Source: Cytophagales bacterium
GTDB lineage: Bacteria > Bacteroidota > Bacteroidia > Cytophagales > Cyclobacteriaceae
Direction of reading: 5' to 3'
Assembly: GCA_017303795.1 (NCBI GenBank)
Contig: JAFLBR010000006.1
Location: forward strand, 124,001 to 188,000
DNA length: 64,000 bases
In this document: in pieces, positions 1 through 64,000 of the stretch
Layout of the letters: every line of letters begins with the position of its first letter
How positions within the stretch are numbered: the stretch's first letter is position 1
Position numbers and translations under genes: made by a program
The notes under the pieces: model-generated
Seen by the model: only the letters and a program-made list of their open reading frames with translations
What the model was told of the DNA's origin: nothing
Databases searched by the model: none

Positions 1-93
1 TTTCCAACGGTTTTGAAATTGGTAAGTCTCCTGAGCCATTGCAGGAACACAGATCAACATCAACAAGACAACAAAGGGTAAAATGGTGCGCAT
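1..93 (-). CDS. Secreted protein, N-terminal fragment (cut by window edge)
   Basis: An ATG at 93 opens a frame of 31 codons that stays open to the left edge, so only the N-terminus is visible. The first 20 residues, MRTILPFVVLLMLICVPAMA, form a clear Sec signal peptide with a cleavage site before Q21. The mature part begins ETYQFQNRWK. This is too short to assign a family. It lies on the same strand as the fucosidase at 187-1641 and 93 bp downstream of it, so the two may be co-transcribed. The product is exported; its function is unknown. Confidence 0.6.
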   Translation of the reverse strand, partial: MRTILPFVVLLMLICVPAMAQETYQFQNRWK

Positions 94-186
94 AAGTTTT
101 GGTTTGAGCTATTCGTAAACTTACACTGTTTTTTCTGATTGCGAAGTGGTAGAAATCTTCAGACTACTTAAGGGGTAAAGCCTGCA

Positions 187-1641
187 TCAAGGCAACGCAT
201 TCTTAAGTTTAATAACCAGTACTCCGGAAGGTGAAAAGTCACCGGGTAGGATGGATGCTAAATCCACTTCCAGGTTGGCGCCTTGCTTTTTCAACGGACA
301 TACTTTTGCCGAGCCCAGCAACGATGCTTGCATGTTACTATTCCACGTCATGTTCTTCAACGTGAACTTCTTTGAGTAGGCGGGAAGAATGCAATACAGG
401 TCTTTACCTTTTCGGGTAAAGAAACATTCCACATACGCGGCATCCTGGGTTGGAATAACCATTTTCGAAATGGAATAGTCAGCCATGTAGTTAGCGTCTT
501 TCTTGTCCGGTCTTTTGCCAGCGCTCCATTGATAAGGCTCTTTCAATCCCTCCGTTTCATAAATCGCTTCGCCATTCACAGCCAACCAATCGCCCATGTC
601 ACGCAACCGTTGTTGCATGATTACCGGAATGCGACCATCTGCCGTAGGGCCGACATCCAGTAACAGATTACCTCCGCGGGCAACAATATCGCATAACATT
701 AAAATCAGACTCTTGCTGGTTTTATAATCACTGAGTTGTTCGTTGCGATTGTAACCATAGGAGTGACCAATGCCCTGGTTCTCTTCCCACACCATGCTGG
801 CATCCATACCGCTCCCGTATTCGGAAGTAGTATAAGTGCTTCCGGTGTTTTTTCCACGCGTGTTTCCGCCCCAGCGATCGTTGACCACGACTTCATTTTT
901 CACGGGCGAATCGTTGTACAGCCACGCGAGTAATTCAGCACTTTTCCAAAGCGAATCGGGCAGGTCCCATTCTCCATCCGAGAAAATAACGGAGGGCTTG
1001 TATTTTGTTACCAGATCTTTGAACTGCGGTGTCATGTGTTCGGCCACGTATTTCTTTTTGTCGGTGAGCCAAAGGGGATTGTACCATTCATATAGCGAGT
1101 AATAGTATCCCATCTTCATTCCTTTTTCGCGCACTGCGTTTGTCAGGTCACCTAATAAATCTCTCTTCGGTGTTCCGGTCACGGCATTCCAGGGGCGCTG
1201 CCAACTGCGGTCAGCTTCGGCACTGTTCCAAAGAGTATACCCTTCATGATGCTTGGAGGTAAGCACAACATACCGTGCACCCGACTGCTTAAACACATCC
1301 GCCCATTGGTGGGGATCGAACAGCTCGGCTTTGAACATCGATTCAAACTGCGGATATGTGAAGGAGGCACCATAATTCTTTTCATGGAACGCCAGAAAGT
1401 CTTTCTGTTTTTCAGGCAGGCGATACCAATACCATTCTGCATAACTGTAGCCACTGTTGGGAATCACCGGTGCCCAGGCGGGTACGGCATATACACCCCA
1501 ATGAATAAAGATGCCAAACTTATCGCGGTGAAACCACTCGGGTATTTTTCGTTTGTTCAGGGAAGCCCAGTTGCTTTCGTAACGTTGCGCTTCCACGTGC
1601 CAGGAAAATAAAAAGAGGGAAAGGATGATCAGGGATCTCAT
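187..1641 (-). CDS. Alpha-L-fucosidase, GH29, secreted
   Basis: Retaining exo-fucosidase that releases terminal alpha-L-fucose from glycans, probably periplasmic or extracellular. The chain is 484 aa from the ATG at 1641. A GTG five codons upstream also keeps the frame, but the ATG sits directly before a signal peptide (MRSLIILSLFLFSWHVEAQ), so I prefer it. Family marks are the HWG substrate-binding motif near residue 45 (FGIFIHWGVYA), HHEGY near 131-135, and the nucleophile aspartate near 222 in IFSDGEWD. A short beta-sandwich C-terminal domain follows. Length and motifs fit GH29 well; the preferred linkage cannot be read. The gene stands alone apart from the cut-off secreted gene downstream. 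Confidence 0.93.
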   Translation of the reverse strand: MRSLIILSLFLFSWHVEAQRYESNWASLNKRKIPEWFHRDKFGIFIHWGVYAVPAWAPVIPNSGYSYAEWYWYRLPEKQKDFLAFHEKNYGASFTYPQFESMFKAELFDPHQWADVFKQSGARYVVLTSKHHEGYTLWNSAEADRSWQRPWNAVTGTPKRDLLGDLTNAVREKGMKMGYYYSLYEWYNPLWLTDKKKYVAEHMTPQFKDLVTKYKPSVIFSDGEWDLPDSLWKSAELLAWLYNDSPVKNEVVVNDRWGGNTRGKNTGSTYTTSEYGSGMDASMVWEENQGIGHSYGYNRNEQLSDYKTSKSLILMLCDIVARGGNLLLDVGPTADGRIPVIMQQRLRDMGDWLAVNGEAIYETEGLKEPYQWSAGKRPDKKDANYMADYSISKMVIPTQDAAYVECFFTRKGKDLYCILPAYSKKFTLKNMTWNSNMQASLLGSAKVCPLKKQGANLEVDLASILPGDFSPSGVLVIKLKNALP

Positions 1642-1770
1642 AGGTTGTTCAGGCACATCAAGATATACAAATAGCCAAATGGAACTGTTAAGCTTATTGG
1701 AATTTTTCTAGAAAGTTTTTTTAGCGAGGGTCTTCAATAACTTAATCTTCATCATTCACAACGGGCTGGG

Positions 1771-1840
1771 GCAGCGACACTCTTTGGACAGGCTTTGGTT
1801 TTGCGTTGGCATGTGTGGCCTGCACAATGTGTGTTGCTGC
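1771..1840 (-). repeat. Two-step hairpin repeat, copy 1
   Basis: Read on the minus strand the site has an outer arm GCAGCAACAC, then ACAT, an inner arm of 9 nt, a 24-nt loop ending in ACCAAA, the partner inner arm, AAGA, and the partner outer arm GTGTCGCTGC. The outer arms pair in 9 of 10 positions and the inner arms in 7 of 9. This is the same plan as the hairpins at 35575-35635, 37867-37925, 38205-38265 and 48247-48311, and the most degenerate of the five. A 71-codon frame across it is a by-product of the repeat. It lies between the fucosidase and the proteinase gene. Confidence 0.65.
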
Positions 1841-1953
1841 TGCGTAGGAAAATGCAATAGGGATAGAAGCAGAAAGCACGAGGAGTGTTGGCAGGAGCGA
1901 GACAGGACTTGCAGCGTATAGCCTGGGGCGAAGACATTGCCAGATTATTCAAC

Positions 1954-2970
1954 TCATGTTTGTTCACTTGGTTTGACCGACAATCTCTGGCCTTGTGGTT
2001 GTGTCATAAAATTTTGCATGACAACTTGAATTTGCTTTCCCCAAGAGACACCGTAGGCGTTCTCGAACAGCTTATAAAAATTCATTAGAGAAAAGAATCC
2101 ATTAATTTGTAGATACGCTTCCCAAACAAAGTCTTTTAAATCTCCATCTAATACTTTTACATTCAAGCCATAGGTTTCTATCTTTTCAAAGTATAATGGA
2201 CGTGAATGAGTTTTATGCTCATCGTAATCTGAAAAATAATCAACCACCTTATCAAGATTCTTGAATTCCTTTCCATGGAACATGTATTTCTTTATCCATT
2301 CGGTAACAAGTTCCTTTGACAATTTTTCTGAGTCATCGCATAGCTCTAGAAGATCAAGACTGTATTTCTCAATCAATGGAAGGAAGGGAGCTAAGGCTTC
2401 AGGCCCCTCTGTTTTAACTATGTCTCTTACTTTTTGAAATCCGTTCTTTATTGATCTGGCAGGAATCCCATTTAATTGAGGGTCAATTGGGCCAAGAGTT
2501 GCGCTTGGGTGAAGGGAAATACTATCACCAGATAGAGCGAGCATGGTTGCTGCTGAATAAGCTGAATGAGGTATTATAAAATGGACTTCGTCAAATCTTC
2601 TTCTTAAGATATGCACTATCCGTTCCGTAGCATCCGCGCTTCCTCCCGGACTATGAACTAAAACATCAACAGCAGTTCCTTTTGGTGAAGAACTTACTAA
2701 ATCGGTAAATCCGTCCACATCGGAAATTTCAATCGAGGTTGGGGTATTCGGTGGTAGCTGATCTAAAAATCTTGTTGCATAAACTAAGAGTGGCCTACCG
2801 CGCAACCTCTCAATATTTTTGTAAGTATTAAGGCGTAGTTGTTGAAGTAGGTTACCATCTACCATTCCCCCATTTTTCGCCAAAATTTCTCCGATGAAAT
2901 TTTGCCAATCTTGGGTTAGCTTAAACTTTGGCAGTTGCTCCGGTGGTACCCCTGGCTGTGGATTTGACAT
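1954..2970 (-). CDS. Serine dehydrogenase proteinase-family (Clp-fold) protein
   Basis: Member of the ClpP/SppA-like SDH_sah family (PF01972), cytosolic serine proteases with few known substrates. From the ATG at 2970 the protein is 338 aa. HSPGGSADATE at 106-116 is the glycine-rich strand-turn that precedes the active site, and PHSAYSAATMLAL carries the likely nucleophile Ser139. LGPIDPQ near 159 is a family signature. No signal peptide is present. The frame is open to a GTG at 3114, but the ATG at 2970 starts the conserved region. It overlaps by 50 bp a 76-codon reading frame upstream (2921-3151), which suggests translational coupling. It is divergent from the methyltransferase operon and may belong to the same defence island; that link is inference. 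Confidence 0.8.
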   Translation of the reverse strand: MSNPQPGVPPEQLPKFKLTQDWQNFIGEILAKNGGMVDGNLLQQLRLNTYKNIERLRGRPLLVYATRFLDQLPPNTPTSIEISDVDGFTDLVSSSPKGTAVDVLVHSPGGSADATERIVHILRRRFDEVHFIIPHSAYSAATMLALSGDSISLHPSATLGPIDPQLNGIPARSIKNGFQKVRDIVKTEGPEALAPFLPLIEKYSLDLLELCDDSEKLSKELVTEWIKKYMFHGKEFKNLDKVVDYFSDYDEHKTHSRPLYFEKIETYGLNVKVLDGDLKDFVWEAYLQINGFFSLMNFYKLFENAYGVSWGKQIQVVMQNFMTQPQGQRLSVKPSEQT

Positions 2971-3151
2971 TAGTCTTAATGTTGGTCGCTTGAGTTTTCG
3001 AAAAATTAACAGTGGACTTTCGCCCCATTGCGATTTGGGTTCTTTCAACAATTTCTTTAGCCTTTCGATAATGGTTGATTGAAGCCAAAATACTTTCGTA
3101 TTTTGATAGATCACTATCTAAAGCCTTAACCATGTTATTGAGCTTATCCAT
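2921..3151 (-). CDS. Small hypothetical protein upstream of the Clp-fold proteinase
   Basis: A 76-aa frame from an ATG at 3151. The N-terminal 45 residues are charged and heptad-like (MDKLNNMVKALDSDLSKYES), so a short coiled coil is likely; the C-terminus is Thr/Lys-rich. It overlaps the start of the proteinase gene by 50 bp in another frame. In its favour: an ATG start, the predicted helix, and its position as the first gene reading away from the divergent promoter region. Against it: no recognised family and a long overlap. An alternative is that this DNA is the 5' part of the proteinase frame, which stays open to GTG 3114. Confidence 0.42.
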   Translation of the reverse strand: MDKLNNMVKALDSDLSKYESILASINHYRKAKEIVERTQIAMGRKSTVNFSKTQATNIKTNVKSTARGTTGATAKV

Positions 3152-3260
3152 ATTGAATTTGTTGGGGCTAAATTTAGTAAATAAATCTAGATAAAAGCGC
3201 GCATTTTATGATTGGAGGAGCCGTCTAAAATAATGCCATTGCCTCGATTTTGCCCATTTT

Positions 3261-3274
3261 TGACACGTCTGTCA
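3261..3274. promoter_or_regulatory. Inverted repeat TGACA-N4-TGTCA in a divergent promoter region
   Basis: The 257 bp between the proteinase side (ending 3151) and the methyltransferase start (3409) is AT-rich and contains TGACACGTCTGTCA, a perfect 5-bp inverted repeat with a 4-nt spacer. Its place between divergent genes fits an operator for a control protein, but no regulator gene lies next to it. Chance cannot be excluded for so short a site. Confidence 0.3.
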
Positions 3275-3408
3275 GTGTATTTTCCTATTTTACACGTTCA
3301 TTAATCATGAACAATGCGATTTACCTCTTATCACGCCAACTGTTACTTGCCTGAACTCACAAAATAATAAAAGATAAGACAAACAAAGACTCTTACCCGC
3401 GGATATAA

Positions 3409-6168
3409 ATGAATGCAGTAGAAATTGAAGAGGCGGTATCATTATTATCGGAACAAGATTTTAATCCGACTGAATTCCCATATTCTTTTCTAGAGGCATT
3501 TGGCAATAAGTCAACGACTATTGCGCGTCTCAGAACAGGTAATAACAACAAATCCGATATCGAAAGAGGTGTTCTACAGCATAACAACATTCATATTGCT
3601 GTTTGTGATAACGGTGAGGTTAGTGAGACACTCAAAAGGCTAAAAGAAAGTCCTGCAACAACCAAAGCCAAGGCCAAGTTCATTTTGGCTACAGATGGGA
3701 AAGACTTTCAGGCTGAAGATTTAGCTAGTGGCGAGACTGTCGCTTGTGGATATTCAGACTTTCACAATCACTTTGGTTTTTTCCTTCCGTTAGCTGGCAT
3801 CAGCACAGTTAAACAAATACGTGAAAACGCCTTTGACATTAAGGCAACAAGTCGCCTGAACAAGCTGTATATCGAGTTACTTAGTCATAACCCTGACTGG
3901 GCAACATCAGAGAGGCGCCATGATATGAATCATTTTCTCGCCCGGCTGATCTTCTGCTTTTTTGCTGAGGATACGGATATTTTTAGCAGTGATTTGTTTA
4001 CCACCACTGTGCAGCAAATGAGCGCGAGTGATGCATCGGACACTCACGAGATTATAAGCGAGATCTTCCGAGCGATGGACATCAAGCTGGATGAGCGATC
4101 TGATCACAATGTTAAAAATTGGGCAAATAAATTTCCTTATGTAAATGGTCATTTATTTTCTGGTTCTACTGAAACTCCAAAGTTCACGAAGATTGCCAGG
4201 TCGTATCTACTGCATGTTGGGAGTCTGGATTGGAAGAAAATAAACCCTGACATATTCGGATCGATGATTCAGGCTGTTGCTGATGATGATGAGCGAGGGG
4301 CATTAGGAATGCATTATACTTCAGTTCCAAACATCCTTAAAGTTCTTAATCCGTTATTTCTTGATGATTTGAGAGCGCAACTGGATGAAGCTGGAGACAA
4401 CGCAAGAAAGCTATTGAATATTAAAAAACGAATATCCCGAATTCGTGTATTCGATCCCGCATGCGGGTCTGGAAATTTTCTTGTGATCGCGTATAAGCAG
4501 TTACGTGAAATTGAATACGAGATTAATAAGAGAAGAGGTGAATTGGATAGCTTAACAGAGATTCCTCTTACGAATTTTCGAGGGATTGAATTGAGGGATT
4601 TCTCTGCTGAAATTGCGCGACTAGCACTAATCATCGCAGAGTACCAATGCAATGTTTTATATCGAGGACAAAAACTAGCTCTTGCTGAATTTCTACCGCT
4701 AAACGCTGAAAACTGGATCACATGTGGGAATGCACTTAGGGTAAACTGGCTTTCGATATGCCCCCCAACTGCTACCAGTGTGAAGATTTATAGAGAAGAC
4801 CTATTCAGTACTCCTCCCGATCAAGCAGAAATAGATTTCAAAAATGAAGGTGGTGAGACTTACATTTGTGGTAACCCTCCATATGCAGGGTTAAGTTCTC
4901 AAGATAATAATCAAAAATCCGATTTGGAAACCCTATTTTCAGGAACTTCCAATTACTGGAAGTCATTTGACTATGTATGTGGCTGGTTTTGGAAGGGTTC
5001 AAACTTTTTGCAAGAAACAAATGGTAAATGTGCCTTTGTAGCGACAAATTCGATTTGTCAAGGGCAACAGGTTCCGATGTTTTGGCCATTAGTATTATCT
5101 AAGAAAATCAAAATAGAATTTGCCCATACTTCATTTAAGTGGAAGAATCTTGCCGCCAACAACGCTGGAGTTACTGTGGTAATTGTAGGTTTGGCTCCGC
5201 CAACATCTCAAAGACCAAAGCTTTATTCAGAAGCTCCCAACAGAGAGTCTTATGCAACCTTAGTTGATAATATCAATGCCTATCTTGTTGCAAGCTCTGA
5301 TGTCTATATCGAACCCTTATCATCAGCACCCAAAGATAGACCTACCATGTATTGGGGAAACAAGCCAACAGATGGCGGATTTTTAATTATGGACAAATAT
5401 GAGGCTCGTGAGCTTTCAAATTTAAACTCCAAAATTGCATCCTTCCTTAAACTCTATTATGGCTCGACAGAATTTATCACTGGTAGCCCAAGGGTGTGTA
5501 TCTGGATTAAAGATGAGGAAGTTGACGTTGCGAAGGAGATCCCTGAATTGAATGAAAGATTTCAAAAAGTCAAGAGTTTCCGCGCGAGTAGCAAGGCGAA
5601 GGAAACTAGGCCGGCTGCAAATTACCCCTATCGCTTTCGACAAATACAAGGTAAGCCTGGTGCGCAGGCTATAATAGTTCCTATTCATACTAGCGAATCT
5701 CGTGACTACTTACCAGTTGGACTCTTAGATGAAAGAGCAATCGTTTCAAATGCAGCGTATGCATTATATGGTGCAGAGCTCAGTAATATGAGCATAATCG
5801 CATCTAAGCTTCATCTTGTTTGGATTTCTACTGTTTGCGGCAAAATCAAGACAGACTTTCGTTACTCAAATACACTTGGTTGGAATACATTTCCATTGCC
5901 ACCACTGACAGCAAAGAACAGAGAGGATTTAAATTCTTGCGCAGAAGAGATTTTGATTGCAAGAGAAAGGCATTTCCCATCCTCAATTGGGGACCTATAT
6001 GATCCGCTTGACATGCCTGAAGATTTACGACAAGCACATGAACGGAATGATGAGGTTTTAGAGCGCATTTACATAGGACGCAGATTTAAGAATGATACAG
6101 AGCGTCTTGAAAAGCTATTTGAACTTTATACTAAAAATAACTCTAAGGGTAAGTTACATGGAAAATAA
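3409..6168 (+). CDS. N6-adenine-type DNA methyltransferase, MmeI-like, of a restriction-type operon
   Basis: Large DNA methyltransferase, 919 aa. The ATG at 3409 is the first possible start, because a TAA lies directly before it in frame. The SAM-binding motif DPACGSGNFL is at 349-358 and the catalytic motif GNPPY at 488-492, the order of gamma-class N6-adenine methylases. A helical spacer (HDMNHFLARLIFCFFAEDTD, about 171-190) and the C-terminal target-recognition region resemble MmeI-type enzymes. The N-terminal 150 residues lack a PD-(D/E)xK nuclease that I can recognise, unlike true type IIG enzymes. The gene overlaps the helicase by 11 bp, so the two are translationally coupled. It probably provides self-protection and target recognition for the system. 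Confidence 0.88.
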   Translation: MNAVEIEEAVSLLSEQDFNPTEFPYSFLEAFGNKSTTIARLRTGNNNKSDIERGVLQHNNIHIAVCDNGEVSETLKRLKESPATTKAKAKFILATDGKDFQAEDLASGETVACGYSDFHNHFGFFLPLAGISTVKQIRENAFDIKATSRLNKLYIELLSHNPDWATSERRHDMNHFLARLIFCFFAEDTDIFSSDLFTTTVQQMSASDASDTHEIISEIFRAMDIKLDERSDHNVKNWANKFPYVNGHLFSGSTETPKFTKIARSYLLHVGSLDWKKINPDIFGSMIQAVADDDERGALGMHYTSVPNILKVLNPLFLDDLRAQLDEAGDNARKLLNIKKRISRIRVFDPACGSGNFLVIAYKQLREIEYEINKRRGELDSLTEIPLTNFRGIELRDFSAEIARLALIIAEYQCNVLYRGQKLALAEFLPLNAENWITCGNALRVNWLSICPPTATSVKIYREDLFSTPPDQAEIDFKNEGGETYICGNPPYAGLSSQDNNQKSDLETLFSGTSNYWKSFDYVCGWFWKGSNFLQETNGKCAFVATNSICQGQQVPMFWPLVLSKKIKIEFAHTSFKWKNLAANNAGVTVVIVGLAPPTSQRPKLYSEAPNRESYATLVDNINAYLVASSDVYIEPLSSAPKDRPTMYWGNKPTDGGFLIMDKYEARELSNLNSKIASFLKLYYGSTEFITGSPRVCIWIKDEEVDVAKEIPELNERFQKVKSFRASSKAKETRPAANYPYRFRQIQGKPGAQAIIVPIHTSESRDYLPVGLLDERAIVSNAAYALYGAELSNMSIIASKLHLVWISTVCGKIKTDFRYSNTLGWNTFPLPPLTAKNREDLNSCAEEILIARERHFPSSIGDLYDPLDMPEDLRQAHERNDEVLERIYIGRRFKNDTERLEKLFELYTKNNSKGKLHGK

Positions 6169-8206
6169 AAAGATACCATCTGTTACTGTCAATTATAAAA
6201 GCACAGGTAGCTCTACGAAGGCGAACGAGTTTGGTATGCGGGCAATGCAAGAACGAGCCTACGAAAAGCGTGGAGAGCAGTATCTATTAATCAAATCACC
6301 TCCGGCTTCTGGCAAGAGCAGAGCACTAATGTTTATAGCACTGGACAAACTAAACAATCAAGGAATAAAACAAGCAATCATTGCAGTGCCAGAGAAATCA
6401 ATTGGCTCAAGCTTTGCAAATGAACCTCTTACCAAATTCGGTTTTAACTATGACTGGTACATGGAACCAAAATGGAATCTTTGTAACTCACCTGGCGAGG
6501 ATGGTAGCAAAGTAAATTCTGTTAAATCTTTCCTGAATACTGCTGATAAAATTCTCGTGTGCACTCATTCAACATTCCGCTTCGCTGTTGAACGTTTTGG
6601 AATTGAAGTATTTGATAATCGATTAATCGCAATTGATGAATTCCATCATGTTAGCACAGAAGAGGATAATGTGCTTGGATCACAGCTTAAGCAATTGGTA
6701 GGAAGGGATAAGGCTCATATCATAGCCATGACAGGCTCTTATTTTCGGGGAGATGCAAATCCGGTTTTAATGCCAGAAGATGAAGCTAAATTTCAAACAG
6801 TAACTTACACATATTATGAACAGCTTAATGGCTATGAATACCTCAAGACCCTTAACCTTGGTTATTTTTTCTATAGCGGATCTTATGTAGAAGATATTCT
6901 AAACGTCCTTGATCCTAACGAAAAAACCATCATTCATATACCCAATGTTAATTCACGGGAAAGTATGGGTGACAAGATCAAAGAAGTTAATCACATAATG
7001 GATGAGCTTGGGAACTGGCAGGGAATTGATCCTGATACGGGTTTTCATTTAATAAAAACATCAGCAGGTAAAATCTTAAGAATCGCAGACCTTGTAGATG
7101 ATGACCCTGCTAAAAGGAACAAGGTGTCTTCTGCATTGAAACAGCCTGAAGCCAAAAGTAATCGTGAATATGTTGATATCATTATTGCACTAGGTATGGC
7201 TAAGGAAGGTTTTGATTGGATTTGGTGTGAACACGCACTTACGGTGGGTTATCGTTCCAGTTTGACAGAAATAGTACAGATTATTGGTCGCGCAACACGC
7301 GATGCGCCTGGCAAAACACATTCTCGTTTTACTAATCTTATAGCTGAACCTGATGCGTCTGAAGAAGCGGTTGCCGATGCTGTTAATGATACACTCAAAG
7401 CCATTTCTGCAAGTTTGTTGATGGAACAGGTACTAGCTCCAAGATTCAATTTTGTTCCTAAGAGGCCACAAAATGAACCTGACCCAAACTACTACTACGG
7501 TGAAGATGGATACGATCCGGACAAATGTAATATTGGTGTTAACGAGGAGACGGGTCAATATCAAATTGAAATTAAGGGACTTACTGTGCCGAAAAGTGAA
7601 GATGCAAAACGTATTTGTAAAGAAGATCTGAACGAAGTAATTGCAGCGTTTGCTCAGGATAAGCATACAATTTCAAGAGGCTTGTTTGATGAAGAAACTG
7701 TGCCTCAGGAATTGACACAAATCAGAATGGGCAAAATAATTAAAGACAAATATCCGGAGCTTGACGAAGAAGATCAGGAAGCTGTACGTCAACATGCAAT
7801 TGCTGCCTTGAATTTGACTCAAAAGGCAAAAGAGGTTCTCAATAGTAATCCTGAATTGGAAAGTCGAGGAAGTACTGCTCTTATTGAGGGAGTGCGTAGG
7901 TTTACGATGGATGTGAGAGATTTGGACGTTGATTGGATTGACAGCATTAATCCATTCAGTGAGGCTTATTCCATTTTATCAAAAGCCATGACCGAACAGA
8001 GCCTCAAAGCAATGGCGGAAGTCATAGCTGCACGCAAGCCTAACCTTTCTTTAGATGAAGCGCGGGAATTGGCGAAACGAGCATTGAAGTTTAAGAAAGA
8101 AAGAGGCAGATTGCCGGACATAAAATCCGCTGACCCATGGGAACAACGAATGGCACAAGGAGTTGCTTATCTCGCGAGATTAAAATCTGAGGAAGCTAAT
8201 GGCTAA
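6158..8206 (+). CDS. DEAD/DEAH-type SF2 helicase of the restriction-type operon
   Basis: ATP-dependent superfamily 2 helicase/translocase, 682 aa from the ATG at 6158. This start overlaps the methylase end by 11 bp and is preceded by TAAGGG; the frame runs 22 codons further upstream, but that part lies inside the methylase. Walker A is PPASGKS (48-54), motif II DEFHH (160-164), motif III MTGSYF (about 191-196) and motif VI QIIGRATRD (374-382). About 300 residues follow the helicase core and end in a lysine-rich helical segment. It would couple ATP hydrolysis to DNA movement for the GIY-YIG nuclease encoded next, which overlaps it by 8 bp. Confidence 0.88.
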   Translation: MENKKIPSVTVNYKSTGSSTKANEFGMRAMQERAYEKRGEQYLLIKSPPASGKSRALMFIALDKLNNQGIKQAIIAVPEKSIGSSFANEPLTKFGFNYDWYMEPKWNLCNSPGEDGSKVNSVKSFLNTADKILVCTHSTFRFAVERFGIEVFDNRLIAIDEFHHVSTEEDNVLGSQLKQLVGRDKAHIIAMTGSYFRGDANPVLMPEDEAKFQTVTYTYYEQLNGYEYLKTLNLGYFFYSGSYVEDILNVLDPNEKTIIHIPNVNSRESMGDKIKEVNHIMDELGNWQGIDPDTGFHLIKTSAGKILRIADLVDDDPAKRNKVSSALKQPEAKSNREYVDIIIALGMAKEGFDWIWCEHALTVGYRSSLTEIVQIIGRATRDAPGKTHSRFTNLIAEPDASEEAVADAVNDTLKAISASLLMEQVLAPRFNFVPKRPQNEPDPNYYYGEDGYDPDKCNIGVNEETGQYQIEIKGLTVPKSEDAKRICKEDLNEVIAAFAQDKHTISRGLFDEETVPQELTQIRMGKIIKDKYPELDEEDQEAVRQHAIAALNLTQKAKEVLNSNPELESRGSTALIEGVRRFTMDVRDLDVDWIDSINPFSEAYSILSKAMTEQSLKAMAEVIAARKPNLSLDEARELAKRALKFKKERGRLPDIKSADPWEQRMAQGVAYLARLKSEEANG

Positions 8207-9410
8207 GAAAAAGACTCTTACGGATGAAGACGATGCTTTATTGGCCGAACTAGGAATAGAGGTTGAAGCGAAAAAGTCTTCAAGGTATACGCCCCGCGAA
8301 GAACGAATTATTGCTGGTTTTGAAGAAATTCAAAAGTTTGTGGAAGAGCATAGACGGCTGCCCGAACATGGGGAAGATAAAGATATTTTTGAACGACTCT
8401 TTGCAGTTAGACTTGATCAAATTCGCAAACTAAGCGAATGTAGAAACCTACTGAAGGATTTAGATTTCCAGAACCTTTTAGTTGATGGAATCAATGCAGA
8501 TGAAGGAATTGAAGAGGATATAGATGATGACGAATTATTGGCTCAGCTTGGCGTAGGTGAGAATGATGAAGATTCCATAACTAATTTAAAGCACGTGCGA
8601 ACCAGTGCTGAAAAGAGGGCTGCTGAAGAAATTGCTAATCGAAAGGTGTGTGAAGACTTTGATCAATTTAAACCACTGTTTGTAGCAGTTAAAAAGGATC
8701 TTGATAACGGTTTTAGATTAACTATTCGTTTTAGAAAGGACGCTGGTTTTACGAAAACTACATTTACAAAAGGGAAGTTTATTATTGTTAGTGGACAAAT
8801 AGCATACATCGCAGATGTTGGCGATACTTTCAAAGCACCGAATGGAGAAGAAGATGCCCGATTGAGAGTAGTTTATTCCAATGGTACCGAAAGTAACATA
8901 TTGCTAAGGTCGCTAATACGTGCGATGTATAAGGATGAAACAAGTAGATTCATCACTGATTCGAACTCTGGACCACTCTTCTCAGGTGAAAGCAGTGAGG
9001 ATGATCAAGAAAGTGGGACTATCTATGTTCTTCGGAGTTTATCGGACATTCCGATTATTAAAGAAAGAAGAGAGATTGTTCATAAGATAGGCGTAACCGG
9101 TGGTGATGTAGAAAAACGAGTAGCCATCGCTAAGAATGATCCTACATTCCTTTTGGCTGATGTGGAGATTGTTGCGACCTATAGACTTGCAAATATTAAT
9201 CGAGTAAAGCTGGAGAATCTCATTCATAAGTTTTTTAATTCAGCCAGGCTTGATATTGAGATTAAGGATCGTTTTGGAAAACCAGTGAAAGCAAGAGAAT
9301 GGTTTTTAGTTCCAATTTTTATCATTGATGAATTTGTGGAAATAATAAAAGAGGGTGACATAAGTGATTATTATTATGACCCCAAGTCAGCAGAATTGAA
9401 GAAACGATAA
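8199..9410 (+). CDS. GIY-YIG (T5orf172/MUG113-type) nuclease-family protein
   Basis: 403 aa. The start ATGGCTAA overlaps the helicase stop. The N-terminal 270 residues are acidic and helical, with the repeated pieces DDALLAELGIE (near 11) and DDELLAQLGVG (near 109), which look like a duplicated short docking motif. The C-terminal 120 residues match a GIY-YIG domain of the T5orf172 type: TIYVLRSL, then KIGVTGGDVEKRV, a conserved glutamate and histidine in LENLIHKFF, and EWFLVP at the end. This domain is the best candidate for the DNA-cutting activity that the methylase lacks. It is the last gene of the operon; tandem repeats begin 76 bp later. The domain call is strong, the restriction role inferred. 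Confidence 0.82.
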   Translation: MAKKKTLTDEDDALLAELGIEVEAKKSSRYTPREERIIAGFEEIQKFVEEHRRLPEHGEDKDIFERLFAVRLDQIRKLSECRNLLKDLDFQNLLVDGINADEGIEEDIDDDELLAQLGVGENDEDSITNLKHVRTSAEKRAAEEIANRKVCEDFDQFKPLFVAVKKDLDNGFRLTIRFRKDAGFTKTTFTKGKFIIVSGQIAYIADVGDTFKAPNGEEDARLRVVYSNGTESNILLRSLIRAMYKDETSRFITDSNSGPLFSGESSEDDQESGTIYVLRSLSDIPIIKERREIVHKIGVTGGDVEKRVAIAKNDPTFLLADVEIVATYRLANINRVKLENLIHKFFNSARLDIEIKDRFGKPVKAREWFLVPIFIIDEFVEIIKEGDISDYYYDPKSAELKKR

Positions 9411-9486
9411 TTGCTCAGCTTAATCTAATAAGTCGTCATCTTAAAGCATAAAAAGAAAACGAATTTGGATCAGTCTAAATAAAAAC

Positions 9487-9845
9487 TCCACCAATACAAT
9501 TACAGGAGTGCATCAATCCAGAACTTTTTGTACCAATACCATTACAAACTGCACCAATTCAATTACAGGCGTGCATCAATCCGGAACTTTTTGTACCAAT
9601 ACCATTGCAAACTCCACCGATACCATTACAGGCGTGCATCAATCCAGAGCTTTTTGTACCGAAACCATTACAAACTGTACCAATACAATTACAGGAGTGC
9701 ATCAATAAAGAACTATGTGCGCCAATACCATTACGGGTAAGCATCGAACAATCGCTTGTAGCTTCGGATACTAACTGTTCAGCTCTAAGCGCGGGCAGGA
9801 GAGAAGCTACCCGAATACCAGCGGTAGCTAACGTCATCTTTCCGC
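9487..9845. repeat. 63-bp tandem repeat (about four units) with conserved tail, copy A
   Basis: CATCAAT recurs at 9511, 9574, 9637 and 9700, an exact 63-bp period. Each unit splits into three related 21-bp pieces built on CCAATACCATTACA. Because 63 and 21 are multiples of three, several frames stay open on both strands and give artefact peptides (for example CNGIGTV-type heptads on the minus strand). The repeat ends in a tail (9736-9845) containing GAGAGAAGCTACCCGAATAC, which is repeated at 14509-14614. The block fills the gap between the GIY-YIG gene and the 238-aa gene. I see no protein in it. Confidence 0.85.
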
Positions 9846-10035
9846 AGGTAAAGTCAGGAGCGAAAAAATAAATTTTCATTAAGCATTCAGGGAATACTGA
9901 AAAAATGTAATCGAACGTGCCAAGGGTTTTTCAGTTGCATGTTCAGGCAACAATATAGTTTATAAAATACCCTAAAAAACTACAACACGGGGCCGTGTGT
10001 GCTGCGTACAATCACCATAACTTAAATGAATAGTT

Positions 10036-10752
10036 ATGAGCCATGTACAAAACCTGCAGTCCTTTGACAAGGTCATTCGGATCTGCACCGGGTTAGGAGG
10101 AACCTACAACCCCGGACAACAAAACCTTCAGGTGAATGCGATGACCACCCAGTTGAACATCGCCCAACAAATTTGGGAAGAAGTAAAAGCAGCACAGCAG
10201 GCGTATGACAACGCCACCAATGCACGCGAACTTGGCTTCATCAAGATCCGGAAACTCAGCAGCGATGTGTACAACATGCTGAAGGTAAGTAGTGCCAATG
10301 AGTTGCTGTTGAAAGATGCCTTGAACAGCAAGCGCAGAATCTGGGGCGCACGCATTACCAAACCTCCCGCAACAACTACCGAAGCAGCCGAAGTGCCAAA
10401 GCCATCACGCCCTTCGTATGGTCAGGCGTATGTGGTTACAGCCGAGTACTTTGATCGGTTGGTGAAAACCGTTGCTTCCGAGAGTGGGTATGCCCCCAAC
10501 GAACCTCATCTTACGGTTGCTGGTTTGCAGCAAACGCTGGCTGAGTTGTTTGGTCTCAATGAGGCGGTGTTGGCGGCCGAGACACGGCTGGAAGAAGCGC
10601 GCAGCAAGCGGAACGCAGCTTATTACCTGGCTTCCGAAAATCTGGTGCGCACAGCCAATGCGGTGCGTTCGTATGTGCGGAGTGTGTTTGGCTTCCAAAG
10701 CCAGGAACATCAACTCTTGTCGAAGTTACGTTTCACTAAACCCGTTTTGTGA
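10036..10752 (+). CDS. Hypothetical helical protein, 238 aa
   Basis: Starts at ATG 10036 and ends 18 bp before a strong terminator. No signal peptide or membrane segment is visible, so it is probably cytosolic. The sequence is largely helical, with heptad-like stretches near 40-70 (WEEVKAAQQAYDNATNAREL) and near 175-205 (LAAETRLEEARSKRNAAYYL), and a Pro/Thr-rich linker near 108-128. I do not recognise a family. Codon use and GC match the neighbours, so it is probably real. The last part of the same gene is found again, without the rest, at 14615-14708 together with its terminator, showing that this locus has been duplicated and partly lost. Confidence 0.72.
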   Translation: MSHVQNLQSFDKVIRICTGLGGTYNPGQQNLQVNAMTTQLNIAQQIWEEVKAAQQAYDNATNARELGFIKIRKLSSDVYNMLKVSSANELLLKDALNSKRRIWGARITKPPATTTEAAEVPKPSRPSYGQAYVVTAEYFDRLVKTVASESGYAPNEPHLTVAGLQQTLAELFGLNEAVLAAETRLEEARSKRNAAYYLASENLVRTANAVRSYVRSVFGFQSQEHQLLSKLRFTKPVL

Positions 10753-10770
10753 TGCGAAACACCGCTGATT

Positions 10771-10805
10771 AAAAACCTCCGTGGTCAGACTGCGGAGGTT
10801 TTTTT
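10771..10805 (+). terminator. Rho-independent terminator after the 238-aa gene
   Basis: Stem AACCTCCG / CGGAGGTT (10774-10781 with 10793-10800), 11-nt loop, then a run of T. A nearly identical terminator stands at 14727-14760 behind the gene remnant. Confidence 0.9.
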
Positions 10806-10925
10806 ATGCCCTATAAAATCTGAGACTCGCGCCAGTACCAAACTCACATCAATTCAGGAGTATTTAGTTGTATAATGTTTATGCGTTACGGTAACATGGC
10901 TTTAAGTCCCGATAGCTATCGGGGG

Positions 10926-11030
10926 GTTTCAATAACTCAATCTTCATCATTCATAAGGGGCTGGGCAGCGGCATTTATTGGCGGGCTTTGGTCCCGATAG
11001 CTATCGGGATGGGAAGGATGTGGCGGCCTG
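10926..11030 (-). repeat. Degenerate copy of the hairpin repeat with an inserted palindrome
   Basis: The stretch CAATAACTCAATCTTCATCA plus GGGCTGGGCAGCG matches 1735-1776 beside hairpin copy 1. On the minus strand ACCAAA, GCCCGCCA, ATAA and GCCGCTGC follow in the order of the right half of the hairpin repeat. The left half has been lost or replaced, and the palindrome TCCCGATAGCTATCGGGA sits at 10992-11009. The same palindrome core occurs at 10908-10923. Such palindromes are common in intergenic DNA of this phylum. Nothing else is seen between 10806 and 11031. Confidence 0.55.
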
Positions 11031-11031
11031 A

Positions 11032-11229
11032 CTAACCGGTTTGGATAGATTTCAACGCTACCGGGTGATTCTTCATCTGTTTGTGTGCATAGTTGTTGAA
11101 CCGGCAGGCAAATAAAGGCCGGTTGTAAAGATCCAGTTTCTCGTCATGCACCAGCCAGAAGGGTTGTTCCAAACCAGGATAGAATTTTATCGCAATGTAA
11201 CCTTCTGATATTTTGGAGGTTTGCAGCAT
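11032..11229 (-). CDS. Small hypothetical protein, 65 aa
   Basis: ATG at 11229, 65 codons, no signal peptide or membrane segment. The composition is protein-like, with aromatic and charged residues (IAIKFYPGLEQPFWLVHDEK), and not repeat-like. No family is recognised. It is divergent from the PadR gene. It could be a real small gene or the remnant of a longer one, since repeat debris borders its 3' end. Confidence 0.35.
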   Translation of the reverse strand: MLQTSKISEGYIAIKFYPGLEQPFWLVHDEKLDLYNRPLFACRFNNYAHKQMKNHPVALKSIQTG

Positions 11230-11315
11230 TCAAGCCGTGTATTCTTTAGCTATCAGGTAACCTTTCCTGATTTTAGGCGTATATTAACTGCAATTACGAA
11301 TAATATCATCACATT

Positions 11316-11654
11316 ATGAAGAAAACCAAGTTAGGGGAGTTTGAAGAGCTGGTGCTGCTTGCCGTGGCCGCATTACAACAAGAGGCTTATGGAGTTGAAA
11401 TTAAGCGCGAACTGGAAGTGCGATTAAAAGAAAAGTTAAGTGTAGGTTCCATTCAATCGGCTCTTAAACGGATGGAAGAAAAAGGATTCCTCACTTCTGA
11501 ATTTGGAGAAGCCACTTTAAAACGAGGCGGTAAACGTAAGCGCATTTATGCTACAACTTCGTATGCACACAAAGTGCTTGATGAAATGCGTGAAATACGG
11601 GCCGGACTTTGGAGCTCCATTCCACAACTTACTGCACAGCTAAAAGCAATATGA
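11316..11654 (+). CDS. PadR-family transcriptional regulator
   Basis: 112 aa, the usual size of a short PadR repressor. The winged helix-turn-helix covers about 5-90: GEFEELVLLAVAAL at the start, YGVEIKREL, SVGSIQSALKRMEEKGFL as recognition helix region, and a wing with KRGGKRKRIYATT. It contains no ligand domain beyond the C-terminal helix. It overlaps the ABC permease by ATGA, so the two genes are one translational unit. PadR genes fused in this way to FtsX-type permeases usually control their own operon, and that is the likely role here. Confidence 0.92.
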   Translation: MKKTKLGEFEELVLLAVAALQQEAYGVEIKRELEVRLKEKLSVGSIQSALKRMEEKGFLTSEFGEATLKRGGKRKRIYATTSYAHKVLDEMREIRAGLWSSIPQLTAQLKAI

Positions 11655-14296
11655 AGGAAATTCAGCCACCTGCCTGGCCGGTTAAACTTTTACGATTCTT
11701 TCTTAAGAAAGAATATGTAGAAGAGATTGAAGGCGACATGGAGGAAATCTTCTTCGAAAATGTGGAAGCTCACTCGCTATCAAAAGCAAAACGAATGTAT
11801 ACGTGGGAGATGCTTAAACTCCTGCGGCCAACCCTCTTAAAAAACATCAATCCATCAGCCACTTATAACCCCTATGGTATGTACAAAAATTATATAAAAA
11901 TCGCGTGGAGAAACCTGATCAAGAAGAAAGCCTATTCCTTCATTAATATTTTCGGTCTCGGCTTAGGCATTGCCTGTTGCTTTCTGATTTTCATGTATGT
12001 GCAGGATGAACTTTCGTACGACAACTACCATGAAAAGGGTGATCGTATCTATCGTGTGCTCCATGGTTGGGAAGGCGATCCTAAAGCGAAAGCCTCGATT
12101 GATTCGTATTGGGTGTGGGGCAATGCACCCATCGGTCCGGCACTTGAAAATGATTTTCCAGAGATTGATAAAGTTGTTCAGTTTTCCGGCCGTGCCGATA
12201 TTCTTTTGAGTGTGGAAGATAAACTCTATCAGGAAGATGGCGTGTTCTTTATGGACTCAACGGCCTTTGATGTGTTCAGTTGGGAGTTGCTTGCGGGCGA
12301 TCCTAAAACTGCTTTGCTTGCACCTTACAGTATTGTACTTACCGAAACTACTGCTAAAAAATATTTTGGTGATGAAGATGCATTGGGTAAAACATTAAAA
12401 GGCAGCGATGCCCCGGGAAGAGCCAATGCCGGTGATTATACCGTAACCGGTATTATGAAAGAGCTTCCCGCTAATTCACATTTTCGATTCAACGCATTAC
12501 TTTCTTTAAGCACTTTTAAAAAATCCAATCCCGAGATTTTTGATGCATGGGGCTATGTAGATACCTACACGTATTTTCTGGTCAATGATCAATTTGACGA
12601 AGCAAAGTTCAATGCTAAAATACCAGCCTTTTTGGAAAGGCATAAAGATTATCCGGATTCAAAATACATCATTGCCATTGAACCCTTGAAGGATGTTTAC
12701 CTGAGAACGGTGGCCCAACGACAGCCCGGAGAAACTGGAAGTCTCGCCAATATTTATGTGTTCTCGGTGATTGGGTTGTTCATTCTGGTGATTGCCATTA
12801 TCAATTTTATGAACCTGAGCACAGCCCGCTCGCTGGAGCGTAGCAAAGAAGTAGGCATCAGAAAGTCTATTGGTGCCGATCGTAATAGCTTGATCTTTCA
12901 ATTTTTGGGTGAATCGTTTATCATCACTATTCTTTCGGTGATGGTGGCCGCTGGTATTGTTGTTGTTGCGCTTCCGGGTATGGTGGATTTTACAGGAAAA
13001 GAATTAGCGGTACAAAACTTCGTCAACGGACAAACCATTCCCTACATAATAGTTGGGGTGTTAGTGATTGCCCTGGTGGCAGGTTCCTATCCGGCATTGG
13101 TGTTATCGCGCTTTAGCGCGGTAGCTGTGTTAAAAGGAGTAACAACTTCAGAAAGAGGTGGAATTAATCTGAGAAAGGTGTTAGTTGTTTTTCAATTCAG
13201 CCTTTCCATTGCGTTGATTGCCGGAACAATCATTGTATATACACAAATGAATCATTTGCTGGATAAGGATTTAGGCTTTGACAAAGAGCGCATGTTGATT
13301 TTGGATTATAATTATGATGGAGAGGTTAACAACAAATCAGAAGCGCTTAAGATTGAGATGGAAGCAAATCCGGCTGTTCTTTCTGCGGCATTTTCGCGAA
13401 GCGTACCCGGTAGTCACTTCCCAAATGCAAGTACGCAGATACAAGCTCCCGATGGAGAAATGAAATACTTAACCCAACCCATTTTTCAAGTCGGGCTTGA
13501 TTTTGTAGATCATTTTGGAATTGAGTTGGTGGCTGGCCGATCGTATTCACGCGACTTCCCTTCCGATTCAACCAAAGCCCTTATTATTAATGAAGCAGCC
13601 GCCCGGCAGTATGGTTATCAGAATCCCGCTGATATTATCGGTAAGAAATTTGATCAGTGGGGCAGGGCCGGAGAAGTGATTGGCGTAGTGAAAGATTTCA
13701 ATTACATCTCATTACATCAAACCATACAACCGCTCACCTTGCCCTTTGAAGCGTATGCAAGCCGATACCTTTCCCTTAAAATAAGATCTGAGAACATTCC
13801 ACAAACGATTAGCGATATCGAAAAAATCTGGAATCGATTGGCACCGCACAGACCTTTCATGTACAGCTTTTTAGATGATAACTTTAATCGACAATATCAA
13901 AGTGATTTTATTTTTCGAAAATTGTTTACCACATTTTCGTGTCTGGCGATTTTGATTGCCTGCCTGGGATTGTTGGGGTTAGCTACCTATACTGCTGAAA
14001 GACGAACCAAAGAAATTGGAATAAGAAAAGTATTAGGGGCCGATGTTCAAACTATTGTGTTGTTGCTGAGCAACGATTTTATAAAACTGGTGTTGATCGC
14101 GATTTTTATAGCCACGCCCGTTTCCTGGTATGCCATGAATCAATGGTTGAGTGGATTTGCCTATAAAATGGACATACAGGTGTGGATGTTCGCATTGGCT
14201 GGTGTGATTGCACTTTCTATTGCGGTGTTCACCATTAGCTATCAATCGATCAAATCGGCAATGGTAAATCCGGTTAATTCGTTACGAAGTGAGTAG
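11651..14296 (+). CDS. MacB/FtsX-type ABC transporter permease with N-terminal prefix domain
   Basis: Inner-membrane permease of 881 aa from the ATG at 11651, which overlaps the PadR stop. An earlier in-frame start at 11609 would lie inside the PadR gene. A soluble prefix (about 1-75, EIQPPAWPVKLLRFFLKKEY) precedes two MacB_PCD/FtsX repeats. The first membrane segment follows the family signature NYIKIAWRNLIKKKAYSFIN near 80. FtsX cores lie near 370-500 (SLERSKEVGIRKSIGAD) and 760-880 (ERRTKEIGIRKVLGAD). No ATPase is encoded here. The family exports peptides or drugs, or senses membrane stress. A terminator follows at 14329-14360. Confidence 0.92.
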   Translation: MKEIQPPAWPVKLLRFFLKKEYVEEIEGDMEEIFFENVEAHSLSKAKRMYTWEMLKLLRPTLLKNINPSATYNPYGMYKNYIKIAWRNLIKKKAYSFINIFGLGLGIACCFLIFMYVQDELSYDNYHEKGDRIYRVLHGWEGDPKAKASIDSYWVWGNAPIGPALENDFPEIDKVVQFSGRADILLSVEDKLYQEDGVFFMDSTAFDVFSWELLAGDPKTALLAPYSIVLTETTAKKYFGDEDALGKTLKGSDAPGRANAGDYTVTGIMKELPANSHFRFNALLSLSTFKKSNPEIFDAWGYVDTYTYFLVNDQFDEAKFNAKIPAFLERHKDYPDSKYIIAIEPLKDVYLRTVAQRQPGETGSLANIYVFSVIGLFILVIAIINFMNLSTARSLERSKEVGIRKSIGADRNSLIFQFLGESFIITILSVMVAAGIVVVALPGMVDFTGKELAVQNFVNGQTIPYIIVGVLVIALVAGSYPALVLSRFSAVAVLKGVTTSERGGINLRKVLVVFQFSLSIALIAGTIIVYTQMNHLLDKDLGFDKERMLILDYNYDGEVNNKSEALKIEMEANPAVLSAAFSRSVPGSHFPNASTQIQAPDGEMKYLTQPIFQVGLDFVDHFGIELVAGRSYSRDFPSDSTKALIINEAAARQYGYQNPADIIGKKFDQWGRAGEVIGVVKDFNYISLHQTIQPLTLPFEAYASRYLSLKIRSENIPQTISDIEKIWNRLAPHRPFMYSFLDDNFNRQYQSDFIFRKLFTTFSCLAILIACLGLLGLATYTAERRTKEIGIRKVLGADVQTIVLLLSNDFIKLVLIAIFIATPVSWYAMNQWLSGFAYKMDIQVWMFALAGVIALSIAVFTISYQSIKSAMVNPVNSLRSE

Positions 14297-14328
14297 GAAA
14301 TCATAAACCTCGGAACAACATCTCGTAT

Positions 14329-14360
14329 AAAAACCTCTGCGGAAATGCAGAGGTTTTTTT
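14329..14360 (+). terminator. Rho-independent terminator after the ABC permease
   Basis: Perfect 10-bp stem AAACCTCTGC / GCAGAGGTTT (14331-14340 with 14347-14356), 6-nt loop GGAAAT, then a T run. Confidence 0.9.
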
Positions 14361-14377
14361 GTGCTTGGCGGTGCAAG

Positions 14378-14614
14378 CAAACTCCACCAATACCATTACA
14401 GAGGTGCATCAATCCAGAACTTTGTGCGCCAATACCATTACAAACTGTACCAATACCATTACAGGATTGCATCAAATCCGCAACTTTTTGTACCAATACC
14501 TTTACAGGTAAGCATCGAACAATCGCCTGTCGCTCCCCATACAAACCGAGTAGCTCTACGCGCGGGAAGGAGAGAAGCTACCCGAATACCAGCGGTAGCT
14601 AAGTTCATCTTTCC
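14378..14614. repeat. 63-bp tandem repeat with tail, copy B
   Basis: About two units of the 63-bp repeat seen at 9487 (CATCAA at 14407 and 14470, again 63 bp apart), followed by the same tail (14509-14614, GAGAGAAGCTACCCGAATAC). Copy B starts straight after the permease terminator and ends at the junction with the gene remnant at 14615. Together they look like a shortened duplicate of 9487-10830. Confidence 0.82.
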
Positions 14615-14708
14615 TGCGGTGCGTTCGTATGTGCGCAGTGTATTTGGCTTCCAAAGCCAGGAACATCAACTGTTGACGAAGTTACGTTTCACTAAACCCA
14701 TTTCGTGA
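14615..14708 (+). pseudogene. 3' remnant of a second copy of the 238-aa gene
   Basis: From TGCGGTGCGTTCGTATGTGC on, the DNA matches 10659-10752 with only a few changes. It encodes the C-terminal end VRSYVRSVFGFQSQEHQLL and stops at the equivalent position, followed by the same terminator. The first roughly 620 bp of the gene are absent: the repeat tail joins the gene directly at about 14612. The frame happens to be continuous with one of the repeat frames, but no real start is evident. Confidence 0.85.
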
Positions 14709-14726
14709 TGCGAAACACCGCTGATT

Positions 14727-14760
14727 AAAACCTCCGTGGTCAGACTGCGGAGGTTTTTTT
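14727..14760 (+). terminator. Terminator behind the gene remnant (duplicate of 10771-10805)
   Basis: Stem AACCTCCG / CGGAGGTT with an 11-nt loop and T run, the same sequence as the terminator at 10771. Homology to the first copy continues to about 14790 (CTCGCGCC) and then stops. Confidence 0.85.
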
Positions 14761-14807
14761 GTGCCGTATAAAATCTGAAACTCGCGCCAAAACAAAATTC
14801 TAAATGA

Positions 14808-14963
14808 TTGATTACAAAGAGCTGGTTTTTTAACACGATTGTACCGGCCTTTACGTCATTCAACCTGCTCAAAGAACAGCTGGTGAAAGCCTATCGCCAG
14901 GAACTTAAAATCAGTGAGCTAAAGCAGGAGTCACACAAAGCGCAGCTAGCATACAAGTTTTAA
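14808..14963 (+). pseudogene. C-terminal coding remnant without a start
   Basis: An open stretch with no ATG encodes FNTIVPAFTSFNLLKEQLVK and YRQELKISELKQESHKAQLA before a TAA at 14961. The composition is that of a helical protein end, so this is probably the tail of a lost gene. Its last 45 bp (AAAGCGCAGCTAGCATACAA onward) also resemble the sequence beside the palindrome at 15484, so part of it may be repeat-derived. No function can be given. Confidence 0.35.
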
Positions 14964-15026
14964 TGGGTGAAGGTACAACCCTATCAAAGTTTCTTGTGTC
15001 TATCTTTGTACGTAGAGAATCCTTAT

Positions 15027-15392
15027 ATGAAAATCCTTAATTATTTCTTATCTGCATTAATACTACTTTGTTTTTCGCGTTGTGCCGAAAACGATAGCCC
15101 GCAATTCTGCCATGTTACTTCGATAGATGATGTTGAGTGGCTAAAAGCGGAGATGGTTGCTAATAACTATTACGAAGGAATATCAGTCGGGGATGTTTTG
15201 ATATATCATGCATATTATCAAAATAATGAGGTTATCTATATCCATATCTGTTGTCCGGCATGTAATACCCTGCCACCCGAAATAAGAAGCTGCAACGGAG
15301 AGTTACTAGGTTATTTAGGAGTTGATATTGACGACAATTTACTCACGAATAAGAAAGTAATATGGCGTACCCGGAAAGGAGTATGCTCGTAA
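15027..15392 (+). CDS. Small lipoprotein, unknown function
   Basis: 121 aa from the ATG at 15027. The 20 codons upstream in frame are less likely, because the signal peptide (MKILNYFLSALILLCFSRC) begins here and ends in a lipobox-like FSRC with C19. The mature part has several cysteines, including the pair in HICCPACNTLPPEIRSC, which could form disulphides in the periplasm. No family is recognised. It is convergent with the dipeptidyl peptidase gene. Confidence 0.6.
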   Translation: MKILNYFLSALILLCFSRCAENDSPQFCHVTSIDDVEWLKAEMVANNYYEGISVGDVLIYHAYYQNNEVIYIHICCPACNTLPPEIRSCNGELLGYLGVDIDDNLLTNKKVIWRTRKGVCS

Positions 15393-15483
15393 TTAGGCGG
15401 TTGGAATTCTTAAAAAGTTCTGCGAATTGGTTGCCGTTATAACCCCCACCCAATCAAAATCATCAGGTCCTAAAACTTCTGCC

Positions 15484-15505
15484 GCCCTCTCCTATAGGAG
15501 AGGGC
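15484..15505. terminator. Perfect 22-bp palindrome between convergent genes
   Basis: An 11-bp arm GCCCTCTCCTA is followed at once by its exact complement. It lies between the ends of the lipoprotein gene and the dipeptidyl peptidase gene, where a two-way terminator is expected, although the T-runs are poor. It may instead be a repeat, since the flanking ACGCAAAGCGCAGGTAACGC recurs in altered form near 14933. Confidence 0.45.
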
Positions 15506-15560
15506 CACGCAAAGCGCAGGTAACGCACAACTTTTGATGGGTGAGGGTTGAGTACCAATT

Positions 15561-17615
15561 CTACTTCTTCAACACCAGATGCTGAATAAAAAACTCCATC
15601 ATCCGCTCGCGGTTCATCGCTACGTGGCCACCATCGGGCGCAAGTTGTACTTCAAAACTTTTACCCGCTTTCTGTAACGCATCAATCAACTGCAGCGAGT
15701 TGGAAGGATGCACGTTATTGTCGGCAGTACCATAGAAAATCATTAATTCACCTTTCAGGTTTTTGGCCATTGGCATTAAGCTGGAAGCATCGTATCCTTT
15801 TTTGTTGTTCTGTACAGTGTTCATAAACCGTTCGGTATAAACGTTATCGTAATTGCGCCAATCGGTAACAGCCGAGTTGGCTACGGCCGCATGAAACACA
15901 TCGGGGTAACGTAACAACAAGGTTGCTGCCGTAGTACCACCATACGAGGTACCATAAACACCTACTTTAGTAGCATCCACATACGGGCGATTGTGCAGGG
16001 CTTTCACGCCTGCTGCAAAATCATCCATCTCTACAAAACCAAGATTACCATAGAGCTGGTCTAATAGTTTTTTGCCTTTACCACCCGCATTGCGACCGTC
16101 AATATTCAATACCAGAAAACCGTATTCGGTTAATGCATCGGGGTAAGTAAAGTTTTCACGGAAAGCATTGGTGGCAGGACCGCCATAGTTGCTGAGGATT
16201 ACCGGATACTTTTTAGTTGGATCGAAGTTGGAAGGAAAATGGATTACGCCATGCAAGGGTGTAACGCCATCTGCGGAAGTGAATGTATAAACTTCCACTT
16301 TCTTTAAGCCAAGTTCTTCAAACTTGCTCAGGTCACTTTTAGCCAATTCAGCAATCACTTTTCCTTTGGCATCGACCAAAGAAGTGAAAGGCGCGGTGTT
16401 GTAAGTTTCGGCTACATCCACAAAAAATTTATTATCAGGCGAAAGCGTAACGGCATGATTGAAAGTCGGATTGGTTAGACGCACGTCTTTGGTTCCATCC
16501 AGCTTTACGCGATGCAGTTGCATTTTCATGTGGTTGTCGCCACTGCGGGCCATATAATATAATTCACCAGCTTTTTCATCAACCTTCACAATGCGCGAAA
16601 CTTCAAACGGATGTTTGGTAATGGTGCTGATCAGCTTACCGCTGAAATCGTACAGGTAATAATTGTTAAAGCCGCTACGTTCAGAAGCCCAGATAAAACG
16701 TTTGCCATCTTTCAGCACATAAATCTCGGGCGTGTTTTTGGTAAAGCTGGCCAGCCATTCTTCGCGCACCACCGTGCGACTTTTTCCCGTTACCGGATCA
16801 GCCGCGCGGTATTCCATAATGTCCTGCTTGCGATTGGTGCTATGGTACAGCAATTCTTTTCCATCCGGTGTCCAATCCATGCCGTATATGTAAGTACCCA
16901 GGTCGCCATCGTGATAGGGTTTGCCCTCACGCAAGTCTAACGGAGTAACTTTTTTAGTTTCTACATCATACACCATTAAATCTACCGGCAGGTTAAGCGC
17001 ACCAACTTTGGGGTAGGCTTCAATCTCCAACGAGTCCTGCAACTTGAGTTGATTCAACAACACGTAGAATTTCTTTGCATTCTTTTCATCAAACTTGTAG
17101 AAGGCAACTTTTTTACTATCGGGCGACCACCACATGGCCGTGTTCTGGCCTAACTCTTCACCGTATACCCAGGTAGCAATACCGTATTTGATCTGGTTCT
17201 GTTCGTTACCATCAGTTGTTATGGCAATTGCATTGGCACCGCTTACTTCACTCAAATACATGTTGCGGTCTTTGGTGTACGCTTTCCATTTCCCATCGGG
17301 CGAGTTGGCAAAGTCATACTGGCGGCCACGCACGGGGCGGGGTGGCATTCGTCTTTCTACAGCTGGAGCATCGCCAACTTCTTTTACCGTTTTGGTTTTA
17401 ACTGTATAGCGATAAAGTTTTTTGTCTTGTACATAGTCGAACGTGCTGCCATCTTCACTCCACGTTACCGAAAGGTTGCCGGGTTTAACCGAGGTGCGGA
17501 TTTGAGGCGCTACTTGCTGATAGCGCGTATAACCGGGCATGGATTTGAGTTTATCCTGGGCGAAAGCCACAAATGGAAGAAAGGCCAACAGGCAGAGCTT
17601 GGTAAGCTTATTCAT
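15561..17615 (-). CDS. Dipeptidyl peptidase IV-type prolyl peptidase, S9B
   Basis: Secreted serine peptidase that removes X-Pro dipeptides from peptide N-termini. 684 aa with a signal peptide (MNKLTKLCLLAFLPFVAFAQ). The N-terminal beta-propeller (about 60-430) carries the double-glutamate signature in YGIATWVYGEELGQNT, which binds the substrate amino group. The alpha/beta-hydrolase domain holds the triad Ser557 (GTSYGG), Asp632 (YGTADNNVH) and His664 (DGGHVAMN). Length and motifs are typical and complete. It is a single gene, divergent from the small protein at 17868. Confidence 0.95.
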   Translation of the reverse strand: MNKLTKLCLLAFLPFVAFAQDKLKSMPGYTRYQQVAPQIRTSVKPGNLSVTWSEDGSTFDYVQDKKLYRYTVKTKTVKEVGDAPAVERRMPPRPVRGRQYDFANSPDGKWKAYTKDRNMYLSEVSGANAIAITTDGNEQNQIKYGIATWVYGEELGQNTAMWWSPDSKKVAFYKFDEKNAKKFYVLLNQLKLQDSLEIEAYPKVGALNLPVDLMVYDVETKKVTPLDLREGKPYHDGDLGTYIYGMDWTPDGKELLYHSTNRKQDIMEYRAADPVTGKSRTVVREEWLASFTKNTPEIYVLKDGKRFIWASERSGFNNYYLYDFSGKLISTITKHPFEVSRIVKVDEKAGELYYMARSGDNHMKMQLHRVKLDGTKDVRLTNPTFNHAVTLSPDNKFFVDVAETYNTAPFTSLVDAKGKVIAELAKSDLSKFEELGLKKVEVYTFTSADGVTPLHGVIHFPSNFDPTKKYPVILSNYGGPATNAFRENFTYPDALTEYGFLVLNIDGRNAGGKGKKLLDQLYGNLGFVEMDDFAAGVKALHNRPYVDATKVGVYGTSYGGTTAATLLLRYPDVFHAAVANSAVTDWRNYDNVYTERFMNTVQNNKKGYDASSLMPMAKNLKGELMIFYGTADNNVHPSNSLQLIDALQKAGKSFEVQLAPDGGHVAMNRERMMEFFIQHLVLKK

Positions 17616-17867
17616 AAACGAGATTTTAGAAACGTAAAATTAGCAGAATTGAAATGTTGATTTGTAATAATACATGAATGGTTGACTACACCGCGCATAT
17701 TTCCTGGAGTCGCGATATAACGGGGACGTTTCGGATATTGAAAATTTCAGAAAATGCAGAGTAGAGGGCTACTCAACTTGCTGAATTGGCAAAAGTTTTT
17801 GAGGGGTGAGAGAATTCATCAGATGTTCCTATATTAAGGCTACTATAGCCACTTTAATCCAAGCCCT

Positions 17868-18284
17868 ATGAAGTGCAGTATTCATATTAAGTCAATGGCC
17901 CTGATTTTCAGCATGATCATTTTATTTCCTACATGTGGTTATTTCGAAAATGATGGCATTAAATTCAGTAAGAAAATTGTTGGTAACTTCTATCTTTATC
18001 AATTCAAAAATGATGATGGAATAGTTTTAGTCTTAAAAGAATCAAATAGTTATAGTTCTACTTGGATAGTTAATGATTGTCGATTGGTTTATTATGATTC
18101 AACCGAAAGTATTATATATGCTGAAAGTCCAATTACTGATGTTACAAGCACATTCTATCGCGTGGTAATTATGGACTCTTCAAGTCATAAACCTTTAAAA
18201 GCATATTCGAAAAACGAAATCTATGAAAGTACCTTTAAGAATAGTATTGCCAAGGGAAATGCTAAGCGCGTAAAGCTTAATTGA
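17868..18284 (+). CDS. Small exported protein or lipoprotein, unknown function
   Basis: 138 aa from ATG 17868. The N-terminus has a hydrophobic segment with a possible lipobox (MALIFSMIILFPTCGYFEND), with cysteine near residue 24. The rest is a short, beta-rich, tyrosine-rich domain without recognised motifs. The gene is clearly more AT-rich than its neighbours, which suggests a recent arrival. It stands alone between divergent and downstream genes. Confidence 0.55.
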   Translation: MKCSIHIKSMALIFSMIILFPTCGYFENDGIKFSKKIVGNFYLYQFKNDDGIVLVLKESNSYSSTWIVNDCRLVYYDSTESIIYAESPITDVTSTFYRVVIMDSSSHKPLKAYSKNEIYESTFKNSIAKGNAKRVKLN

Positions 18285-18452
18285 ATTTTGAAAAAAAACA
18301 ATCCATTCTATGGTTAAGGGTAAAATGATAAAGCAAACACCAACATCTTTACCATCTCGCGGGAGAAGGCCGAACAACTCGTAGTTCACCCTCAAGTTAC
18401 GATTGGGCGCGGGTTAAATACTTCTTATCTTTCGATTTCTAACCAAAAAGTA

Positions 18453-21400
18453 ATGCGCTCTAAAGTATCCGCCCTGCTACTCATCACCTTAATTGTTGTT
18501 GGTTGCGAAAAACCACCAGCTGCCCTTCGAATAAAACAGCTAACACCATCTGAAGCCGCAGCGCTTTCACAAAGCATTCAGAAAACCGTTGCTCCGCAGC
18601 TTGACTCCAGCCTGGTGCTTACACTATGGGGAAGCGATTCGTTGGTGGCCGATCCGGTGTCTATCGATATTGATGACCAGGGAAGAATTTATTACACGCG
18701 CACCAACCGCCAGAAAGATTCTGAGTTTGACATTCGCGGGCATCAGGATTGGGAGATCGGCTCTATTTCATTACAAACTATAGAAGACAAGCGCGCATTC
18801 TTAAAGAAAGTATTAGCCCCTGAATTAAGTTCCAAAAACGAATGGCTGGCCGACTTGAATGGTGATGGCTCGCACGACTGGCGCGATCTTACCATACAAA
18901 AGGAACACATCTATCGCATTGAAGATACCGATGGTGATGGCTTTGCCGATAAATCGCAGTTGGTAGTAGAAGATTTTAATGATGAAACTACCGATGCTGC
19001 CGGTGGCGTTTTAAAACATGGTGATGATTTGTTTGTTGCCATCGGCCCCGATCTGTGGCGCATCAACGAAAACAAATGGGGTCTTGCTGAAAAGAAAACT
19101 TCTCTCTCGCATGGGTATGGAATTCACATTGGCTTTGGTGGTCATGGTATGTCGGGTATTGAGGTTGGACCGGATGGACGCATCTATTGGCAGATTGGTG
19201 ATATTGGTTTTAATGGCGTGGGTGCAGATGGTAAGAAGTATGAACATCCCAACAGTGGTGTGATTGTTCGCTCTGAACCCGATGGCAGCAACTTTGAAGT
19301 ATTTGCCTATGGTAATCGTAACACACACGAGTTTGTGTTTGATGAATATGGAAATCTGATCAGTGAAGATAACGATGGCGATCATGCCGGTGAAAGCGAA
19401 CGCTTGGTTTATGTGGTAGATGGGGCCGACATTGGCTGGCGCACCAATTGGCAGTTTGGAAAATATCGCGATCCGGATAACAACACGTACAAAGTGTGGA
19501 TGGATGAGAAGCTGTACATTCCGCGTCATGAAGGTCAGCCCGCTTACATATTACCTACGATCAAAAATTTTGTGAATGGCCCTACGGGTATGTTGTATAA
19601 TCCGGGTACAGCTTTGGGTGAACGTTTTAAGAATAACTTTTTCATTGTTGAGTTTGTGGGCAATCCAACCAAGTCGGGCATTCATGCTTTCAAATTAAAA
19701 CCAAATGGTGCCTCGTTTGAGTTTGTAGAATCTAAAATGATTTTGAGTGGCTTGCTGGCAACCGGAATAGATTTCGGGCCGGATGGCGCGTTGTATATGG
19801 GCGATTGGATTGAAGGGTGGGGCACAAAAGATTATGGCCGTATCTGGAAATTAGATGTAAACGATCCCGATAAGGTTACACGCGCTGAAACTGAAAAACA
19901 CATTCGGGCAGATTTCAAAAAATACAAAGTTGATGCGTTGGGCGAATTGCTGAAGCATGCTGATATGCGTGTGCGCCAGAAAGCACAATTTGAATTGGCT
20001 TCGCGCAAGCAAACCGAAATTTTTAAAACGTATTTGAGTCAGAAGGAAAATCAATTGGCACGCGTGCATGCCGTTTGGGGAATTAGTCAGATAGCTCGTA
20101 AAGATTTATCGGTTGCTGAAAACCTGATTCCGTATCTGAAAGATGAAGATGCTGAAATCCGTGCACAGGCTGCGCGTTGGTTAGGCGATGTGCGTTACAC
20201 CAACGCAGCAACAGAACTTATTTCCGTATTGAAAGATGAAAACCCACGTTCAAAATTCTTTGCTGCCGAAGCCCTCGGTCGCATAGCACACGAACCAGCC
20301 TTTGATGCGTTGGTTGAATTACTACAAACCAACAACGATGCTGATGCATACATTCGCCATGCGGCTGCTCTGGCGCTGGGGCGGATTGGTAAAGCTGATA
20401 AGCTAATGGCGTTGAGTAGTCATCCGTCTAAAGCAGTACGGCTGGGTGCTGTGTTAGCGTTACGAAGATTGCAACATCCCGGTATTGCTATTTATCTGAA
20501 TGATGTGGATGAATTTATTGTAACGGAAACTGCGCGTGCCATCAACGATGATTTATCAATACCTGAGGCGTTACCGGCATTGGCTGGTTTGTTGAATGCA
20601 ACTGCATTTACTAATGAACCTTTAATCCGCAGAAGCATTAGTGCCAACCTGCGTGTGGGTACCGATGCTACGTTGCAAAACCTGCTCGCATATGCACAAC
20701 GCGATAACGTTCCGGTTGCTCTTCGGGCTGAAGCTATTGCGGCCTTAAGCACGTGGGCCAAACCTTCGGTGCTGGATCGGGTTGATGGTCGCTATCGCGG
20801 TGAAGTTACGCGGGCGCTGGAACCGGTACAGCATGTTTCAGCACCAGTGTTAACCAAACTCTTTACCAATCGAGATGCTGAAGTACGGAAGCAAGCCGCA
20901 AAAGCTGCAGGTAAACTTAAGTTAGATGGCGTAGCCACAAATTTATTGAGTGTATTGAAACGCGATGCCGATGTGAATGTGCGCGTAGAAGCTTTACGTG
21001 CATTGGCGCTTCTAAAACATGATCTCATGAAAGATGCCATTACCACAGCATTGGCCGATAAAGAAAAAAATGTTCGGGTAGTGGGGTTAGATCTGGTGGG
21101 CAAACTTGATCTGGATAAAACGGTAATGGTGAAACTACTTACCGATGTAATTAACACGCGCACGGTTGAAGAACGCCAGGCGGCTATTACAACTTTAGGT
21201 ACTTTGCCGTTTTCCTTTACGGAACCGGTTTTCAAAAATCTGGTACAGCAATTGGAAAACAAAAAGCTACAACCCGAATTACAACTTGAACTATCCGAAG
21301 CAATTGACAGCACAAAGTCGGAAGCATTGAAGAAACAATTTTATGCAGCCGTAAAAGCACAATCATCTGACTCGCTGAAAGCATTGTACGCAGGCGCATT

Positions 21401-21827
21401 GTTAGGTGGCGATGCCGGCAAGGGCGGCAGATTATTCTGGAGTCACCCCACCGCACAATGTGTACGATGTCATTCCATTGACGATTATGGCGGAACCGCT
21501 GGCCCACGCATTAACGGTGTAGCCAAACGCTTAACGCGTGAACAACTACTGGAGTCACTGGTAAATCCGAGCGCACGCATTGCCGATGGTTATGGTGTAG
21601 TTACTCTTGAGTTGACATCGGGCAAGAAGGTGATTGGTATTCTACAAAAGGAATTAACCGATTCATTTGTATTAAAGTCGGGCGACAAACCCGATACGGT
21701 TGTTCTTAAGTCTGCTGTAAGCAAACGCACCGATGCACCTAGCAGCATGCCACCCATGCAATATCTGCTTACCAAGCGTGAGATTCGTGATGTGGTTAGC
21801 TTTTTGGCAACGTTAAAAGAAGAGTAA
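18453..21827 (+). CDS. Beta-propeller/HEAT-repeat lipoprotein with C-terminal cytochrome c (PVC-type)
   Basis: 1124 aa. The signal peptide ends in the lipobox VVGC, so it is an outer-surface or periplasmic lipoprotein. Residues about 60-470 form a glucose/sorbosone-dehydrogenase-like propeller (GIEVGPDGRIYWQIGD, GIDFGPDGALYMGDW). About 480-960 are HEAT-like helical repeats (AEIRAQAARWLGDVRYTNAA). The C-terminus is a haem-binding domain with CVRCH and a distal methionine in SMPPMQYLL. This order is the PVC-type 'membrane-bound dehydrogenase' design, linked to periplasmic sugar or alcohol oxidation. Asp/Asn-rich loops (DTDGDGFADK) may bind calcium. It is coupled by 1 bp to the flavoprotein gene downstream. 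Confidence 0.9.
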   Translation: MRSKVSALLLITLIVVGCEKPPAALRIKQLTPSEAAALSQSIQKTVAPQLDSSLVLTLWGSDSLVADPVSIDIDDQGRIYYTRTNRQKDSEFDIRGHQDWEIGSISLQTIEDKRAFLKKVLAPELSSKNEWLADLNGDGSHDWRDLTIQKEHIYRIEDTDGDGFADKSQLVVEDFNDETTDAAGGVLKHGDDLFVAIGPDLWRINENKWGLAEKKTSLSHGYGIHIGFGGHGMSGIEVGPDGRIYWQIGDIGFNGVGADGKKYEHPNSGVIVRSEPDGSNFEVFAYGNRNTHEFVFDEYGNLISEDNDGDHAGESERLVYVVDGADIGWRTNWQFGKYRDPDNNTYKVWMDEKLYIPRHEGQPAYILPTIKNFVNGPTGMLYNPGTALGERFKNNFFIVEFVGNPTKSGIHAFKLKPNGASFEFVESKMILSGLLATGIDFGPDGALYMGDWIEGWGTKDYGRIWKLDVNDPDKVTRAETEKHIRADFKKYKVDALGELLKHADMRVRQKAQFELASRKQTEIFKTYLSQKENQLARVHAVWGISQIARKDLSVAENLIPYLKDEDAEIRAQAARWLGDVRYTNAATELISVLKDENPRSKFFAAEALGRIAHEPAFDALVELLQTNNDADAYIRHAAALALGRIGKADKLMALSSHPSKAVRLGAVLALRRLQHPGIAIYLNDVDEFIVTETARAINDDLSIPEALPALAGLLNATAFTNEPLIRRSISANLRVGTDATLQNLLAYAQRDNVPVALRAEAIAALSTWAKPSVLDRVDGRYRGEVTRALEPVQHVSAPVLTKLFTNRDAEVRKQAAKAAGKLKLDGVATNLLSVLKRDADVNVRVEALRALALLKHDLMKDAITTALADKEKNVRVVGLDLVGKLDLDKTVMVKLLTDVINTRTVEERQAAITTLGTLPFSFTEPVFKNLVQQLENKKLQPELQLELSEAIDSTKSEALKKQFYAAVKAQSSDSLKALYAGALLGGDAGKGGRLFWSHPTAQCVRCHSIDDYGGTAGPRINGVAKRLTREQLLESLVNPSARIADGYGVVTLELTSGKKVIGILQKELTDSFVLKSGDKPDTVVLKSAVSKRTDAPSSMPPMQYLLTKREIRDVVSFLATLKEE

Positions 21828-22978
21828 TGGCATCGTTCGATGTAATAGTAGTGGGTGTGGGCTCAATGGGCTCGGCTGCTTGTTATTACCTCGCTAAAAA
21901 AAGTGGTGTTAAAGTTCTGGGGATAGAACAATTTAGTATTCCACACGAACAAGGCTCGCATGCCGGTCAAAGCAGAATAATCCGCAAAGCTTATTTTGAA
22001 CATCCGGATTATGTGCCGTTGTTAGAACGTGCTTATCATAACTGGCGGCAACTTGAAAGCAAAACTGGGACCCAACTTTATTTTCCTACCGGATTGCTTT
22101 ATGCCGGTAAGTCGGATGGCGTTTTAATTCAAGGTGTGAAAGCATCGGCAAAGCAATACAACATTCAGGTTGATGCGTTGAGTTCAGCAGAAAGCAAAAT
22201 AAAGTTTCCGCAGTTTCACATTCCTGCTGATTTTGAAATTCTGTTTGAACCGGATGCCGGACTACTTACACCTGAGCGCTGTATTCTTTCTTTTACAGAA
22301 CAAGCCATCAAAGCCGGAGCTACCATTCACTCGCAAGAACAATTGATCGCATGGAAAGAGGAGCAGGGTAGCATCACGGTAACCACTAACAAAAACACCT
22401 ACACGTGTACTAAACTCATTCTCACCACAGGTGCATGGACACCTCATGTTGCACCCGAATTTAAAAAACAGTTAACCGTAACGCGGCAGGTATTGGCGTG
22501 GGCCATTCCACAGCACGGTGATAGTTATACATTGGGAAAATTTCCGTGTTGGTTGATTGATGATGCCCAACAACCCGGCATGTATTATGGATTCCCGATT
22601 TTACAGGCCACACAATTGGGTGGTCTTGTTGGATTAAAAGCAGCCTATCATTATCCGGGCCAACCGACAGATGTTAATCAGATTAACCGAACGATAAGTA
22701 AAACCGAAGAAACTGAGTTAATGAAATCGGTGCAGCACTATTTACCCGAAGGGTTTACGACTATTCACGTTTCAAAGACTTGCTTATATACCAACACACC
22801 CGATGAAAATTTTATCATAGACTTTTTACCAAATCAACGCAATGTAATCATAGCCGCAGGTTTCAGTGGGCATGGTTTTAAATTTGCTTCGGTAGTTGGT
22901 GAGGTGTTGAGTGAGCTTGCGCTGAAGGGCGAATCAAAGTTGCCAATTGGGTTTTTAAGTGCAAAACGATTTAAATAA
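21827..22978 (+). CDS. Monomeric sarcosine oxidase / N-methyltryptophan oxidase-like flavoprotein
   Basis: FAD-dependent amine oxidase of the DAO/MSOX family, 383 aa, cytosolic. The dinucleotide-binding motif VVGVGSMGSAACYYLA is at the N-terminus, followed by GIEQF. A cysteine in the context KTCLYTNTPDENFIID, near 318, corresponds to the residue that carries covalent FAD in MSOX. The start overlaps the stop of the preceding gene (TAATG), so the pair is translationally coupled. The true substrate (sarcosine, N-methyl amino acid or pipecolate) cannot be read. Confidence 0.88.
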   Translation: MASFDVIVVGVGSMGSAACYYLAKKSGVKVLGIEQFSIPHEQGSHAGQSRIIRKAYFEHPDYVPLLERAYHNWRQLESKTGTQLYFPTGLLYAGKSDGVLIQGVKASAKQYNIQVDALSSAESKIKFPQFHIPADFEILFEPDAGLLTPERCILSFTEQAIKAGATIHSQEQLIAWKEEQGSITVTTNKNTYTCTKLILTTGAWTPHVAPEFKKQLTVTRQVLAWAIPQHGDSYTLGKFPCWLIDDAQQPGMYYGFPILQATQLGGLVGLKAAYHYPGQPTDVNQINRTISKTEETELMKSVQHYLPEGFTTIHVSKTCLYTNTPDENFIIDFLPNQRNVIIAAGFSGHGFKFASVVGEVLSELALKGESKLPIGFLSAKRFK

Positions 22979-22986
22979 TTAAACTT

Positions 22987-23334
22987 ATGCTGAATAAAGT
23001 TTGCCCTAAGTTGCCCATGCGTAACAAAACTGTTACAAAAGAATTTTATTTAAATCAATTAGGATTTAAAGTGTCGGGCATTGCTGAGTATCCGGATTAT
23101 CTCATGCTGGCCAAAGACGAGGTTGAACTTCATTTCTTTTTATTCAAAGAATTGAATCCAAAAGAAAATTACGGTCAGGTATATCTCCGCGTAAGCGAAA
23201 TTGAAAAGGAGTTTGAATTAGCGAAGGCAAAAGGAATTATCTACAAATCTTTGGAATCAAAACCCTGGCAACAGAAAGAGTTTTCTATTCTTGATCCGGA
23301 TAATAACCTCTTGACATTTGGGGAATCTGCTTAG
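22987..23334 (+). CDS. VOC/glyoxalase-fold protein, bleomycin-resistance-like
   Basis: 115 aa, starting 8 bp after the oxidase gene and so probably in the same operon. It has the vicinal oxygen chelate pattern: KTVTKEFYLNQLGFKVSG at the start, ELHFFLFKEL in the middle, YLRVSEIEKEF, and EFSILDPDNNLLTFGE at the end. Metal ligands are plausible (His in ELHFF, Glu in TFGE). Small single VOC proteins bind glycopeptide drugs or act on small metabolites; the ligand is unknown. Confidence 0.85.
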   Translation: MLNKVCPKLPMRNKTVTKEFYLNQLGFKVSGIAEYPDYLMLAKDEVELHFFLFKELNPKENYGQVYLRVSEIEKEFELAKAKGIIYKSLESKPWQQKEFSILDPDNNLLTFGESA

Positions 23335-23344
23335 AATCGTAACA

Positions 23345-24040
23345 CTACTTCTTAAAACTATACAAATACGGTGCTTTGTGCGCCTTACCTGAAAACTGTT
23401 TCTCGTGACGTTTTAATACATCGGCTGCCAGCATCTTCCGTTGAAAGGTTGTTCTACGGAGTTTGGTTCCCAAGATGGCTTCATATACTTTTTGCAATTC
23501 ATTCATCGTAAATTTTTTAGGCAGCAGATTTCCGCCTACTAGCTTCCGATCTAAATTATCGCGCAACGTTTGAATTGCTTTTTCTACAATCAGTTTGTGA
23601 TCAAGAATCAACTTGGGTAATTTTTTTACAGGATACCATTCACACGAATCGGAGAGTGCATCGGGCCGCGGAGTTACATCTTTGTAATTGATCAGCGCAT
23701 AATAGGCCACTGTAACAAATCTATCCAGCATCCATTTGTATTCGCCATCGCTACTAATGCCGTTTGCTTCTAACAGCGTGCGCATCACTTCGGGTTTAAA
23801 TCTGCTCAAATCGCCAAACGTGTAGAACTGCTCTAAGTAAATATTGGTAAGGCCCGTGCGCTCTTTCAATCCGCGCAAGACAGCATCGTTCAGATTTTCT
23901 TCTGTTCGTACAAATCCACCCGGCAAGGCAAATAATCCGGTGTTGTGGTATTCCATTATCAGAATCTTCAGTTCGCCATCCGAAAAACCAAAGATCACCG
24001 AGTCGTACGCCAAATGCGGTAAATAAGTCTTCTTCGCCAT
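23345..24040 (-). CDS. NrtR-type transcriptional regulator (degenerate Nudix domain + winged helix)
   Basis: 231 aa from ATG 24040, which has GAGGAAAG in front. A longer frame to 24127 would translate the operator region. The Nudix domain covers about 5-150, and the box at 41-64 (GGFVRTEENLNDAVLRGLKE) has lost the catalytic RExxEE core: RG replaces RE. This points to ligand sensing and not hydrolysis. The C-terminal 75 residues form the winged helix of NrtR/AraR-like regulators (MNELQKVYEAILGTKLRRTT). In Bacteroidota such proteins often control sugar or nucleotide pathways. It is divergent from the esterase operon, with an inverted repeat between them. Confidence 0.86.
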   Translation of the reverse strand: MAKKTYLPHLAYDSVIFGFSDGELKILIMEYHNTGLFALPGGFVRTEENLNDAVLRGLKERTGLTNIYLEQFYTFGDLSRFKPEVMRTLLEANGISSDGEYKWMLDRFVTVAYYALINYKDVTPRPDALSDSCEWYPVKKLPKLILDHKLIVEKAIQTLRDNLDRKLVGGNLLPKKFTMNELQKVYEAILGTKLRRTTFQRKMLAADVLKRHEKQFSGKAHKAPYLYSFKK

Positions 24041-24089
24041 GCTCGCAACTTTCCTCAAAAATAACTGGCAACTATGCAAAACACTAATT

Positions 24090-24116
24090 ATTATTGTTAC
24101 AAATTGAGACAATAAT
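24090..24116. promoter_or_regulatory. Inverted repeat ATTATTGT-N11-ACAATAAT, candidate NrtR-type operator
   Basis: Perfect 8-bp arms at 24090-24097 and 24109-24116, 11 nt apart, lie 49 bp upstream of the regulator start and 83 bp upstream of the first esterase gene. The symmetry and its place between a regulator and a divergent operon suggest autoregulation and control of the esterase operon. This is inference from position. Confidence 0.55.
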
Positions 24117-24199
24117 GAAATCGCCATTTTAATGCGTTACCTAACGGTAAGAGCTAAAAGGCGATTCCATGTGACCTCAAGAAAAAAAATAATTAACAC

Positions 24200-25810
24200 A
24201 TGAAATACCTCACACACATTTTAATGATGCTTGCAATGAGTTCGGTATGGGCACAGGGCAACGACACTTTTCCGGTCCAAACCAAAATTGAAAACGGAAC
24301 AATAGAAGGTTTGTACGATACGCGTTCCGGATTACAACTTTATCTCGGTGTACCCTTTGCCAAGCCACCGGTTGGCAACTTACGTTGGAAAGCACCACAA
24401 CCTCCCGACAACTGGGCAGGAGTGAAGCAAACCAAAAAGTTTGGCCCACGTCCGGTACAAGCTATTGTGTTTGGCGATATGAATTCACGTTCGGATGGAA
24501 TCAGTGAAGATTGTTTGTATTTGAATGTGTGGACTCCTGCCAGAAAGAATACCACCGGCCTGCCTGTGTTGGTTTATTTCTATGGCGGTGGCTTTGTGGC
24601 TGGCGATGGTTCGGAGCCGCGTTACGATGGTGCCGCTATGGCGAAGAAGGGCATTGTAGTGGTAACGGTTAATTATCGGTTGGGTCTGTTTGGTTTTTTA
24701 TCGCACCCCGAGTTAAGTAAAGAGACTTCTTATAAAGGTTCCGGTAACTACGGCTATCTCGATCAGGCGCTTGCGTTGCAATGGGTACAAAAAAACATTA
24801 CAGCCTTTGGTGGCGATGCAAAAAAAGTAACCATTGCCGGTGAATCAGCCGGATCAATTTCAGTAAGCGCACAAATGGTTTCTCCGCTTTCGCGTAAGCT
24901 GATTGCCGGTGCCATTGGTGAAAGTGGTTCTGGTATTAGCGCATTGGCTGCAGTGCCATTGGCAGAAGCCGAGAAAGCAGGCGCAGAGTTTGTTAAAAAT
25001 GCAGGTTATACTTCCATTGCACAGATGCGTGCTGCCGCTACGCGCGATCTGCATGAAGCGTATGTAGATTCAAAACGATTTGGGTTTTCACCTACCATTG
25101 ATGGCTACTTCTTTACCAAAAGCATGCTCGAAACTTTTAATGCCAAAGAACAAGCGCAGGTTCCCTTGTTGTTGGGTTGGAACTCAGCCGAAATTCCCGG
25201 CATGGCGTTCACACAAGGACCAATCAATGAAGAAAATTTAATCAAGAAAGTAAAAGAGGCTTATCCCAACAATTGGGAAGAAGCGTTGAAAGTTTATCCG
25301 CATGGCAATGCCAAAGAAGTAGAGTGGGCAGCCACCAACCTGGCATCAGACAGATTTATTTCGTACAGCACCTGGAAATGGTTTGATGCTCACCGTAAGA
25401 ATAGTACACAACCTGTGTATCGCTATCTTTATAGTAAGCTGCGTCCGCCTATGGTTGATAAGAGCTTAACACCGGGCTTAGCGGGTGGTACACAACAAGG
25501 GGGCATGCCTATGCCCGAACCTATTGGCGCTCCGCATGCCTGCGAAATTGAATATTGTATGGGCAACCTTTCCCTAGTGAAAGACTATGCGTGGACTGCC
25601 GATGATTACAAAGTATCAGAAACCATGTTGAACTACTTCGCCAACTTTATCAAAACCGGAAACCCGAATGGCGATAAACTTCCGGAGTGGCCAACAGCAC
25701 AACCGAATGACAACACGCCTTCGGTTATGATTCTGGATACCGAATCGAAAGCGGTGAAGTATGATGATGCGCGGTATTGGTTTCAGGATAAAATGAATAA
25801 GCCTAAATAA
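24200..25810 (+). CDS. Carboxylesterase type B, secreted
   Basis: 536 aa with a signal peptide (MKYLTHILMMLAMSSVWAQ). Alpha/beta hydrolase of the PF00135 family; it cleaves carboxylic esters in the periplasm or outside. The oxyanion motif GGG is at 129-131 and the nucleophile Ser216 is in GESAGS. EDCLYLNVW (103-111) is the family signature. The late histidine region GAPHACEIEYCMG supplies the catalytic His. It is the first gene of a same-strand run to 34518, and the first of three type B esterases in a row that differ clearly in sequence, so they are not fresh duplicates. Confidence 0.93.
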   Translation: MKYLTHILMMLAMSSVWAQGNDTFPVQTKIENGTIEGLYDTRSGLQLYLGVPFAKPPVGNLRWKAPQPPDNWAGVKQTKKFGPRPVQAIVFGDMNSRSDGISEDCLYLNVWTPARKNTTGLPVLVYFYGGGFVAGDGSEPRYDGAAMAKKGIVVVTVNYRLGLFGFLSHPELSKETSYKGSGNYGYLDQALALQWVQKNITAFGGDAKKVTIAGESAGSISVSAQMVSPLSRKLIAGAIGESGSGISALAAVPLAEAEKAGAEFVKNAGYTSIAQMRAAATRDLHEAYVDSKRFGFSPTIDGYFFTKSMLETFNAKEQAQVPLLLGWNSAEIPGMAFTQGPINEENLIKKVKEAYPNNWEEALKVYPHGNAKEVEWAATNLASDRFISYSTWKWFDAHRKNSTQPVYRYLYSKLRPPMVDKSLTPGLAGGTQQGGMPMPEPIGAPHACEIEYCMGNLSLVKDYAWTADDYKVSETMLNYFANFIKTGNPNGDKLPEWPTAQPNDNTPSVMILDTESKAVKYDDARYWFQDKMNKPK

Positions 25811-25861
25811 ATTAACCGCAGAGTCGCGAGGGCGCAAAGTATTCAATCAAAACAAAGAAAT

Positions 25862-27511
25862 ATGAAAAGTCTTAAATATGTAGTGGTGTTTTTCTCAAGC
25901 CTGATAATTTTTTCAGCGTGTGAACAAAAGCAAGCAACCAATCCCGCACCGCTTTTAGCCGGTGAGAACATCGCAGTAGCTGATACCGAATCCGGAAAAG
26001 TACGCGGCTACATTCACCATGGAATCTTTATCTACAAAGGAATTCCATACGCACAAGCCGAACGTTTTATGGCACCACAAAAAGTAAAACCGTGGCAAGG
26101 TGTGCGCAGTTCTATGACCTACGGGCCAGTAGCGCCATTGGTTGATCCAACTACTGCTGTGAATGATGAATCGGAATTTGTATTTGATCATAACTGGGGT
26201 TATGCAAACGAAGATTGTCAACGCCTTAACATCTGGACACCGGCCATTAAAGGCGAACCAAATGGCGATAAAAAGAGACCAGTATTGGTTTGGCTACACG
26301 GTGGCGGACATACTGCAGGTTCATCCATAGAGTTACCCTCTTACGAAGGAGAAAATCTTTCACGCAAGGGCGATGTGGTGGTCGTGAGTATTAATCATCG
26401 GTTAAATATTCTTGGTTTCTTGAACCTATCCGCATTTGGCGACAAGTATAAAAATTCAGCCAATGCCAGTATTCTCGATATTGTGGCATCACTCGAATGG
26501 GTAAAAGCTAACATTGCCAATTTTGGTGGCGATCCGGATAACGTATTGATCTTTGGTCAATCGGGTGGGGGTGGAAAAGTGAATACACTTTTAAATGCAC
26601 CGTCTGCTAAAGGATTATTTCATAAAGCCGTTATTCAAAGTGGTGGTTTAGGATTGAGTTTTCAGAGTAATGAAAATACGCAACGAATTGGTGCGGCTGT
26701 ATTGGAAGAATTAAAACTAAAGCCTGCACAGGTTGACTCGTTGCAGAAAGTTCCGTTTCCGGTGTTAGCTGCTGCTGGCAAAAAAGCGGTGGCGAAAGTG
26801 ATGGAGCAGATGCGTGTCGAAGGGCATCAGTTTGGAAGATTCGGTTTAAGCTGGGGCCCCGTATTGGATGGAACATTTTTACCCTATCAACCCACACAAC
26901 CAGAAGCACAAGCTATCTCCGCTAATATTCCGGTGATGATCGGTTCGACCAAAAATGAATTTATGACTTCGTTGTTTATGCCACAGTTGCGTAATGCATC
27001 GTTGGATTCGGTGCAGGCACACATCAAACGCATGTATGGCGATAAAGCCGAAGACTTTATTGCCGCGGTGAAGCAAGCCTATCCCAACGATACCAAACCC
27101 ACCGATTTGATTGACGTTGATGCCATGTTCCGCAAAGGCGCATTGAAGATGGCCGAACTGAAGTCTGCATCACCCGCACCGGTGTACATGTATTTATTTA
27201 CGTGGCAATCGCCTGTATTGGATGGTAACTACAAATCGTTGCATTGCATGGAGATTCCGTTTGTGTTTGATAACATTGCCCGTTGTGAGCAGATGACGGG
27301 TGGAACACCGGAAGCGTATGCGTTGGCGGATAAGGTAAGTCAGGCATGGATTAGTTTTGCATATACGGGCAATCCAAACCATAAAGGCTTACCGAAATGG
27401 GAGGCATACAAACCTGACAATGGTATTACCATGATCTTTGATAATGTATGCGAAATAAAACAACACCACGATAAAGAGTATCTGGCCATTGTGCCTGATC
27501 CTGCCATTTAA
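25862..27511 (+). CDS. Carboxylesterase type B, lipoprotein
   Basis: 549 aa. The signal peptide ends in IFSAC, with Cys20 as lipidation site, so this esterase is probably membrane-anchored, unlike its two neighbours. HGGGH (146-150) is the oxyanion region and GQSGGGG holds Ser234. The usual GESAG is thus GQSGG here. EDCQRLNIW is the family signature. It starts 51 bp after the preceding esterase. The substrate is unknown. Confidence 0.92.
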   Translation: MKSLKYVVVFFSSLIIFSACEQKQATNPAPLLAGENIAVADTESGKVRGYIHHGIFIYKGIPYAQAERFMAPQKVKPWQGVRSSMTYGPVAPLVDPTTAVNDESEFVFDHNWGYANEDCQRLNIWTPAIKGEPNGDKKRPVLVWLHGGGHTAGSSIELPSYEGENLSRKGDVVVVSINHRLNILGFLNLSAFGDKYKNSANASILDIVASLEWVKANIANFGGDPDNVLIFGQSGGGGKVNTLLNAPSAKGLFHKAVIQSGGLGLSFQSNENTQRIGAAVLEELKLKPAQVDSLQKVPFPVLAAAGKKAVAKVMEQMRVEGHQFGRFGLSWGPVLDGTFLPYQPTQPEAQAISANIPVMIGSTKNEFMTSLFMPQLRNASLDSVQAHIKRMYGDKAEDFIAAVKQAYPNDTKPTDLIDVDAMFRKGALKMAELKSASPAPVYMYLFTWQSPVLDGNYKSLHCMEIPFVFDNIARCEQMTGGTPEAYALADKVSQAWISFAYTGNPNHKGLPKWEAYKPDNGITMIFDNVCEIKQHHDKEYLAIVPDPAI

Positions 27512-27522
27512 ATCATTTTCGT

Positions 27523-29055
27523 ATGCGAACCGGTATTTCAATTGGTTTAGTGTTACTGTTGTTTGTTGTTCAGGTATCCGCGCAAGCGTTACTTGAAACA
27601 TCAACCCTGGCCGGTAAAGTAAAAGGCATTGGGAATGCCGATCGCACCGTTACTTCCTTTAAAGGAATTCCGTTCGCAGCGCCACCAGTTGGTGATTTAC
27701 GTTGGCGTGAACCACAGCCGGTTAAACCGTGGTCGGGTGTATTGACTTGCGATCAATTTTCGGCAAGCCCGATGCAAAACAAACCTGCACCCTTCGCCAT
27801 GTGGACGGAAGAGTTTATTGCTCCGCCTGAACCACTGAGTGAAGATTGTTTGTACCTGAATGTGTGGACTCCCGCTAAATCAACAAAAGAAAAACTTCCG
27901 GTGCTGATGTGGATTTACGGTGGTGGTTTTGTTTCAGGTTCCAGTGCCTGTGCCGTGTATGATGGCGAAGCGTTGGCGAAACAAGGAATCATCTTTGTGA
28001 GCATCAATTATCGCGTAGGCGTATTTGGATTTTTTTCACATCCCGATCTCACCCACGAGTCGGGCAAGAATGCATCGGGTAACTATGCATTGATGGATCA
28101 GTTGGCTGCATTGAAGTGGATTAAAGAAAACATTGCCGCCTTTGGTGGCGATCCTGATAAAGTAACCATTGCCGGGCAATCGGCAGGTTCATTCAGCGTT
28201 CAGGCTTTGGTGGCTTCACCTTTATCGAAAGGATTGTTTCGCGGGGCCATTGCACATAGCGGAGCATCAATGGGCAGGTTCTCGAAGAAGTTAAGTGATG
28301 CCGAAAAAACGGGTCTGGAACTTTCACAAAAAGTTAAATCAACCAACGTTGAAGACTTGCGCAAGTTACCAGCCGACAGTGTGTGGAAATTTGCCAGCAC
28401 CTTGCCGTATGGTACGTTTGCTCCGGTTATTGATGGCTATGTGTTGCCCGATGATATGGGCTCGATCTTTAAAAACAAAAAACATAACGATGTAGCGTTA
28501 ATTGCCGGTTGGGTAACAGGCGATGCAGCCTTAACCGGTCAACCAAAATCTGCATCAGAATATAAAGCCTGGGTAAAAGAAACTTATAAGGACAAGGAGT
28601 CGCAATTCCTGAAAGCATTTCCTGCAGGTACAGATCAAGAAGCTTTGCAATCGCAAAACAAATTGGGCAATCTTAATTTTGCCGGTTATGCAGATCATGT
28701 GTGGGCATTGCACAACACCAGCAACAGTTATCTCTATCAATTCCGTTATGTACCCACCGATAAACCCGGCTTCCCGAATTATGGTGCATTCCATACTTCC
28801 GAAGTTCCTTTTGCATTGCACACCTTAGCGAAATGGAACAGACCGTGGAAGTATTCTGATTATGCTGTCGAAAAATTTATGTCCACTTATTGGATCAACT
28901 TTGTGAAGACCGGTAATCCAAACGATGGTGGTTTACCAGACTGGAAGAAGTATGAAGCCAGTACACAAAACATACTGGAGTTGAATGCTAAACCAGTTTT
29001 AAAACCAGGCTTGTTTAAAGCAGAGTTTGAAGTGTTGAACTTTTTGAATAACTAA
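27523..29055 (+). CDS. Carboxylesterase type B, secreted
   Basis: 510 aa with a signal peptide cleaved after VSAQ. The oxyanion motif YGGGF is near 133-137 and Ser220 lies in GQSAGS. EDCLYLNVW is at 108-116. It begins 11 bp after the second esterase gene and 6 bp precede the next gene, so it sits inside one operon. It is closest in pattern to the esterase at 24200. Confidence 0.93.
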   Translation: MRTGISIGLVLLLFVVQVSAQALLETSTLAGKVKGIGNADRTVTSFKGIPFAAPPVGDLRWREPQPVKPWSGVLTCDQFSASPMQNKPAPFAMWTEEFIAPPEPLSEDCLYLNVWTPAKSTKEKLPVLMWIYGGGFVSGSSACAVYDGEALAKQGIIFVSINYRVGVFGFFSHPDLTHESGKNASGNYALMDQLAALKWIKENIAAFGGDPDKVTIAGQSAGSFSVQALVASPLSKGLFRGAIAHSGASMGRFSKKLSDAEKTGLELSQKVKSTNVEDLRKLPADSVWKFASTLPYGTFAPVIDGYVLPDDMGSIFKNKKHNDVALIAGWVTGDAALTGQPKSASEYKAWVKETYKDKESQFLKAFPAGTDQEALQSQNKLGNLNFAGYADHVWALHNTSNSYLYQFRYVPTDKPGFPNYGAFHTSEVPFALHTLAKWNRPWKYSDYAVEKFMSTYWINFVKTGNPNDGGLPDWKKYEASTQNILELNAKPVLKPGLFKAEFEVLNFLNN

Positions 29056-29061
29056 GTCGGC

Positions 29062-30090
29062 ATGAAAAATATTTCTTTTATACTCTTTTTACTGATAGGC
29101 ACACAAACCTATGCTCAACAAACCGGCAAAGTAGTGAGCTTTATTATTAAAGCTAAGACGTTACAAAACTCAGGTGGAGAAAATCCCAATCGGAAAGTTT
29201 CCGTTTATTTACCACCCGATTATGATCAGGCTGGAAAGCGGTTTCCGGTAATTTATTACCTGCATGGCTTCATGGGCACTGATAGCATTTATTCCTCCAT
29301 GAAAATGATTTTAGATCGTGGAATATCCCAGAAAAAAATTCGGTCTTTCATTCTTGTACAAGCAAATCAATATACACAATACGAAGGAAGTTTTTATAGC
29401 AACTCTGCGTTGACCGGTAATTGGTCTGACTTTACCGCAAAAGAGTTGGTGGAGTATGTCGATAAAAATTTTAAGACTATTGCCAATCGCGAAAGCCGCG
29501 GTATCGGTGGACATTCTATGGGTGGTTATGGTGCTATTAAGACTGGTATGTTACATCCGGAAGTATTCAGTAGCGTATATGCATTAAGTCCGGGATTGCT
29601 TGCCTTTGTAAAAGAGTTTGGTCCCAACAGTGAATCATTCAAAGAACTTAGTAAAGTAAAAACAGTTGATGAATTAAAGCGTACCTACTACCCGAAAGTA
29701 TTGGTGGCAGTGGCTCGCGCATGGTCACCTAATCCCAACAAACCACCTTTTTATTGCGATCTTCCTTTTACCTATAAAGGGGATAGCATGATTGTAAATC
29801 AAACTGTGTTGCAAAAGTGGAACGAAAACATGCCAGTTTATATGGTGGATAAGTATGCGGACAATCTGCGAAAGCTTACGGCTATAAAACTGGATTGGGG
29901 TCGCAATGATGCGCCTCGTTTTCCGGTGCAATGCGGCATGTTCAGTCAGCGATTGGAGAACCTGGGTATTGAACATTATGCGGAAGAATACATTGGTAAT
30001 CATGGCAATAAAATCTGGACTACCGATGGCCGCGTACTAAACGATTTGTTACCTTTCTTCAATGAATACCTGAAGTTCGACTCCAACTAA
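29062..30090 (+). CDS. Esterase D/feruloyl-esterase-like alpha/beta hydrolase, secreted
   Basis: 342 aa, with signal peptide MKNISFILFLLIGTQTYAQ. PF00756-type fold: VYLPPDYD near 48-55, YYLHGF near 65-70, and the nucleophile Ser152 in GGHSMGGYGA. A late HGNKIW supplies the histidine. Enzymes of this family cleave feruloyl or other acyl esters of polysaccharides, or S-formylglutathione; the signal peptide favours the first. It follows the third carboxylesterase by 6 bp. Confidence 0.88.
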   Translation: MKNISFILFLLIGTQTYAQQTGKVVSFIIKAKTLQNSGGENPNRKVSVYLPPDYDQAGKRFPVIYYLHGFMGTDSIYSSMKMILDRGISQKKIRSFILVQANQYTQYEGSFYSNSALTGNWSDFTAKELVEYVDKNFKTIANRESRGIGGHSMGGYGAIKTGMLHPEVFSSVYALSPGLLAFVKEFGPNSESFKELSKVKTVDELKRTYYPKVLVAVARAWSPNPNKPPFYCDLPFTYKGDSMIVNQTVLQKWNENMPVYMVDKYADNLRKLTAIKLDWGRNDAPRFPVQCGMFSQRLENLGIEHYAEEYIGNHGNKIWTTDGRVLNDLLPFFNEYLKFDSN

Positions 30091-30100
30091 TTTTTTTACG

Positions 30101-31396
30101 GTGCTTGCACTACTCGGATTTGGAACCATTGCAGTCTTCCTGATACTCATTATCTCGAAGCGGTTATCGGTTATTACCGCTTTGGTATTAGTGCCAATTG
30201 CGTTTGGCTTGCTGGCCGGTGTTTCTGTAAAAGAATTAGCCGACATGGTGCTGGCAGGTGTGAAACAAGTAGCACCTACAGGTATCTTATTGATGTTTGC
30301 TGTTTTATACTTTGCCGTGATGTTGGATGTTGGTCTGTTCGATCCTGTTATTACATTCATCATCAAACAAGTAAAAGGCGATCCGTTAAAGGTAGTTTTA
30401 GGCACGGCCATACTTACCATGATTGTACATCTGGATGGTGATGGCACCGCCACCTTCATGATTGTAATCTCTGCCTTTCTTCCCATCTATAAAGAATTAA
30501 AAATGAACCGGCTCGTCTTGGCCGGTATTGTTGCGTTAAGTGTCGGCCCATTGCATCTCGTTCCGTGGTCGGGTACATTGGCTCGTGCCATTGCAACCAT
30601 GAATAGTACCGCACCGGAAATTTTTAACCCGAATATTCCTGCCATTCTGGGTGGTATTGTTTGGGTGTTGATAGTAGCCTATATTCTGGGCAAGCGCGAA
30701 CGCAAGCGACTGGGCATTGTTCAGTTAAACTACAACCATCACGAATCATTAACAGCTGAACAAAAATCACTGCGCAGACCAAAGCTCATTTTACTTAATG
30801 CCATTCTTACCATTTTGTTGATTGTTGTTTTAATGAAAGGCTGGGTTCCGGCACCGGTTTTATTTCTGGTTGCCTCGGCTTTGGCCCTGCTGATTAATTA
30901 TCCTAACCTGAAAGATCAACAGAAAATAATTCGGAGTCATGGTGCTAATATCTTTTTGGTTTCCAGTATGATTTTCGCTGCAGGAATTTTTTCCGGAATC
31001 TTAACTGGTTCCAAAATGATCGATGCTATGGCAACAGCTTTGGTAAGTTTAATTCCACAAGGTCAGGCAAACTTGTTACCGGTGCTTACAGCCGTTACCA
31101 GCATGCCAGCCAGTTTACTGTTTACACCCGATGCTTATTATTTTGGCGTGGTACCGGTACTCAGCGAAACAGCCCAACACTTTGGAATTAATCATTTGGA
31201 AATTGGACGCGCAGCCTTGTTAGGCCAAATGACAGTTGGCTTTCCATTAAGTCCGCTCACGGCATCCACATTTTTATTGATTGGTTTGTGCGAAGTTGAC
31301 TTGGGCGACCATCAAAAGTTTATCTTTAAGTGGGCGATGGGCACCACACTCGTTATGACACTCGTGGCTTTGCTTACCGGATCTATTCACATATGA
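30101..31396 (+). CDS. CitMHS-type citrate/organic-acid transporter
   Basis: Inner-membrane carrier, 432 aa, about 11-12 hydrophobic segments. The only workable start is the GTG at 30101: upstream the frame is closed by the TGA in ATGAATACCTGA. DGDGTATFMIV and GPLHLVPWSGTLARA, in the first half, are CitMHS-like signatures. A second conserved block (TSMPASLLFTPDAYYFGVVP) lies near the C-terminus. It probably takes up an acid released by the esterases upstream or used by the AtuA proteins downstream. It overlaps the AtuA gene by ATGA. Confidence 0.9.
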   Translation: MLALLGFGTIAVFLILIISKRLSVITALVLVPIAFGLLAGVSVKELADMVLAGVKQVAPTGILLMFAVLYFAVMLDVGLFDPVITFIIKQVKGDPLKVVLGTAILTMIVHLDGDGTATFMIVISAFLPIYKELKMNRLVLAGIVALSVGPLHLVPWSGTLARAIATMNSTAPEIFNPNIPAILGGIVWVLIVAYILGKRERKRLGIVQLNYNHHESLTAEQKSLRRPKLILLNAILTILLIVVLMKGWVPAPVLFLVASALALLINYPNLKDQQKIIRSHGANIFLVSSMIFAAGIFSGILTGSKMIDAMATALVSLIPQGQANLLPVLTAVTSMPASLLFTPDAYYFGVVPVLSETAQHFGINHLEIGRAALLGQMTVGFPLSPLTASTFLLIGLCEVDLGDHQKFIFKWAMGTTLVMTLVALLTGSIHI

Positions 31397-32712
31397 AAGA
31401 CAAAATCAGAATCGGGTGTGGGGCAGGTTTTTCGGGCGACCGGTTAGATCCTGCGGTTGTATTGGTAAAGGATGGCAAACTGGATTACCTGGTATTGGAA
31501 TGTTTAGCAGAACGCACCATTGCACTGGCTCAGAAAAGAAAACTGCAAAACCCTGCATGGGGATATGACCCTTTGTTAGAACGAAGAATTGAATCATTAT
31601 TGGAGTTGTTGTTGGAGCAGAAAGTAAAACTCATCACCAACATGGGTGCGGCAAATCCGTTGTCAGCCGCTGACAAGGTTATTGAAATCGCCAAAAGAAA
31701 AAATCTTTCCGTAAGAGTTGCTGCGGTGGTGGGCGATGATGTGCTCGCTAAACTTGATGTAGCAGCACTTTCGTTGGAAACCAAACAACCGCTTTCGTCT
31801 CATGGCAAGATCGTATCGGCTAACGCTTACCTCGGTGCCGATGGAATTTTAGAAGCACTAAAAACAAATGCGGATATTATCATAACCGGTCGTGTAGCCG
31901 ATCCATCGCTTTTTATAGCACCAATGCTGCACGAATTGGGTTGGGCTGAAAATGATTTTGATCGTATGGGTAAGGGAACAGTGCTCGGACATTTATTAGA
32001 ATGTGCCGGGCAGGTTACCGGTGGTTATTATGCCGATCCCGGGAAAAAACATGTGCCTGATATGGTTAATCTGGGGCATCCGTTTGTGGATGTGTTTGCC
32101 GATGGCAGTGGTCTGTTAGGTAAAGTAAACGGGACCGGTGGTGTCATTAATCTTGATACGGCTAAAGAACAGTTGCTCTATGAAGTGGTCAATCCACATG
32201 CGTATTATACACCTGATGTAATTGCAGATTTTACTTCCGTGAAATTAATGCAGCAGGCAAAAGACCGTGTTCGTGTTACGGGTGGGAGTGGCACCACGAA
32301 ACCCGATACTTTGAAAGTTAGTGTTGGTTATCAGGCTGGCTATTTAGGCGAAGGTGAAATTACGTATGCCGGTGGCAACGCAGTAGGCCGGGCAAAACTG
32401 GCTGGTGAAATTGTGCGTGAAAGACTTCGCCATACATTTAATGAAATCAAGGTTGACCTGATGGGGCTTAATGCTGTGCATGGTAACGCGCTCCATTCCA
32501 CTGAACCGTACGAGGTGCGTTTGCGTGTAGCCGCGAAAACACCTGATGCTGCATTAGCCGCACGCGTGGGCGAAGAAGTGGAAGCACTTTATACCAATGG
32601 GCCAGGCGGTGGTGGTGGTGTGCGCAAGTATGTTCACGAAATGATTGGCATTGTTTCGTGTTTGATGGATAGAAACCTGATAAAGCCGGAAGTAATCATA
32701 AAATCAATATGA
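31393..32712 (+). CDS. AtuA-family protein (DUF1446, acyclic terpene utilisation)
   Basis: 439 aa from ATG 31393, overlapping the transporter stop; the frame is open 21 codons upstream but only inside the transporter. Cytosolic. DUF1446 marks include RIGCGAGFSGDRLDPA at the N-terminus, ITNMGAANP near 98, NADIIITGRVADPSLF near 160, and the glycine-rich NGPGGGGGVRKYV near the end. AtuA is needed for citronellol/geraniol catabolism in Pseudomonas, where its exact reaction is unclear. The wider family occurs with hydroxy-acid transporters, as here. No terpene genes are seen, so the substrate here is open. Confidence 0.88.
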   Translation: MKDKIRIGCGAGFSGDRLDPAVVLVKDGKLDYLVLECLAERTIALAQKRKLQNPAWGYDPLLERRIESLLELLLEQKVKLITNMGAANPLSAADKVIEIAKRKNLSVRVAAVVGDDVLAKLDVAALSLETKQPLSSHGKIVSANAYLGADGILEALKTNADIIITGRVADPSLFIAPMLHELGWAENDFDRMGKGTVLGHLLECAGQVTGGYYADPGKKHVPDMVNLGHPFVDVFADGSGLLGKVNGTGGVINLDTAKEQLLYEVVNPHAYYTPDVIADFTSVKLMQQAKDRVRVTGGSGTTKPDTLKVSVGYQAGYLGEGEITYAGGNAVGRAKLAGEIVRERLRHTFNEIKVDLMGLNAVHGNALHSTEPYEVRLRVAAKTPDAALAARVGEEVEALYTNGPGGGGGVRKYVHEMIGIVSCLMDRNLIKPEVIIKSI

Positions 32713-33008
32713 AGCTTTACGACATCGCACATAGCCGCGCGGGCGACAAAGGAAATACCCTTACACTTTCGCTGATTCCTTATCAGGAACAAGACTATGC
32801 CTTGTTATGCGAAAAGATTACGGAAGAAAAGGTAAAACAACATTTAGGTGAAATTGTGAAAGGAAAAGTAACGCGCTATGAACTTCCGAATATTTCGTCA
32901 TTGCTTTTTGTGTGTGAAGACGCTTTGAATACAGGCGTTACAACATCCTGGAACATGGATGCGCATGGAAAAACGCTTAGCTATGCACTTTTGGAAATGG
33001 AGATTTAA
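32709..33008 (+). CDS. AtuA-related small partner protein
   Basis: 99 aa, ATGA overlap with the AtuA gene. It starts KLYDIAHSRAGDKGNTLTLS, a typical AtuA-related (PF23544-type) beginning. In many genomes this domain is fused to the C-terminus of AtuA; here it is a separate gene that was never fused or has split off. It very probably forms a complex with the preceding protein. Confidence 0.85.
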   Translation: MKLYDIAHSRAGDKGNTLTLSLIPYQEQDYALLCEKITEEKVKQHLGEIVKGKVTRYELPNISSLLFVCEDALNTGVTTSWNMDAHGKTLSYALLEMEI

Positions 33009-33018
33009 AACAATTGAA

Positions 33019-34518
33019 ATGAAAAAGTTTGTCTACCTGATCGTGTTATTCCTGTTTGCCGCAACGGTGTTTGCCCAAACCACAAAACCCCGCACCATTG
33101 TAACAACCGATGGCGAGTTGGATGATGTTGATTCTTTTATTCGGATGCTGTTACACGCCAATGAATTTAAAATAGAAGGCCTGATCATCAGCAGTTCAAT
33201 GTGGCATTACAAAGGCGATGGTAAGGGAACGAAGTTTGTCTCCGAAATGGACATGACTAAACAGATGTATGGCGAACGCACTGAACTGCGCTGGCCCGGT
33301 ACCGATTGGATTTATAACCTGTTGGATGCTTACGGAAAAGTTTATCCTAACCTGAAATTGCATGCGCCCGATTTTCCAACGGCCGACTACCTGCGTTCGG
33401 TAACGCGTATTGGCAACATCGACTTTGAAGGTGAGATGGAAAAAGATACCGAGGGTTCTGATTTTATAAAAGCAAGTTTGCTTGACGACAACCTGCAACC
33501 GCTTTATTTACAAGTGTGGGGCGGCACCAATACCATTGCCCGTTCATTAAAAGCTATCGAAGATCAATATAAAGGCACACCCCAATGGTCGGCCATTTAT
33601 AAAAAGGTTTGCGCCAAAGCCATCATCTATGCCATACTCGATCAGGATGCTACCTATCGTAAATACATTAGTGTAAACTGGCCCGATGTAAAAATTTATT
33701 ACAATGCCAGTCAGTTCTGGTGCTTTGCATACTTCTGGAAGCGAGCGGTGCCCGAAGCGTGGCATCATTACCTGCAAGGCAAATTCATGGGGCCGATCAT
33801 CAACAACAATGGCCCGCTGATGAAACTGTATTACAGCTATGGCGATGGCAATCCGCCTGTAGGCGAGATCGAAGACATTTACAGCGATCCCGAGAAAATT
33901 AAAAACAACATGTGGGGTAGCTTTACACAATACGATTTTATTTCTGAAGGCGACTCACCCGCATTTTTTCATTTGATAGATGTGGGACTGGATAACCTGA
34001 ATAATCCGCACTATGGCGGGTGGGGTGGAAGGTTAGTTCAATCATCCACTATACCTGCGCGGTGGGAAGATGGCGACCGGGCTGCAGACTTTAATCCCTT
34101 TACACAACAAATGGACAAAGCCTATCCGCAAACGCGATGGATAGATGTACTTCAAAACGAATTTGCCGCGCGCACTGCCTGGTGTGTGTTACCGTATAAT
34201 AAGGCCAATCATCCACCCAGGGTTAGTTTGAAAGCGCCTGAGAATAAAGAAGTAAAAGCGGGTGAAAAAATAAAGTTGTTGATAAAATCTTCCGATCCCG
34301 ACTCCGGACAAAAAGTAACATTTAAATGGTGGCATTACCACGAAGTGGATTCCCATGCCGGAAAAATTAACCTTGACAATGAGAATGATGCCACACTCAT
34401 GCTGCATGTACCAGCCGATGCCAAACCCGGAGATGACATTCACATCATCCTCTCCGCCACCGATACGGGTGCGCCTGCGCTTACGCGATATGTACGGGTG
34501 GTGTTGCAGGTGAAGTGA
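33019..34518 (+). CDS. DUF1593 nucleoside-hydrolase-like secreted protein
   Basis: 499 aa from ATG 33019, at the start of a signal peptide (MKKFVYLIVLFLFAATVFAQ). An upstream start in the same frame would overlap the AtuA partner gene. TTDGELDDVDSFIRML near 30-45 is the Asp-rich, calcium-binding start of inosine-uridine hydrolase-like folds, and YLQVWGGTNTIARSL near 155-170 is also typical of PF07632. The last 100 residues form an Ig/cadherin-like domain (LLIKSSDPDSGQKVTFKWWH). The real substrate of the family is poorly known; it often sits in sugar-degradation loci. It is the last gene of the operon. Confidence 0.87.
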   Translation: MKKFVYLIVLFLFAATVFAQTTKPRTIVTTDGELDDVDSFIRMLLHANEFKIEGLIISSSMWHYKGDGKGTKFVSEMDMTKQMYGERTELRWPGTDWIYNLLDAYGKVYPNLKLHAPDFPTADYLRSVTRIGNIDFEGEMEKDTEGSDFIKASLLDDNLQPLYLQVWGGTNTIARSLKAIEDQYKGTPQWSAIYKKVCAKAIIYAILDQDATYRKYISVNWPDVKIYYNASQFWCFAYFWKRAVPEAWHHYLQGKFMGPIINNNGPLMKLYYSYGDGNPPVGEIEDIYSDPEKIKNNMWGSFTQYDFISEGDSPAFFHLIDVGLDNLNNPHYGGWGGRLVQSSTIPARWEDGDRAADFNPFTQQMDKAYPQTRWIDVLQNEFAARTAWCVLPYNKANHPPRVSLKAPENKEVKAGEKIKLLIKSSDPDSGQKVTFKWWHYHEVDSHAGKINLDNENDATLMLHVPADAKPGDDIHIILSATDTGAPALTRYVRVVLQVK

Positions 34519-34581
34519 GCTAGAAAATATAGGAAACTGAAATCGGCCTGATTTTAATTCTATATTCATTAACTTTCGTTC

Positions 34582-34625
34582 TAACAATTGTATATAGGAA
34601 ACAAGTTTCCTATATACAATTGTTA
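34582..34625. repeat. attC-like hairpin A: perfect 21-bp inverted repeat
   Basis: The arms 34582-34602 and 34605-34625 are exact complements around a 2-nt loop. The outer ends read CTAAC and GTTATAGCC. The right end doubles as the start of the next unit: GTTATAGCCA (34622-34631) is the exact complement of TGGCTATAAC at 35239-35248. This is the relation expected between the two ends of an integron cassette. It may also act as a terminator for the operon before it. The perfect stem is less attC-like than B, C and D. Confidence 0.6.
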
Positions 34626-34651
34626 TAGCCAATTGTAAATACAAGACTGCA

Positions 34652-35224
34652 ATGAGAATTTTAATTGTGACAGTCATGCTGTTTAGTTTCGGTTGCAAAC
34701 AAAGCGACAGATTTTTTCCTGATAAGAAAACTATTTTGACGGAGGAATTTTCGAATTTTGATAACTTCTTTCCTATCGCCACACTTGACCTAAGTAGTAA
34801 AGGGATAAAGGACAAAATTCACGTTATGTATGTAAGTTTTGACCCTGACATTGACCACAGAAAATCTTTTCCTGATAGTGACTACATTGACGAATTCACT
34901 TTTAACATAACTGACAATGGACTTTATCAACCAACATTTGATAAATCAGCATTGGTAGTAGGGAAGGACTTTAAAAAATATTTCAATGAAGGACGAGAAA
35001 AATATTTGAAAGCTAAAAGGGACAATAGAACTTGGACTTTAATCGAAATAGCGGAGGAACCTGAATGGTGGCAAGTCGACCAAACGCCAACAAATTCAAA
35101 GGGACAAAGAATGAAGTTTATTTGCGAAGTGGACATTTATGACGTATTTAATGACGACTGCCGACTATATGTATTCTATGACGAGGCGGACAGAAGAGTT
35201 AAATATGTGTATCAACGAAATTAG
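34652..35224 (+). CDS. Cassette-borne lipoprotein-like protein, unknown function
   Basis: 190 aa from ATG 34652. The N-terminus MRILIVTVMLFSFGCKQSDR is a short lipoprotein signal with FSFGC. The mature part is rich in Asp, Tyr and Trp and has no motif I recognise. Base composition is clearly more AT-rich than the operon before it. It is the only gene between attC-like hairpins A and B, on the strand expected for a gene cassette, and starts only 21 bp after the cassette boundary. Confidence 0.68.
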   Translation: MRILIVTVMLFSFGCKQSDRFFPDKKTILTEEFSNFDNFFPIATLDLSSKGIKDKIHVMYVSFDPDIDHRKSFPDSDYIDEFTFNITDNGLYQPTFDKSALVVGKDFKKYFNEGREKYLKAKRDNRTWTLIEIAEEPEWWQVDQTPTNSKGQRMKFICEVDIYDVFNDDCRLYVFYDEADRRVKYVYQRN

Positions 35225-35238
35225 TATAGAGAAACAAC

Positions 35239-35339
35239 TGGCTATAACAAAATGTATAGTAAATGGCCCTGATAAGGAGGACTTTTTTTTATTTTTGCTC
35301 AGGGCCACTTCCTATACATAAACGTTAGCGCCAATGCCC
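35239..35339 (+). repeat. attC-like site B
   Basis: Order of elements: TGGCTATAAC (35239-35248), stem 1 ATGTATAG (35252-35259), spacer, stem 2 TGGCCCTGA (35264-35272), 26-nt T-rich loop, TCAGGGCCA (35299-35307), spacer, CTATACAT (35312-35319), AAAC, then GTTAGCGCC (35324-35332). Two paired boxes separated by unpaired spacers and bounded by AAC and GTT is the attC plan. Its first 10 nt complement the start of its own unit at 34622. The strict consensus GTTRRRY is not met (GTTAGCG). Confidence 0.68.
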
Positions 35340-35429
35340 TTCCAGCACCGCGGACAATGACGACCAAGCCGACAAAGACTCGTTTCCGCAGACAAGAAAA
35401 AAATTAACGGGTGAAACTCTACTAATTTA

Positions 35430-35636
35430 AATTCTCCACGCGGACAAGTGAACGTTTCATTATGCAACGTGGGACTGAGAAACAATAAACAAAACTTGGG
35501 ACACGACTACGAATTAAGATTCGTACCATATCCGCCCACCGCACTGCAACCGTGGAGAGATTCTCGCCCACGCTTTTGGCACATGCCATAGCCGCGCAAA
35601 CCCACCGCGACACCAAAGCTATGGCAAGAGCCAAAT
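35430..35636 (+). repeat. About 205-bp direct repeat, copy 1, with hairpin copy 2
   Basis: Closely matches 38058-38267 in the same orientation. It contains ACGAATTAAGATTCGT, a 6-bp stem with a 4-nt loop, and the two-step hairpin at 35575-35635: TTTGGC, ACAT, GCCATAGC, 25-nt loop ending ACCAAA, GCTATGGC, AAGA, GCCAAA. The two copies bracket a three-gene block (35647-37812) plus another hairpin. From 35340 to 35430 nothing else is seen. Confidence 0.85.
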
Positions 35637-35646
35637 CTCCCGACCC

Positions 35647-36405
35647 TCAAATATCATCTATCTTTTCGCTAGTGGATTTTTTCTTCAACTGTCCCTTCGT
35701 AACTTTTAAGTCTTTGAAATATCCTATTGTTCCAATATCAACATACAGACCAACTCCACCTATTTTATTCTTGCCTAACATTTTGTCTACAATAAATGAA
35801 GAGTATTTCATGTCATTAATAAACATTTCAGCAGTTTCACCATTCACTTCAATTCTCATTTTTATCCATTCCTTCAACGCAACAGGTGCTGAACCTTCAT
35901 ACGACCCCGGAGGATAACTCTTTCTAAGAGTGTCAAACTTGGCATGTGGATATGAAATATACTGCACAGCATGATTTCTAAATAACTGATTATTGACTCT
36001 GCCAACTTTAGGTCTTACGTAAATACTTTCAAAGGCTGAATCGTCTTCTTTAATTCGAAAATACACTCCAATAAAGCCTGCAACGCCAGGGTACGGTGGT
36101 GGATTTTGAATCTGACTGTACATTTTCACTTCAATAGTTCCGTTCTCAAAGTCTTCCAAGCCGACCAGTCGAGCATAATGAGGTTCATCAACTGTTTTCT
36201 CAATATTATTTACGTCAAAAGGAAGAGCTTTCAAATCACGTTCTATCTTCAACACTTTCTTACCTTCAAACTCAATAATAGAACCGGTGACATTGTGAAG
36301 TTCGAAAGTTTGTCCTTTGAGAGTTAGTTTCTGTTTCTGACCTAATACTGAAAATGACATCAGCGAAGAGGCCGCAATAGTTACAATGATGAGTAGTGAT
36401 TTCAT
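35647..36405 (-). CDS. Secreted DUF1080/LamG-like protein
   Basis: 252 aa with a signal peptide (MKSLLIIVTIAASSLMSFSV). The rest is a jelly-roll-type beta-sandwich: FENGTIEVKMYSQIQ, GVAGFIGVYFRIKEDDS, EWIKMRIEVNGETAEMFIND and GGVGLYVDIGTIGYFKDLKV are the strand pattern of concanavalin-like DUF1080/LamG domains that bind or cleave sugars. No catalytic residues can be named. It is the last of three same-strand genes behind the Crp-family regulator gene and ends 11 bp from direct repeat copy 1. Confidence 0.72.
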   Translation of the reverse strand: MKSLLIIVTIAASSLMSFSVLGQKQKLTLKGQTFELHNVTGSIIEFEGKKVLKIERDLKALPFDVNNIEKTVDEPHYARLVGLEDFENGTIEVKMYSQIQNPPPYPGVAGFIGVYFRIKEDDSAFESIYVRPKVGRVNNQLFRNHAVQYISYPHAKFDTLRKSYPPGSYEGSAPVALKEWIKMRIEVNGETAEMFINDMKYSSFIVDKMLGKNKIGGVGLYVDIGTIGYFKDLKVTKGQLKKKSTSEKIDDI

Positions 36406-36441
36406 ATTGATAATTTTAGTGTTGTAATTTTCTGAAAACGG

Positions 36442-37095
36442 TTAGGCAATTTGTTTGAGTTCTGCTCTCGTAACTGGCTTGCCTAACGCACCAAATTCGT
36501 GCAATTCGCCAAACACTTCAATGCGAATGGACTGTTCAATGCCACCAATACGAACTGGCTCGAATCCGTTGTCTTTAATCAACCCTTCAATTTGTGAGTT
36601 GATGCTGTTATCATCCGTTGCATAAAACAGCACAACAGATTCAGGCTTTTGGAAGGCCGAGGATGCTAAAGAGCCAGCGCCTAACGTGCCGAGTGCCTTG
36701 ACAAGTTTAGCACCATTCGGAAGCAAGCTTGATATTACTTGTCCTGCAGATTCATCGGAACCAATAATCTTTGTAAATCCTCCTTTGCCATCAGGCGCAA
36801 TGGGATTAGACGGGTCAATAACAATTTTGCCTTGCAGTTCTGTTGCATACTTTACAAGCAGTTCCTGAATGCTACTGAACCACACGGCCAATACAACAAT
36901 TTCAGCTTCTTTAATGGCTGCAGCTACTTCAGCAGCTTTAGCAAGTCTTCCCAATTGCTGAGCAAGTGCTTTGGCGTCTTCAAATTTGTTGCTTGCGAGA
37001 ATGACTTCCCGGTTTCCTTTGACCAAGTTGGACGCGACCACCTTTCCGATGTTTCCCAAGCCGATTACGGCTACTTTTGGTTTGTTCGTTGACAT
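36442..37095 (-). CDS. NADPH-dependent F420-reductase-like / NAD(P)-binding protein
   Basis: 217 aa, cytosolic. The Rossmann motif VAVIGLGNIGKVVASNLVKG starts at residue 9, followed by EVILASNKFEDAKALAQQL. ADPs of this PF03807 group bind NADP(H) and reduce F420 or act as small ferric or imine reductases; Bacteroidota lack F420, so the real substrate is unknown. A gap of 108 bp separates it from the Crp-family gene upstream on the same strand, which may control it. Confidence 0.82.
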   Translation of the reverse strand: MSTNKPKVAVIGLGNIGKVVASNLVKGNREVILASNKFEDAKALAQQLGRLAKAAEVAAAIKEAEIVVLAVWFSSIQELLVKYATELQGKIVIDPSNPIAPDGKGGFTKIIGSDESAGQVISSLLPNGAKLVKALGTLGAGSLASSAFQKPESVVLFYATDDNSINSQIEGLIKDNGFEPVRIGGIEQSIRIEVFGELHEFGALGKPVTRAELKQIA

Positions 37096-37203
37096 ATACT
37101 TTGCTTTTAGTTGATGATTTGTTTTTGTTAAAGCAAAGCAACATCAAACGGACCGCACACACCAATGACATGGATTAAGAAAAAGTATTGACCTAGATTA
37201 AGG

Positions 37204-37812
37204 TTATTTTTCGCCTTTGGCCATCCGATTACGAATTCTACTCAAAAATTCAGGCGTAACCCCAAGATAAGAGGCGACTTGCACCTGCGACAATCTGTTG
37301 AGTAGGTGCGGATAGGTTTCTAAAAATGATTGATAACGTTCTTCAGCAGTGGAACTGAATAGTTGACCAATTCGCTCCTGTTGTTGCATAAAATGATTTT
37401 CTAGCAATACTCTAAAAATTCGGTCAAACTTTGGTGCCTTAACGTACAAATCAATTAGGTCATTATAGGCAATCCTTAAGACAACAGTATCTTCAAGGGC
37501 ATCAATGTCGAGGACAGACTTTGTCCTTTTATGAAAACTCGTTAGGTCAAGCATCCAATAGTTTTCGGTTGCAAACTGGAGAACATGATAGCCACCTTTT
37601 TCATCCGCTTTATACAGCCTAAGGCAACCACGAACGACAAAGTCAAAATATTCACAAACATCTCCATGCTGGAGAGCAAATTGTCTCTTCAAAAATAGGT
37701 GTGGCCTAAACTTCTCTTTGACTAAATCTTTCTCAGTCTGATTCAAAGGAATAAGCGTACTAAAATAATCAAGTAAAGGCTGACTCGAATCTGTTTTAGG
37801 ATTTTTATCCAT
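37204..37812 (-). CDS. Crp/Fnr-family transcriptional regulator
   Basis: 202 aa. The cyclic-nucleotide-binding-like barrel covers about 20-130 (KRQFALQHGDVCEYFDFVVR, GCLRLYKADEKGGYHVLQFA). The C-terminal winged helix has the recognition helix QVASYLGVTPEFLSRIRNRM at the end. There are no Fnr cysteines. Proteins of this type in Bacteroidota often sit beside one or two target genes, here the reductase-like gene and the secreted protein. Hairpin copy 3 lies 55 bp upstream of its start. Confidence 0.88.
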   Translation of the reverse strand: MDKNPKTDSSQPLLDYFSTLIPLNQTEKDLVKEKFRPHLFLKRQFALQHGDVCEYFDFVVRGCLRLYKADEKGGYHVLQFATENYWMLDLTSFHKRTKSVLDIDALEDTVVLRIAYNDLIDLYVKAPKFDRIFRVLLENHFMQQQERIGQLFSSTAEERYQSFLETYPHLLNRLSQVQVASYLGVTPEFLSRIRNRMAKGEK

Positions 37813-37866
37813 AGCGTTAATGCCTAATCAAAGATAGACAAGGATTGAGATTTTTTCACAAAAGCC

Positions 37867-37925
37867 GCACACACATTGGCTGGCCGCACTTGCAGCCCAC
37901 ATCCAAAGCCAGCCAATAAGTGTGC
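37867..37925 (+). repeat. Two-step hairpin repeat, copy 3
   Basis: GCACAC, ACAT, TGGCTGGC, 23-nt loop ending TCCAAA, GCCAGCCA, ATAA, GTGTGC. Both arms pair perfectly. The stem sequence differs from the other copies, yet the ACAT bulge, the CCAAA before the right arm and the arm lengths are kept. It stands upstream of the Crp-family gene. Between 37926 and 38057 nothing else is recognised. Confidence 0.8.
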
Positions 37926-38057
37926 TCAGCTTGTGCAATTGGACAAAGTAGAAATTCAAAAAAAATGCCCACCGCACCACTGACAATAATGAATTGAACA
38001 TTGACAGTGGACGAAAGAAACGACTTCGAATGCAGTGCGTTGACACCCTGCCAATTC

Positions 38058-38267
38058 AGATTCCCCACGCGGACACTTGAACGTTTTCTTAAGACAACGC
38101 GGGACTGAGAATCAAAAAATACAACTTGGGACACGGCTACGAATTAAGATTCGTGCCATATCCGCCCACCGCACTGCAACCGTGGAGAGATTCTCGCCCA
38201 CGCTTTTGGCACATGTCATAGCCGCGCAAACCCACCGCGACACCAAAGCTATGACAAGAGCCAAACC
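38058..38267 (+). repeat. About 205-bp direct repeat, copy 2, with hairpin copy 4
   Basis: Second copy of 35430-35636. Hairpin 38205-38265 reads TTTGGC, ACAT, GTCATAGC, 25-nt loop, GCTATGAC, AAGA, GCCAAA. Compared with copy 2, C-to-T in the left arm is matched by G-to-A in the right arm, so pairing is kept. From 38268 to 38333 nothing else is seen. Confidence 0.85.
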
Positions 38268-38333
38268 CACCCGCCAAAAAATCAGGACAAACCTTTAGAC
38301 GTTTAGATGGAAAATAAAACTTAGTAATGCGGA

Positions 38334-38762
38334 TTAGTACGGTTGATAATCTTTCGTTGTAGCTTTCAATGCTGGTTGAATTTCTGTCGGTAGAATGGGC
38401 ACACCCTTATTGCCCCACGAGTTTCGGATGTAGTTCAATACATCGGACACTTCATCATCATTCAAACTGAAGCCCGCCATTTCGCCATTATACTCTACCC
38501 CATTGATCTTCATCGGGCCACGCACACCTCGCAGAACAACTTTAACAAGTCTGTTCTTATCGTTGAGATAATCTGTTTTGGCTAATGGTGGGAAAACACC
38601 TTCCAGACCTTCACCCTCAGCCATGTGACACGACATGCATTGAGCTTCATAAATTGTCTTGCCTCGTTGCATACTTGCTTTCAAATCAAACGTTTGATAG
38701 AAAGAAGAAAGAACCAAGGTTGTTAATGATAAAGTAAAAATGAGGTGAATCTTTTTCATCAT
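38334..38762 (-). CDS. Periplasmic cytochrome c, single haem
   Basis: 142 aa from the ATG at 38762 (double ATG at 38762/38759). A longer frame would overlap the molybdenum subunit. Signal peptide MKKIHLIFTLSLTTLVLSSF, then the haem motif CMSCH and a distal methionine in NGEMAGF or PMKING. The fold is a class I c-type domain (TIYEAQCMSCHMAEGEG, VSDVLNYIRNSWGN). As the last gene of the nine-gene operon it probably takes electrons from the Mo/2Fe-2S enzyme encoded just upstream. Confidence 0.9.
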   Translation of the reverse strand: MMKKIHLIFTLSLTTLVLSSFYQTFDLKASMQRGKTIYEAQCMSCHMAEGEGLEGVFPPLAKTDYLNDKNRLVKVVLRGVRGPMKINGVEYNGEMAGFSLNDDEVSDVLNYIRNSWGNKGVPILPTEIQPALKATTKDYQPY

Positions 38763-38796
38763 TAGATTATTAAATCTTGATATCGCATTAACATTG

Positions 38797-41061
38797 TTAA
38801 GACTTATCGCTTTTATCATTCAGATCATTTATAAAAGGCTGATTGTAGAAACGTTTGCCTGTATTTTTGTACAAAGCATTGGCCACCGCTCCAAAAACTG
38901 GAGGAAAGGGTGGTTCTCCCAAACCAGTAGGATCAATTTCACTTTCCACAAAATAAACGTCAATTTTTTGGGGTGCTTCGCGGTTTCGAATCATTCTATA
39001 GCGATTAAAATTGTTTTGCTCTGAAACACCTTCTTTATGGACTAAACCTCCATAGAAAGCATTTCCAATTCCATCCACTACCGCGCCTTGCACCATATTA
39101 ATAGCGGCATCAGGATTAATAACCACACCACAATCAACAGCACTAAACACCCGCTCCACATAAGGTTGACCGTTCTTGGTTACAATATCCACCACATGTG
39201 CGGCATAAGAAGCATGGCAGAAGTAAGCTGCCACTCCACGATTGTACTTTTTATTTTCTGGATTATTCCAGCCCGATTTTTCTTTCAGCAACGTTAATAC
39301 ACCTGCATATCTACCCGCATCATAATCATTATTTTTACCAACCGGGTTTTCTTTTGCCCGTTTCAAAAGTTCGAGTCTCAAATCAATCGGATCTTTGCCC
39401 ATCAGTTCAGCTAGTTCATCGAGAAAAGATTGTTCAGCCGCTGCATTAAAATTGGATCGTGGTGCACGGAATGCACCAATCGTTATGTTGGATGGAATTG
39501 TCCAACCTTCGGCAAGGTAGTTATCAACGGCTCCAGCTGGAAAGCGGTTTGCATGAACCGGGTGTTCGGGTATTCCACCACCTTTTACATGAAATGCAAT
39601 CAGATTTTTATTGGTATCTAATGCTGCGCGATAAGTTGCCGTATACATGGGGCGATAAATGCCATAGGTCATATCATCTTCGCGACTATAAACCAATTTA
39701 ACAGGCGCTTTTACTTTTCTGGAAATAAGGGCTGCTTCCACAAGATAATGTCCGTATGCACGGAGGCCAAAACCTCCACCCATACGCGTCATTTGTATCT
39801 CAATTTTATCAGCAGACAGATTTAGAATTTTTGCTAGCGTGGGTTCAATCCAACCCGGTGCCTGATGCGGCCCTACCAGCAAAGCCTTTTCATCGGTAAC
39901 ATGCGCTATAAAATTCATAGGCTCCATACAGTTGTGCGCCAAAAATGGAGCCGTGTAGGTGCGCTCTAAAATCTGCGCAGCATTCGCAAAAGCAGTTTCG
40001 GGATCACCATCTTTTCGTAATTCTTGAGCGGGCTTCTTTGCGTACTCCGCCATTTTTTCCAACTGCGTACTGGTGCTTTCAAGTCCTGCGGGAATAACCA
40101 CTTCCGTTTTTCCCCGAAAACCTCCAATGGTTTCTTTTGTTTCACCGATCGGTTCCCATGTTGCTTTTAGTTTTTTACGGGCATTCATAACCTCCCAGGT
40201 GGTGTTGCCCACCACGACTAGCAAATCATTAAATGTTCGGGTATCAAAACCAGCCTGTTCAAAACCGTCCGGATACAATTTCAGTGCAAACACATCTTTT
40301 ATTCCCGGCATCTTCAGAGCTTCAGCCGCATCAAAAGATTTAAGTTTCTTGCCAAATGCTGGTGGATGTTCAATCATGGCAATCAGCATTCCTTCGTAGA
40401 AATGATCTAATGCAAAAAGTGGTTTACCCGTAACAATTTTCAAACCCTCCACATTCTTACTTGAGTTTCCCACAACGTTGAAACTCTTTACATCCTTTAG
40501 CTTAATTCCTTTCGGTATTGGATTGGCAGCAGCCTTCGATGCAAAGTCACCATACTTACCAGACTTACCACTTTTTTCATGGTAGAGCATTCCGGCCTTT
40601 GTGGTAACTTCTTCAACCGGGACACTCCATGTTTGTGCCGCGGCATCTCTCAGCATTTGACGAGCAGCCGCTCCTGCCTCGCGCAGTGGTTTCCAATACA
40701 TTCTCACAGAATTACTTCCGCCTGTAAATTGAGGCCCTAATTTCGTATTGTCATGCGGCCCCATTTCAACAATCACCTTTTTCCAATCCACATCCAATTC
40801 TTCTGCGACAATCATTGGGAGTGAGGTCATCACATTCTGTCCAAATTCTGGATTAGGGTTGAGTATCTGAATAAGATTATCGGAAGTAATTTTGATATAG
40901 CCCGTTAATTCATTCCATTGTTCAGCCGGCAGCGTTTCGCTCACAGTATCATCAAGCGTGTATTTCGCTAAACCGCTAAAACTAATCATCAGCCCACCGC
41001 TGGCCAATACGGACGATTTTAAAAATGATCGTCTGCTTTGTGATGTGTTAATCTTTTCCAT
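38797..41061 (-). CDS. Molybdopterin-binding hydroxylase large subunit (xanthine dehydrogenase family, IorB-like)
   Basis: 754 aa. The N-terminus has a twin-arginine signal (SQSRRSFLKSSVLASGGLMI), so the enzyme is exported folded, with cofactor. FGQNVMTSLPMIVAEEL near 74 and the Mo-pterin regions MTRMGGGFGLRAYGHYLVEA and TIGAFRAPRSN are typical of the single-chain IorB type that works with a small 2Fe-2S subunit. It hydroxylates aldehydes or N-heteroaromatics with water as oxygen donor. The small subunit gene lies 41 bp upstream and the cytochrome c gene follows, giving a complete periplasmic electron route. Confidence 0.92.
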   Translation of the reverse strand: MEKINTSQSRRSFLKSSVLASGGLMISFSGLAKYTLDDTVSETLPAEQWNELTGYIKITSDNLIQILNPNPEFGQNVMTSLPMIVAEELDVDWKKVIVEMGPHDNTKLGPQFTGGSNSVRMYWKPLREAGAAARQMLRDAAAQTWSVPVEEVTTKAGMLYHEKSGKSGKYGDFASKAAANPIPKGIKLKDVKSFNVVGNSSKNVEGLKIVTGKPLFALDHFYEGMLIAMIEHPPAFGKKLKSFDAAEALKMPGIKDVFALKLYPDGFEQAGFDTRTFNDLLVVVGNTTWEVMNARKKLKATWEPIGETKETIGGFRGKTEVVIPAGLESTSTQLEKMAEYAKKPAQELRKDGDPETAFANAAQILERTYTAPFLAHNCMEPMNFIAHVTDEKALLVGPHQAPGWIEPTLAKILNLSADKIEIQMTRMGGGFGLRAYGHYLVEAALISRKVKAPVKLVYSREDDMTYGIYRPMYTATYRAALDTNKNLIAFHVKGGGIPEHPVHANRFPAGAVDNYLAEGWTIPSNITIGAFRAPRSNFNAAAEQSFLDELAELMGKDPIDLRLELLKRAKENPVGKNNDYDAGRYAGVLTLLKEKSGWNNPENKKYNRGVAAYFCHASYAAHVVDIVTKNGQPYVERVFSAVDCGVVINPDAAINMVQGAVVDGIGNAFYGGLVHKEGVSEQNNFNRYRMIRNREAPQKIDVYFVESEIDPTGLGEPPFPPVFGAVANALYKNTGKRFYNQPFINDLNDKSDKS

Positions 41062-41102
41062 TTTCTAATTATTTGAAATGATGGTTAATGATTTCGATCA
41101 AT

Positions 41103-41561
41103 TTATTTCTGTCCAGCTGCCTCTTTGATAGCTTCTCTGATGCGCAGATAAGTACCACACCGGCAGATGTTGCCTGACATCGCAGTCTCAATTTGTGCAT
41201 CAGTAGGATTTGGATTAGATTTTAACAATGCCGCTGCAGACATTATCTGTCCTGTCTGGCAATAACCGCACTGTGCCACATCATGTTCTAGCCATGCCTT
41301 CTGCACTGGGTGTTCTCCATTTTCAGAAAGTCCTTCAATGGTGGTAATCTCCTTATTTTGCGCAGCGGAAACAGGCAGCGAGCAAGAACGCACGGCTGTT
41401 CCATTTACATGGATTGTACATGCACCACATTGTGCAATACCGCAACCATACTTAGTCCCGACCAGTCTGAGATGTTCCCGCAATACCCAAAGCACTGGTG
41501 TTTTTGGATCGACATCAACGGTTTGTTTTTTTCCGTTGATGGTGAGATTGATTGTTGCCAT
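41103..41561 (-). CDS. 2Fe-2S small subunit of the molybdenum hydroxylase (IorA-like)
   Basis: 152 aa from the ATG at 41561; a TTG three codons earlier is less likely. Plant-type ferredoxin domain with cysteines in [17 protein letters not shown] and a fourth in RSC, then the second cluster domain with CGYCQTGQI and CRCGTY. No signal peptide is present, as expected for a subunit carried out by its Tat-exported partner. It passes electrons from the Mo site to the cytochrome. Confidence 0.93.
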
Positions 41562-41621
41562 TGATATCAATTTTTAATTGTCAAAAGTTACGAAAATGAT
41601 GCGTCAATTAAATTACGAAAT

Positions 41622-43232
41622 TCAAATACCGCGCGATTGCAGTTGCTCACGCTTCTTAAATGCTTTTTCAATCACATTAAATCTCGCTTTACGCGGATCA
41701 GGCTTAGCAACTACTTTTCCATCCAAATCAATATCCAAAATCTCTTCCTTCTGAATATCGTATTGCGGCCATATAGGCACACCTTTACCGTTGGGGTTTC
41801 CAGTCTTTGCGAAGTTTGTCCAATACGTATTCATGATCCTAGCAAGCTCTTTTTCTTCTGGCGTTGCCTCAGCAGGTGCGCCCCATCGTGCATTGAGCGT
41901 GTTGAACACGAAAGAAATATCGGAGCCATGACCCGCACCATAACGTGCTCTTTCTCTTGCCGTGGCGGGAACATAACCGAATTGAAAGATATAGGCCGAC
42001 TCACGTTTAGCGACAAATGCTCTTGCTGTCATTCGTGCGGGTTCGCCCCAGACCCAATCTGTATTAAATTTTGTCTGTACTTCTGCGAATTCTTTATTCC
42101 CATCAGGATCGAAAGCAGCTTTGGCCTCTGCCTCGTTTTCGCCAAATAATGCAAACAGAGCTTCCTTTGAAGTGGCATTGCTAACAAAGGTACCACCTAT
42201 TTCTGCACTACAATTTCCAATCATAAGCGGAACCTTTTCAAATCTTCCCGACTTGTAAGCACTTTCTGCGGTTTCAACTACCAACTTGCCATCGAGAATT
42301 GGGCCCGAATAAATTCGAACGCCCGTGCTATCGCTTTCCAGACCTGCATCTACAATTTTTTCTGCGCTAAGCGAGCGAAGCTTAGTGAGTGCATCAGCAT
42401 CAGTACTCGCGATTCTATGTTTACGTGCAAAGTTTACTCCAATTGTCTCCGCAGAAACTGCATATAATGGATCAGCATTTCCTTTATTAATCGGTCTGCC
42501 AGTAAGAACGCCATCACGCCCGCCACTGGAATGGCCGATGGCTTTATGAAAAAGTCCCTTAGCTGAGGGTATAGTTAAAAGTGAATGAACCGCTACGCCA
42601 CCAGCTGAAAAACCGAAGATCGTTACGTTATTCGGATCGCCACCAAAGGCAGCAATGTTTTCCTTAACCCACTTCAGTGCTGCGATTTGATCCATAAAGG
42701 CGTAACTACCTTTCGATTCTTCCGGATGCTCTTTGCTTAATGCAGGAAATGCAAAATGACCGAGGCGACCAAGCCTATAATTAATCGTAACAAGAACGAC
42801 ACCTTGTTTGGCAAAGGCAGTTCCGGCCGAGCCGGGGCCAGAGCCGCTACCGCCTGTAAAACCACCACCATGAATCCAAAACATCACGGGCAATTTTGAT
42901 TTCTTAGTAGCGGTAGCTGATGTCCATACATTTAGAAAAAGACAATCTTCGGATTGTTTTGTAGTAGAACCTGGCCACGCTCTTTGCGGACAGTCCGCAC
43001 AATCCATGGTCGCATCAAGAACTTCTTTCCAAGGCGTTACCGGTTGTGGTGGCCGCCAACGATACTCGCCAACAGGCGGTGCAGCGTAAGGAATACCTTT
43101 GAAGTAAGAAACATCACCTTCGGTCACTCCACGCACCTTACCGGATGCCGTTTGAACTTCAGGAGCTTTCGGTTGGGCATTGGTTAAACTTGCAATCAGA
43201 ACGAGTAAAAGTAAAGAGAATAGATTTTTCAT
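41622..43232 (-). CDS. Carboxylesterase type B, secreted
   Basis: 536 aa with a signal peptide ([20 protein letters not shown]). Oxyanion HGGGF at 121-125, EDCLFLNVW at 95-103, Ser209 in GFSAGG; the late [12 protein letters not shown] carries the histidine. It is a fourth type B esterase in the window, far from the three at 24-29 kb and in a different operon. It probably frees an alcohol or acid for the oxidative enzymes of this operon. Confidence 0.92.
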
Positions 43233-43250
43233 ATTGGATAACTGAATTTG

Positions 43251-43700
43251 TTAATGTTTAATAGTATGGGTATCACGAACGCTACTGAACGTGAGCGCCA
43301 ATAACTTCCACCCTTCCGACTGCTTTTTATAAACTTCCGTGACTGTAAATTCGGTGGTTACCTCGCTGCCTCGAACAATGGCGAGTAAAGTAATCCGGTT
43401 CCAAACGATTGCTGTATTGTCAATCATTTCAATGGCAACATCATGCACCGTTGCTTTCTTGTACCAAATGCTACCCGTTTTAATAATCTCAAGCTCTTCA
43501 TCTTTTTTCCAAGTTCCGCTCATGTGAACAAACTTTGACTTGTCGTGAAAGAGTGGCGCCAGCTTCTCCACATTTTTATCGGCCATCCATTGCCATTTCT
43601 CTTTAGAGAGTGCAATGACTTCCTGTTCGGCTGAATTTTGCGCGAACGAAAACTGTACGCATATAAAGAATACTACTACTCCAAAAAATGTTATTTTCAT
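43251..43700 (-). CDS. Secreted SnoaL/NTF2-like protein (DUF4440)
   Basis: 149 aa. Signal peptide MKITFFGVVVFFICVQFSFA, then a cone-shaped NTF2 fold: EQEVIALSKEKWQWMADKNV, LAPLFHDKSKFVHMSGTWK, TVHDVAIEMIDNTAIVWNRI, EVYKKQSEGWKLLALTFSSV. DUF4440 proteins serve as small isomerase-like or binding domains; no catalytic residues can be named. It lies inside the operon with gaps of 18 bp and 6 bp. Confidence 0.85.
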   Translation of the reverse strand: MKITFFGVVVFFICVQFSFAQNSAEQEVIALSKEKWQWMADKNVEKLAPLFHDKSKFVHMSGTWKKDEELEIIKTGSIWYKKATVHDVAIEMIDNTAIVWNRITLLAIVRGSEVTTEFTVTEVYKKQSEGWKLLALTFSSVRDTHTIKH

Positions 43701-43706
43701 ATCTTC

Positions 43707-44774
43707 TCAGTTTATTGTTTGTTTCAAGTTCTTTGCAAAAAACTCTTTGAGTTTATTCATTGCCTGATTTACGTATTCAGGGACATAGTAGGTTTGAATA
43801 TGTGTTGCACCCGGAATGAGATACAATTCTTTCTCTTTCGTTCCTGTGGCTACATTAAATGCTTGGTCTGTCATGTAGTATGTATCGGCCTTGCTTCCTG
43901 CAATCATTAACAATGGTTGATTGATTAAGTCCATGTTGGTGGCTGCATCGAATTCCATTAAGTCAAGCAAACTGCTTGTTGTGTATTTAAATGTTGAGTT
44001 CGGATGGGCATGCGTTCTGTTGTAGTAATAATGACCCTCACGGTACAAATCAAACGGCATCTTGTCGGCCATTTCATCCGTAATGGTTGCGGTAGCTGTG
44101 TACAGCACTTCGCCTTTTGAAGCTTCCAATGCTCTGGCTTCAGTGGCTTGCCTTAACCGATCTTGAATAGTTGCCGCACCCGAATTCATAAATCCATTGC
44201 GCCTGACCACACCTGAATTAAACATGCTGAGCGTAGCTACAACCCTAAAACGTTTATCGGTTTGCGCAGCTTTCAATGCGTAGCCACCACCGCCACAAAT
44301 TCCTAAAAGCACCAATTGATTAGCATCCACCCCTTTATACTGTGTGATATAATCAGCCATGCCTCGAATATCTTCAATGCGAAACGCTGGCTTATCTACA
44401 TTACGCGGTTGGCCACCACTGGCTCCCTGATAAGAAGCATCTGCTGCAATGGCGATGTAACCTGATTCAGCTAAACGTTGGGCGTACAAACCCGCCACTT
44501 GCTCCTTTACACCACCATTTGGATGCGCCACCACCACACTGGGGTAATGTTTTGAAGGATCATAATTAGCTGGTGTGTAAACATTGGCAGCAATGTCGAT
44601 GCCGTTTAGTTTATACGTTACCGGATGAATGTTTATCTGACCCACAACATTTTTTGCAATGGCATTCTCATATACCAACCCAAATGGATTGGCTTGTTTG
44701 GTTTGAGCTAATGAGAGGATACTTGCTGACATACACAACACAATTAAAAAATGTTTTCTGCTTTCATTGTTCAT
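43707..44774 (-). CDS. Secreted alpha/beta hydrolase with cysteine nucleophile (dienelactone-hydrolase-like)
   Basis: 355 aa with an N-terminal signal (KHFLIVLCMSASILSLAQ). HPNGG near 84-88 is the oxyanion loop, and the nucleophile elbow reads GICGGGG with Cys160 in place of serine, as in dienelactone hydrolases. The aspartate (IAGSKADTYY) and histidine (PGATHIQTYY) follow near the C-terminus. A lactone or activated ester substrate is likely. The pairing with a carboxymuconolactone-decarboxylase-family gene in the same operon is suggestive of lactone chemistry, though both are exported here. Confidence 0.85.
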   Translation of the reverse strand: MNNESRKHFLIVLCMSASILSLAQTKQANPFGLVYENAIAKNVVGQINIHPVTYKLNGIDIAANVYTPANYDPSKHYPSVVVAHPNGGVKEQVAGLYAQRLAESGYIAIAADASYQGASGGQPRNVDKPAFRIEDIRGMADYITQYKGVDANQLVLLGICGGGGYALKAAQTDKRFRVVATLSMFNSGVVRRNGFMNSGAATIQDRLRQATEARALEASKGEVLYTATATITDEMADKMPFDLYREGHYYYNRTHAHPNSTFKYTTSSLLDLMEFDAATNMDLINQPLLMIAGSKADTYYMTDQAFNVATGTKEKELYLIPGATHIQTYYVPEYVNQAMNKLKEFFAKNLKQTIN

Positions 44775-44798
44775 AATCTATTCGCAGTTAAAGTTGAT

Positions 44799-45866
44799 TC
44801 ATTTATCCAGACCCTTTTCTTGAAGCCACTTCGACATCAGATCAGCTATTTGGACATTATTCAAGTCAGAGAATGGGAAGTGAGTATTTCCTTTGATTCC
44901 AATTTCGGGTAGGTGAACAACCCTCACATCACCTCCGGCTGCATTCAATGCATCGCGCCATTTTCTGGCCATCTCCAAACGTGCGCGCCAGCCATCAATG
45001 CCGGGATTGGGATCGGGCTTCGATGGTATATTATCACCGTAATAAATGATGATGGGTATTTTGGTGAGTTTTAAAAAGTCTTCTTTAGATATACCATTGG
45101 CTACCAACGGGCCAGCGGAACTTTCTATTTGCTGCGGCACTTCTCCTTCGGGAAAAACAAAACCTGAACCCGGTTCATAGCTTACAATCGCGCGAATATT
45201 CTGATTCTTAATGGCCGTAAGCCAATCCATACCACCCGAATGTGAGTGTGTAACTAATATTGTCGACCCAAGTTTGGTGGATAAAGCTGATACCGCTTCA
45301 ACATTCACATTGATGTCAATTGGTCCAATGTTTGGAACCATAGAACGAAAGTATTGATTGAGTGCTTCCGGATCTTTTGAAAACTGAACATCTGGAAAAT
45401 AGTTTGGCCATACACCAACTCGAAATGTACCGAACCACATCTGCTCATCTGGTGTAGGTGATATGGTGGCCTCTGCTGTACTTCTTCCTGCATTTCCGCG
45501 TCTCGGTTGATCAATCAGGTAAACACTAAAGTTTCTTCTTAAAAAAATGTTTTGAAATCCTTCGCGACCATCGGGTGTTGTTTCCCATGTTTTTGAAAAC
45601 TGACCGATGCCATGCCAGAATACAAGTGGCAACTTTTTAGATTTTTTGGGTACCTGATAAAAAACGTAGGCATGATCTCCACGAAAGGTTTGGCCTTCTG
45701 GTGTGCGTTTGATAGGATCGAATGTTCCCGGATTCGTAATCATGGTACCACCAACTGCAAAACTGCCTTGATCCTGAATTACGATTGGCTTTTTCTGTGC
45801 ATAGGTTTGAGTTAACATCATAGTCAAGAGTACTATAGCGAACGTATTTTTATTTTTCATTTCCAT
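44799..45866 (-). CDS. Secreted alpha/beta hydrolase (esterase)
   Basis: 355 aa from ATG 45866; an upstream GTG is less likely and a second ATG two codons later is possible. Signal peptide MKNKNTFAIVLLTMMLTQTY. VFWHGIGQFSKTWETT is the oxyanion region and VTHSHSGGMDWL the nucleophile elbow. The aspartate is probably in IYYGDNIPS and the histidine in IKGNTHFPF. These features resemble secreted PF12697-type esterases that act on small esters. It sits in the operon with 20-25 bp gaps on both sides. Confidence 0.85.
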   Translation of the reverse strand: MEMKNKNTFAIVLLTMMLTQTYAQKKPIVIQDQGSFAVGGTMITNPGTFDPIKRTPEGQTFRGDHAYVFYQVPKKSKKLPLVFWHGIGQFSKTWETTPDGREGFQNIFLRRNFSVYLIDQPRRGNAGRSTAEATISPTPDEQMWFGTFRVGVWPNYFPDVQFSKDPEALNQYFRSMVPNIGPIDINVNVEAVSALSTKLGSTILVTHSHSGGMDWLTAIKNQNIRAIVSYEPGSGFVFPEGEVPQQIESSAGPLVANGISKEDFLKLTKIPIIIYYGDNIPSKPDPNPGIDGWRARLEMARKWRDALNAAGGDVRVVHLPEIGIKGNTHFPFSDLNNVQIADLMSKWLQEKGLDK

Positions 45867-45899
45867 ACGGTTTAACACTTATTATAATTTGCGCCAACA

Positions 45900-46385
45900 T
45901 TACTTGTTGTAAACTTCGTCAGTTACTTCTTCCAACCACACCGTTTCACCGAGGTGTCTGTTGGTTACTGCTACCTGAACGAAATGCTTATCCGAACTTG
46001 CACCATGCCAATGCGGAACATTGGGTGGACATTTTATTACATCACCTTTGTGAAGTATCTTTTTGGATTGACCTTTCTCTTGATAGTATCCAACCCCATC
46101 AATCACCAGTAATATTTGTCCGCCCGGATGAAGATGCCATTTAGTGCGGGCTCCTGGTTCAAACGTTACATTGCCGATTGAGGTAGGATTAATACTATCT
46201 CCAGCGATGAACATTTTCAAATACACGGTGCCTTTGAAATTTTCGCTGGTAACTTTCTCACCTTGTGGAAAGACCATATTCGTACTTAGATTATCCTTAG
46301 TGTCCACTTTCTGTTGACCACAGCTGTTGAACGCCACGACAAAGGCCAGACAACCAATCATCACTGTTATTTTATTTTTCATCAT
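45900..46385 (-). CDS. Cupin-domain lipoprotein
   Basis: 161 aa. The lipoprotein signal ends in AFNSC. The single cupin barrel has motif 1 with metal ligands in TKWHLHPGGQILLVIDGVGY and motif 2 in GDVIKCPPNVPHWHG. The His/Glu set suits a bound divalent metal, so an isomerase, decarboxylase or quercetinase-like activity is possible. It follows the carboxymuconolactone decarboxylase-family gene by 20 bp; the two are a common pair in this phylum. Confidence 0.87.
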   Translation of the reverse strand: MMKNKITVMIGCLAFVVAFNSCGQQKVDTKDNLSTNMVFPQGEKVTSENFKGTVYLKMFIAGDSINPTSIGNVTFEPGARTKWHLHPGGQILLVIDGVGYYQEKGQSKKILHKGDVIKCPPNVPHWHGASSDKHFVQVAVTNRHLGETVWLEEVTDEVYNK

Positions 46386-46405
46386 ACATATTGATTTACC
46401 TGCTG

Positions 46406-47134
46406 CTACTTTTGTTGCCTACCTTTTAAAACTTCTGTTAACACGGTCTTGGCTGCATTAGCTTTTTCTTTTCCAACAGTTGATTCAATCACAGTGATAA
46501 AATGCGTTAACTGTTGGGGAGTTAACCCTACATTAAGACTGATCGACAAATGTCCACGTAGCATCGGTTCCACACCACCGATTGAACTCAAAACTGAAAT
46601 CGTGACTAATTCACGCTGAGCATAGTTCAACACATCTCGTTCAAAAATATCGGCAAACAAATGCTCTTTTAAGAAAGTATCTATTACCGGAGCAAATGCC
46701 GAATACCCTGTAAGCGGCTCATCTTGTTTTGTTTTGGTAAGCTCACCCAAGATGGCTTTACCTCGTTCATACTTACTACCATCTTTGACAATGGCTGAAG
46801 CCTCATTCCCTCGACTATCGTTGATTCCTCTAGCCTTACGTTCCTCAAGCACTTCCATAAAAGTTTGCAGACCTCTGATACTCCTTGGAAATCCACAATA
46901 AGCATAGAGATGAACAAGAGATTCCTTAATCTCACTAACAGTTAAACCAGCATCCAAACCTTCATTCAGAGATTTTTTCAGATTGGTCAAGTCGCCAACT
47001 GACGTTAAAGCCGAAATCTTTACCGTGTTTTGTTGTTGGACACTTAACCCTTCATTAGACTGTGCATATGTTTCTGGCATAGTTGAACTGATCAGGATAA
47101 TAAGGCTTAAAATGGATTGTTTGAAAAATCTCAT
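46406..47134 (-). CDS. Secreted carboxymuconolactone decarboxylase-family protein (two AhpD-like domains)
   Basis: 242 aa with a signal peptide (SILSLIILISSTMPETYAQ). Two AhpD-like helical domains lie at about 30-115 (LYAYCGFPRSIRGLQTFMEV) and 150-240 (NYAQRELVTISVLSSIGGVE). The second has no CxxC pair, so peroxidase activity is unlikely; decarboxylase-like chemistry is possible. It is the first gene of the nine-gene operon and is divergent from the AraC regulator, a setting often seen for this family. Confidence 0.87.
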   Translation of the reverse strand: MRFFKQSILSLIILISSTMPETYAQSNEGLSVQQQNTVKISALTSVGDLTNLKKSLNEGLDAGLTVSEIKESLVHLYAYCGFPRSIRGLQTFMEVLEERKARGINDSRGNEASAIVKDGSKYERGKAILGELTKTKQDEPLTGYSAFAPVIDTFLKEHLFADIFERDVLNYAQRELVTISVLSSIGGVEPMLRGHLSISLNVGLTPQQLTHFITVIESTVGKEKANAAKTVLTEVLKGRQQK

Positions 47135-47314
47135 GAGTTATTGGTTTCCCTGTGCTGTCCTTTTTCTTATTTCTACCCTGCAAAGATGCAGTCAACTCAT
47201 ATAAGGAGACGTATACAAATTACTGGTTTACCTACCAAATTCACTGAATGAGAACTCTTGGTGTTAAAATGAACATTGAAACACCTAATTTTGAAGAGAA
47301 AGAAAATCCAAGCT
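47135..47314. promoter_or_regulatory. Divergent promoter region between the nine-gene operon and its AraC regulator
   Basis: 180 bp with no gene separate the two start codons. The middle is AT-rich (near 47200-47290) and would hold both promoters and the AraC site. I see no strong inverted repeat, which is normal for AraC operators. Confidence 0.55.
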
Positions 47315-48217
47315 ATGGAAGAGATATTGAAATTTGATACGGTCGGCCAGTATAACACATTTAACAGAAATGAAACACTACACCCGCTTGTTAGTGTTGT
47401 TGATCTTTCAAAAGCTGCTCCGCGACAGCTCAGAAAAATGAGCTACGGATTTTATGTTGTGTTCTTGAAGGAGATTAAATGTGGCGATCTGAAATACGGC
47501 ATCAGTAACTACGACTACGAAGAAGGTACACTCGTATTTTTAGCTCCCGGCCAAGTGATCGGTTCCACTGGGGAACAATATTATCAGCCGCAAGGTCTCG
47601 CATTGGTATTTCACGCTGACTTTATACGCGGGACGTCACTCGGTCGTCACATGACCGACTATTCTTTTTTTTCCTACACCACCAATGAAGCTCTGCACTT
47701 GTCCGAGCGTGAGCGGCAAATCATCATGGATTGTTTCGGTAAAATTAAGTATGAATTGGAACATGCAGTGGACAAACACAGCAAGACCTTGATAGCTTCC
47801 AACATTGAACTGCTGCTTAACTATTGTGTTCGATTTTATGATCGGCAATTCATCACCCGCGACAATGCGAACCAAGGAATTCTAGAACGATTCGAAACAT
47901 TGTTGAATGATTTCTTCGCTTCTGACAAACCACACGAAGTTGGACTACCTTCAGTTGCCTACTGCGCTAATGAACTCAATCTTTCAGCCAACTACTTTGG
48001 TGACCTGATAAAAAAGGAAACCGGAAAATCGGCAAGCGAATACATTCACTTGAAATTGATTGACGTGGCGAAAGAAAGGATTTTTGATGCGAAAAAATCC
48101 GTTAGTGAAATTGCTTACGAGCTGGGATTCAAGTATCCGCAACACTTCTCACGAGTATTTAAGCAACATGTTGGAATGAGCCCTCAAGAATACAGAAGTT
48201 CCAGTAACCTGAATTAA
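47315..48217 (+). CDS. AraC-family transcriptional regulator
   Basis: 300 aa from ATG 47315; a TTG 13 codons upstream is less likely. The N-terminal part (about 1-170) is a cupin-like sensor. The C-terminal double helix-turn-helix has CANELNLSANYFGDLIKKET and SEIAYELGFKYPQHFSRVFK, ending GMSPQEYR. The divergent arrangement suggests it activates the carboxymuconolactone-decarboxylase-to-cytochrome operon. Hairpin copy 5 follows 29 bp after the stop. Confidence 0.92.
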   Translation: MEEILKFDTVGQYNTFNRNETLHPLVSVVDLSKAAPRQLRKMSYGFYVVFLKEIKCGDLKYGISNYDYEEGTLVFLAPGQVIGSTGEQYYQPQGLALVFHADFIRGTSLGRHMTDYSFFSYTTNEALHLSERERQIIMDCFGKIKYELEHAVDKHSKTLIASNIELLLNYCVRFYDRQFITRDNANQGILERFETLLNDFFASDKPHEVGLPSVAYCANELNLSANYFGDLIKKETGKSASEYIHLKLIDVAKERIFDAKKSVSEIAYELGFKYPQHFSRVFKQHVGMSPQEYRSSSNLN

Positions 48218-48246
48218 AAGTCTATCATATTACCATTCAGCCGTTC

Positions 48247-48311
48247 GGTGGCACACATGCCAAAGCCACACAAATCACCGCGCGAACCAAAGCTTTGGCA
48301 AGAGTGCCACC
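48247..48311 (+). repeat. Two-step hairpin repeat, copy 5
   Basis: GGTGGCAC, ACAT, GCCAAAGC, 25-nt loop ending ACCAAA, GCTTTGGC, AAGA, GTGCCACC. Both arms pair perfectly. Compared with copies 2 and 4, arm sequences have changed in pairs while ACAT, AAGA and ACCAAA are unchanged. A downstream stretch CCCCACGCACAACTTGAG resembles part of the 205-bp repeats. Confidence 0.83.
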
Positions 48312-48461
48312 CCTCGCACCACGGGGTCAGAGTAGTAAGAGTTTAGAGTAAGCCGATAGTACAGTGTAACGGTTGCCCCACGCACAACTTGAGTTTCACA
48401 AAATAATTCGGTTGACAACTTGACAATAAAATGGTGGACAATTTACTAATGACGGGAAGAA

Positions 48462-48604
48462 GGGCACAGGCGCTAACAAAATGTTTCTGCAATGGTGCCG
48501 TGACGAGTTGGTTTAAAGTTTTATCTTCGTTCAACGTTTTCGTTTCGTGGGACAGGACGCGGCTTCGGAAAGGCACCACTGCAGAAACACCAACGTTGTA
48601 GGTA
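48462..48604 (+). repeat. attC-like site C
   Basis: GGCGCTAAC (48469-48477), stem 1 TGTTTCTGC (48482-48490), AA, stem 2 TGGTGCC (48493-48499), 72-nt loop, GGCACCA (48572-48578), CT, GCAGAAACA (48581-48589), CCAAC, GTTGTAGGTA (48595-48604). It has the same two-box plan as site B, with a long variable terminal structure. The start GGCGCTAAC complements GTTAGCGCC at the end of site B, 13 kb away. Confidence 0.68.
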
Positions 48605-48620
48605 ATTATTTTTGACAGAG

Positions 48621-49553
48621 ATGGAGTACAATTTCATAAATCAAATTTTTGGTGACGATGACTACGAAGATATATTCGAAGGGTTTGATTTTTCGATTTT
48701 AGATGATCCTGACTTTAAAGAAGATTCAGTTAGAGAAGAGATTGTTTATCCCATTTTAAAAGCCCTTGGCTACAGTGCTAGTGGAGAAAATAAGATAATA
48801 AGAAGTAAAGGTTTAAAGCATCCATTTTACTATTTCGGGACAAAAAAGTATAATGTGAACATTATCCCGGATTACACTTGTGAAGTTCATGGTAAAAAAC
48901 TTTGGATACTTGATGCAAAGCGGCCATCGGAGAATATTGCTTTCGATAAAAATGTATTTCAAGCTTATAGTTATGCAATGCACCCGGAGATTAGATGCGA
49001 ACTGTATTGCTTATGCAACGGCAAAGAGTTTTCAGTCTTTTCTGTGAAAGAACACAATGCCCTTCTGACTTTTAAGATAGCTGAATTAGCCGATAATTGG
49101 AAAAGGCTAAGAACTCTTCTTAATCCTGAGTTCATAGCTAAGCCGCATATAAGAGACTTCTCGCTAGACTTGGGACTTTTTATTCTTAAGATTGGAGGCC
49201 TTGATAGCGTCACAGAGATCATTGAATTCAAAGTCGAAGATCTTAATGACATTACAAAAATTGAAGAGAATCTATATTGCATTAATGATGTTTTCACATT
49301 TGTAGGTATGGAAGACCAACGATTTATGGGGACATTTGATTTTAATAAGAAACTATATAAACAACTATTGCAGATACTAAGTAAAGACGCGAAAGAAATT
49401 ATTGAGAAATCACTAAGCCGACAACCTTTCAAGTACAATGAAGTGAAAGCACCCAAGAGTCCTTTTTCAATTCATGCAAGACTTGGACGAAACATAATAA
49501 CAAATGAGAATGAGAGTTACCTTCCGTTTCAGGTAGAGAAGTTTACTGCATAA
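48621..49553 (+). CDS. HsdR N-terminal-type (PD-(D/E)xK-like) nuclease-domain protein, cassette-borne
   Basis: 310 aa from ATG 48621; a TTG at 48612 is less likely. The region 35-130 resembles the N-terminal nuclease domain of type I restriction R subunits (HSDR_N): DSVREEIVYPILKALGYSAS, then PDYTCEVHGKKLWILDAKRP, giving the D...(D)xK core, then NVFQAYSYAMHPEI. There is no helicase domain, so it is a stand-alone nuclease-like protein. The C-terminal half is unrecognised. It is AT-rich compared with the flanking operons and is the only gene between attC-like sites C and D, in the orientation of a cassette gene. A defence function is inferred. Confidence 0.75.
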   Translation: MEYNFINQIFGDDDYEDIFEGFDFSILDDPDFKEDSVREEIVYPILKALGYSASGENKIIRSKGLKHPFYYFGTKKYNVNIIPDYTCEVHGKKLWILDAKRPSENIAFDKNVFQAYSYAMHPEIRCELYCLCNGKEFSVFSVKEHNALLTFKIAELADNWKRLRTLLNPEFIAKPHIRDFSLDLGLFILKIGGLDSVTEIIEFKVEDLNDITKIEENLYCINDVFTFVGMEDQRFMGTFDFNKKLYKQLLQILSKDAKEIIEKSLSRQPFKYNEVKAPKSPFSIHARLGRNIITNENESYLPFQVEKFTA

Positions 49554-49559
49554 AAAAAC

Positions 49560-49655
49560 TACCTACAACAACGTCTATAAAACATGCCCGCACGGTTGAT
49601 TTTAATATATTATTTTGGAGTGCCGGCACGTTTTATATACTGGCGTTGGCGGTGT
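49560..49655 (+). repeat. attC-like site D
   Basis: TACCTACAAC (49560-49569), stem 1 TATAAAAC (49576-49583), AT, stem 2 GCCCGCAC (49586-49593, one mismatch), 26-nt loop, GTGCCGGC (49620-49627), AC, GTTTTATA (49630-49637), TACTGGC, GTTGGCGG (49645-49652). The first 10 nt are the exact complement of GTTGTAGGTA at 48595-48604. It may also end transcription of the convergent uronate operon. Confidence 0.68.
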
Positions 49656-49694
49656 GTAAACTTACCCTAAAATTGGCAGTTTAAAGTTGTAAGA

Positions 49695-51089
49695 TCAAAA
49701 CCCAAAATACTCCTTAGCATTATAATAACACACATCAGCTACAATCTTACCCAACCACTTTTCATCGGCAGGAAGTTCACCGTTTTCTACATCTTTGCCA
49801 ATCAGGTTGCATAAGATTCTGCGAAAGTATTCGTGGCGGGGGAAGGACAGAAAACTGCGGGAGTCGGTAAGCATTCCAATAAAACAACTTAAGAGGCTCA
49901 TGTTTGAAAGTGCATTGAGTTGTTTTTCCATACCATCTTTTTGATCGAGAAACCACCAGGCCGAGCCGTATTGGATTTTTCCTTTTACCGAGCCATCGTT
50001 AAAGTTGCCGATCATTGCGGCAAACACTTCATTATCGGCAGGATTAAGATTGTAGATAACCGTTTTACACAATTGATTGGTGCTGTCCAAATCGTTTAGA
50101 AAAGCAGCCAGAGCCGAAGCTTGTGCAAAATCGCCAATAGAATCAAAGCCGGTATCGGCACCAAGTTGTTGCAACATGCGTGTATTGGTGTTGCGCAATG
50201 CACCCAAATGAAATTGTTGCGTCCAACCTACTTGATGATACATGCGGCAAAGCGCTGTTAAGACTTTATAGCGAAAGGCATTAATCTCAACTTCAGTTAA
50301 ACTTTCATGTCTATTCAGTTTCTCGAATAGGCGCTGAGCGTTAATGGCACCTGCATCGGCCACGCTGATCTGCCCCAAACCATGATCGGCCAACCGGCAA
50401 CCGGTTTCATGAAAATAGGTAACACGGTTTTGTAATGCGGCAAGCAACGAATCAAAATCTGTAATCTCAACGCCACTGGCTTGCGCTAATGTCTGCTGGT
50501 ATTTTAAGTAACCTTCGGTTGACGTAAAATTATAAACCTTATCGGGCCGGAAGGTGGGTAATACTTTTATTGCCGCACCAGTAAGTTGCTGGTGCGATTT
50601 TAAATTATCGGTTGGGTCATCGGTGGTACATACCACTTCTACTTTCATTTTTGCCAGTAAACCACGGGTAGAATAAGCGGGCGTGTTTAACTGTGCATTT
50701 GCTTCTGCATAAATTGCCGTAGCCGTTTCGGGTTGTAGCAGATCGGTAATGTTAAAGTAGCGTTGTAATTCTAAATGCGTCCAGTGGTAAAGTGGATTAC
50801 GCAAGGTGTATGGAACCGTATCGGCCCACTTTAAAAATTTAAATTGATCGGATTTACTACCTGTGATAAAAGCTTCATCAATACCGAGCGTACGCATGGC
50901 GCGCCACTTGTAATGATCGCCATTTAACCAGACCTGAGTCAGATTTTCAAACTGCCGATCTGCAGCAATTTCATCGGGCGGTAAATGATTGTGGTAATCA
51001 ATAATGGGTAATTCTTTGGCATAATCATGATAGAGTTTCTGCGCAAAAGAACTCTTCAACAAAAAATTATCGGTGACAAAACTCTTCAT
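49695..51089 (-). CDS. uxaC: Glucuronate isomerase
   Basis: Converts D-glucuronate to D-fructuronate (and galacturonate to tagaturonate) in the cytosol. 464 aa, the usual length. PIIDYHNHLPPDEIAADRQF near 29 is the start of the amidohydrolase-like barrel with metal-binding histidines. HLGALRNTNTRML, WWFLDQKDGMEKQL and FIGMLTDSRSFLSFPRHEYF are conserved UxaC blocks. It is the last gene of the glucuronoxylan operon, 8 bp behind uxuA. Confidence 0.95.
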   Translation of the reverse strand: MKSFVTDNFLLKSSFAQKLYHDYAKELPIIDYHNHLPPDEIAADRQFENLTQVWLNGDHYKWRAMRTLGIDEAFITGSKSDQFKFLKWADTVPYTLRNPLYHWTHLELQRYFNITDLLQPETATAIYAEANAQLNTPAYSTRGLLAKMKVEVVCTTDDPTDNLKSHQQLTGAAIKVLPTFRPDKVYNFTSTEGYLKYQQTLAQASGVEITDFDSLLAALQNRVTYFHETGCRLADHGLGQISVADAGAINAQRLFEKLNRHESLTEVEINAFRYKVLTALCRMYHQVGWTQQFHLGALRNTNTRMLQQLGADTGFDSIGDFAQASALAAFLNDLDSTNQLCKTVIYNLNPADNEVFAAMIGNFNDGSVKGKIQYGSAWWFLDQKDGMEKQLNALSNMSLLSCFIGMLTDSRSFLSFPRHEYFRRILCNLIGKDVENGELPADEKWLGKIVADVCYYNAKEYFGF

Positions 51090-51097
51090 GTAGCAAA

Positions 51098-52270
51098 TTA
51101 TAAATTCAGCATTCGTCCGATGCCCAGTTCAAGACCGCGCAGTTCGGCTAATCCTTTTAATCGGCCAATAGCCGAGTAACCAGGATAGGTTTTCTTTTTC
51201 AGATCGTCTAACATCTGGTGGCCATGATCGGGCCGCATGGGAATAGAAACATTTCTGCGTTGCATCAACAACAAAATTTCTTTTACTACAGCGGGCATAT
51301 CCGCATCGCCACCCAAATGATCGGCTTCAAAGAAATTACCGTCTGCATCGCGTTTGGTATTGCGCAAATGCAAAAAGTTAATGTTATCGCCCAGGCGTTT
51401 AATCATTCCCACCAGATCATTATCGGCACGCGCACCAAATGAACCCGTACAAAAACATAACCCATTAGCCGGTGAAGGTGCTGCATTCAATAATTCTTTC
51501 GCATCAGCTTCGGTGCTCACCACGCGCGGTAATCCCAACATCGGGTAAGGTGGGTCGTCAGGGTGAATGGCCAATTTTACTCCGGCCGCTTCGGCAACCG
51601 GAACAACTTCCTGCAAAAAGTAATACAAATGTTGTTTTAGCTTAGTAGCATCAATGTCTGTATATTCTTTCAAGGCTGTTAATACTTGTGATGGCGTAAA
51701 ACTTTCATCGCTGCCGGGCAAGCCTAATAAACAGTTTGCGAACAGATATTTCTTTTCGGCTTCAGTAGCAGCATCAAAAAATTTCTGAGCCTTATCAATT
51801 TCTGGTTGTGAATAATCTTGATGAGCGTTAGGTCGCTTAAGCAGAAATAAATCAAACGCCACAAACGCAGCCCGATTAAAATACAACGCTTTGCTGCCGG
51901 TGGGTAGGGTGTAGGCAACATCGGTACGCAACCAATCCAGCACGGGCATAAAGTTGTAGGTAATTACTTTTAGTCCGCAAGCGGCTACATTCCTGATACT
52001 CACTTTGTAATTCTCAATCCACTTTTTGTAATCGCCTTTTTGCTTTTTAATATCTTCATGCACGGGCAAACTCTCAATAACCGTCCAGCTTAAACCGGCA
52101 TCGGTAATCAACTTTTTTCGTTTGTTGATTTCAGCTATCGTCCAGACATCACCCACTGGAATGTGATGCAACGCGGTTACCACGCCTGTACAACCTGCCT
52201 GGCGAATATCACTTAAACTTACTGCATCATGCGGGCCGTACCACCGCATGGTTTGTTCCATTGTAATCAT
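51098..52270 (-). CDS. uxuA: Mannonate dehydratase
   Basis: Dehydrates D-mannonate to 2-keto-3-deoxygluconate. 390 aa, TIM-barrel of the xylose-isomerase-like group. [20 protein letters not shown] at the start, [38 protein letters not shown] and [13 protein letters not shown] are UxuA signatures with metal ligands (His, Cys, Asp). Start ATG at 52270; an internal ATG three codons later is possible. It lies 8 bp behind the SDR gene and in front of uxaC. Confidence 0.96.
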
Positions 52271-52278
52271 ATACGTTA

Positions 52279-53022
52279 TTAAAAGCCAATGGCATTGCCG
52301 CCATCAACCCGCAAAATACTACCTGTAATAAAATTTGCTTCATCGCTGGCCAAAAAATAAACGGCTTTTGCCACATCTTCGGGTTGGCCCATTTTTCCCA
52401 TAGGTGTGCGCGACAAAACTTTACGCTTCCTTTCGGGATCGCCATTCATAGCCTTGGCCGACATCTCCGTTTCTATAAACCCTGGAGCGACACAATTTAC
52501 GCGTACACCAAAGGGAGAAAACTCCACCGCCAGCGATTTGGTAATTCCTTCAATAGCCGATTTGGAAGCCGTATAAGAAACCACACCGGGTATTCCATAT
52601 TGCGAAGCCATCGAACTAATGTTGATAATACTTCCACTGCCGTGGGTTGTCATACCTTTTGCTACTTCGCGCGTAAGCGCAAATACACTGTTCAGGTTTG
52701 TTTGCAAAATGTTTTGAAATTCCGCATCCGTAACTTCCAACGCACCTTTCTTCTGATTGATTCCGGCATTGTTTACCAGAATATCAATGGCGCCATGTTG
52801 CTGAACGATTTGTTGAACCAACTCCGAAACCTTTGAAAGATCGGTAAGATCAAAAGAGATTGCTTCGGCATTAGCACCCAGAGTATTAACTGCGGTATCG
52901 AGTTTGGTTTTATCGCGCCCTACAAGAATAGTGTGAATATTATTTTCTGTAAGCTTTCGGGCAATTGCAAACCCAAGCCCGGAACCACCACCGGTTACTA
53001 TCGCTACTTTCAATTTAGTCAT
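52279..53022 (-). CDS. Short-chain dehydrogenase, probable D-mannonate/fructuronate oxidoreductase
   Basis: 247 aa classical SDR. Cofactor motif TGGGSGLG at 10-17, NNAG near 84, Ser137, Tyr150 and Lys154 (YTASK) as active site. No classical UxuB (a long-chain dehydrogenase) is in the operon, although this step is needed between UxaC and UxuA. This SDR sits between the GH67 and uxuA genes, so it most likely reduces fructuronate to mannonate. That is known for SDRs in other xylan operons; here it is inferred from context. Confidence 0.87.
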
Positions 53023-53034
53023 TCTACAAAAAAA

Positions 53035-55185
53035 TTACCATTGAGGTTTTATACCGGGCGCATACGGAAACTCCAGACTCATATAATACGATAAGGGTTT
53101 ATCCGGCACCGGCAATGTTTTTGGAATAGGTTGCTTCGAGAAGGTTTGGAAATAAAGTACACATGAGTTTCGCCACCACACAGCTTCTTCATACTGTATG
53201 TTTAACAACTGACGCACGTGTTCATATCGTTCGCCATCTACTTTTCCTTTTTGCGCAGCCCAATCCTGTTGCATTTTCTTAACAGCATCGGCACCTTTAT
53301 AATAGCGGTAGCAGATTTCATCCCATAGCGTGTTGCCTGATTTTACTTTCGTATTCCAGTTTACATGATGAAACCACAATAAAAATTTCTCAGGGCAAGT
53401 CTCCTTATCGGAAAATAGTTTTTGTACTTCAGGTGCATATTGCGCTAATGCATTACTGCCGGTTTGGGTGCGATCAAATCCAATTCCCAATGAATCTGCT
53501 TTGTGATAATAGACCGAAGTCCAGTCGGCCCGGTGTTTATCTTTTATCCACGGTGCCGGTCCATAGTGATGGCTCCAACCCATAATATGGTGCAAACCAA
53601 GGGGTGTCATATAATTCACACAAGTTTCCCACGATTGATCGAGCATCTGCGTAATGCTGGTAACTGTACTTTGATCATTTGAAAAAGTGAGTCGTGTCCA
53701 CTCATCAGCAATTTGTTGTGATGATAGTTGATGATCCCACGCCAACCGTCCAAATGCATACCAATTGGCTTGCGCGAACGGATGGCCGCACCAGTTACGA
53801 TCGGTACCAATGTTGGTTACTCCGGCAATAGCGGTTAACTTTTGTTTGGTGGATGTTCCATCAATGATATTCGCAACAGTACTTCCTTTTCCATATTGAT
53901 ACGTGTCGGAGTCGAGGCACTCTTTAAACATATTAGCGAGGTAAACCAGATTGGTACTTTGGCCGAGGTATTCCTGCGTAATCTGAAACTCCATCATTAA
54001 TGGAGTTTGTTTCAGGGCACCAAACAAAGGATGAAACGGTTCGCGTGGTTGAAAATCAATCGCTCCATTTTTTACTTGTACAATTACATTGTCTCTGAAC
54101 TTACCATCCAACGGTTTAAATTCATTGTAGGCTTGCTTGGCGCGATCGTCAGGCACTTTATCATCATACACAAACGCACGCCACATCACAATGCCACCAT
54201 GTGGTTCAAGGGCATCGGCCAATACATTGGCACCATCGGCATGGGTGCGATTGTAGTTTTGCGGGCCGGGTTGCCCTTCGGAATTTGCTTTTACAACAAA
54301 GCCACCAAAGTCAGGTACGTGTTTATAAATTTCTGTCACCTTGTTTTTCCACCATTGTTTTACGTCTTCATTCAGCGGATCGGCTGTTGGAAGTTTTCCA
54401 ATTTCAATAGGGGCACTGAAGCGTGCGGTGAGATAAACTTTAATCCCGTAAGGCCGAAACACATCGGCAAGAGCAGCCACCTTTTCAAGATAAGCAGGAG
54501 TAAGCACTAATGCATTGGCATTTACATTGGTAAGTACAGTGCCGTTAATTCCAAGTGAGGCATTGGCCCGCGCATAGTCGATGTAACGATCATCGATAAA
54601 GCCGGGAAGTTTGTGCCAGTTCCACAACGAAAAACCTGCGTAACCGCGCTCCACAGTTCCATCCAGATTGTCCCAATGGTTAAGAATACGAAGATCAATT
54701 TTTGGTGCGCTTACAACATTGAGCGCCTGCAACGCTTGCCGCGATTGAATAAGTTTTAACAGGTGGAAAGTTCCATAAAGCAACCCTGCATCAGACTGGG
54801 AAGTGATTACCGTTATCCGCTTGCCGGAATGAGTTACACTTCTAATAATAAAACCTTCCTTCCCTGTTTCGGGATTTAGGTTAAGATTTAAATTCTTAAT
54901 AACGTCTGAGTTGCTGGCAGCAATTAACAGTGTGCCTTGCTGGATAGTAGAAGAGTTTTTTGGTTTGGAACCGAACAAACCTGTTAAGCCCTTATCTAAC
55001 TCAGTCCGGATTATCGCGAGGGTAGGCGATTCACCAACTACATAAACATTCGTTAGATCTTTTTTGTATTGACTCAATAAACGGGCATCATCCACTTTAT
55101 CATATCGCAACCACAACCGGTAACCATCCTCAGCAAAAGAAGAAAAAGTATTTATAAACAGGATACAAAATAAAATCAGTCGCAT
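53035..55185 (-). CDS. Alpha-glucuronidase, GH67
   Basis: Releases 4-O-methyl-glucuronic acid from the ends of xylo-oligosaccharides. 716 aa with a signal peptide (MRLILFCILFINTFSSFA), so it acts in the periplasm. The GH67 barrel shows conserved acidic residues in FVVKANSEGQPGPQNYNRTH, AIDFQPREPFHPLFG and MMEFQITQEYLGQS, in the order of the catalytic Glu/Asp/Glu. GLHHIMGWSHHYGPAPWI near 540 is another family mark. It starts 2 bp from the LacI gene end and is followed by the SDR gene 12 bp later. Confidence 0.95.
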   Translation of the reverse strand: MRLILFCILFINTFSSFAEDGYRLWLRYDKVDDARLLSQYKKDLTNVYVVGESPTLAIIRTELDKGLTGLFGSKPKNSSTIQQGTLLIAASNSDVIKNLNLNLNPETGKEGFIIRSVTHSGKRITVITSQSDAGLLYGTFHLLKLIQSRQALQALNVVSAPKIDLRILNHWDNLDGTVERGYAGFSLWNWHKLPGFIDDRYIDYARANASLGINGTVLTNVNANALVLTPAYLEKVAALADVFRPYGIKVYLTARFSAPIEIGKLPTADPLNEDVKQWWKNKVTEIYKHVPDFGGFVVKANSEGQPGPQNYNRTHADGANVLADALEPHGGIVMWRAFVYDDKVPDDRAKQAYNEFKPLDGKFRDNVIVQVKNGAIDFQPREPFHPLFGALKQTPLMMEFQITQEYLGQSTNLVYLANMFKECLDSDTYQYGKGSTVANIIDGTSTKQKLTAIAGVTNIGTDRNWCGHPFAQANWYAFGRLAWDHQLSSQQIADEWTRLTFSNDQSTVTSITQMLDQSWETCVNYMTPLGLHHIMGWSHHYGPAPWIKDKHRADWTSVYYHKADSLGIGFDRTQTGSNALAQYAPEVQKLFSDKETCPEKFLLWFHHVNWNTKVKSGNTLWDEICYRYYKGADAVKKMQQDWAAQKGKVDGERYEHVRQLLNIQYEEAVWWRNSCVLYFQTFSKQPIPKTLPVPDKPLSYYMSLEFPYAPGIKPQW

Positions 55186-55187
55186 AA

Positions 55188-56213
55188 TTATTTTCGGGTA
55201 GAAGATTCACGAACTATTAACTCATGCCGCAATACAATTGTATTTACGCTAGGCGAATTGGGTTGATCTAATTTATTAACGAGGGTAGCCGCTGCCACTT
55301 CACCCATTTCATGGCCGGGATAATTGATGGTAGTAAGGTTAGGATCGATAACTTTTGAAATCGGATCGTTGTTAAAGCCCACCACAGCTATATCCTGCGG
55401 AACGTTTATTCCGGCTAACTTTAATTGTCGCATGCAGGCAACAGCAGCCGTATCGTTGCTCACAAAAATTCCATCGGGCCGATACTGCATATTAATAATT
55501 TGCAAAGCTGCATCAACACCACTTTGTTCACTCAACAATGAATTGCTGATAACCAATTCCGGATCAAACCCAATATTATGTTTTGCCAGGGCCAGTTTAT
55601 AACCTTCCAACCGATCGGAATACACATTTCGGCTCAGGTTACCGGCAATTTGTAAAATACGTTTACATCCCTGACTGAGTAAATGATTGGTAGCATCAAA
55701 GCCTGCCTGGCGATTATCAATTACGATACTGGTACAGCCGGGATGATCGATTACACGATCGAAAAAGATAAGGGGAATTTTCTTCTTTAATAAAACCTCG
55801 AAGTGATCAGTATCTTCAGTGTCATAAGCAAGCGAAACCATTAAACCATCTACACGACTATCATACATCGTATTTACACTCACAATCTCTTTCTTAAACG
55901 ATTCCTGCGATTGACTGATAATCAAATTATAACCGCGGTCATTAACTACTTTCTCCATACCCGCAATTACTGTTGACATGAAGTAACTATTCAGTCGGGG
56001 GATAATTACCCCAATGGTATTGGATCGCCTGCGCCTCAGATTACTTGCAAATGTATTTTGCTGATAACCCATTTTACGGGCAGCATCCAGAATCCGCTTC
56101 TTGGTATCTTTTCGAATAGCCGGATGGTCTTTCAACCCACGGCTAACCGTTGCCGGTGATACGTTCAGAACTTTGGCAATATCGTATATAGTAATCTCTT
56201 TAGGGGGATTCAT
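55188..56213 (-). CDS. LacI-family transcriptional regulator of the xylan operon
   Basis: 341 aa. The N-terminal helix-turn-helix TIYDIAKVLNVSPATVSRGL and hinge (SNLRRRRSNTIGVIIPRLNS) are followed by a periplasmic-binding-type sugar domain (VDGLMVSLAYD, DGIFVSNDTAAVACMRQLKL, VVGFNNDPISKVIDPNLTTI). It lies inside the operon, between the esterase and GH67 genes, so it probably regulates its own operon in response to a xylan-derived sugar or uronate. A palindrome AATCGATT stands 26 bp upstream of its start. Confidence 0.92.
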   Translation of the reverse strand: MNPPKEITIYDIAKVLNVSPATVSRGLKDHPAIRKDTKKRILDAARKMGYQQNTFASNLRRRRSNTIGVIIPRLNSYFMSTVIAGMEKVVNDRGYNLIISQSQESFKKEIVSVNTMYDSRVDGLMVSLAYDTEDTDHFEVLLKKKIPLIFFDRVIDHPGCTSIVIDNRQAGFDATNHLLSQGCKRILQIAGNLSRNVYSDRLEGYKLALAKHNIGFDPELVISNSLLSEQSGVDAALQIINMQYRPDGIFVSNDTAAVACMRQLKLAGINVPQDIAVVGFNNDPISKVIDPNLTTINYPGHEMGEVAAATLVNKLDQPNSPSVNTIVLRHELIVRESSTRK

Positions 56214-56238
56214 GGTAAATCGTTTGTAGTCGTATTAA

Positions 56239-56246
56239 AATCGATT
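56239..56246. promoter_or_regulatory. Candidate LacI-type operator core AATCGATT
   Basis: The 66-bp gap between the esterase stop and the LacI start is the widest gap in this operon and holds the palindrome AATCGATT, with the central CG typical of LacI-family sites. It is short, so this is a weak call; the main operator could lie upstream of 60379. Confidence 0.28.
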
Positions 56247-56279
56247 CTCACAAAAGCTGCGTTCTGTTTTATAGTTGAA

Positions 56280-58184
56280 TTAGTCAGTACTAAACGGGGA
56301 TGCCGGTAGTCCTTCTTTGTTATATAAGTTTGCACCTTCCGGATTATCGGCCCATGCGTAGCGTACAGCAACCGGTTTGGTTACAGCATCGCTCCACACC
56401 ACAACCGTATTACCTTCAATGCGGGCTTGTGCCCATACAAATTTTTTATCAGCACCAGCAATAGCGAAATACTTCAACGCATCGCCTTTGGCTATCAACC
56501 CACTGCCGGTTTGCTTAAATTGAATTACAATTTTATTTCCCTTTATCTGATGGCTTACATACAAAGGACTACCCATAGCATTCGGTTCTTTGGCTACTTG
56601 CTGCGCAGCCAGTGCAAGACGTTTACCCACATCGGCTTTGTTTAATGGATGGATATCATTCCATTCACCAATGTCGATAGTTACAGCCATAGCGGTGTTG
56701 GCTATGGAAAGTGTTTTGAATTGTGCTTGCCGGAGTGCAGCCCAATCGCTTTCAGTTGGTTGGGCTTTTGTTTCCATAAAGTTGGTGAGTTGAACAAATA
56801 AAAATGGGAAGTCACCCTGCTTCCATTTAGATCGCCAATTGGTGATTAATGCGGGGAATGTTTTTTCATACAGTTGCGGATCGCGGGTGTTCGATTCGCC
56901 CTGATACCAGATCACACCTTTAATTTTGTAATTGATAAGTGGAGCGATCATTCGATTATATAAGCCTGCGGGTTTCCATCGTACGGGCGGTTCGCCTTGC
57001 AGGGGAGGCATAGTGGTACCGAGTTTATATTTCCATTCCCCTTTCAAATCAAGCGTATCGGCATCAACAGCCAGGTAGTACGGTTTATCTAAAACAAAAC
57101 CACCACGACCTGAATTACTAATTACCCGCACTGCAATTACGTTTTCTCCAGCTTGTAAAACATCACTTCCAAACGAATACCTGCGCGGTGGATATTGATA
57201 GCTGGTAGTGCCTACAAATTTTCCATTCACAAAAACAGAATCAGCATCTACAATACGGCCCATCCAAAGCTTGCCGGGTTTACCAACCATGTTTGACGGA
57301 ACTGTTATTTTCTTTCTGAACCAGACTGCACCATTTACATTACCCAGTGTAGCATCGGCCCAATAACCGGGTACGTTCAGGGTACTCCAATCGGCATCAT
57401 CAACAGTAACCTGATTCCATTTCTTAAGACCTGCATCTTTTCTATTTAATTCACTATACCATTTCGAAGCCCGAGTTCTATCCGTAGTTTCAATTTCTTT
57501 AATCAAGGCATCGTCTTTAAAACGTTGCAACTCGTTATAGGCAGCAGGAAAGGGGAGCAGCGCATCTTCACTGATCCACGCTTCCACAGGCGAACCACCC
57601 AATGCAGCATTGATTAATCCTACCGGCACTTTATATTTCTTGTAGAGATCAAGCGCAAAAAAGTAAGCTACTGCCGAAAATTCTAACACAGTAGCCGGAG
57701 TTGCCGCAACCCAACTACCAGCATCCAGATCTGTATGTACTTTTTTAAAATCGAATTTATCGGCCACCAAAAAATGACGAATATAATCGTGCGATGCATC
57801 GGCAATCTCGTTAGGATACTTTTCTTTCACGCGCTCCATTGGTAACTCCATGTTTGATTGCCCTGAGCAAACCCACACATCGCCAAAGAGTACATTGTTT
57901 ATGGTTACCTGATTTGTTCCTGCGAAAATTAAGGTGTGCGGGCCGCCAGCAGGTTGGGGTGGAAGTTTAAGCAACCATTCGCCCGATTCATTTGCTTGTG
58001 TGGTGATTTTTTTTGCACCGAAACTCAATTCGATTTTTTCATTTGGTGCAGCCCAACCCCAAAGCTTAAGTTCAATATTCCGTTGCAACACAGCACCATC
58101 GCTGATTAATCGCGGTAGTTTTATTTCACCAATCAGCAGACTAGTTTTAAGAATAAACAAAAGGCAAACTGCGTAGCGGATCAT
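56280..58184 (-). CDS. Sialate-O-acetylesterase-family acetylesterase (xylan deacetylation)
   Basis: 634 aa, secreted (MIRYAVCLLFILKTSLLIGE). The SGNH/SASA catalytic domain is split: SGQSNMELPM with Ser110 at the front, then a GH2-like beta-sandwich insert near 240-390 (ADATLGNVNGAVWFRKKITV), then GVIWYQGESNTRDP and the Asp-His pair in WNDIHPLNKADVGKRL. The family name comes from sialate esterase, but members in xylan operons remove acetyl groups from xylose, the likely role beside GH10 and GH67. It starts 3 bp from the GH10 stop. Confidence 0.9.
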   Translation of the reverse strand: MIRYAVCLLFILKTSLLIGEIKLPRLISDGAVLQRNIELKLWGWAAPNEKIELSFGAKKITTQANESGEWLLKLPPQPAGGPHTLIFAGTNQVTINNVLFGDVWVCSGQSNMELPMERVKEKYPNEIADASHDYIRHFLVADKFDFKKVHTDLDAGSWVAATPATVLEFSAVAYFFALDLYKKYKVPVGLINAALGGSPVEAWISEDALLPFPAAYNELQRFKDDALIKEIETTDRTRASKWYSELNRKDAGLKKWNQVTVDDADWSTLNVPGYWADATLGNVNGAVWFRKKITVPSNMVGKPGKLWMGRIVDADSVFVNGKFVGTTSYQYPPRRYSFGSDVLQAGENVIAVRVISNSGRGGFVLDKPYYLAVDADTLDLKGEWKYKLGTTMPPLQGEPPVRWKPAGLYNRMIAPLINYKIKGVIWYQGESNTRDPQLYEKTFPALITNWRSKWKQGDFPFLFVQLTNFMETKAQPTESDWAALRQAQFKTLSIANTAMAVTIDIGEWNDIHPLNKADVGKRLALAAQQVAKEPNAMGSPLYVSHQIKGNKIVIQFKQTGSGLIAKGDALKYFAIAGADKKFVWAQARIEGNTVVVWSDAVTKPVAVRYAWADNPEGANLYNKEGLPASPFSTD

Positions 58185-58187
58185 GTT

Positions 58188-59279
58188 TTAAAAATCAATA
58201 ACCTGATGAAACGAACTTTTCGGATTTAAATCCTTATCAAAAAGTAAAGGATGGTCTTTGCGATTGCGAACTGGAAAATGATCAAGCCAACTATGCCGGT
58301 CACTGATGTTCCAGAAGGTTACACTTGTAATGGCAGCCTTATGTTTTCTGAAAAGTTCAAAATACATTTTATAGGCTGCGGTTTGAAGGCTGTCCTTCTC
58401 CGCTGTAAATTCAGTTTGATCATCTTCGGGTTTGCGTTCCCTGCGACCATGTTCTTTCGGGTAAACCGAAACATCAAGTTCAGTAATCTGCAAAGGCAAT
58501 CCTAACGCAGAAAATTCAGTTAGCGTACTATCCAATTGTTCGCGCGTAGGTTCATATACAGACCAATGCCCCTGCAACCCCACACCGTGAATGGGTACTC
58601 CAGCAGCACGCAGTTCTGTAACCATTTGGATAATCTTCTTGCGTTTAGTCGCATTTATCTCGTTGTAATCGTTGTAAAAAAGTAATGCATCAGGATCTGC
58701 CGCATGCGCATATTCAAAAGCTTTGGCAATAAAGTCGGGGCCACAGATTTTATACCATTGGCTGTCGCGATAGAATTCGTCTTTTTTATCGGAGATAACT
58801 TCGTTCACTACATCCCAGGCATAAATCTTTCCTTTGTACCGACCTGCTACGGCATTGATGTGCGATTGTAATCGGGCTAACAAAACTTCTTTGCTCACCT
58901 GGTTACTGTCTGCATCAATAAACATCCAATCTGGTGCCTGACTATGCCAGCATAATGTATGGCCACGAATTTTTAATTTATTTCGTTCTGCGAAGGATAC
59001 AATCGAATCGGCATGCTCCCAGAAGTATTCATCTTCTTTGGGATGAATAGGCCCCATCTTCAGGGCATTCTCAGCAGTAACGCTGTTGAACTGAGCGGTA
59101 ATCAAACCGGCCTCATCGGTACTCAAGGCACGCGGTGAAACAGCCACCCCAATCGGGAAATGATCTTCGTAATAATCCTTAAGTCCTTTCTTTTCTGTTG
59201 TCTGATATTTTTTCGCATCGCACGAAATCAGAAGAACCAACAGAAGCAGCAAAAACTTATGATGTGATAATAACCTCAT
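58188..59279 (-). CDS. Endo-1,4-beta-xylanase, GH10, lipoprotein
   Basis: 363 aa. The signal peptide ends in LLISC, so it is lipid-anchored, probably on the outer membrane. The TIM barrel has the acid/base Glu160 in WDVVNEV and the nucleophile Glu267 in ITELDVSVYP. RGHTLCWHSQAPDWM near 105-119 and NDYNEI near 203-208 are further family marks. It cuts the xylan backbone to oligosaccharides. It overlaps the GH43 stop by 1 bp. There is no separate carbohydrate-binding module. Confidence 0.95.
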   Translation of the reverse strand: MRLLSHHKFLLLLLVLLISCDAKKYQTTEKKGLKDYYEDHFPIGVAVSPRALSTDEAGLITAQFNSVTAENALKMGPIHPKEDEYFWEHADSIVSFAERNKLKIRGHTLCWHSQAPDWMFIDADSNQVSKEVLLARLQSHINAVAGRYKGKIYAWDVVNEVISDKKDEFYRDSQWYKICGPDFIAKAFEYAHAADPDALLFYNDYNEINATKRKKIIQMVTELRAAGVPIHGVGLQGHWSVYEPTREQLDSTLTEFSALGLPLQITELDVSVYPKEHGRRERKPEDDQTEFTAEKDSLQTAAYKMYFELFRKHKAAITSVTFWNISDRHSWLDHFPVRNRKDHPLLFDKDLNPKSSFHQVIDF

Positions 59280-60361
59280 TACTTATAGGGATAAATGGCT
59301 TCAATGCTGCCATCGGCATTGTGTTGCAGCTCAGTAACTTTAATATTTCGTAAATGCGTTTCACCGGATAGTTGCACATCGTGATAAAATAAATACCACT
59401 TGCTGTTGATTTCTACAATGGAATGGTGGTTAGTCCAACCCTGTACCGGATGTAACACAACACCTTGATAGGTAAATGGGCCATAAGGCGAATCGCCAGT
59501 GGCATAGTTTATAAAGTGAGTGTCGCCTGTTGAGTAAGTGAAATAATATTTTCCATTGTACTTGTGTATCCAGGCGGCTTCAAAGAAACGTTTATCGTTC
59601 TGACTTTCGGTAAACGTATTGCCATTCGCATCAACTAATTGAATTTCTTTAACGGGCTCTGCAAAACTTTTCATATCGGCTTTAAGTTTTGCTATACGGG
59701 GAAGAACTGCTTGTTCTTCGGGCTTGCGGTTCTGGCCATCGGCATTGTATTGGTTGTTATCCCAACGTTGCAACTGGCCACCCCAAATGCCACCAAAATA
59801 CATGTAGAATGTGCCATCGTCATCTTTAAACACAGTAGGGTCGATACTATAACTTCCTTCAATTGGTTTGGCTTCCGCTTTAAATGGGCCTTCCGGGTTC
59901 TGACTGGTAGCCACACCAATTTTAAATACATCATTTTTATCTTTTACCGGGAAGTATAAGTAGTAGGTACCGTTTGCAAATGCCGCATCGGGTGCCCACA
60001 TCTGCCGACCAGCCCATGGCACATCCTTAATATCTAAGGCCACCCCATGATCGGTAACTTCACCACCGATGGCATCCATCGAAAACACATGGTAATCTAC
60101 CATCGCAAAGTGACCACCGTCATCATCTTGTGCGGTGCCAGCATCAATATCATGCGAAGGATAAATGTAGATTCGGTTATTAAAAACATGTGCTGACGGA
60201 TCGGCTGTAAAAATATGACTTACCAATGGCTGCGAAATAGGTTGCGGAGTTGCAATTGAATCAACCGCAGCTTTGTCGTTGGTTGGTTTGCTCCCGCAAT
60301 TCCAAAGAACAATGGCAAGAATGAGTGTACTTAAAAATCGGACTACAAATTTCTGGTTCAT
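59279..60361 (-). CDS. GH43 beta-xylosidase / alpha-L-arabinofuranosidase, lipoprotein
   Basis: 360 aa from the ATG at 60361, which begins the lipoprotein signal (MNQKFVVRFLSTLILAIVLW, lipid Cys a few residues on in WNCGS). An ATG six codons upstream (60379) is also possible. The five-bladed propeller shows the general base Asp in FTADPSAHVF, the pKa-modulating Asp in YSIDPTVFKDDDG and the acid Glu in RFFEAAWIHK. It removes xylosyl or arabinosyl units from oligosaccharides. It is the first gene of the operon as seen here; no SusC/SusD pair is present in the window. Confidence 0.92.
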   Translation of the reverse strand: MNQKFVVRFLSTLILAIVLWNCGSKPTNDKAAVDSIATPQPISQPLVSHIFTADPSAHVFNNRIYIYPSHDIDAGTAQDDDGGHFAMVDYHVFSMDAIGGEVTDHGVALDIKDVPWAGRQMWAPDAAFANGTYYLYFPVKDKNDVFKIGVATSQNPEGPFKAEAKPIEGSYSIDPTVFKDDDGTFYMYFGGIWGGQLQRWDNNQYNADGQNRKPEEQAVLPRIAKLKADMKSFAEPVKEIQLVDANGNTFTESQNDKRFFEAAWIHKYNGKYYFTYSTGDTHFINYATGDSPYGPFTYQGVVLHPVQGWTNHHSIVEINSKWYLFYHDVQLSGETHLRNIKVTELQHNADGSIEAIYPYK

Positions 60362-60621
60362 GTGATTGTTGTTTTGCATTTAATATTTGGTTTCGGGTGG
60401 CCCAAGATAACTTGGTTTAAGGCCTCCAAAATCTACTACTATTTTTTGTAACACCACAATCACTTTATAGCTAATATCGGGTACTTGATGGCAGGGGTTT
60501 CCTAACTTGTGTAAGTTTACATACCAGACCATCTGGAAACGTTGATTTCCAACAGCCGTACATAAAATCAGTTGAGGGTTATTTGCGCTATTTCAATACC
60601 TTTTCATCTTAATTTACCTCT

Positions 60622-62793
60622 ATGAAACTCGTTATTGCATTTATATTTCTGGCTGTTGTTACGGCTAAGTCCCAACCGTTTTCAACAAAAGAAATAACCA
60701 ACTGGCAAGCCCAGGCCAGACAGGTTACTATTATTCGCGATACCTGGGGCATACCACACATTTATGGAAAGACCGATGCCGATGCTGTGTTTGGCTTTCT
60801 GTATGCACAGTGCGAAGACGACTTTCCACGCGTTGAACTTAACTACATAACTTCTATGGGGCGGCTGGCTGAAGTAGAGGGCGAAGAAAAACTCTATCAC
60901 GATCTGCGGCAGCGATTGTTTTACGATACGCTGATGGCCGAAAACATCTATCAACAAAGCCCGGCATGGCTTAAGCGATTATGCAATGCTTTCGCGGATG
61001 GAGCTAACTATTACCTCTATACCCATCCCGAAGTAAAACCAAAACTGATTAAACGGTTTAAACCGTGGATGCCCTTTCTCTTTAGTGAAGGAAGTATCGG
61101 TGGCGATATCGAATCTATTTCAGTTAACCGACTAAAAGCATTTTACGGCACCGGTGAACAATATACGCCTGAAGAAGTTGATCATAACGAGCCCGAACCA
61201 GAACCGCGGGGCTCCAATGGTTTTGCCATCGCACCAAAATTAACCGCCAATGGTAACGCCTTATTGTTAATTAATCCACATACGTCATTCTATTTTCGAC
61301 CCGAAGTCCATGTAAGCAGTAACGAAGGTTTAAATGCCTACGGTGCAGTAACCTGGGGCCAGTTTTTTATTTACCAGGGCTTTAACGAATACTGTGGCTG
61401 GATGCACACCAGCAGCCAGGCCGATGTAATTGATGAGTATCTGGAAACTATTGTAAAAAATGGCGATTCAGTTTTTTATCAACACGGCAAACTGAAGCCG
61501 GTTGTGAGTAAAAAAATTGTACTGGCTTATAAAAACGGAAATACAAAAAGTTATAAAGAGTTTACAGGCAGGTTTACTCACCACGGTCCCATTATTGCCA
61601 GACAAGGCGAGCAGTGGGTTAGCATTTCGCTTATGGTTGAACCACTCAAAGCTCTTACGCAATCGTATCAACGCACAAAAGCGAAAGGCTATACTGATTA
61701 CAACAAAGTAATGGAGTTAAAAGCAAACTCATCCAACAACACGGTGTATGCCGATAGGGAAGGTAACATTGCCTATTGGCATGGCAACTTTATTCCCAAA
61801 CGTAATCCAGCTTTTGATTGGACTAAACCCGTTGATGGGAGCAAACCAGAAACAGATTGGCAAGGTTTGCACGATGTTTCCGAAATTGTTCAATCACTAA
61901 ATCCCGCCAATGGTTGGATACAGAATTGCAACTCCACACCTTTTACCCTTGCGGGGAAATTTAGCCCCGATAAAAGCAAGTATCCAACCTACATGGCACC
62001 CGATGCACAAAATGCACGCGGCATTAATGCCGAACGGGTATTGAGCCGGGAAAACAAGTACACATTAGATAAACTGATAGCCGCAGCCAACGATCCTTAT
62101 CTTGCCGGATTTGAAGAATTATTACCTGCTTTACTTAAAGCATATGAGGCCTCTGATAAAACTAATTATGCCGACCTAAAAGATGCCATGGAAACATTAA
62201 GAGGTTGGGATTTAAACTACGGCAAAGAATCAGTGGGTGCAGCCTTGGCTATGTACTGGGGCGTGGAGCTGAGGCAGAATGTGTTTTCAAAAATCCCGGC
62301 AGGCAGCAGTCAACTGGATATTATTAACTACTTGGCAAAACAGACTACACCCGAAGAAAAGCTGCAGGCATTGTCAACTGTTATGGCTGAGTTTAAGCGC
62401 GACTTTGGAAAATGGAATGTAGCCTGGGGCGAGGTAAATCGCTTTCAACGGCTTACCGGACAAATCAATGAAACGTATGATGATACAAAACCAAGTTTAG
62501 CGGTTGCATCGGCATCTTCCTTCTGGGGATCGCTGGCTGCATTTGGAAGTCGTAAGTATCCGGGTACAAACAAAATGTATGGTTATGTGGGCAATAGTTT
62601 TGTGGCTGTAGTAGAGTTTGGTAAAACTATTAAAGCCAAATCGGTTTTAGCAGGGGGTAACAGTAACAATCCGCAATCGCCTTACTTTACAAACCAAGCC
62701 GAACTTTATAGTAACGGACAGTTTAAAGATGTTCTGTTTTATAAAAAAGATGTGGAAGCAAACGCGGTGCGGAAGTATCAGCCGGGGAAATAG
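60622..62793 (+). CDS. Penicillin-acylase-family Ntn hydrolase
   Basis: 723 aa with a signal peptide (MKLVIAFIFLAVVTAKSQ). The precursor should split itself before Ser198 in EPRGSNGFAI, the N-terminal nucleophile of the beta chain. VTIIRDTWGIPHIYGKTDAD near 36 is the family's N-terminal signature, and NPHTSFYFRPEVHV and NGWIQNCNSTPF lie in the beta chain. Members cleave amides such as penicillins, acyl-homoserine lactones or N-acylated amino acids; the substrate is not readable here. It is divergent from the xylan operon, with a 242-bp gap in which I see no gene. Confidence 0.92.
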   Translation: MKLVIAFIFLAVVTAKSQPFSTKEITNWQAQARQVTIIRDTWGIPHIYGKTDADAVFGFLYAQCEDDFPRVELNYITSMGRLAEVEGEEKLYHDLRQRLFYDTLMAENIYQQSPAWLKRLCNAFADGANYYLYTHPEVKPKLIKRFKPWMPFLFSEGSIGGDIESISVNRLKAFYGTGEQYTPEEVDHNEPEPEPRGSNGFAIAPKLTANGNALLLINPHTSFYFRPEVHVSSNEGLNAYGAVTWGQFFIYQGFNEYCGWMHTSSQADVIDEYLETIVKNGDSVFYQHGKLKPVVSKKIVLAYKNGNTKSYKEFTGRFTHHGPIIARQGEQWVSISLMVEPLKALTQSYQRTKAKGYTDYNKVMELKANSSNNTVYADREGNIAYWHGNFIPKRNPAFDWTKPVDGSKPETDWQGLHDVSEIVQSLNPANGWIQNCNSTPFTLAGKFSPDKSKYPTYMAPDAQNARGINAERVLSRENKYTLDKLIAAANDPYLAGFEELLPALLKAYEASDKTNYADLKDAMETLRGWDLNYGKESVGAALAMYWGVELRQNVFSKIPAGSSQLDIINYLAKQTTPEEKLQALSTVMAEFKRDFGKWNVAWGEVNRFQRLTGQINETYDDTKPSLAVASASSFWGSLAAFGSRKYPGTNKMYGYVGNSFVAVVEFGKTIKAKSVLAGGNSNNPQSPYFTNQAELYSNGQFKDVLFYKKDVEANAVRKYQPGK

Positions 62794-62829
62794 AAATCTC
62801 AATTTCGAATTACGAATTTAAAATTAAAA

Positions 62830-64000
62830 ATGGTACAACTAGGAACACCACTTACTTCATCGGCCATTAAGGTAATGATGCTAGGCTCGGGCGAATTGGG
62901 AAAGGAAGTAGTAATTGAGTTTCAACGTTACGGAGTTGAAGTAATTGCTGTGGATCGATATGCCAACGCACCGGCCATGCAGGTAGCACATCGTTCGCAT
63001 GTTATTAATATGTTAGACGGTTCCGCATTACGTACACTAATTGAAAAAGAAAAACCACACATTATCGTACCCGAAGTGGAAGCCATTGCTACCGATACAT
63101 TAGTACAATTAGAGCAAGAAGGTTTCAGGGTAGTACCAACCGCCAATGCTGCGCGCTTAACCATGAACCGTGAAGGCATTCGGGTGCTTGCTTCCGAAAA
63201 GCTGAAGGTGAAAACATCGCCCTACTTGTTTGCAGGTGATTATGAAACTTTTAGGCAAAGTATAAAGCAGATTGGAATACCGTGTGTGGTGAAACCGATT
63301 ATGAGTTCATCCGGTAAAGGACAAAGTGTAATTAAAAAAGAAGCTGACATTGAATCAGCCTGGCACTATGCGCAGGAAGGTGGCCGCAGTGGTGGTGGCA
63401 AAGTAATTATAGAAGGTTTTATTGATTTCGATTTTGAGATAACGTTGCTAACCATTCGGCATAAAGATGGCGTTTCGTTTTGCGAACCGATTGGCCACAG
63501 ACAAGAGCATGGCGATTACCAGGAGTCGTGGCAACCACATCCCATGAACGAAGTTGCGTTGAAAGAAGCACAAATCATTTCCGAAAAGGTAGTGAACGCA
63601 CTGGGAGGTTACGGAATTTTTGGAGTTGAGTTTTTTGTAAAGGGTGATGCGGTTTATTTCAGTGAACTATCGCCACGCCCACATGATACAGGCATGGTTA
63701 CGATGATCTCGCAAGATTTATCGGAATTTGCTTTGCACGTTCGGGCTATACTCGGCTTACCCATTCCGGTTATTCGCCAATTAGGACCGTCTGCTTCTTC
63801 GGTTATTTTGGTAAAAGGAAAATCAACCAACATTACCTACACCGGTATTGAGTCTGCATTGCAAGAACCCGATACACAGATCCGGATTTTTGGTAAGCCC
63901 GAAGTTAATGGTGAACGAAGAATGGGTGTTTGTCTGGCGAAAGCCGAAAGCATTGAAGCGGCCCGAGCGAAAGCGAATACGGCTGCGGGCTTCATTAAGT
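62830..64000 (+). CDS. purT: Formate-dependent phosphoribosylglycinamide formyltransferase, PurT (3' end cut)
   Basis: ATP-grasp enzyme of purine synthesis that formylates GAR with formate and ATP. The frame opens at ATG 62830 and runs past the right edge; 390 codons are visible, nearly the whole protein (family about 390-400 aa). It shows [20 protein letters not shown] at the N-terminus, [16 protein letters not shown] as the ATP loop and [20 protein letters not shown] with the metal-binding Glu. It follows the acylase gene by 36 bp but is probably not related to it in function. Confidence 0.95.

What the first reader, a model, noticed from the sequence alone, without database searches (positions are those of the whole stretch)
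48462..49655. Second attC-like cassette carrying a stand-alone HsdR-N nuclease-like gene
Seen: GTTGTAGGTA (48595-48604) is the exact complement of TACCTACAAC (49560-49569). Sites C and D share the same plan as site B: AAC, about 4-6 nt, 8-9 bp stem, 2-4 nt spacer, 7-9 bp stem, loop, mirrored to GTT. The one gene inside runs toward the right-hand site, as in integron cassettes, and has the PD...DAK core of type I R-subunit N-domains. Two independent cassettes with the same 10-nt end rule are hard to put down to chance.
Basis: partly seen in the sequence, partly recalled or inferred. Interest (0 to 1): 0.82.

Follow-up and report, generated by a model that had tools for sequence, protein, structure and literature searches.

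The report
Gene cassette of an unusual integron
This gene sits in a mobile DNA cassette of the integron type, part of a cassette system found in many genomes of one class of bacteria that seems to run on a different kind of recombining enzyme, lacking a part thought essential for integrons.

Summary
Sites C and D (48469-48603, 49561-49653) belong to a family with 43 matches (E<=0.01) in this genome and matches in 107 of 295 sampled class genomes. Of 126 adjacent site pairs, 94 obey the end rule over >=9 nt, against 1.8% of non-adjacent pairs. Stems covary. So 48596-49645 is an integron-type cassette.

The surprise is the enzyme. In 12 of 12 testable loci the first cassette begins 6-130 bp after a tyrosine recombinase gene, at an attI-like junction. 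The 19 such recombinases aligned all lack the IntI additional domain, I2; no IntI over the cut-off was found here or in 38 relatives. I2 docks extrahelical bases of attC, and these sites lack them: an asymmetry of >=2 unpaired bases occurs in 16 of 19 sites at canonical IntI loci, but in 3 of 128 here. I read this as a second, I2-less integron-like system. Activity is not shown, and 11 of 32 site-bearing relatives showed no such recombinase at E<=1e-40. Ten full-text searches turned up no report of it.

The parts
34577..34630 (+). Site A: attI-like hairpin (perfect inverted repeat with TATATA, then GTT at 34622) at the left border of the first cassette of this cluster
   Evidence: Weak model match, 20.5 bits, E=0.034; hairpin; resembles, by eye, the hairpins before the first cassette beside recombinase genes
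34623..35324 (+). Cassette 1 (first of the cluster), ends GTTATAGCCA / TGGCTATAAC, gene 34652-35224 of unknown function (190 aa)
   Evidence: 10-nt end rule; no Pfam family at E<=0.001
35240..35332 (+). Site B, attC-like hairpin site
   Evidence: 81.7 bits (seed of the model)
35325..48595 (.). Stretch of 13.3 kb between sites B and C, whose ends also obey the rule (GTTAGCGCC / GGCGCTAAC); possibly one giant or composite cassette, possibly coincidence of a common end type
   Evidence: 9-nt match; GTTAGCGCC is among the commonest core types: 8 of 163 right cores, 6 of the left ones
48460..48612 (+). Site C with its outer segments, left border of the cassette in question (core model match 48469-48603)
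   Evidence: 119.9 bits (seed of the model)
48595..48604 (+). R' core GTTGTAGGTA; crossover expected between G48595 and T48596
   Evidence: the cut position is by analogy with attC (PMC2727003, passages)
48596..49645 (+). The cassette as it would be excised
   Evidence: End rule over 10 nt and resumption after a mismatch at position 11
48621..49553 (+). Cassette gene: 310-aa PD-(D/E)xK nuclease-like protein, similar to the N-terminal nuclease part of type I R and type IIG restriction enzymes
   Evidence: HSDR_N E=1.8e-4, below cut-off; PADLOC REase_MTase_IIG E=8.3e-8, residues 25-145; PD..DAK conserved in the 59% identical homolog
49560..49569 (+). R'' core TACCTACAAC, complementary to 48595-48604, with which it would pair in the excised circle
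49561..49653 (+). Site D, attC-like hairpin site, right border of the cassette
   Evidence: 66.2 bits (seed of the model)

Best explanation
48596-49645 is a gene cassette of an integron-type system. Shown: a genome-wide family of hairpin sites that recurs across the class, cassette ends complementary to each other, a longest ORF that runs forward in most small cassettes, arrays starting at an attI-like junction beside a tyrosine recombinase gene, recombinases without the IntI additional domain (I2), and sites without the extrahelical bases that I2 docks. Inferred: when one strand (probably the bottom one) becomes single-stranded, the site folds into two inverted half-sites of about 18 bp separated by an unpaired spacer of 4-5 nt; the Xer-like recombinase binds this dif-like structure and exchanges strands at GTT; excision gives a circle whose site joins R'' of its own right end to R' of its left end; circles are captured at attI or at other hairpins. 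A conserved A.C mismatch at position 11 of the R box, which becomes a G.T wobble on the bottom strand, would mark the strand instead of extrahelical bases. The cargo here is probably a restriction-type (defence) nuclease.
For: Sites: 43 matches E<=0.01 in own genome; 23 of 25 genomes of the genus and 32 of 39 genomes in all, own included; 107 of 295 class genomes at E<=1e-5 (strict filters, few candidates scored, so a lower bound). End rule: 101/126 adjacent pairs >=7 nt, 99 >=8, 94 >=9; control 5.9%, 3.3%, 1.8% of 25,474 non-adjacent combinations. Folding: 94.7% of pair cells standard vs 69.4% shuffled, covariation 0.576 vs 0.119. Mismatch: position 11 never matches in 99 pairs (R' always A; opposite base C in 85), while positions 12-15 match in 85-89%. 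Bottom strand of the excised-form site more stable in 81 of 99, median 2.4 kcal/mol; random stretches 59 of 148. Recombinase: in 12 of 12 loci with recombinase and a listed site downstream on its strand, the best-matching cassette start lies 6-130 bp after the stop codon, with 9-10 nt shared with its own right site; second-best start 4-5 nt. I2 absent in 19 of 19; IntI forms a separate clade, 100/100. 0 of 39 genomes with IntI over the cut-off. Across 295 class genomes, sites and recombinase occur together: both 79, sites only 28, recombinase only 53, neither 135, odds ratio 7.2 (not corrected for kinship). Box I, KG..DR, HxLRHS, LGH or MGH and TTExY present in all 19. Unpaired-base asymmetry >=2: 16/19 sites at canonical IntI loci, 3/60 at class-wide loci of the new recombinase, 0/68 in 13 genus arrays. 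92 cassettes under 3 kb: longest ORF forward 75, reverse 4, none of 60 aa 13.
Against: No recombination was observed. 25 of 126 adjacent pairs do not match over 7 nt (some span a missed or dropped site). Sites without the enzyme: 11 of 32 site-bearing genomes in the relatives sample have no homolog at E<=1e-40, among them the at least 97% complete G017, G018, G026 (35 sites), G030, G032 and G038; in the class sample 28 of 107 have none at E<=1e-60. Their recombinase may be more diverged, or another enzyme may serve. In the class-wide test without the covariance model, 7 of 15 loci with enough sequence show no linked first cassette; the opposite-strand control is 36/300, not near zero (partly, I think, because the sites are palindromic), shuffled 4/300. 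The loci were picked by hand: 8 because one search lists sites on the same contig (5 of 8 positive), the other 7 without that knowledge gave 3 of 7. In one search sites on the recombinase's strand alone were considered. The cassette lies on a contig (C21) without a tyrosine-recombinase match, and two candidate enzymes exist (C16, C24). The five relatives with the closest uxaC (75-79%) have no model match within about 1.5 kb of it, but their flanks have diverged, so no clean empty site was seen. In the L box the mismatch is A.C in 72 of 109 sites and A-T in 37. 51 of 163 sites show some gap in a gapped arm alignment, mostly one base. Site C in its integrated form folds slightly better on the top strand.
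Confidence: 0.8

Rival explanations
1. An ordinary integron cassette: the sites are normal attC sites moved by a canonical IntI acting from elsewhere or lost from this genome (a CALIN-like remnant).
For: Same overall plan (AAC/GTT, paired R and L boxes, unpaired spacer, variable loop) and same 9-10 nt end rule as published attC sites (PMC2727003, passages). Canonical IntI over the cut-off occurs in 105 of 395 sampled genomes of the phylum, and 11 of 32 site-bearing relatives show no I2-less homolog at E<=1e-40.
Against: No IntI over the cut-off in own genome or in the 39 genomes including it; of the 108 phylum genomes listed with an IntI match, one is labelled same class and the rest same phylum. 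A different recombinase sits at the array start in 12 of 12 testable loci. No extrahelical asymmetry. The model finds no site around two canonical IntI loci of the phylum.
Confidence: 0.13
2. Repeats of another kind (transcription terminators or REP/BIME-like hairpins) that happen to lie between genes.
For: Strong hairpins between genes; 'type 2' hairpins of unknown role lie near several sites.
Against: Terminators or REPs do not predict that the start of one interval is complementary to its own end (101/126 vs 5.9%), nor arrays starting at a recombinase.
Confidence: 0.02
3. A fossil: an integron-type cassette once, but sites C and D are now inert.
For: Outlying position without a recombinase match on the contig; site D is the weaker of the two (66.2 bits); its excised-form fold is weaker (-23.9 kcal/mol) than the family mean (-38.5).
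Against: Cores of both sites and the full 10-nt end match are intact; the ORF is intact.
Confidence: 0.25

Closest known systems
Integrons with IntI and attC (mobile and chromosomal)
   Same: Cassette arrays, forward ORF in most small cassettes, hairpin sites bounded by AAC and GTT, R''/R' complementarity of 9-11 nt, paired L boxes, unpaired central spacer, attI beside the recombinase gene, probable use of a folded strand
   Different: Recombinase lacks the IntI additional domain (I2), groups outside IntI and stands in the same direction as the cassettes; sites lack extrahelical bases and have instead a conserved mismatch at position 11 with further pairing beyond it
XerCD/dif and IMEX (phage CTX-phi attP hairpin)
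   Same: Xer recombinase without I2 acting on a folded phage strand that mimics a dif site (PMC7790495, one passage); as a mechanism this is the nearest precedent
   Different: No cassette arrays (recalled); here each cassette has its own core sequence and its own copy of the site
NCBIfam NF040815 'site-specific tyrosine recombinase/integron integrase'
   Same: Best NCBIfam model for both own recombinases tested (211.5 and 212.7 bits)
   Different: Below its curated cut-off of 220 bits
Integron-like subgroup of simple tyrosine recombinases (PMC8138268)
   Different: It calls the insertion essential for integron function; the passages seen describe no I2-less cassette arrays

Membership tests
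Integron (IntI/attC/attI) | IntI recombinase with the additional I2 domain | tested here: not met
   0 of 39 genomes over the TIGR02249 cut-off; domain absent in 19 of 19 array recombinases and present in the ten IntI rows printed beside them; also absent against PDB 2A3V
Integron (IntI/attC/attI) | attC R''/R' boxes AAC/GTT, complementary over 7-11 nt in the excised form | tested here: met
   101 of 126 adjacent pairs >=7 nt, 94 >=9
Integron (IntI/attC/attI) | attC extrahelical bases on the R''-L'' arm | tested here: not met
   Unpaired-base asymmetry >=2 in 3 of 60 and 0 of 68 sites, against 16 of 19 at canonical IntI loci. The window was not in that call; in the 163 sites, C and D included, two bases on that arm and none on the other occur in 2
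Integron (IntI/attC/attI) | Paired L boxes, unpaired central spacer, variable terminal loop | tested here: met
   Covariation over 149 distinct sites; spacer 4/5 nt the commonest, 78 of 163; loop 2-72 nt in the window
Integron (IntI/attC/attI) | attI beside the recombinase gene, where the array begins | tested here: met
   12 of 12 loci that have both parts; 8 of 20 loci examined had no listed downstream site
Integron (IntI/attC/attI) | Cassettes with a forward ORF | tested here: met
   92 cassettes under 3 kb: longest ORF forward 75, reverse 4, none of 60 aa 13
Integron (IntI/attC/attI) | Integrase-dependent excision and insertion | not testable with these tools
   Needs an experiment
Xer/IMEX recombination | Two inverted half-sites around a short central region | tested here: inconclusive
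   R and L arms of about 18 nt around a 4-5 nt spacer; a mismatch at position 11 in the R box and, by eye in site C, at the same place in the L box. Reading them as half-sites is inference
Xer/IMEX recombination | Recombinase is the host's XerC/XerD | tested here: not met
   Both array-type recombinases of this genome score far below the XerC and XerD cut-offs; a 307-aa recombinase that I take for a Xer lies elsewhere (C18)
HSDR_N nuclease family (PF04313) | Score over Pfam's cut-off and PD-(D/E)xK core | tested here: inconclusive
   21.9 bits against 25.1; PD..DAK present

The most novel reading that the evidence does not exclude
A second integron lineage, spread over a whole bacterial class, does what integrons do with a Xer-like recombinase that lacks the I2 helix, on hairpin sites that have a conserved mismatch instead of extrahelical bases. 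It would be either a living picture of the pre-I2 ancestor of integrons or an independent invention of cassette capture by folded single-strand DNA.
Probability: 0.6. Interest if true: 0.93.

Novelty: new variant of a known kind. Interest (0 to 1): 0.86.

Why it matters
Published work holds that integron integrases became able to recombine folded single-strand DNA by acquiring I2, which docks extrahelical bases and impedes the second strand exchange (PMC7790495, PMC4792948: passages), and the additional domain is used to define IntI (PMC7784347, PMC9668308: passages). A cassette system across a class in which both I2 and the extrahelical bases are missing makes that scenario directly testable. 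It would also mean that searches built on IntI and attC models miss a cassette reservoir: IntegronFinder 2.0 reports one complete integron in Bacteroidetes proper (PMC9024848, passage). The two cassettes beside the C16 recombinase of this genome carry defence-type genes by profile match.

Tried and rejected
Rfam scan of the window: nothing at gathering scores. ARAGORN: no tRNA. A first alignment with the two C16 sites (A1) was dropped for the model because their outer stems are longer. PDB search with the cassette protein: only weak matches to inteins and helicases, best E=0.18. Structure prediction of that protein: switched off. Strain comparison at uxaC: no cassette in the five closest loci, but no alignable empty site. 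Terminator/REP reading rejected for the family. The end-rule control printed (24,806 combinations; 6.2, 3.7, 2.1%) had not taken the adjacent pairs out; one search does so and is the one used. First class-wide control windows (28 of 345) overlapped real arrays and were replaced by opposite-strand and shuffled controls.

Rows dropped: of 201 model matches, 177 were taken (150 in A3 plus 27 typed by coordinate); 24 were left out (cut at an end, weak, or reverse-strand echoes of palindromic sites). One duplicate (L019) was removed, giving 176; 13 of these had no AAC or no GTT within tolerance, giving 163. The truncated recombinase of L135 was left out of the 19 aligned. Tree: two of 60 sequences left out for length. 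An earlier count said 13 attI loci; the output gives 12, which is used here.

Full report
What is in the sequence. The two 10-mers are exact complements at the stated places, and the hairpins of sites C and D are there. The ORF between them, ATG at 48621 to stop 49553, runs toward site D and carries a PD..DAK core. Its only Pfam match at E<=0.001 is HSDR_N, below the curated cut-off; in PADLOC residues 25-145 match a type IIG restriction enzyme.

A family of sites. Seven sites of this genome were aligned (A2) and a covariance model R1 was built with the paired arms. It finds 43 matches at E<=0.01 in the genome (44 at E<=1; 150 of 1508 candidates scored), among them 13 on one strand at C7:110114-126122 and clusters at contig ends of C12, C18, C20 and C24. 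Sites B, C and D were seeds of the model, so their own scores prove nothing; the other matches do. In 39 genomes (own included) 32 have matches at E<=0.01, in the genus 23 of 25. In an even sample of the class, with stricter filters and few candidates scored, 107 of 295 genomes and 68 of 155 genera have matches at E<=1e-5.

The end rule. In 126 adjacent same-strand pairs, the first bases of the interval (GTTnnnnnn) are complementary to the bases at its right-hand site (nnnnnnAAC) over >=7 nt in 101, >=8 in 99 and >=9 in 94; among 25,474 non-adjacent combinations the fractions are 5.9%, 3.3% and 1.8%. Core sequences differ between cassettes, so it is pairing that is conserved. In the 99 good pairs the complementarity continues to about 17 nt with one constant exception: position 11 never matches (A in R' in 99 of 99; the opposite base is C in 85), while positions 12-15 match in 85-89%. 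The window pair has 10 nt, the mismatch, then further pairing. The excised circle of each such cassette would have its own paired R box, as published for attC, where 9-11 consecutive nt are reported (PMC2727003, passages).

Folding. On 149 distinct sites 94.7% of cells in the 18 pairs are standard pairs (shuffled 69.4%), the covariation score is 0.576 (shuffled 0.119), and slid structures fall to 33-40% paired. The alignment was fitted to the structure, which favours it, but the contrast is large. With DNA energies the bottom strand of the excised-form site is more stable in 81 of 99, median 2.4 kcal/mol; random genomic stretches give 59 of 148. The likely reason is that A.C on the top strand is G.T on the bottom strand (inference). 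Site C in its integrated form is an exception, and in the L box the mismatch is A.C in 72 of 109 sites, A-T in 37.

The recombinase. The genome has six Pfam tyrosine-recombinase matches. One, C16:39338-40366 (343 aa), is followed after 95 bp by a cassette start whose core matches its own right-hand site over 9 nt. In the relatives the same holds: of 20 loci with a homolog, 12 have a listed downstream site on the recombinase's strand, and in all 12 the best-matching cassette start lies 6-130 bp after the recombinase stop, with a match of 9-10 nt against 4-5 nt for the second-best start. A hairpin with TATA-like sequence often precedes that GTT (by eye). Several of the other eight loci lie at contig ends. 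Site A in the window, left of the first cassette of its cluster, looks like such an attI. None of the recombinases is a canonical IntI: 0 of 39 genomes have a match over the TIGR02249 cut-off, and in the alignment the stretch that carries the IntI additional domain is missing from 19 of 19, as it is against PDB 2A3V. The 30 IntI rows form one clade with 100/100 support; the array recombinases lie with same-family proteins in another (91/98). The root and the sister relation are not resolved, and two outgroup rows have very long branches. The catalytic motifs are present in all 19. Canonical IntI is common elsewhere in the phylum: 105 of 395 sampled genomes, but of the 108 genomes listed with a match one is labelled same class and the rest same phylum.

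Extrahelical bases. In canonical attC sites two or three bases of one arm have no partner (PMC2727003, passages), and the I2 helix docks them (PMC7790495, passages). One procedure was applied to three sets: 32 loci of canonical IntI from the same phylum gave 19 sites (in 15 loci), with an asymmetry of at least 2 unpaired bases in 16; 20 class-wide loci of the new recombinase gave 60 sites, 3 of them so; 13 array loci of the genus gave 68 sites, none so. So the missing protein part and the missing DNA feature go together. R1 finds nothing around two canonical IntI loci, though it was not built for them.

How general. The recombinase family (E<=1e-60) occurs in 132 of 295 class genomes and 82 of 155 genera. 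Sites and recombinase go together: both in 79, sites only 28, recombinase only 53, neither 135 (odds ratio 7.2, kinship not corrected). In the nearer sample 11 of 32 site-bearing genomes have no homolog at E<=1e-40, six of them at least 97% complete, one (G026) with 35 sites; this I cannot explain beyond a diverged or different enzyme. For 20 loci of other genera a search that does not use the covariance model was run: 15 had more than 1.2 kb after the stop codon, and 8 of these 15 have a cassette start within 300 bp that matches its own hairpin-bearing site over 8 nt; controls 36 of 300 on the opposite strand and 4 of 300 shuffled. The loci were picked by hand, 8 because one search lists sites on their contig (5 of 8 positive), 7 without (3 of 7). 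A named example is the plasmid of Chryseobacterium sp. SNU WT5 (NZ_CP041688.1): a 60% identical recombinase with six same-strand model matches downstream (one at E=6.7e-9, five weak at 0.005-0.2).

The cassette in its place. The window holds site A, cassette 1 (34623-35324), site B, a 13.3-kb stretch whose ends also obey the rule, site C, the cassette in question, and site D. The 13.3-kb stretch may be a giant or composite cassette, but its end type GTTAGCGCC is one of the commonest, so coincidence is possible. Cassettes beside the C16 recombinase carry a PDC-S26-like gene and a 6.7-kb operon of a cytosine methyltransferase with MzaB-, MzaC- and MzaD-like proteins; the nuclease-like gene here fits such a defence cargo (inference). 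In 58 genus genomes searched with UxaC, the five closest loci have no model match within about 1.5 kb and no such cassette next to uxaC, but no alignable empty site either.

Prior work. Ten full-text searches gave no paper that, from its listing or the passages I read, describes I2-less cassette arrays. I read abstract or passages, not whole papers, of PMC2426708, PMC9024848, PMC9668308, PMC8618304, PMC7784347, PMC4792948, PMC2727003, PMC8138268 and PMC7790495; the rest I saw as listings. Preprints and most subscription papers are not in the library.

Verdict. The finding is a real integron-type cassette. Its wider meaning, a second integron-like system without I2, is well supported by anatomy and untested by experiment.

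Noticed in passing
L015:4498-12334 (G000:C16): The two cassettes directly after the recombinase carry a PDC-S26-like gene and a 6.7-kb operon of a cytosine methyltransferase with MzaB-, MzaC- and MzaD-like proteins: a multi-gene defence-type system as a single cassette.
   Followed up: partly
window 35575-35635, 38205-38265, 48247-48311, 37867-37925: A second kind of hairpin (TTTGGCACATGCCATAGC..25 nt..GCTATGGCAAGAGCCAAA and similar), without AAC/GTT borders, recurs some 100-330 bp after the GTT of several sites, and also lies before site C; its role is unknown.
   Followed up: partly
window 35440-35640 and 38069-38265: A 200-bp direct repeat, 92% identical, brackets three minus-strand ORFs inside the 13.3-kb B-C stretch; a third long copy lies at C12:444198-444390.
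   Followed up: no
L020:3850-4500 (G000:C12): A CRISPR-like array of about 30-nt repeats (ATTTCAATTCCACATTGGTGCGATTAACAG) starts about 1 kb after an attC-like site and next to what looks like a type I methyltransferase fragment (both by eye).
   Followed up: no
L182:19296-23078 (Chryseobacterium plasmid NZ_CP041688.1): An IS110-family transposase gene and a group II intron maturase gene lie in the array next to two sites whose left AAC core was not found. Some IS110 elements and group IIC introns are known to target attC sites (recalled), so these sites may be read as attC by other elements too.
   Followed up: no
L014:2710-3945 (Flavipsychrobacter MAG): The one homolog that one search returned for the cassette gene lies outside any such site, shortly after a tRNA-like fragment (by eye), perhaps in an island.
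   Followed up: no
G028:C1 (unnamed same-order genome): Eleven recombinases of the same family at E<=1e-40 in one 9-Mb genome, nine of them near-identical in score (39-40% identity to the query), as if this branch spreads as a transposon.
   Followed up: no
G026 (unnamed same-order genome): 35 model matches but no homolog of the array recombinase at E<=1e-40: which enzyme serves its sites is unknown.
   Followed up: no
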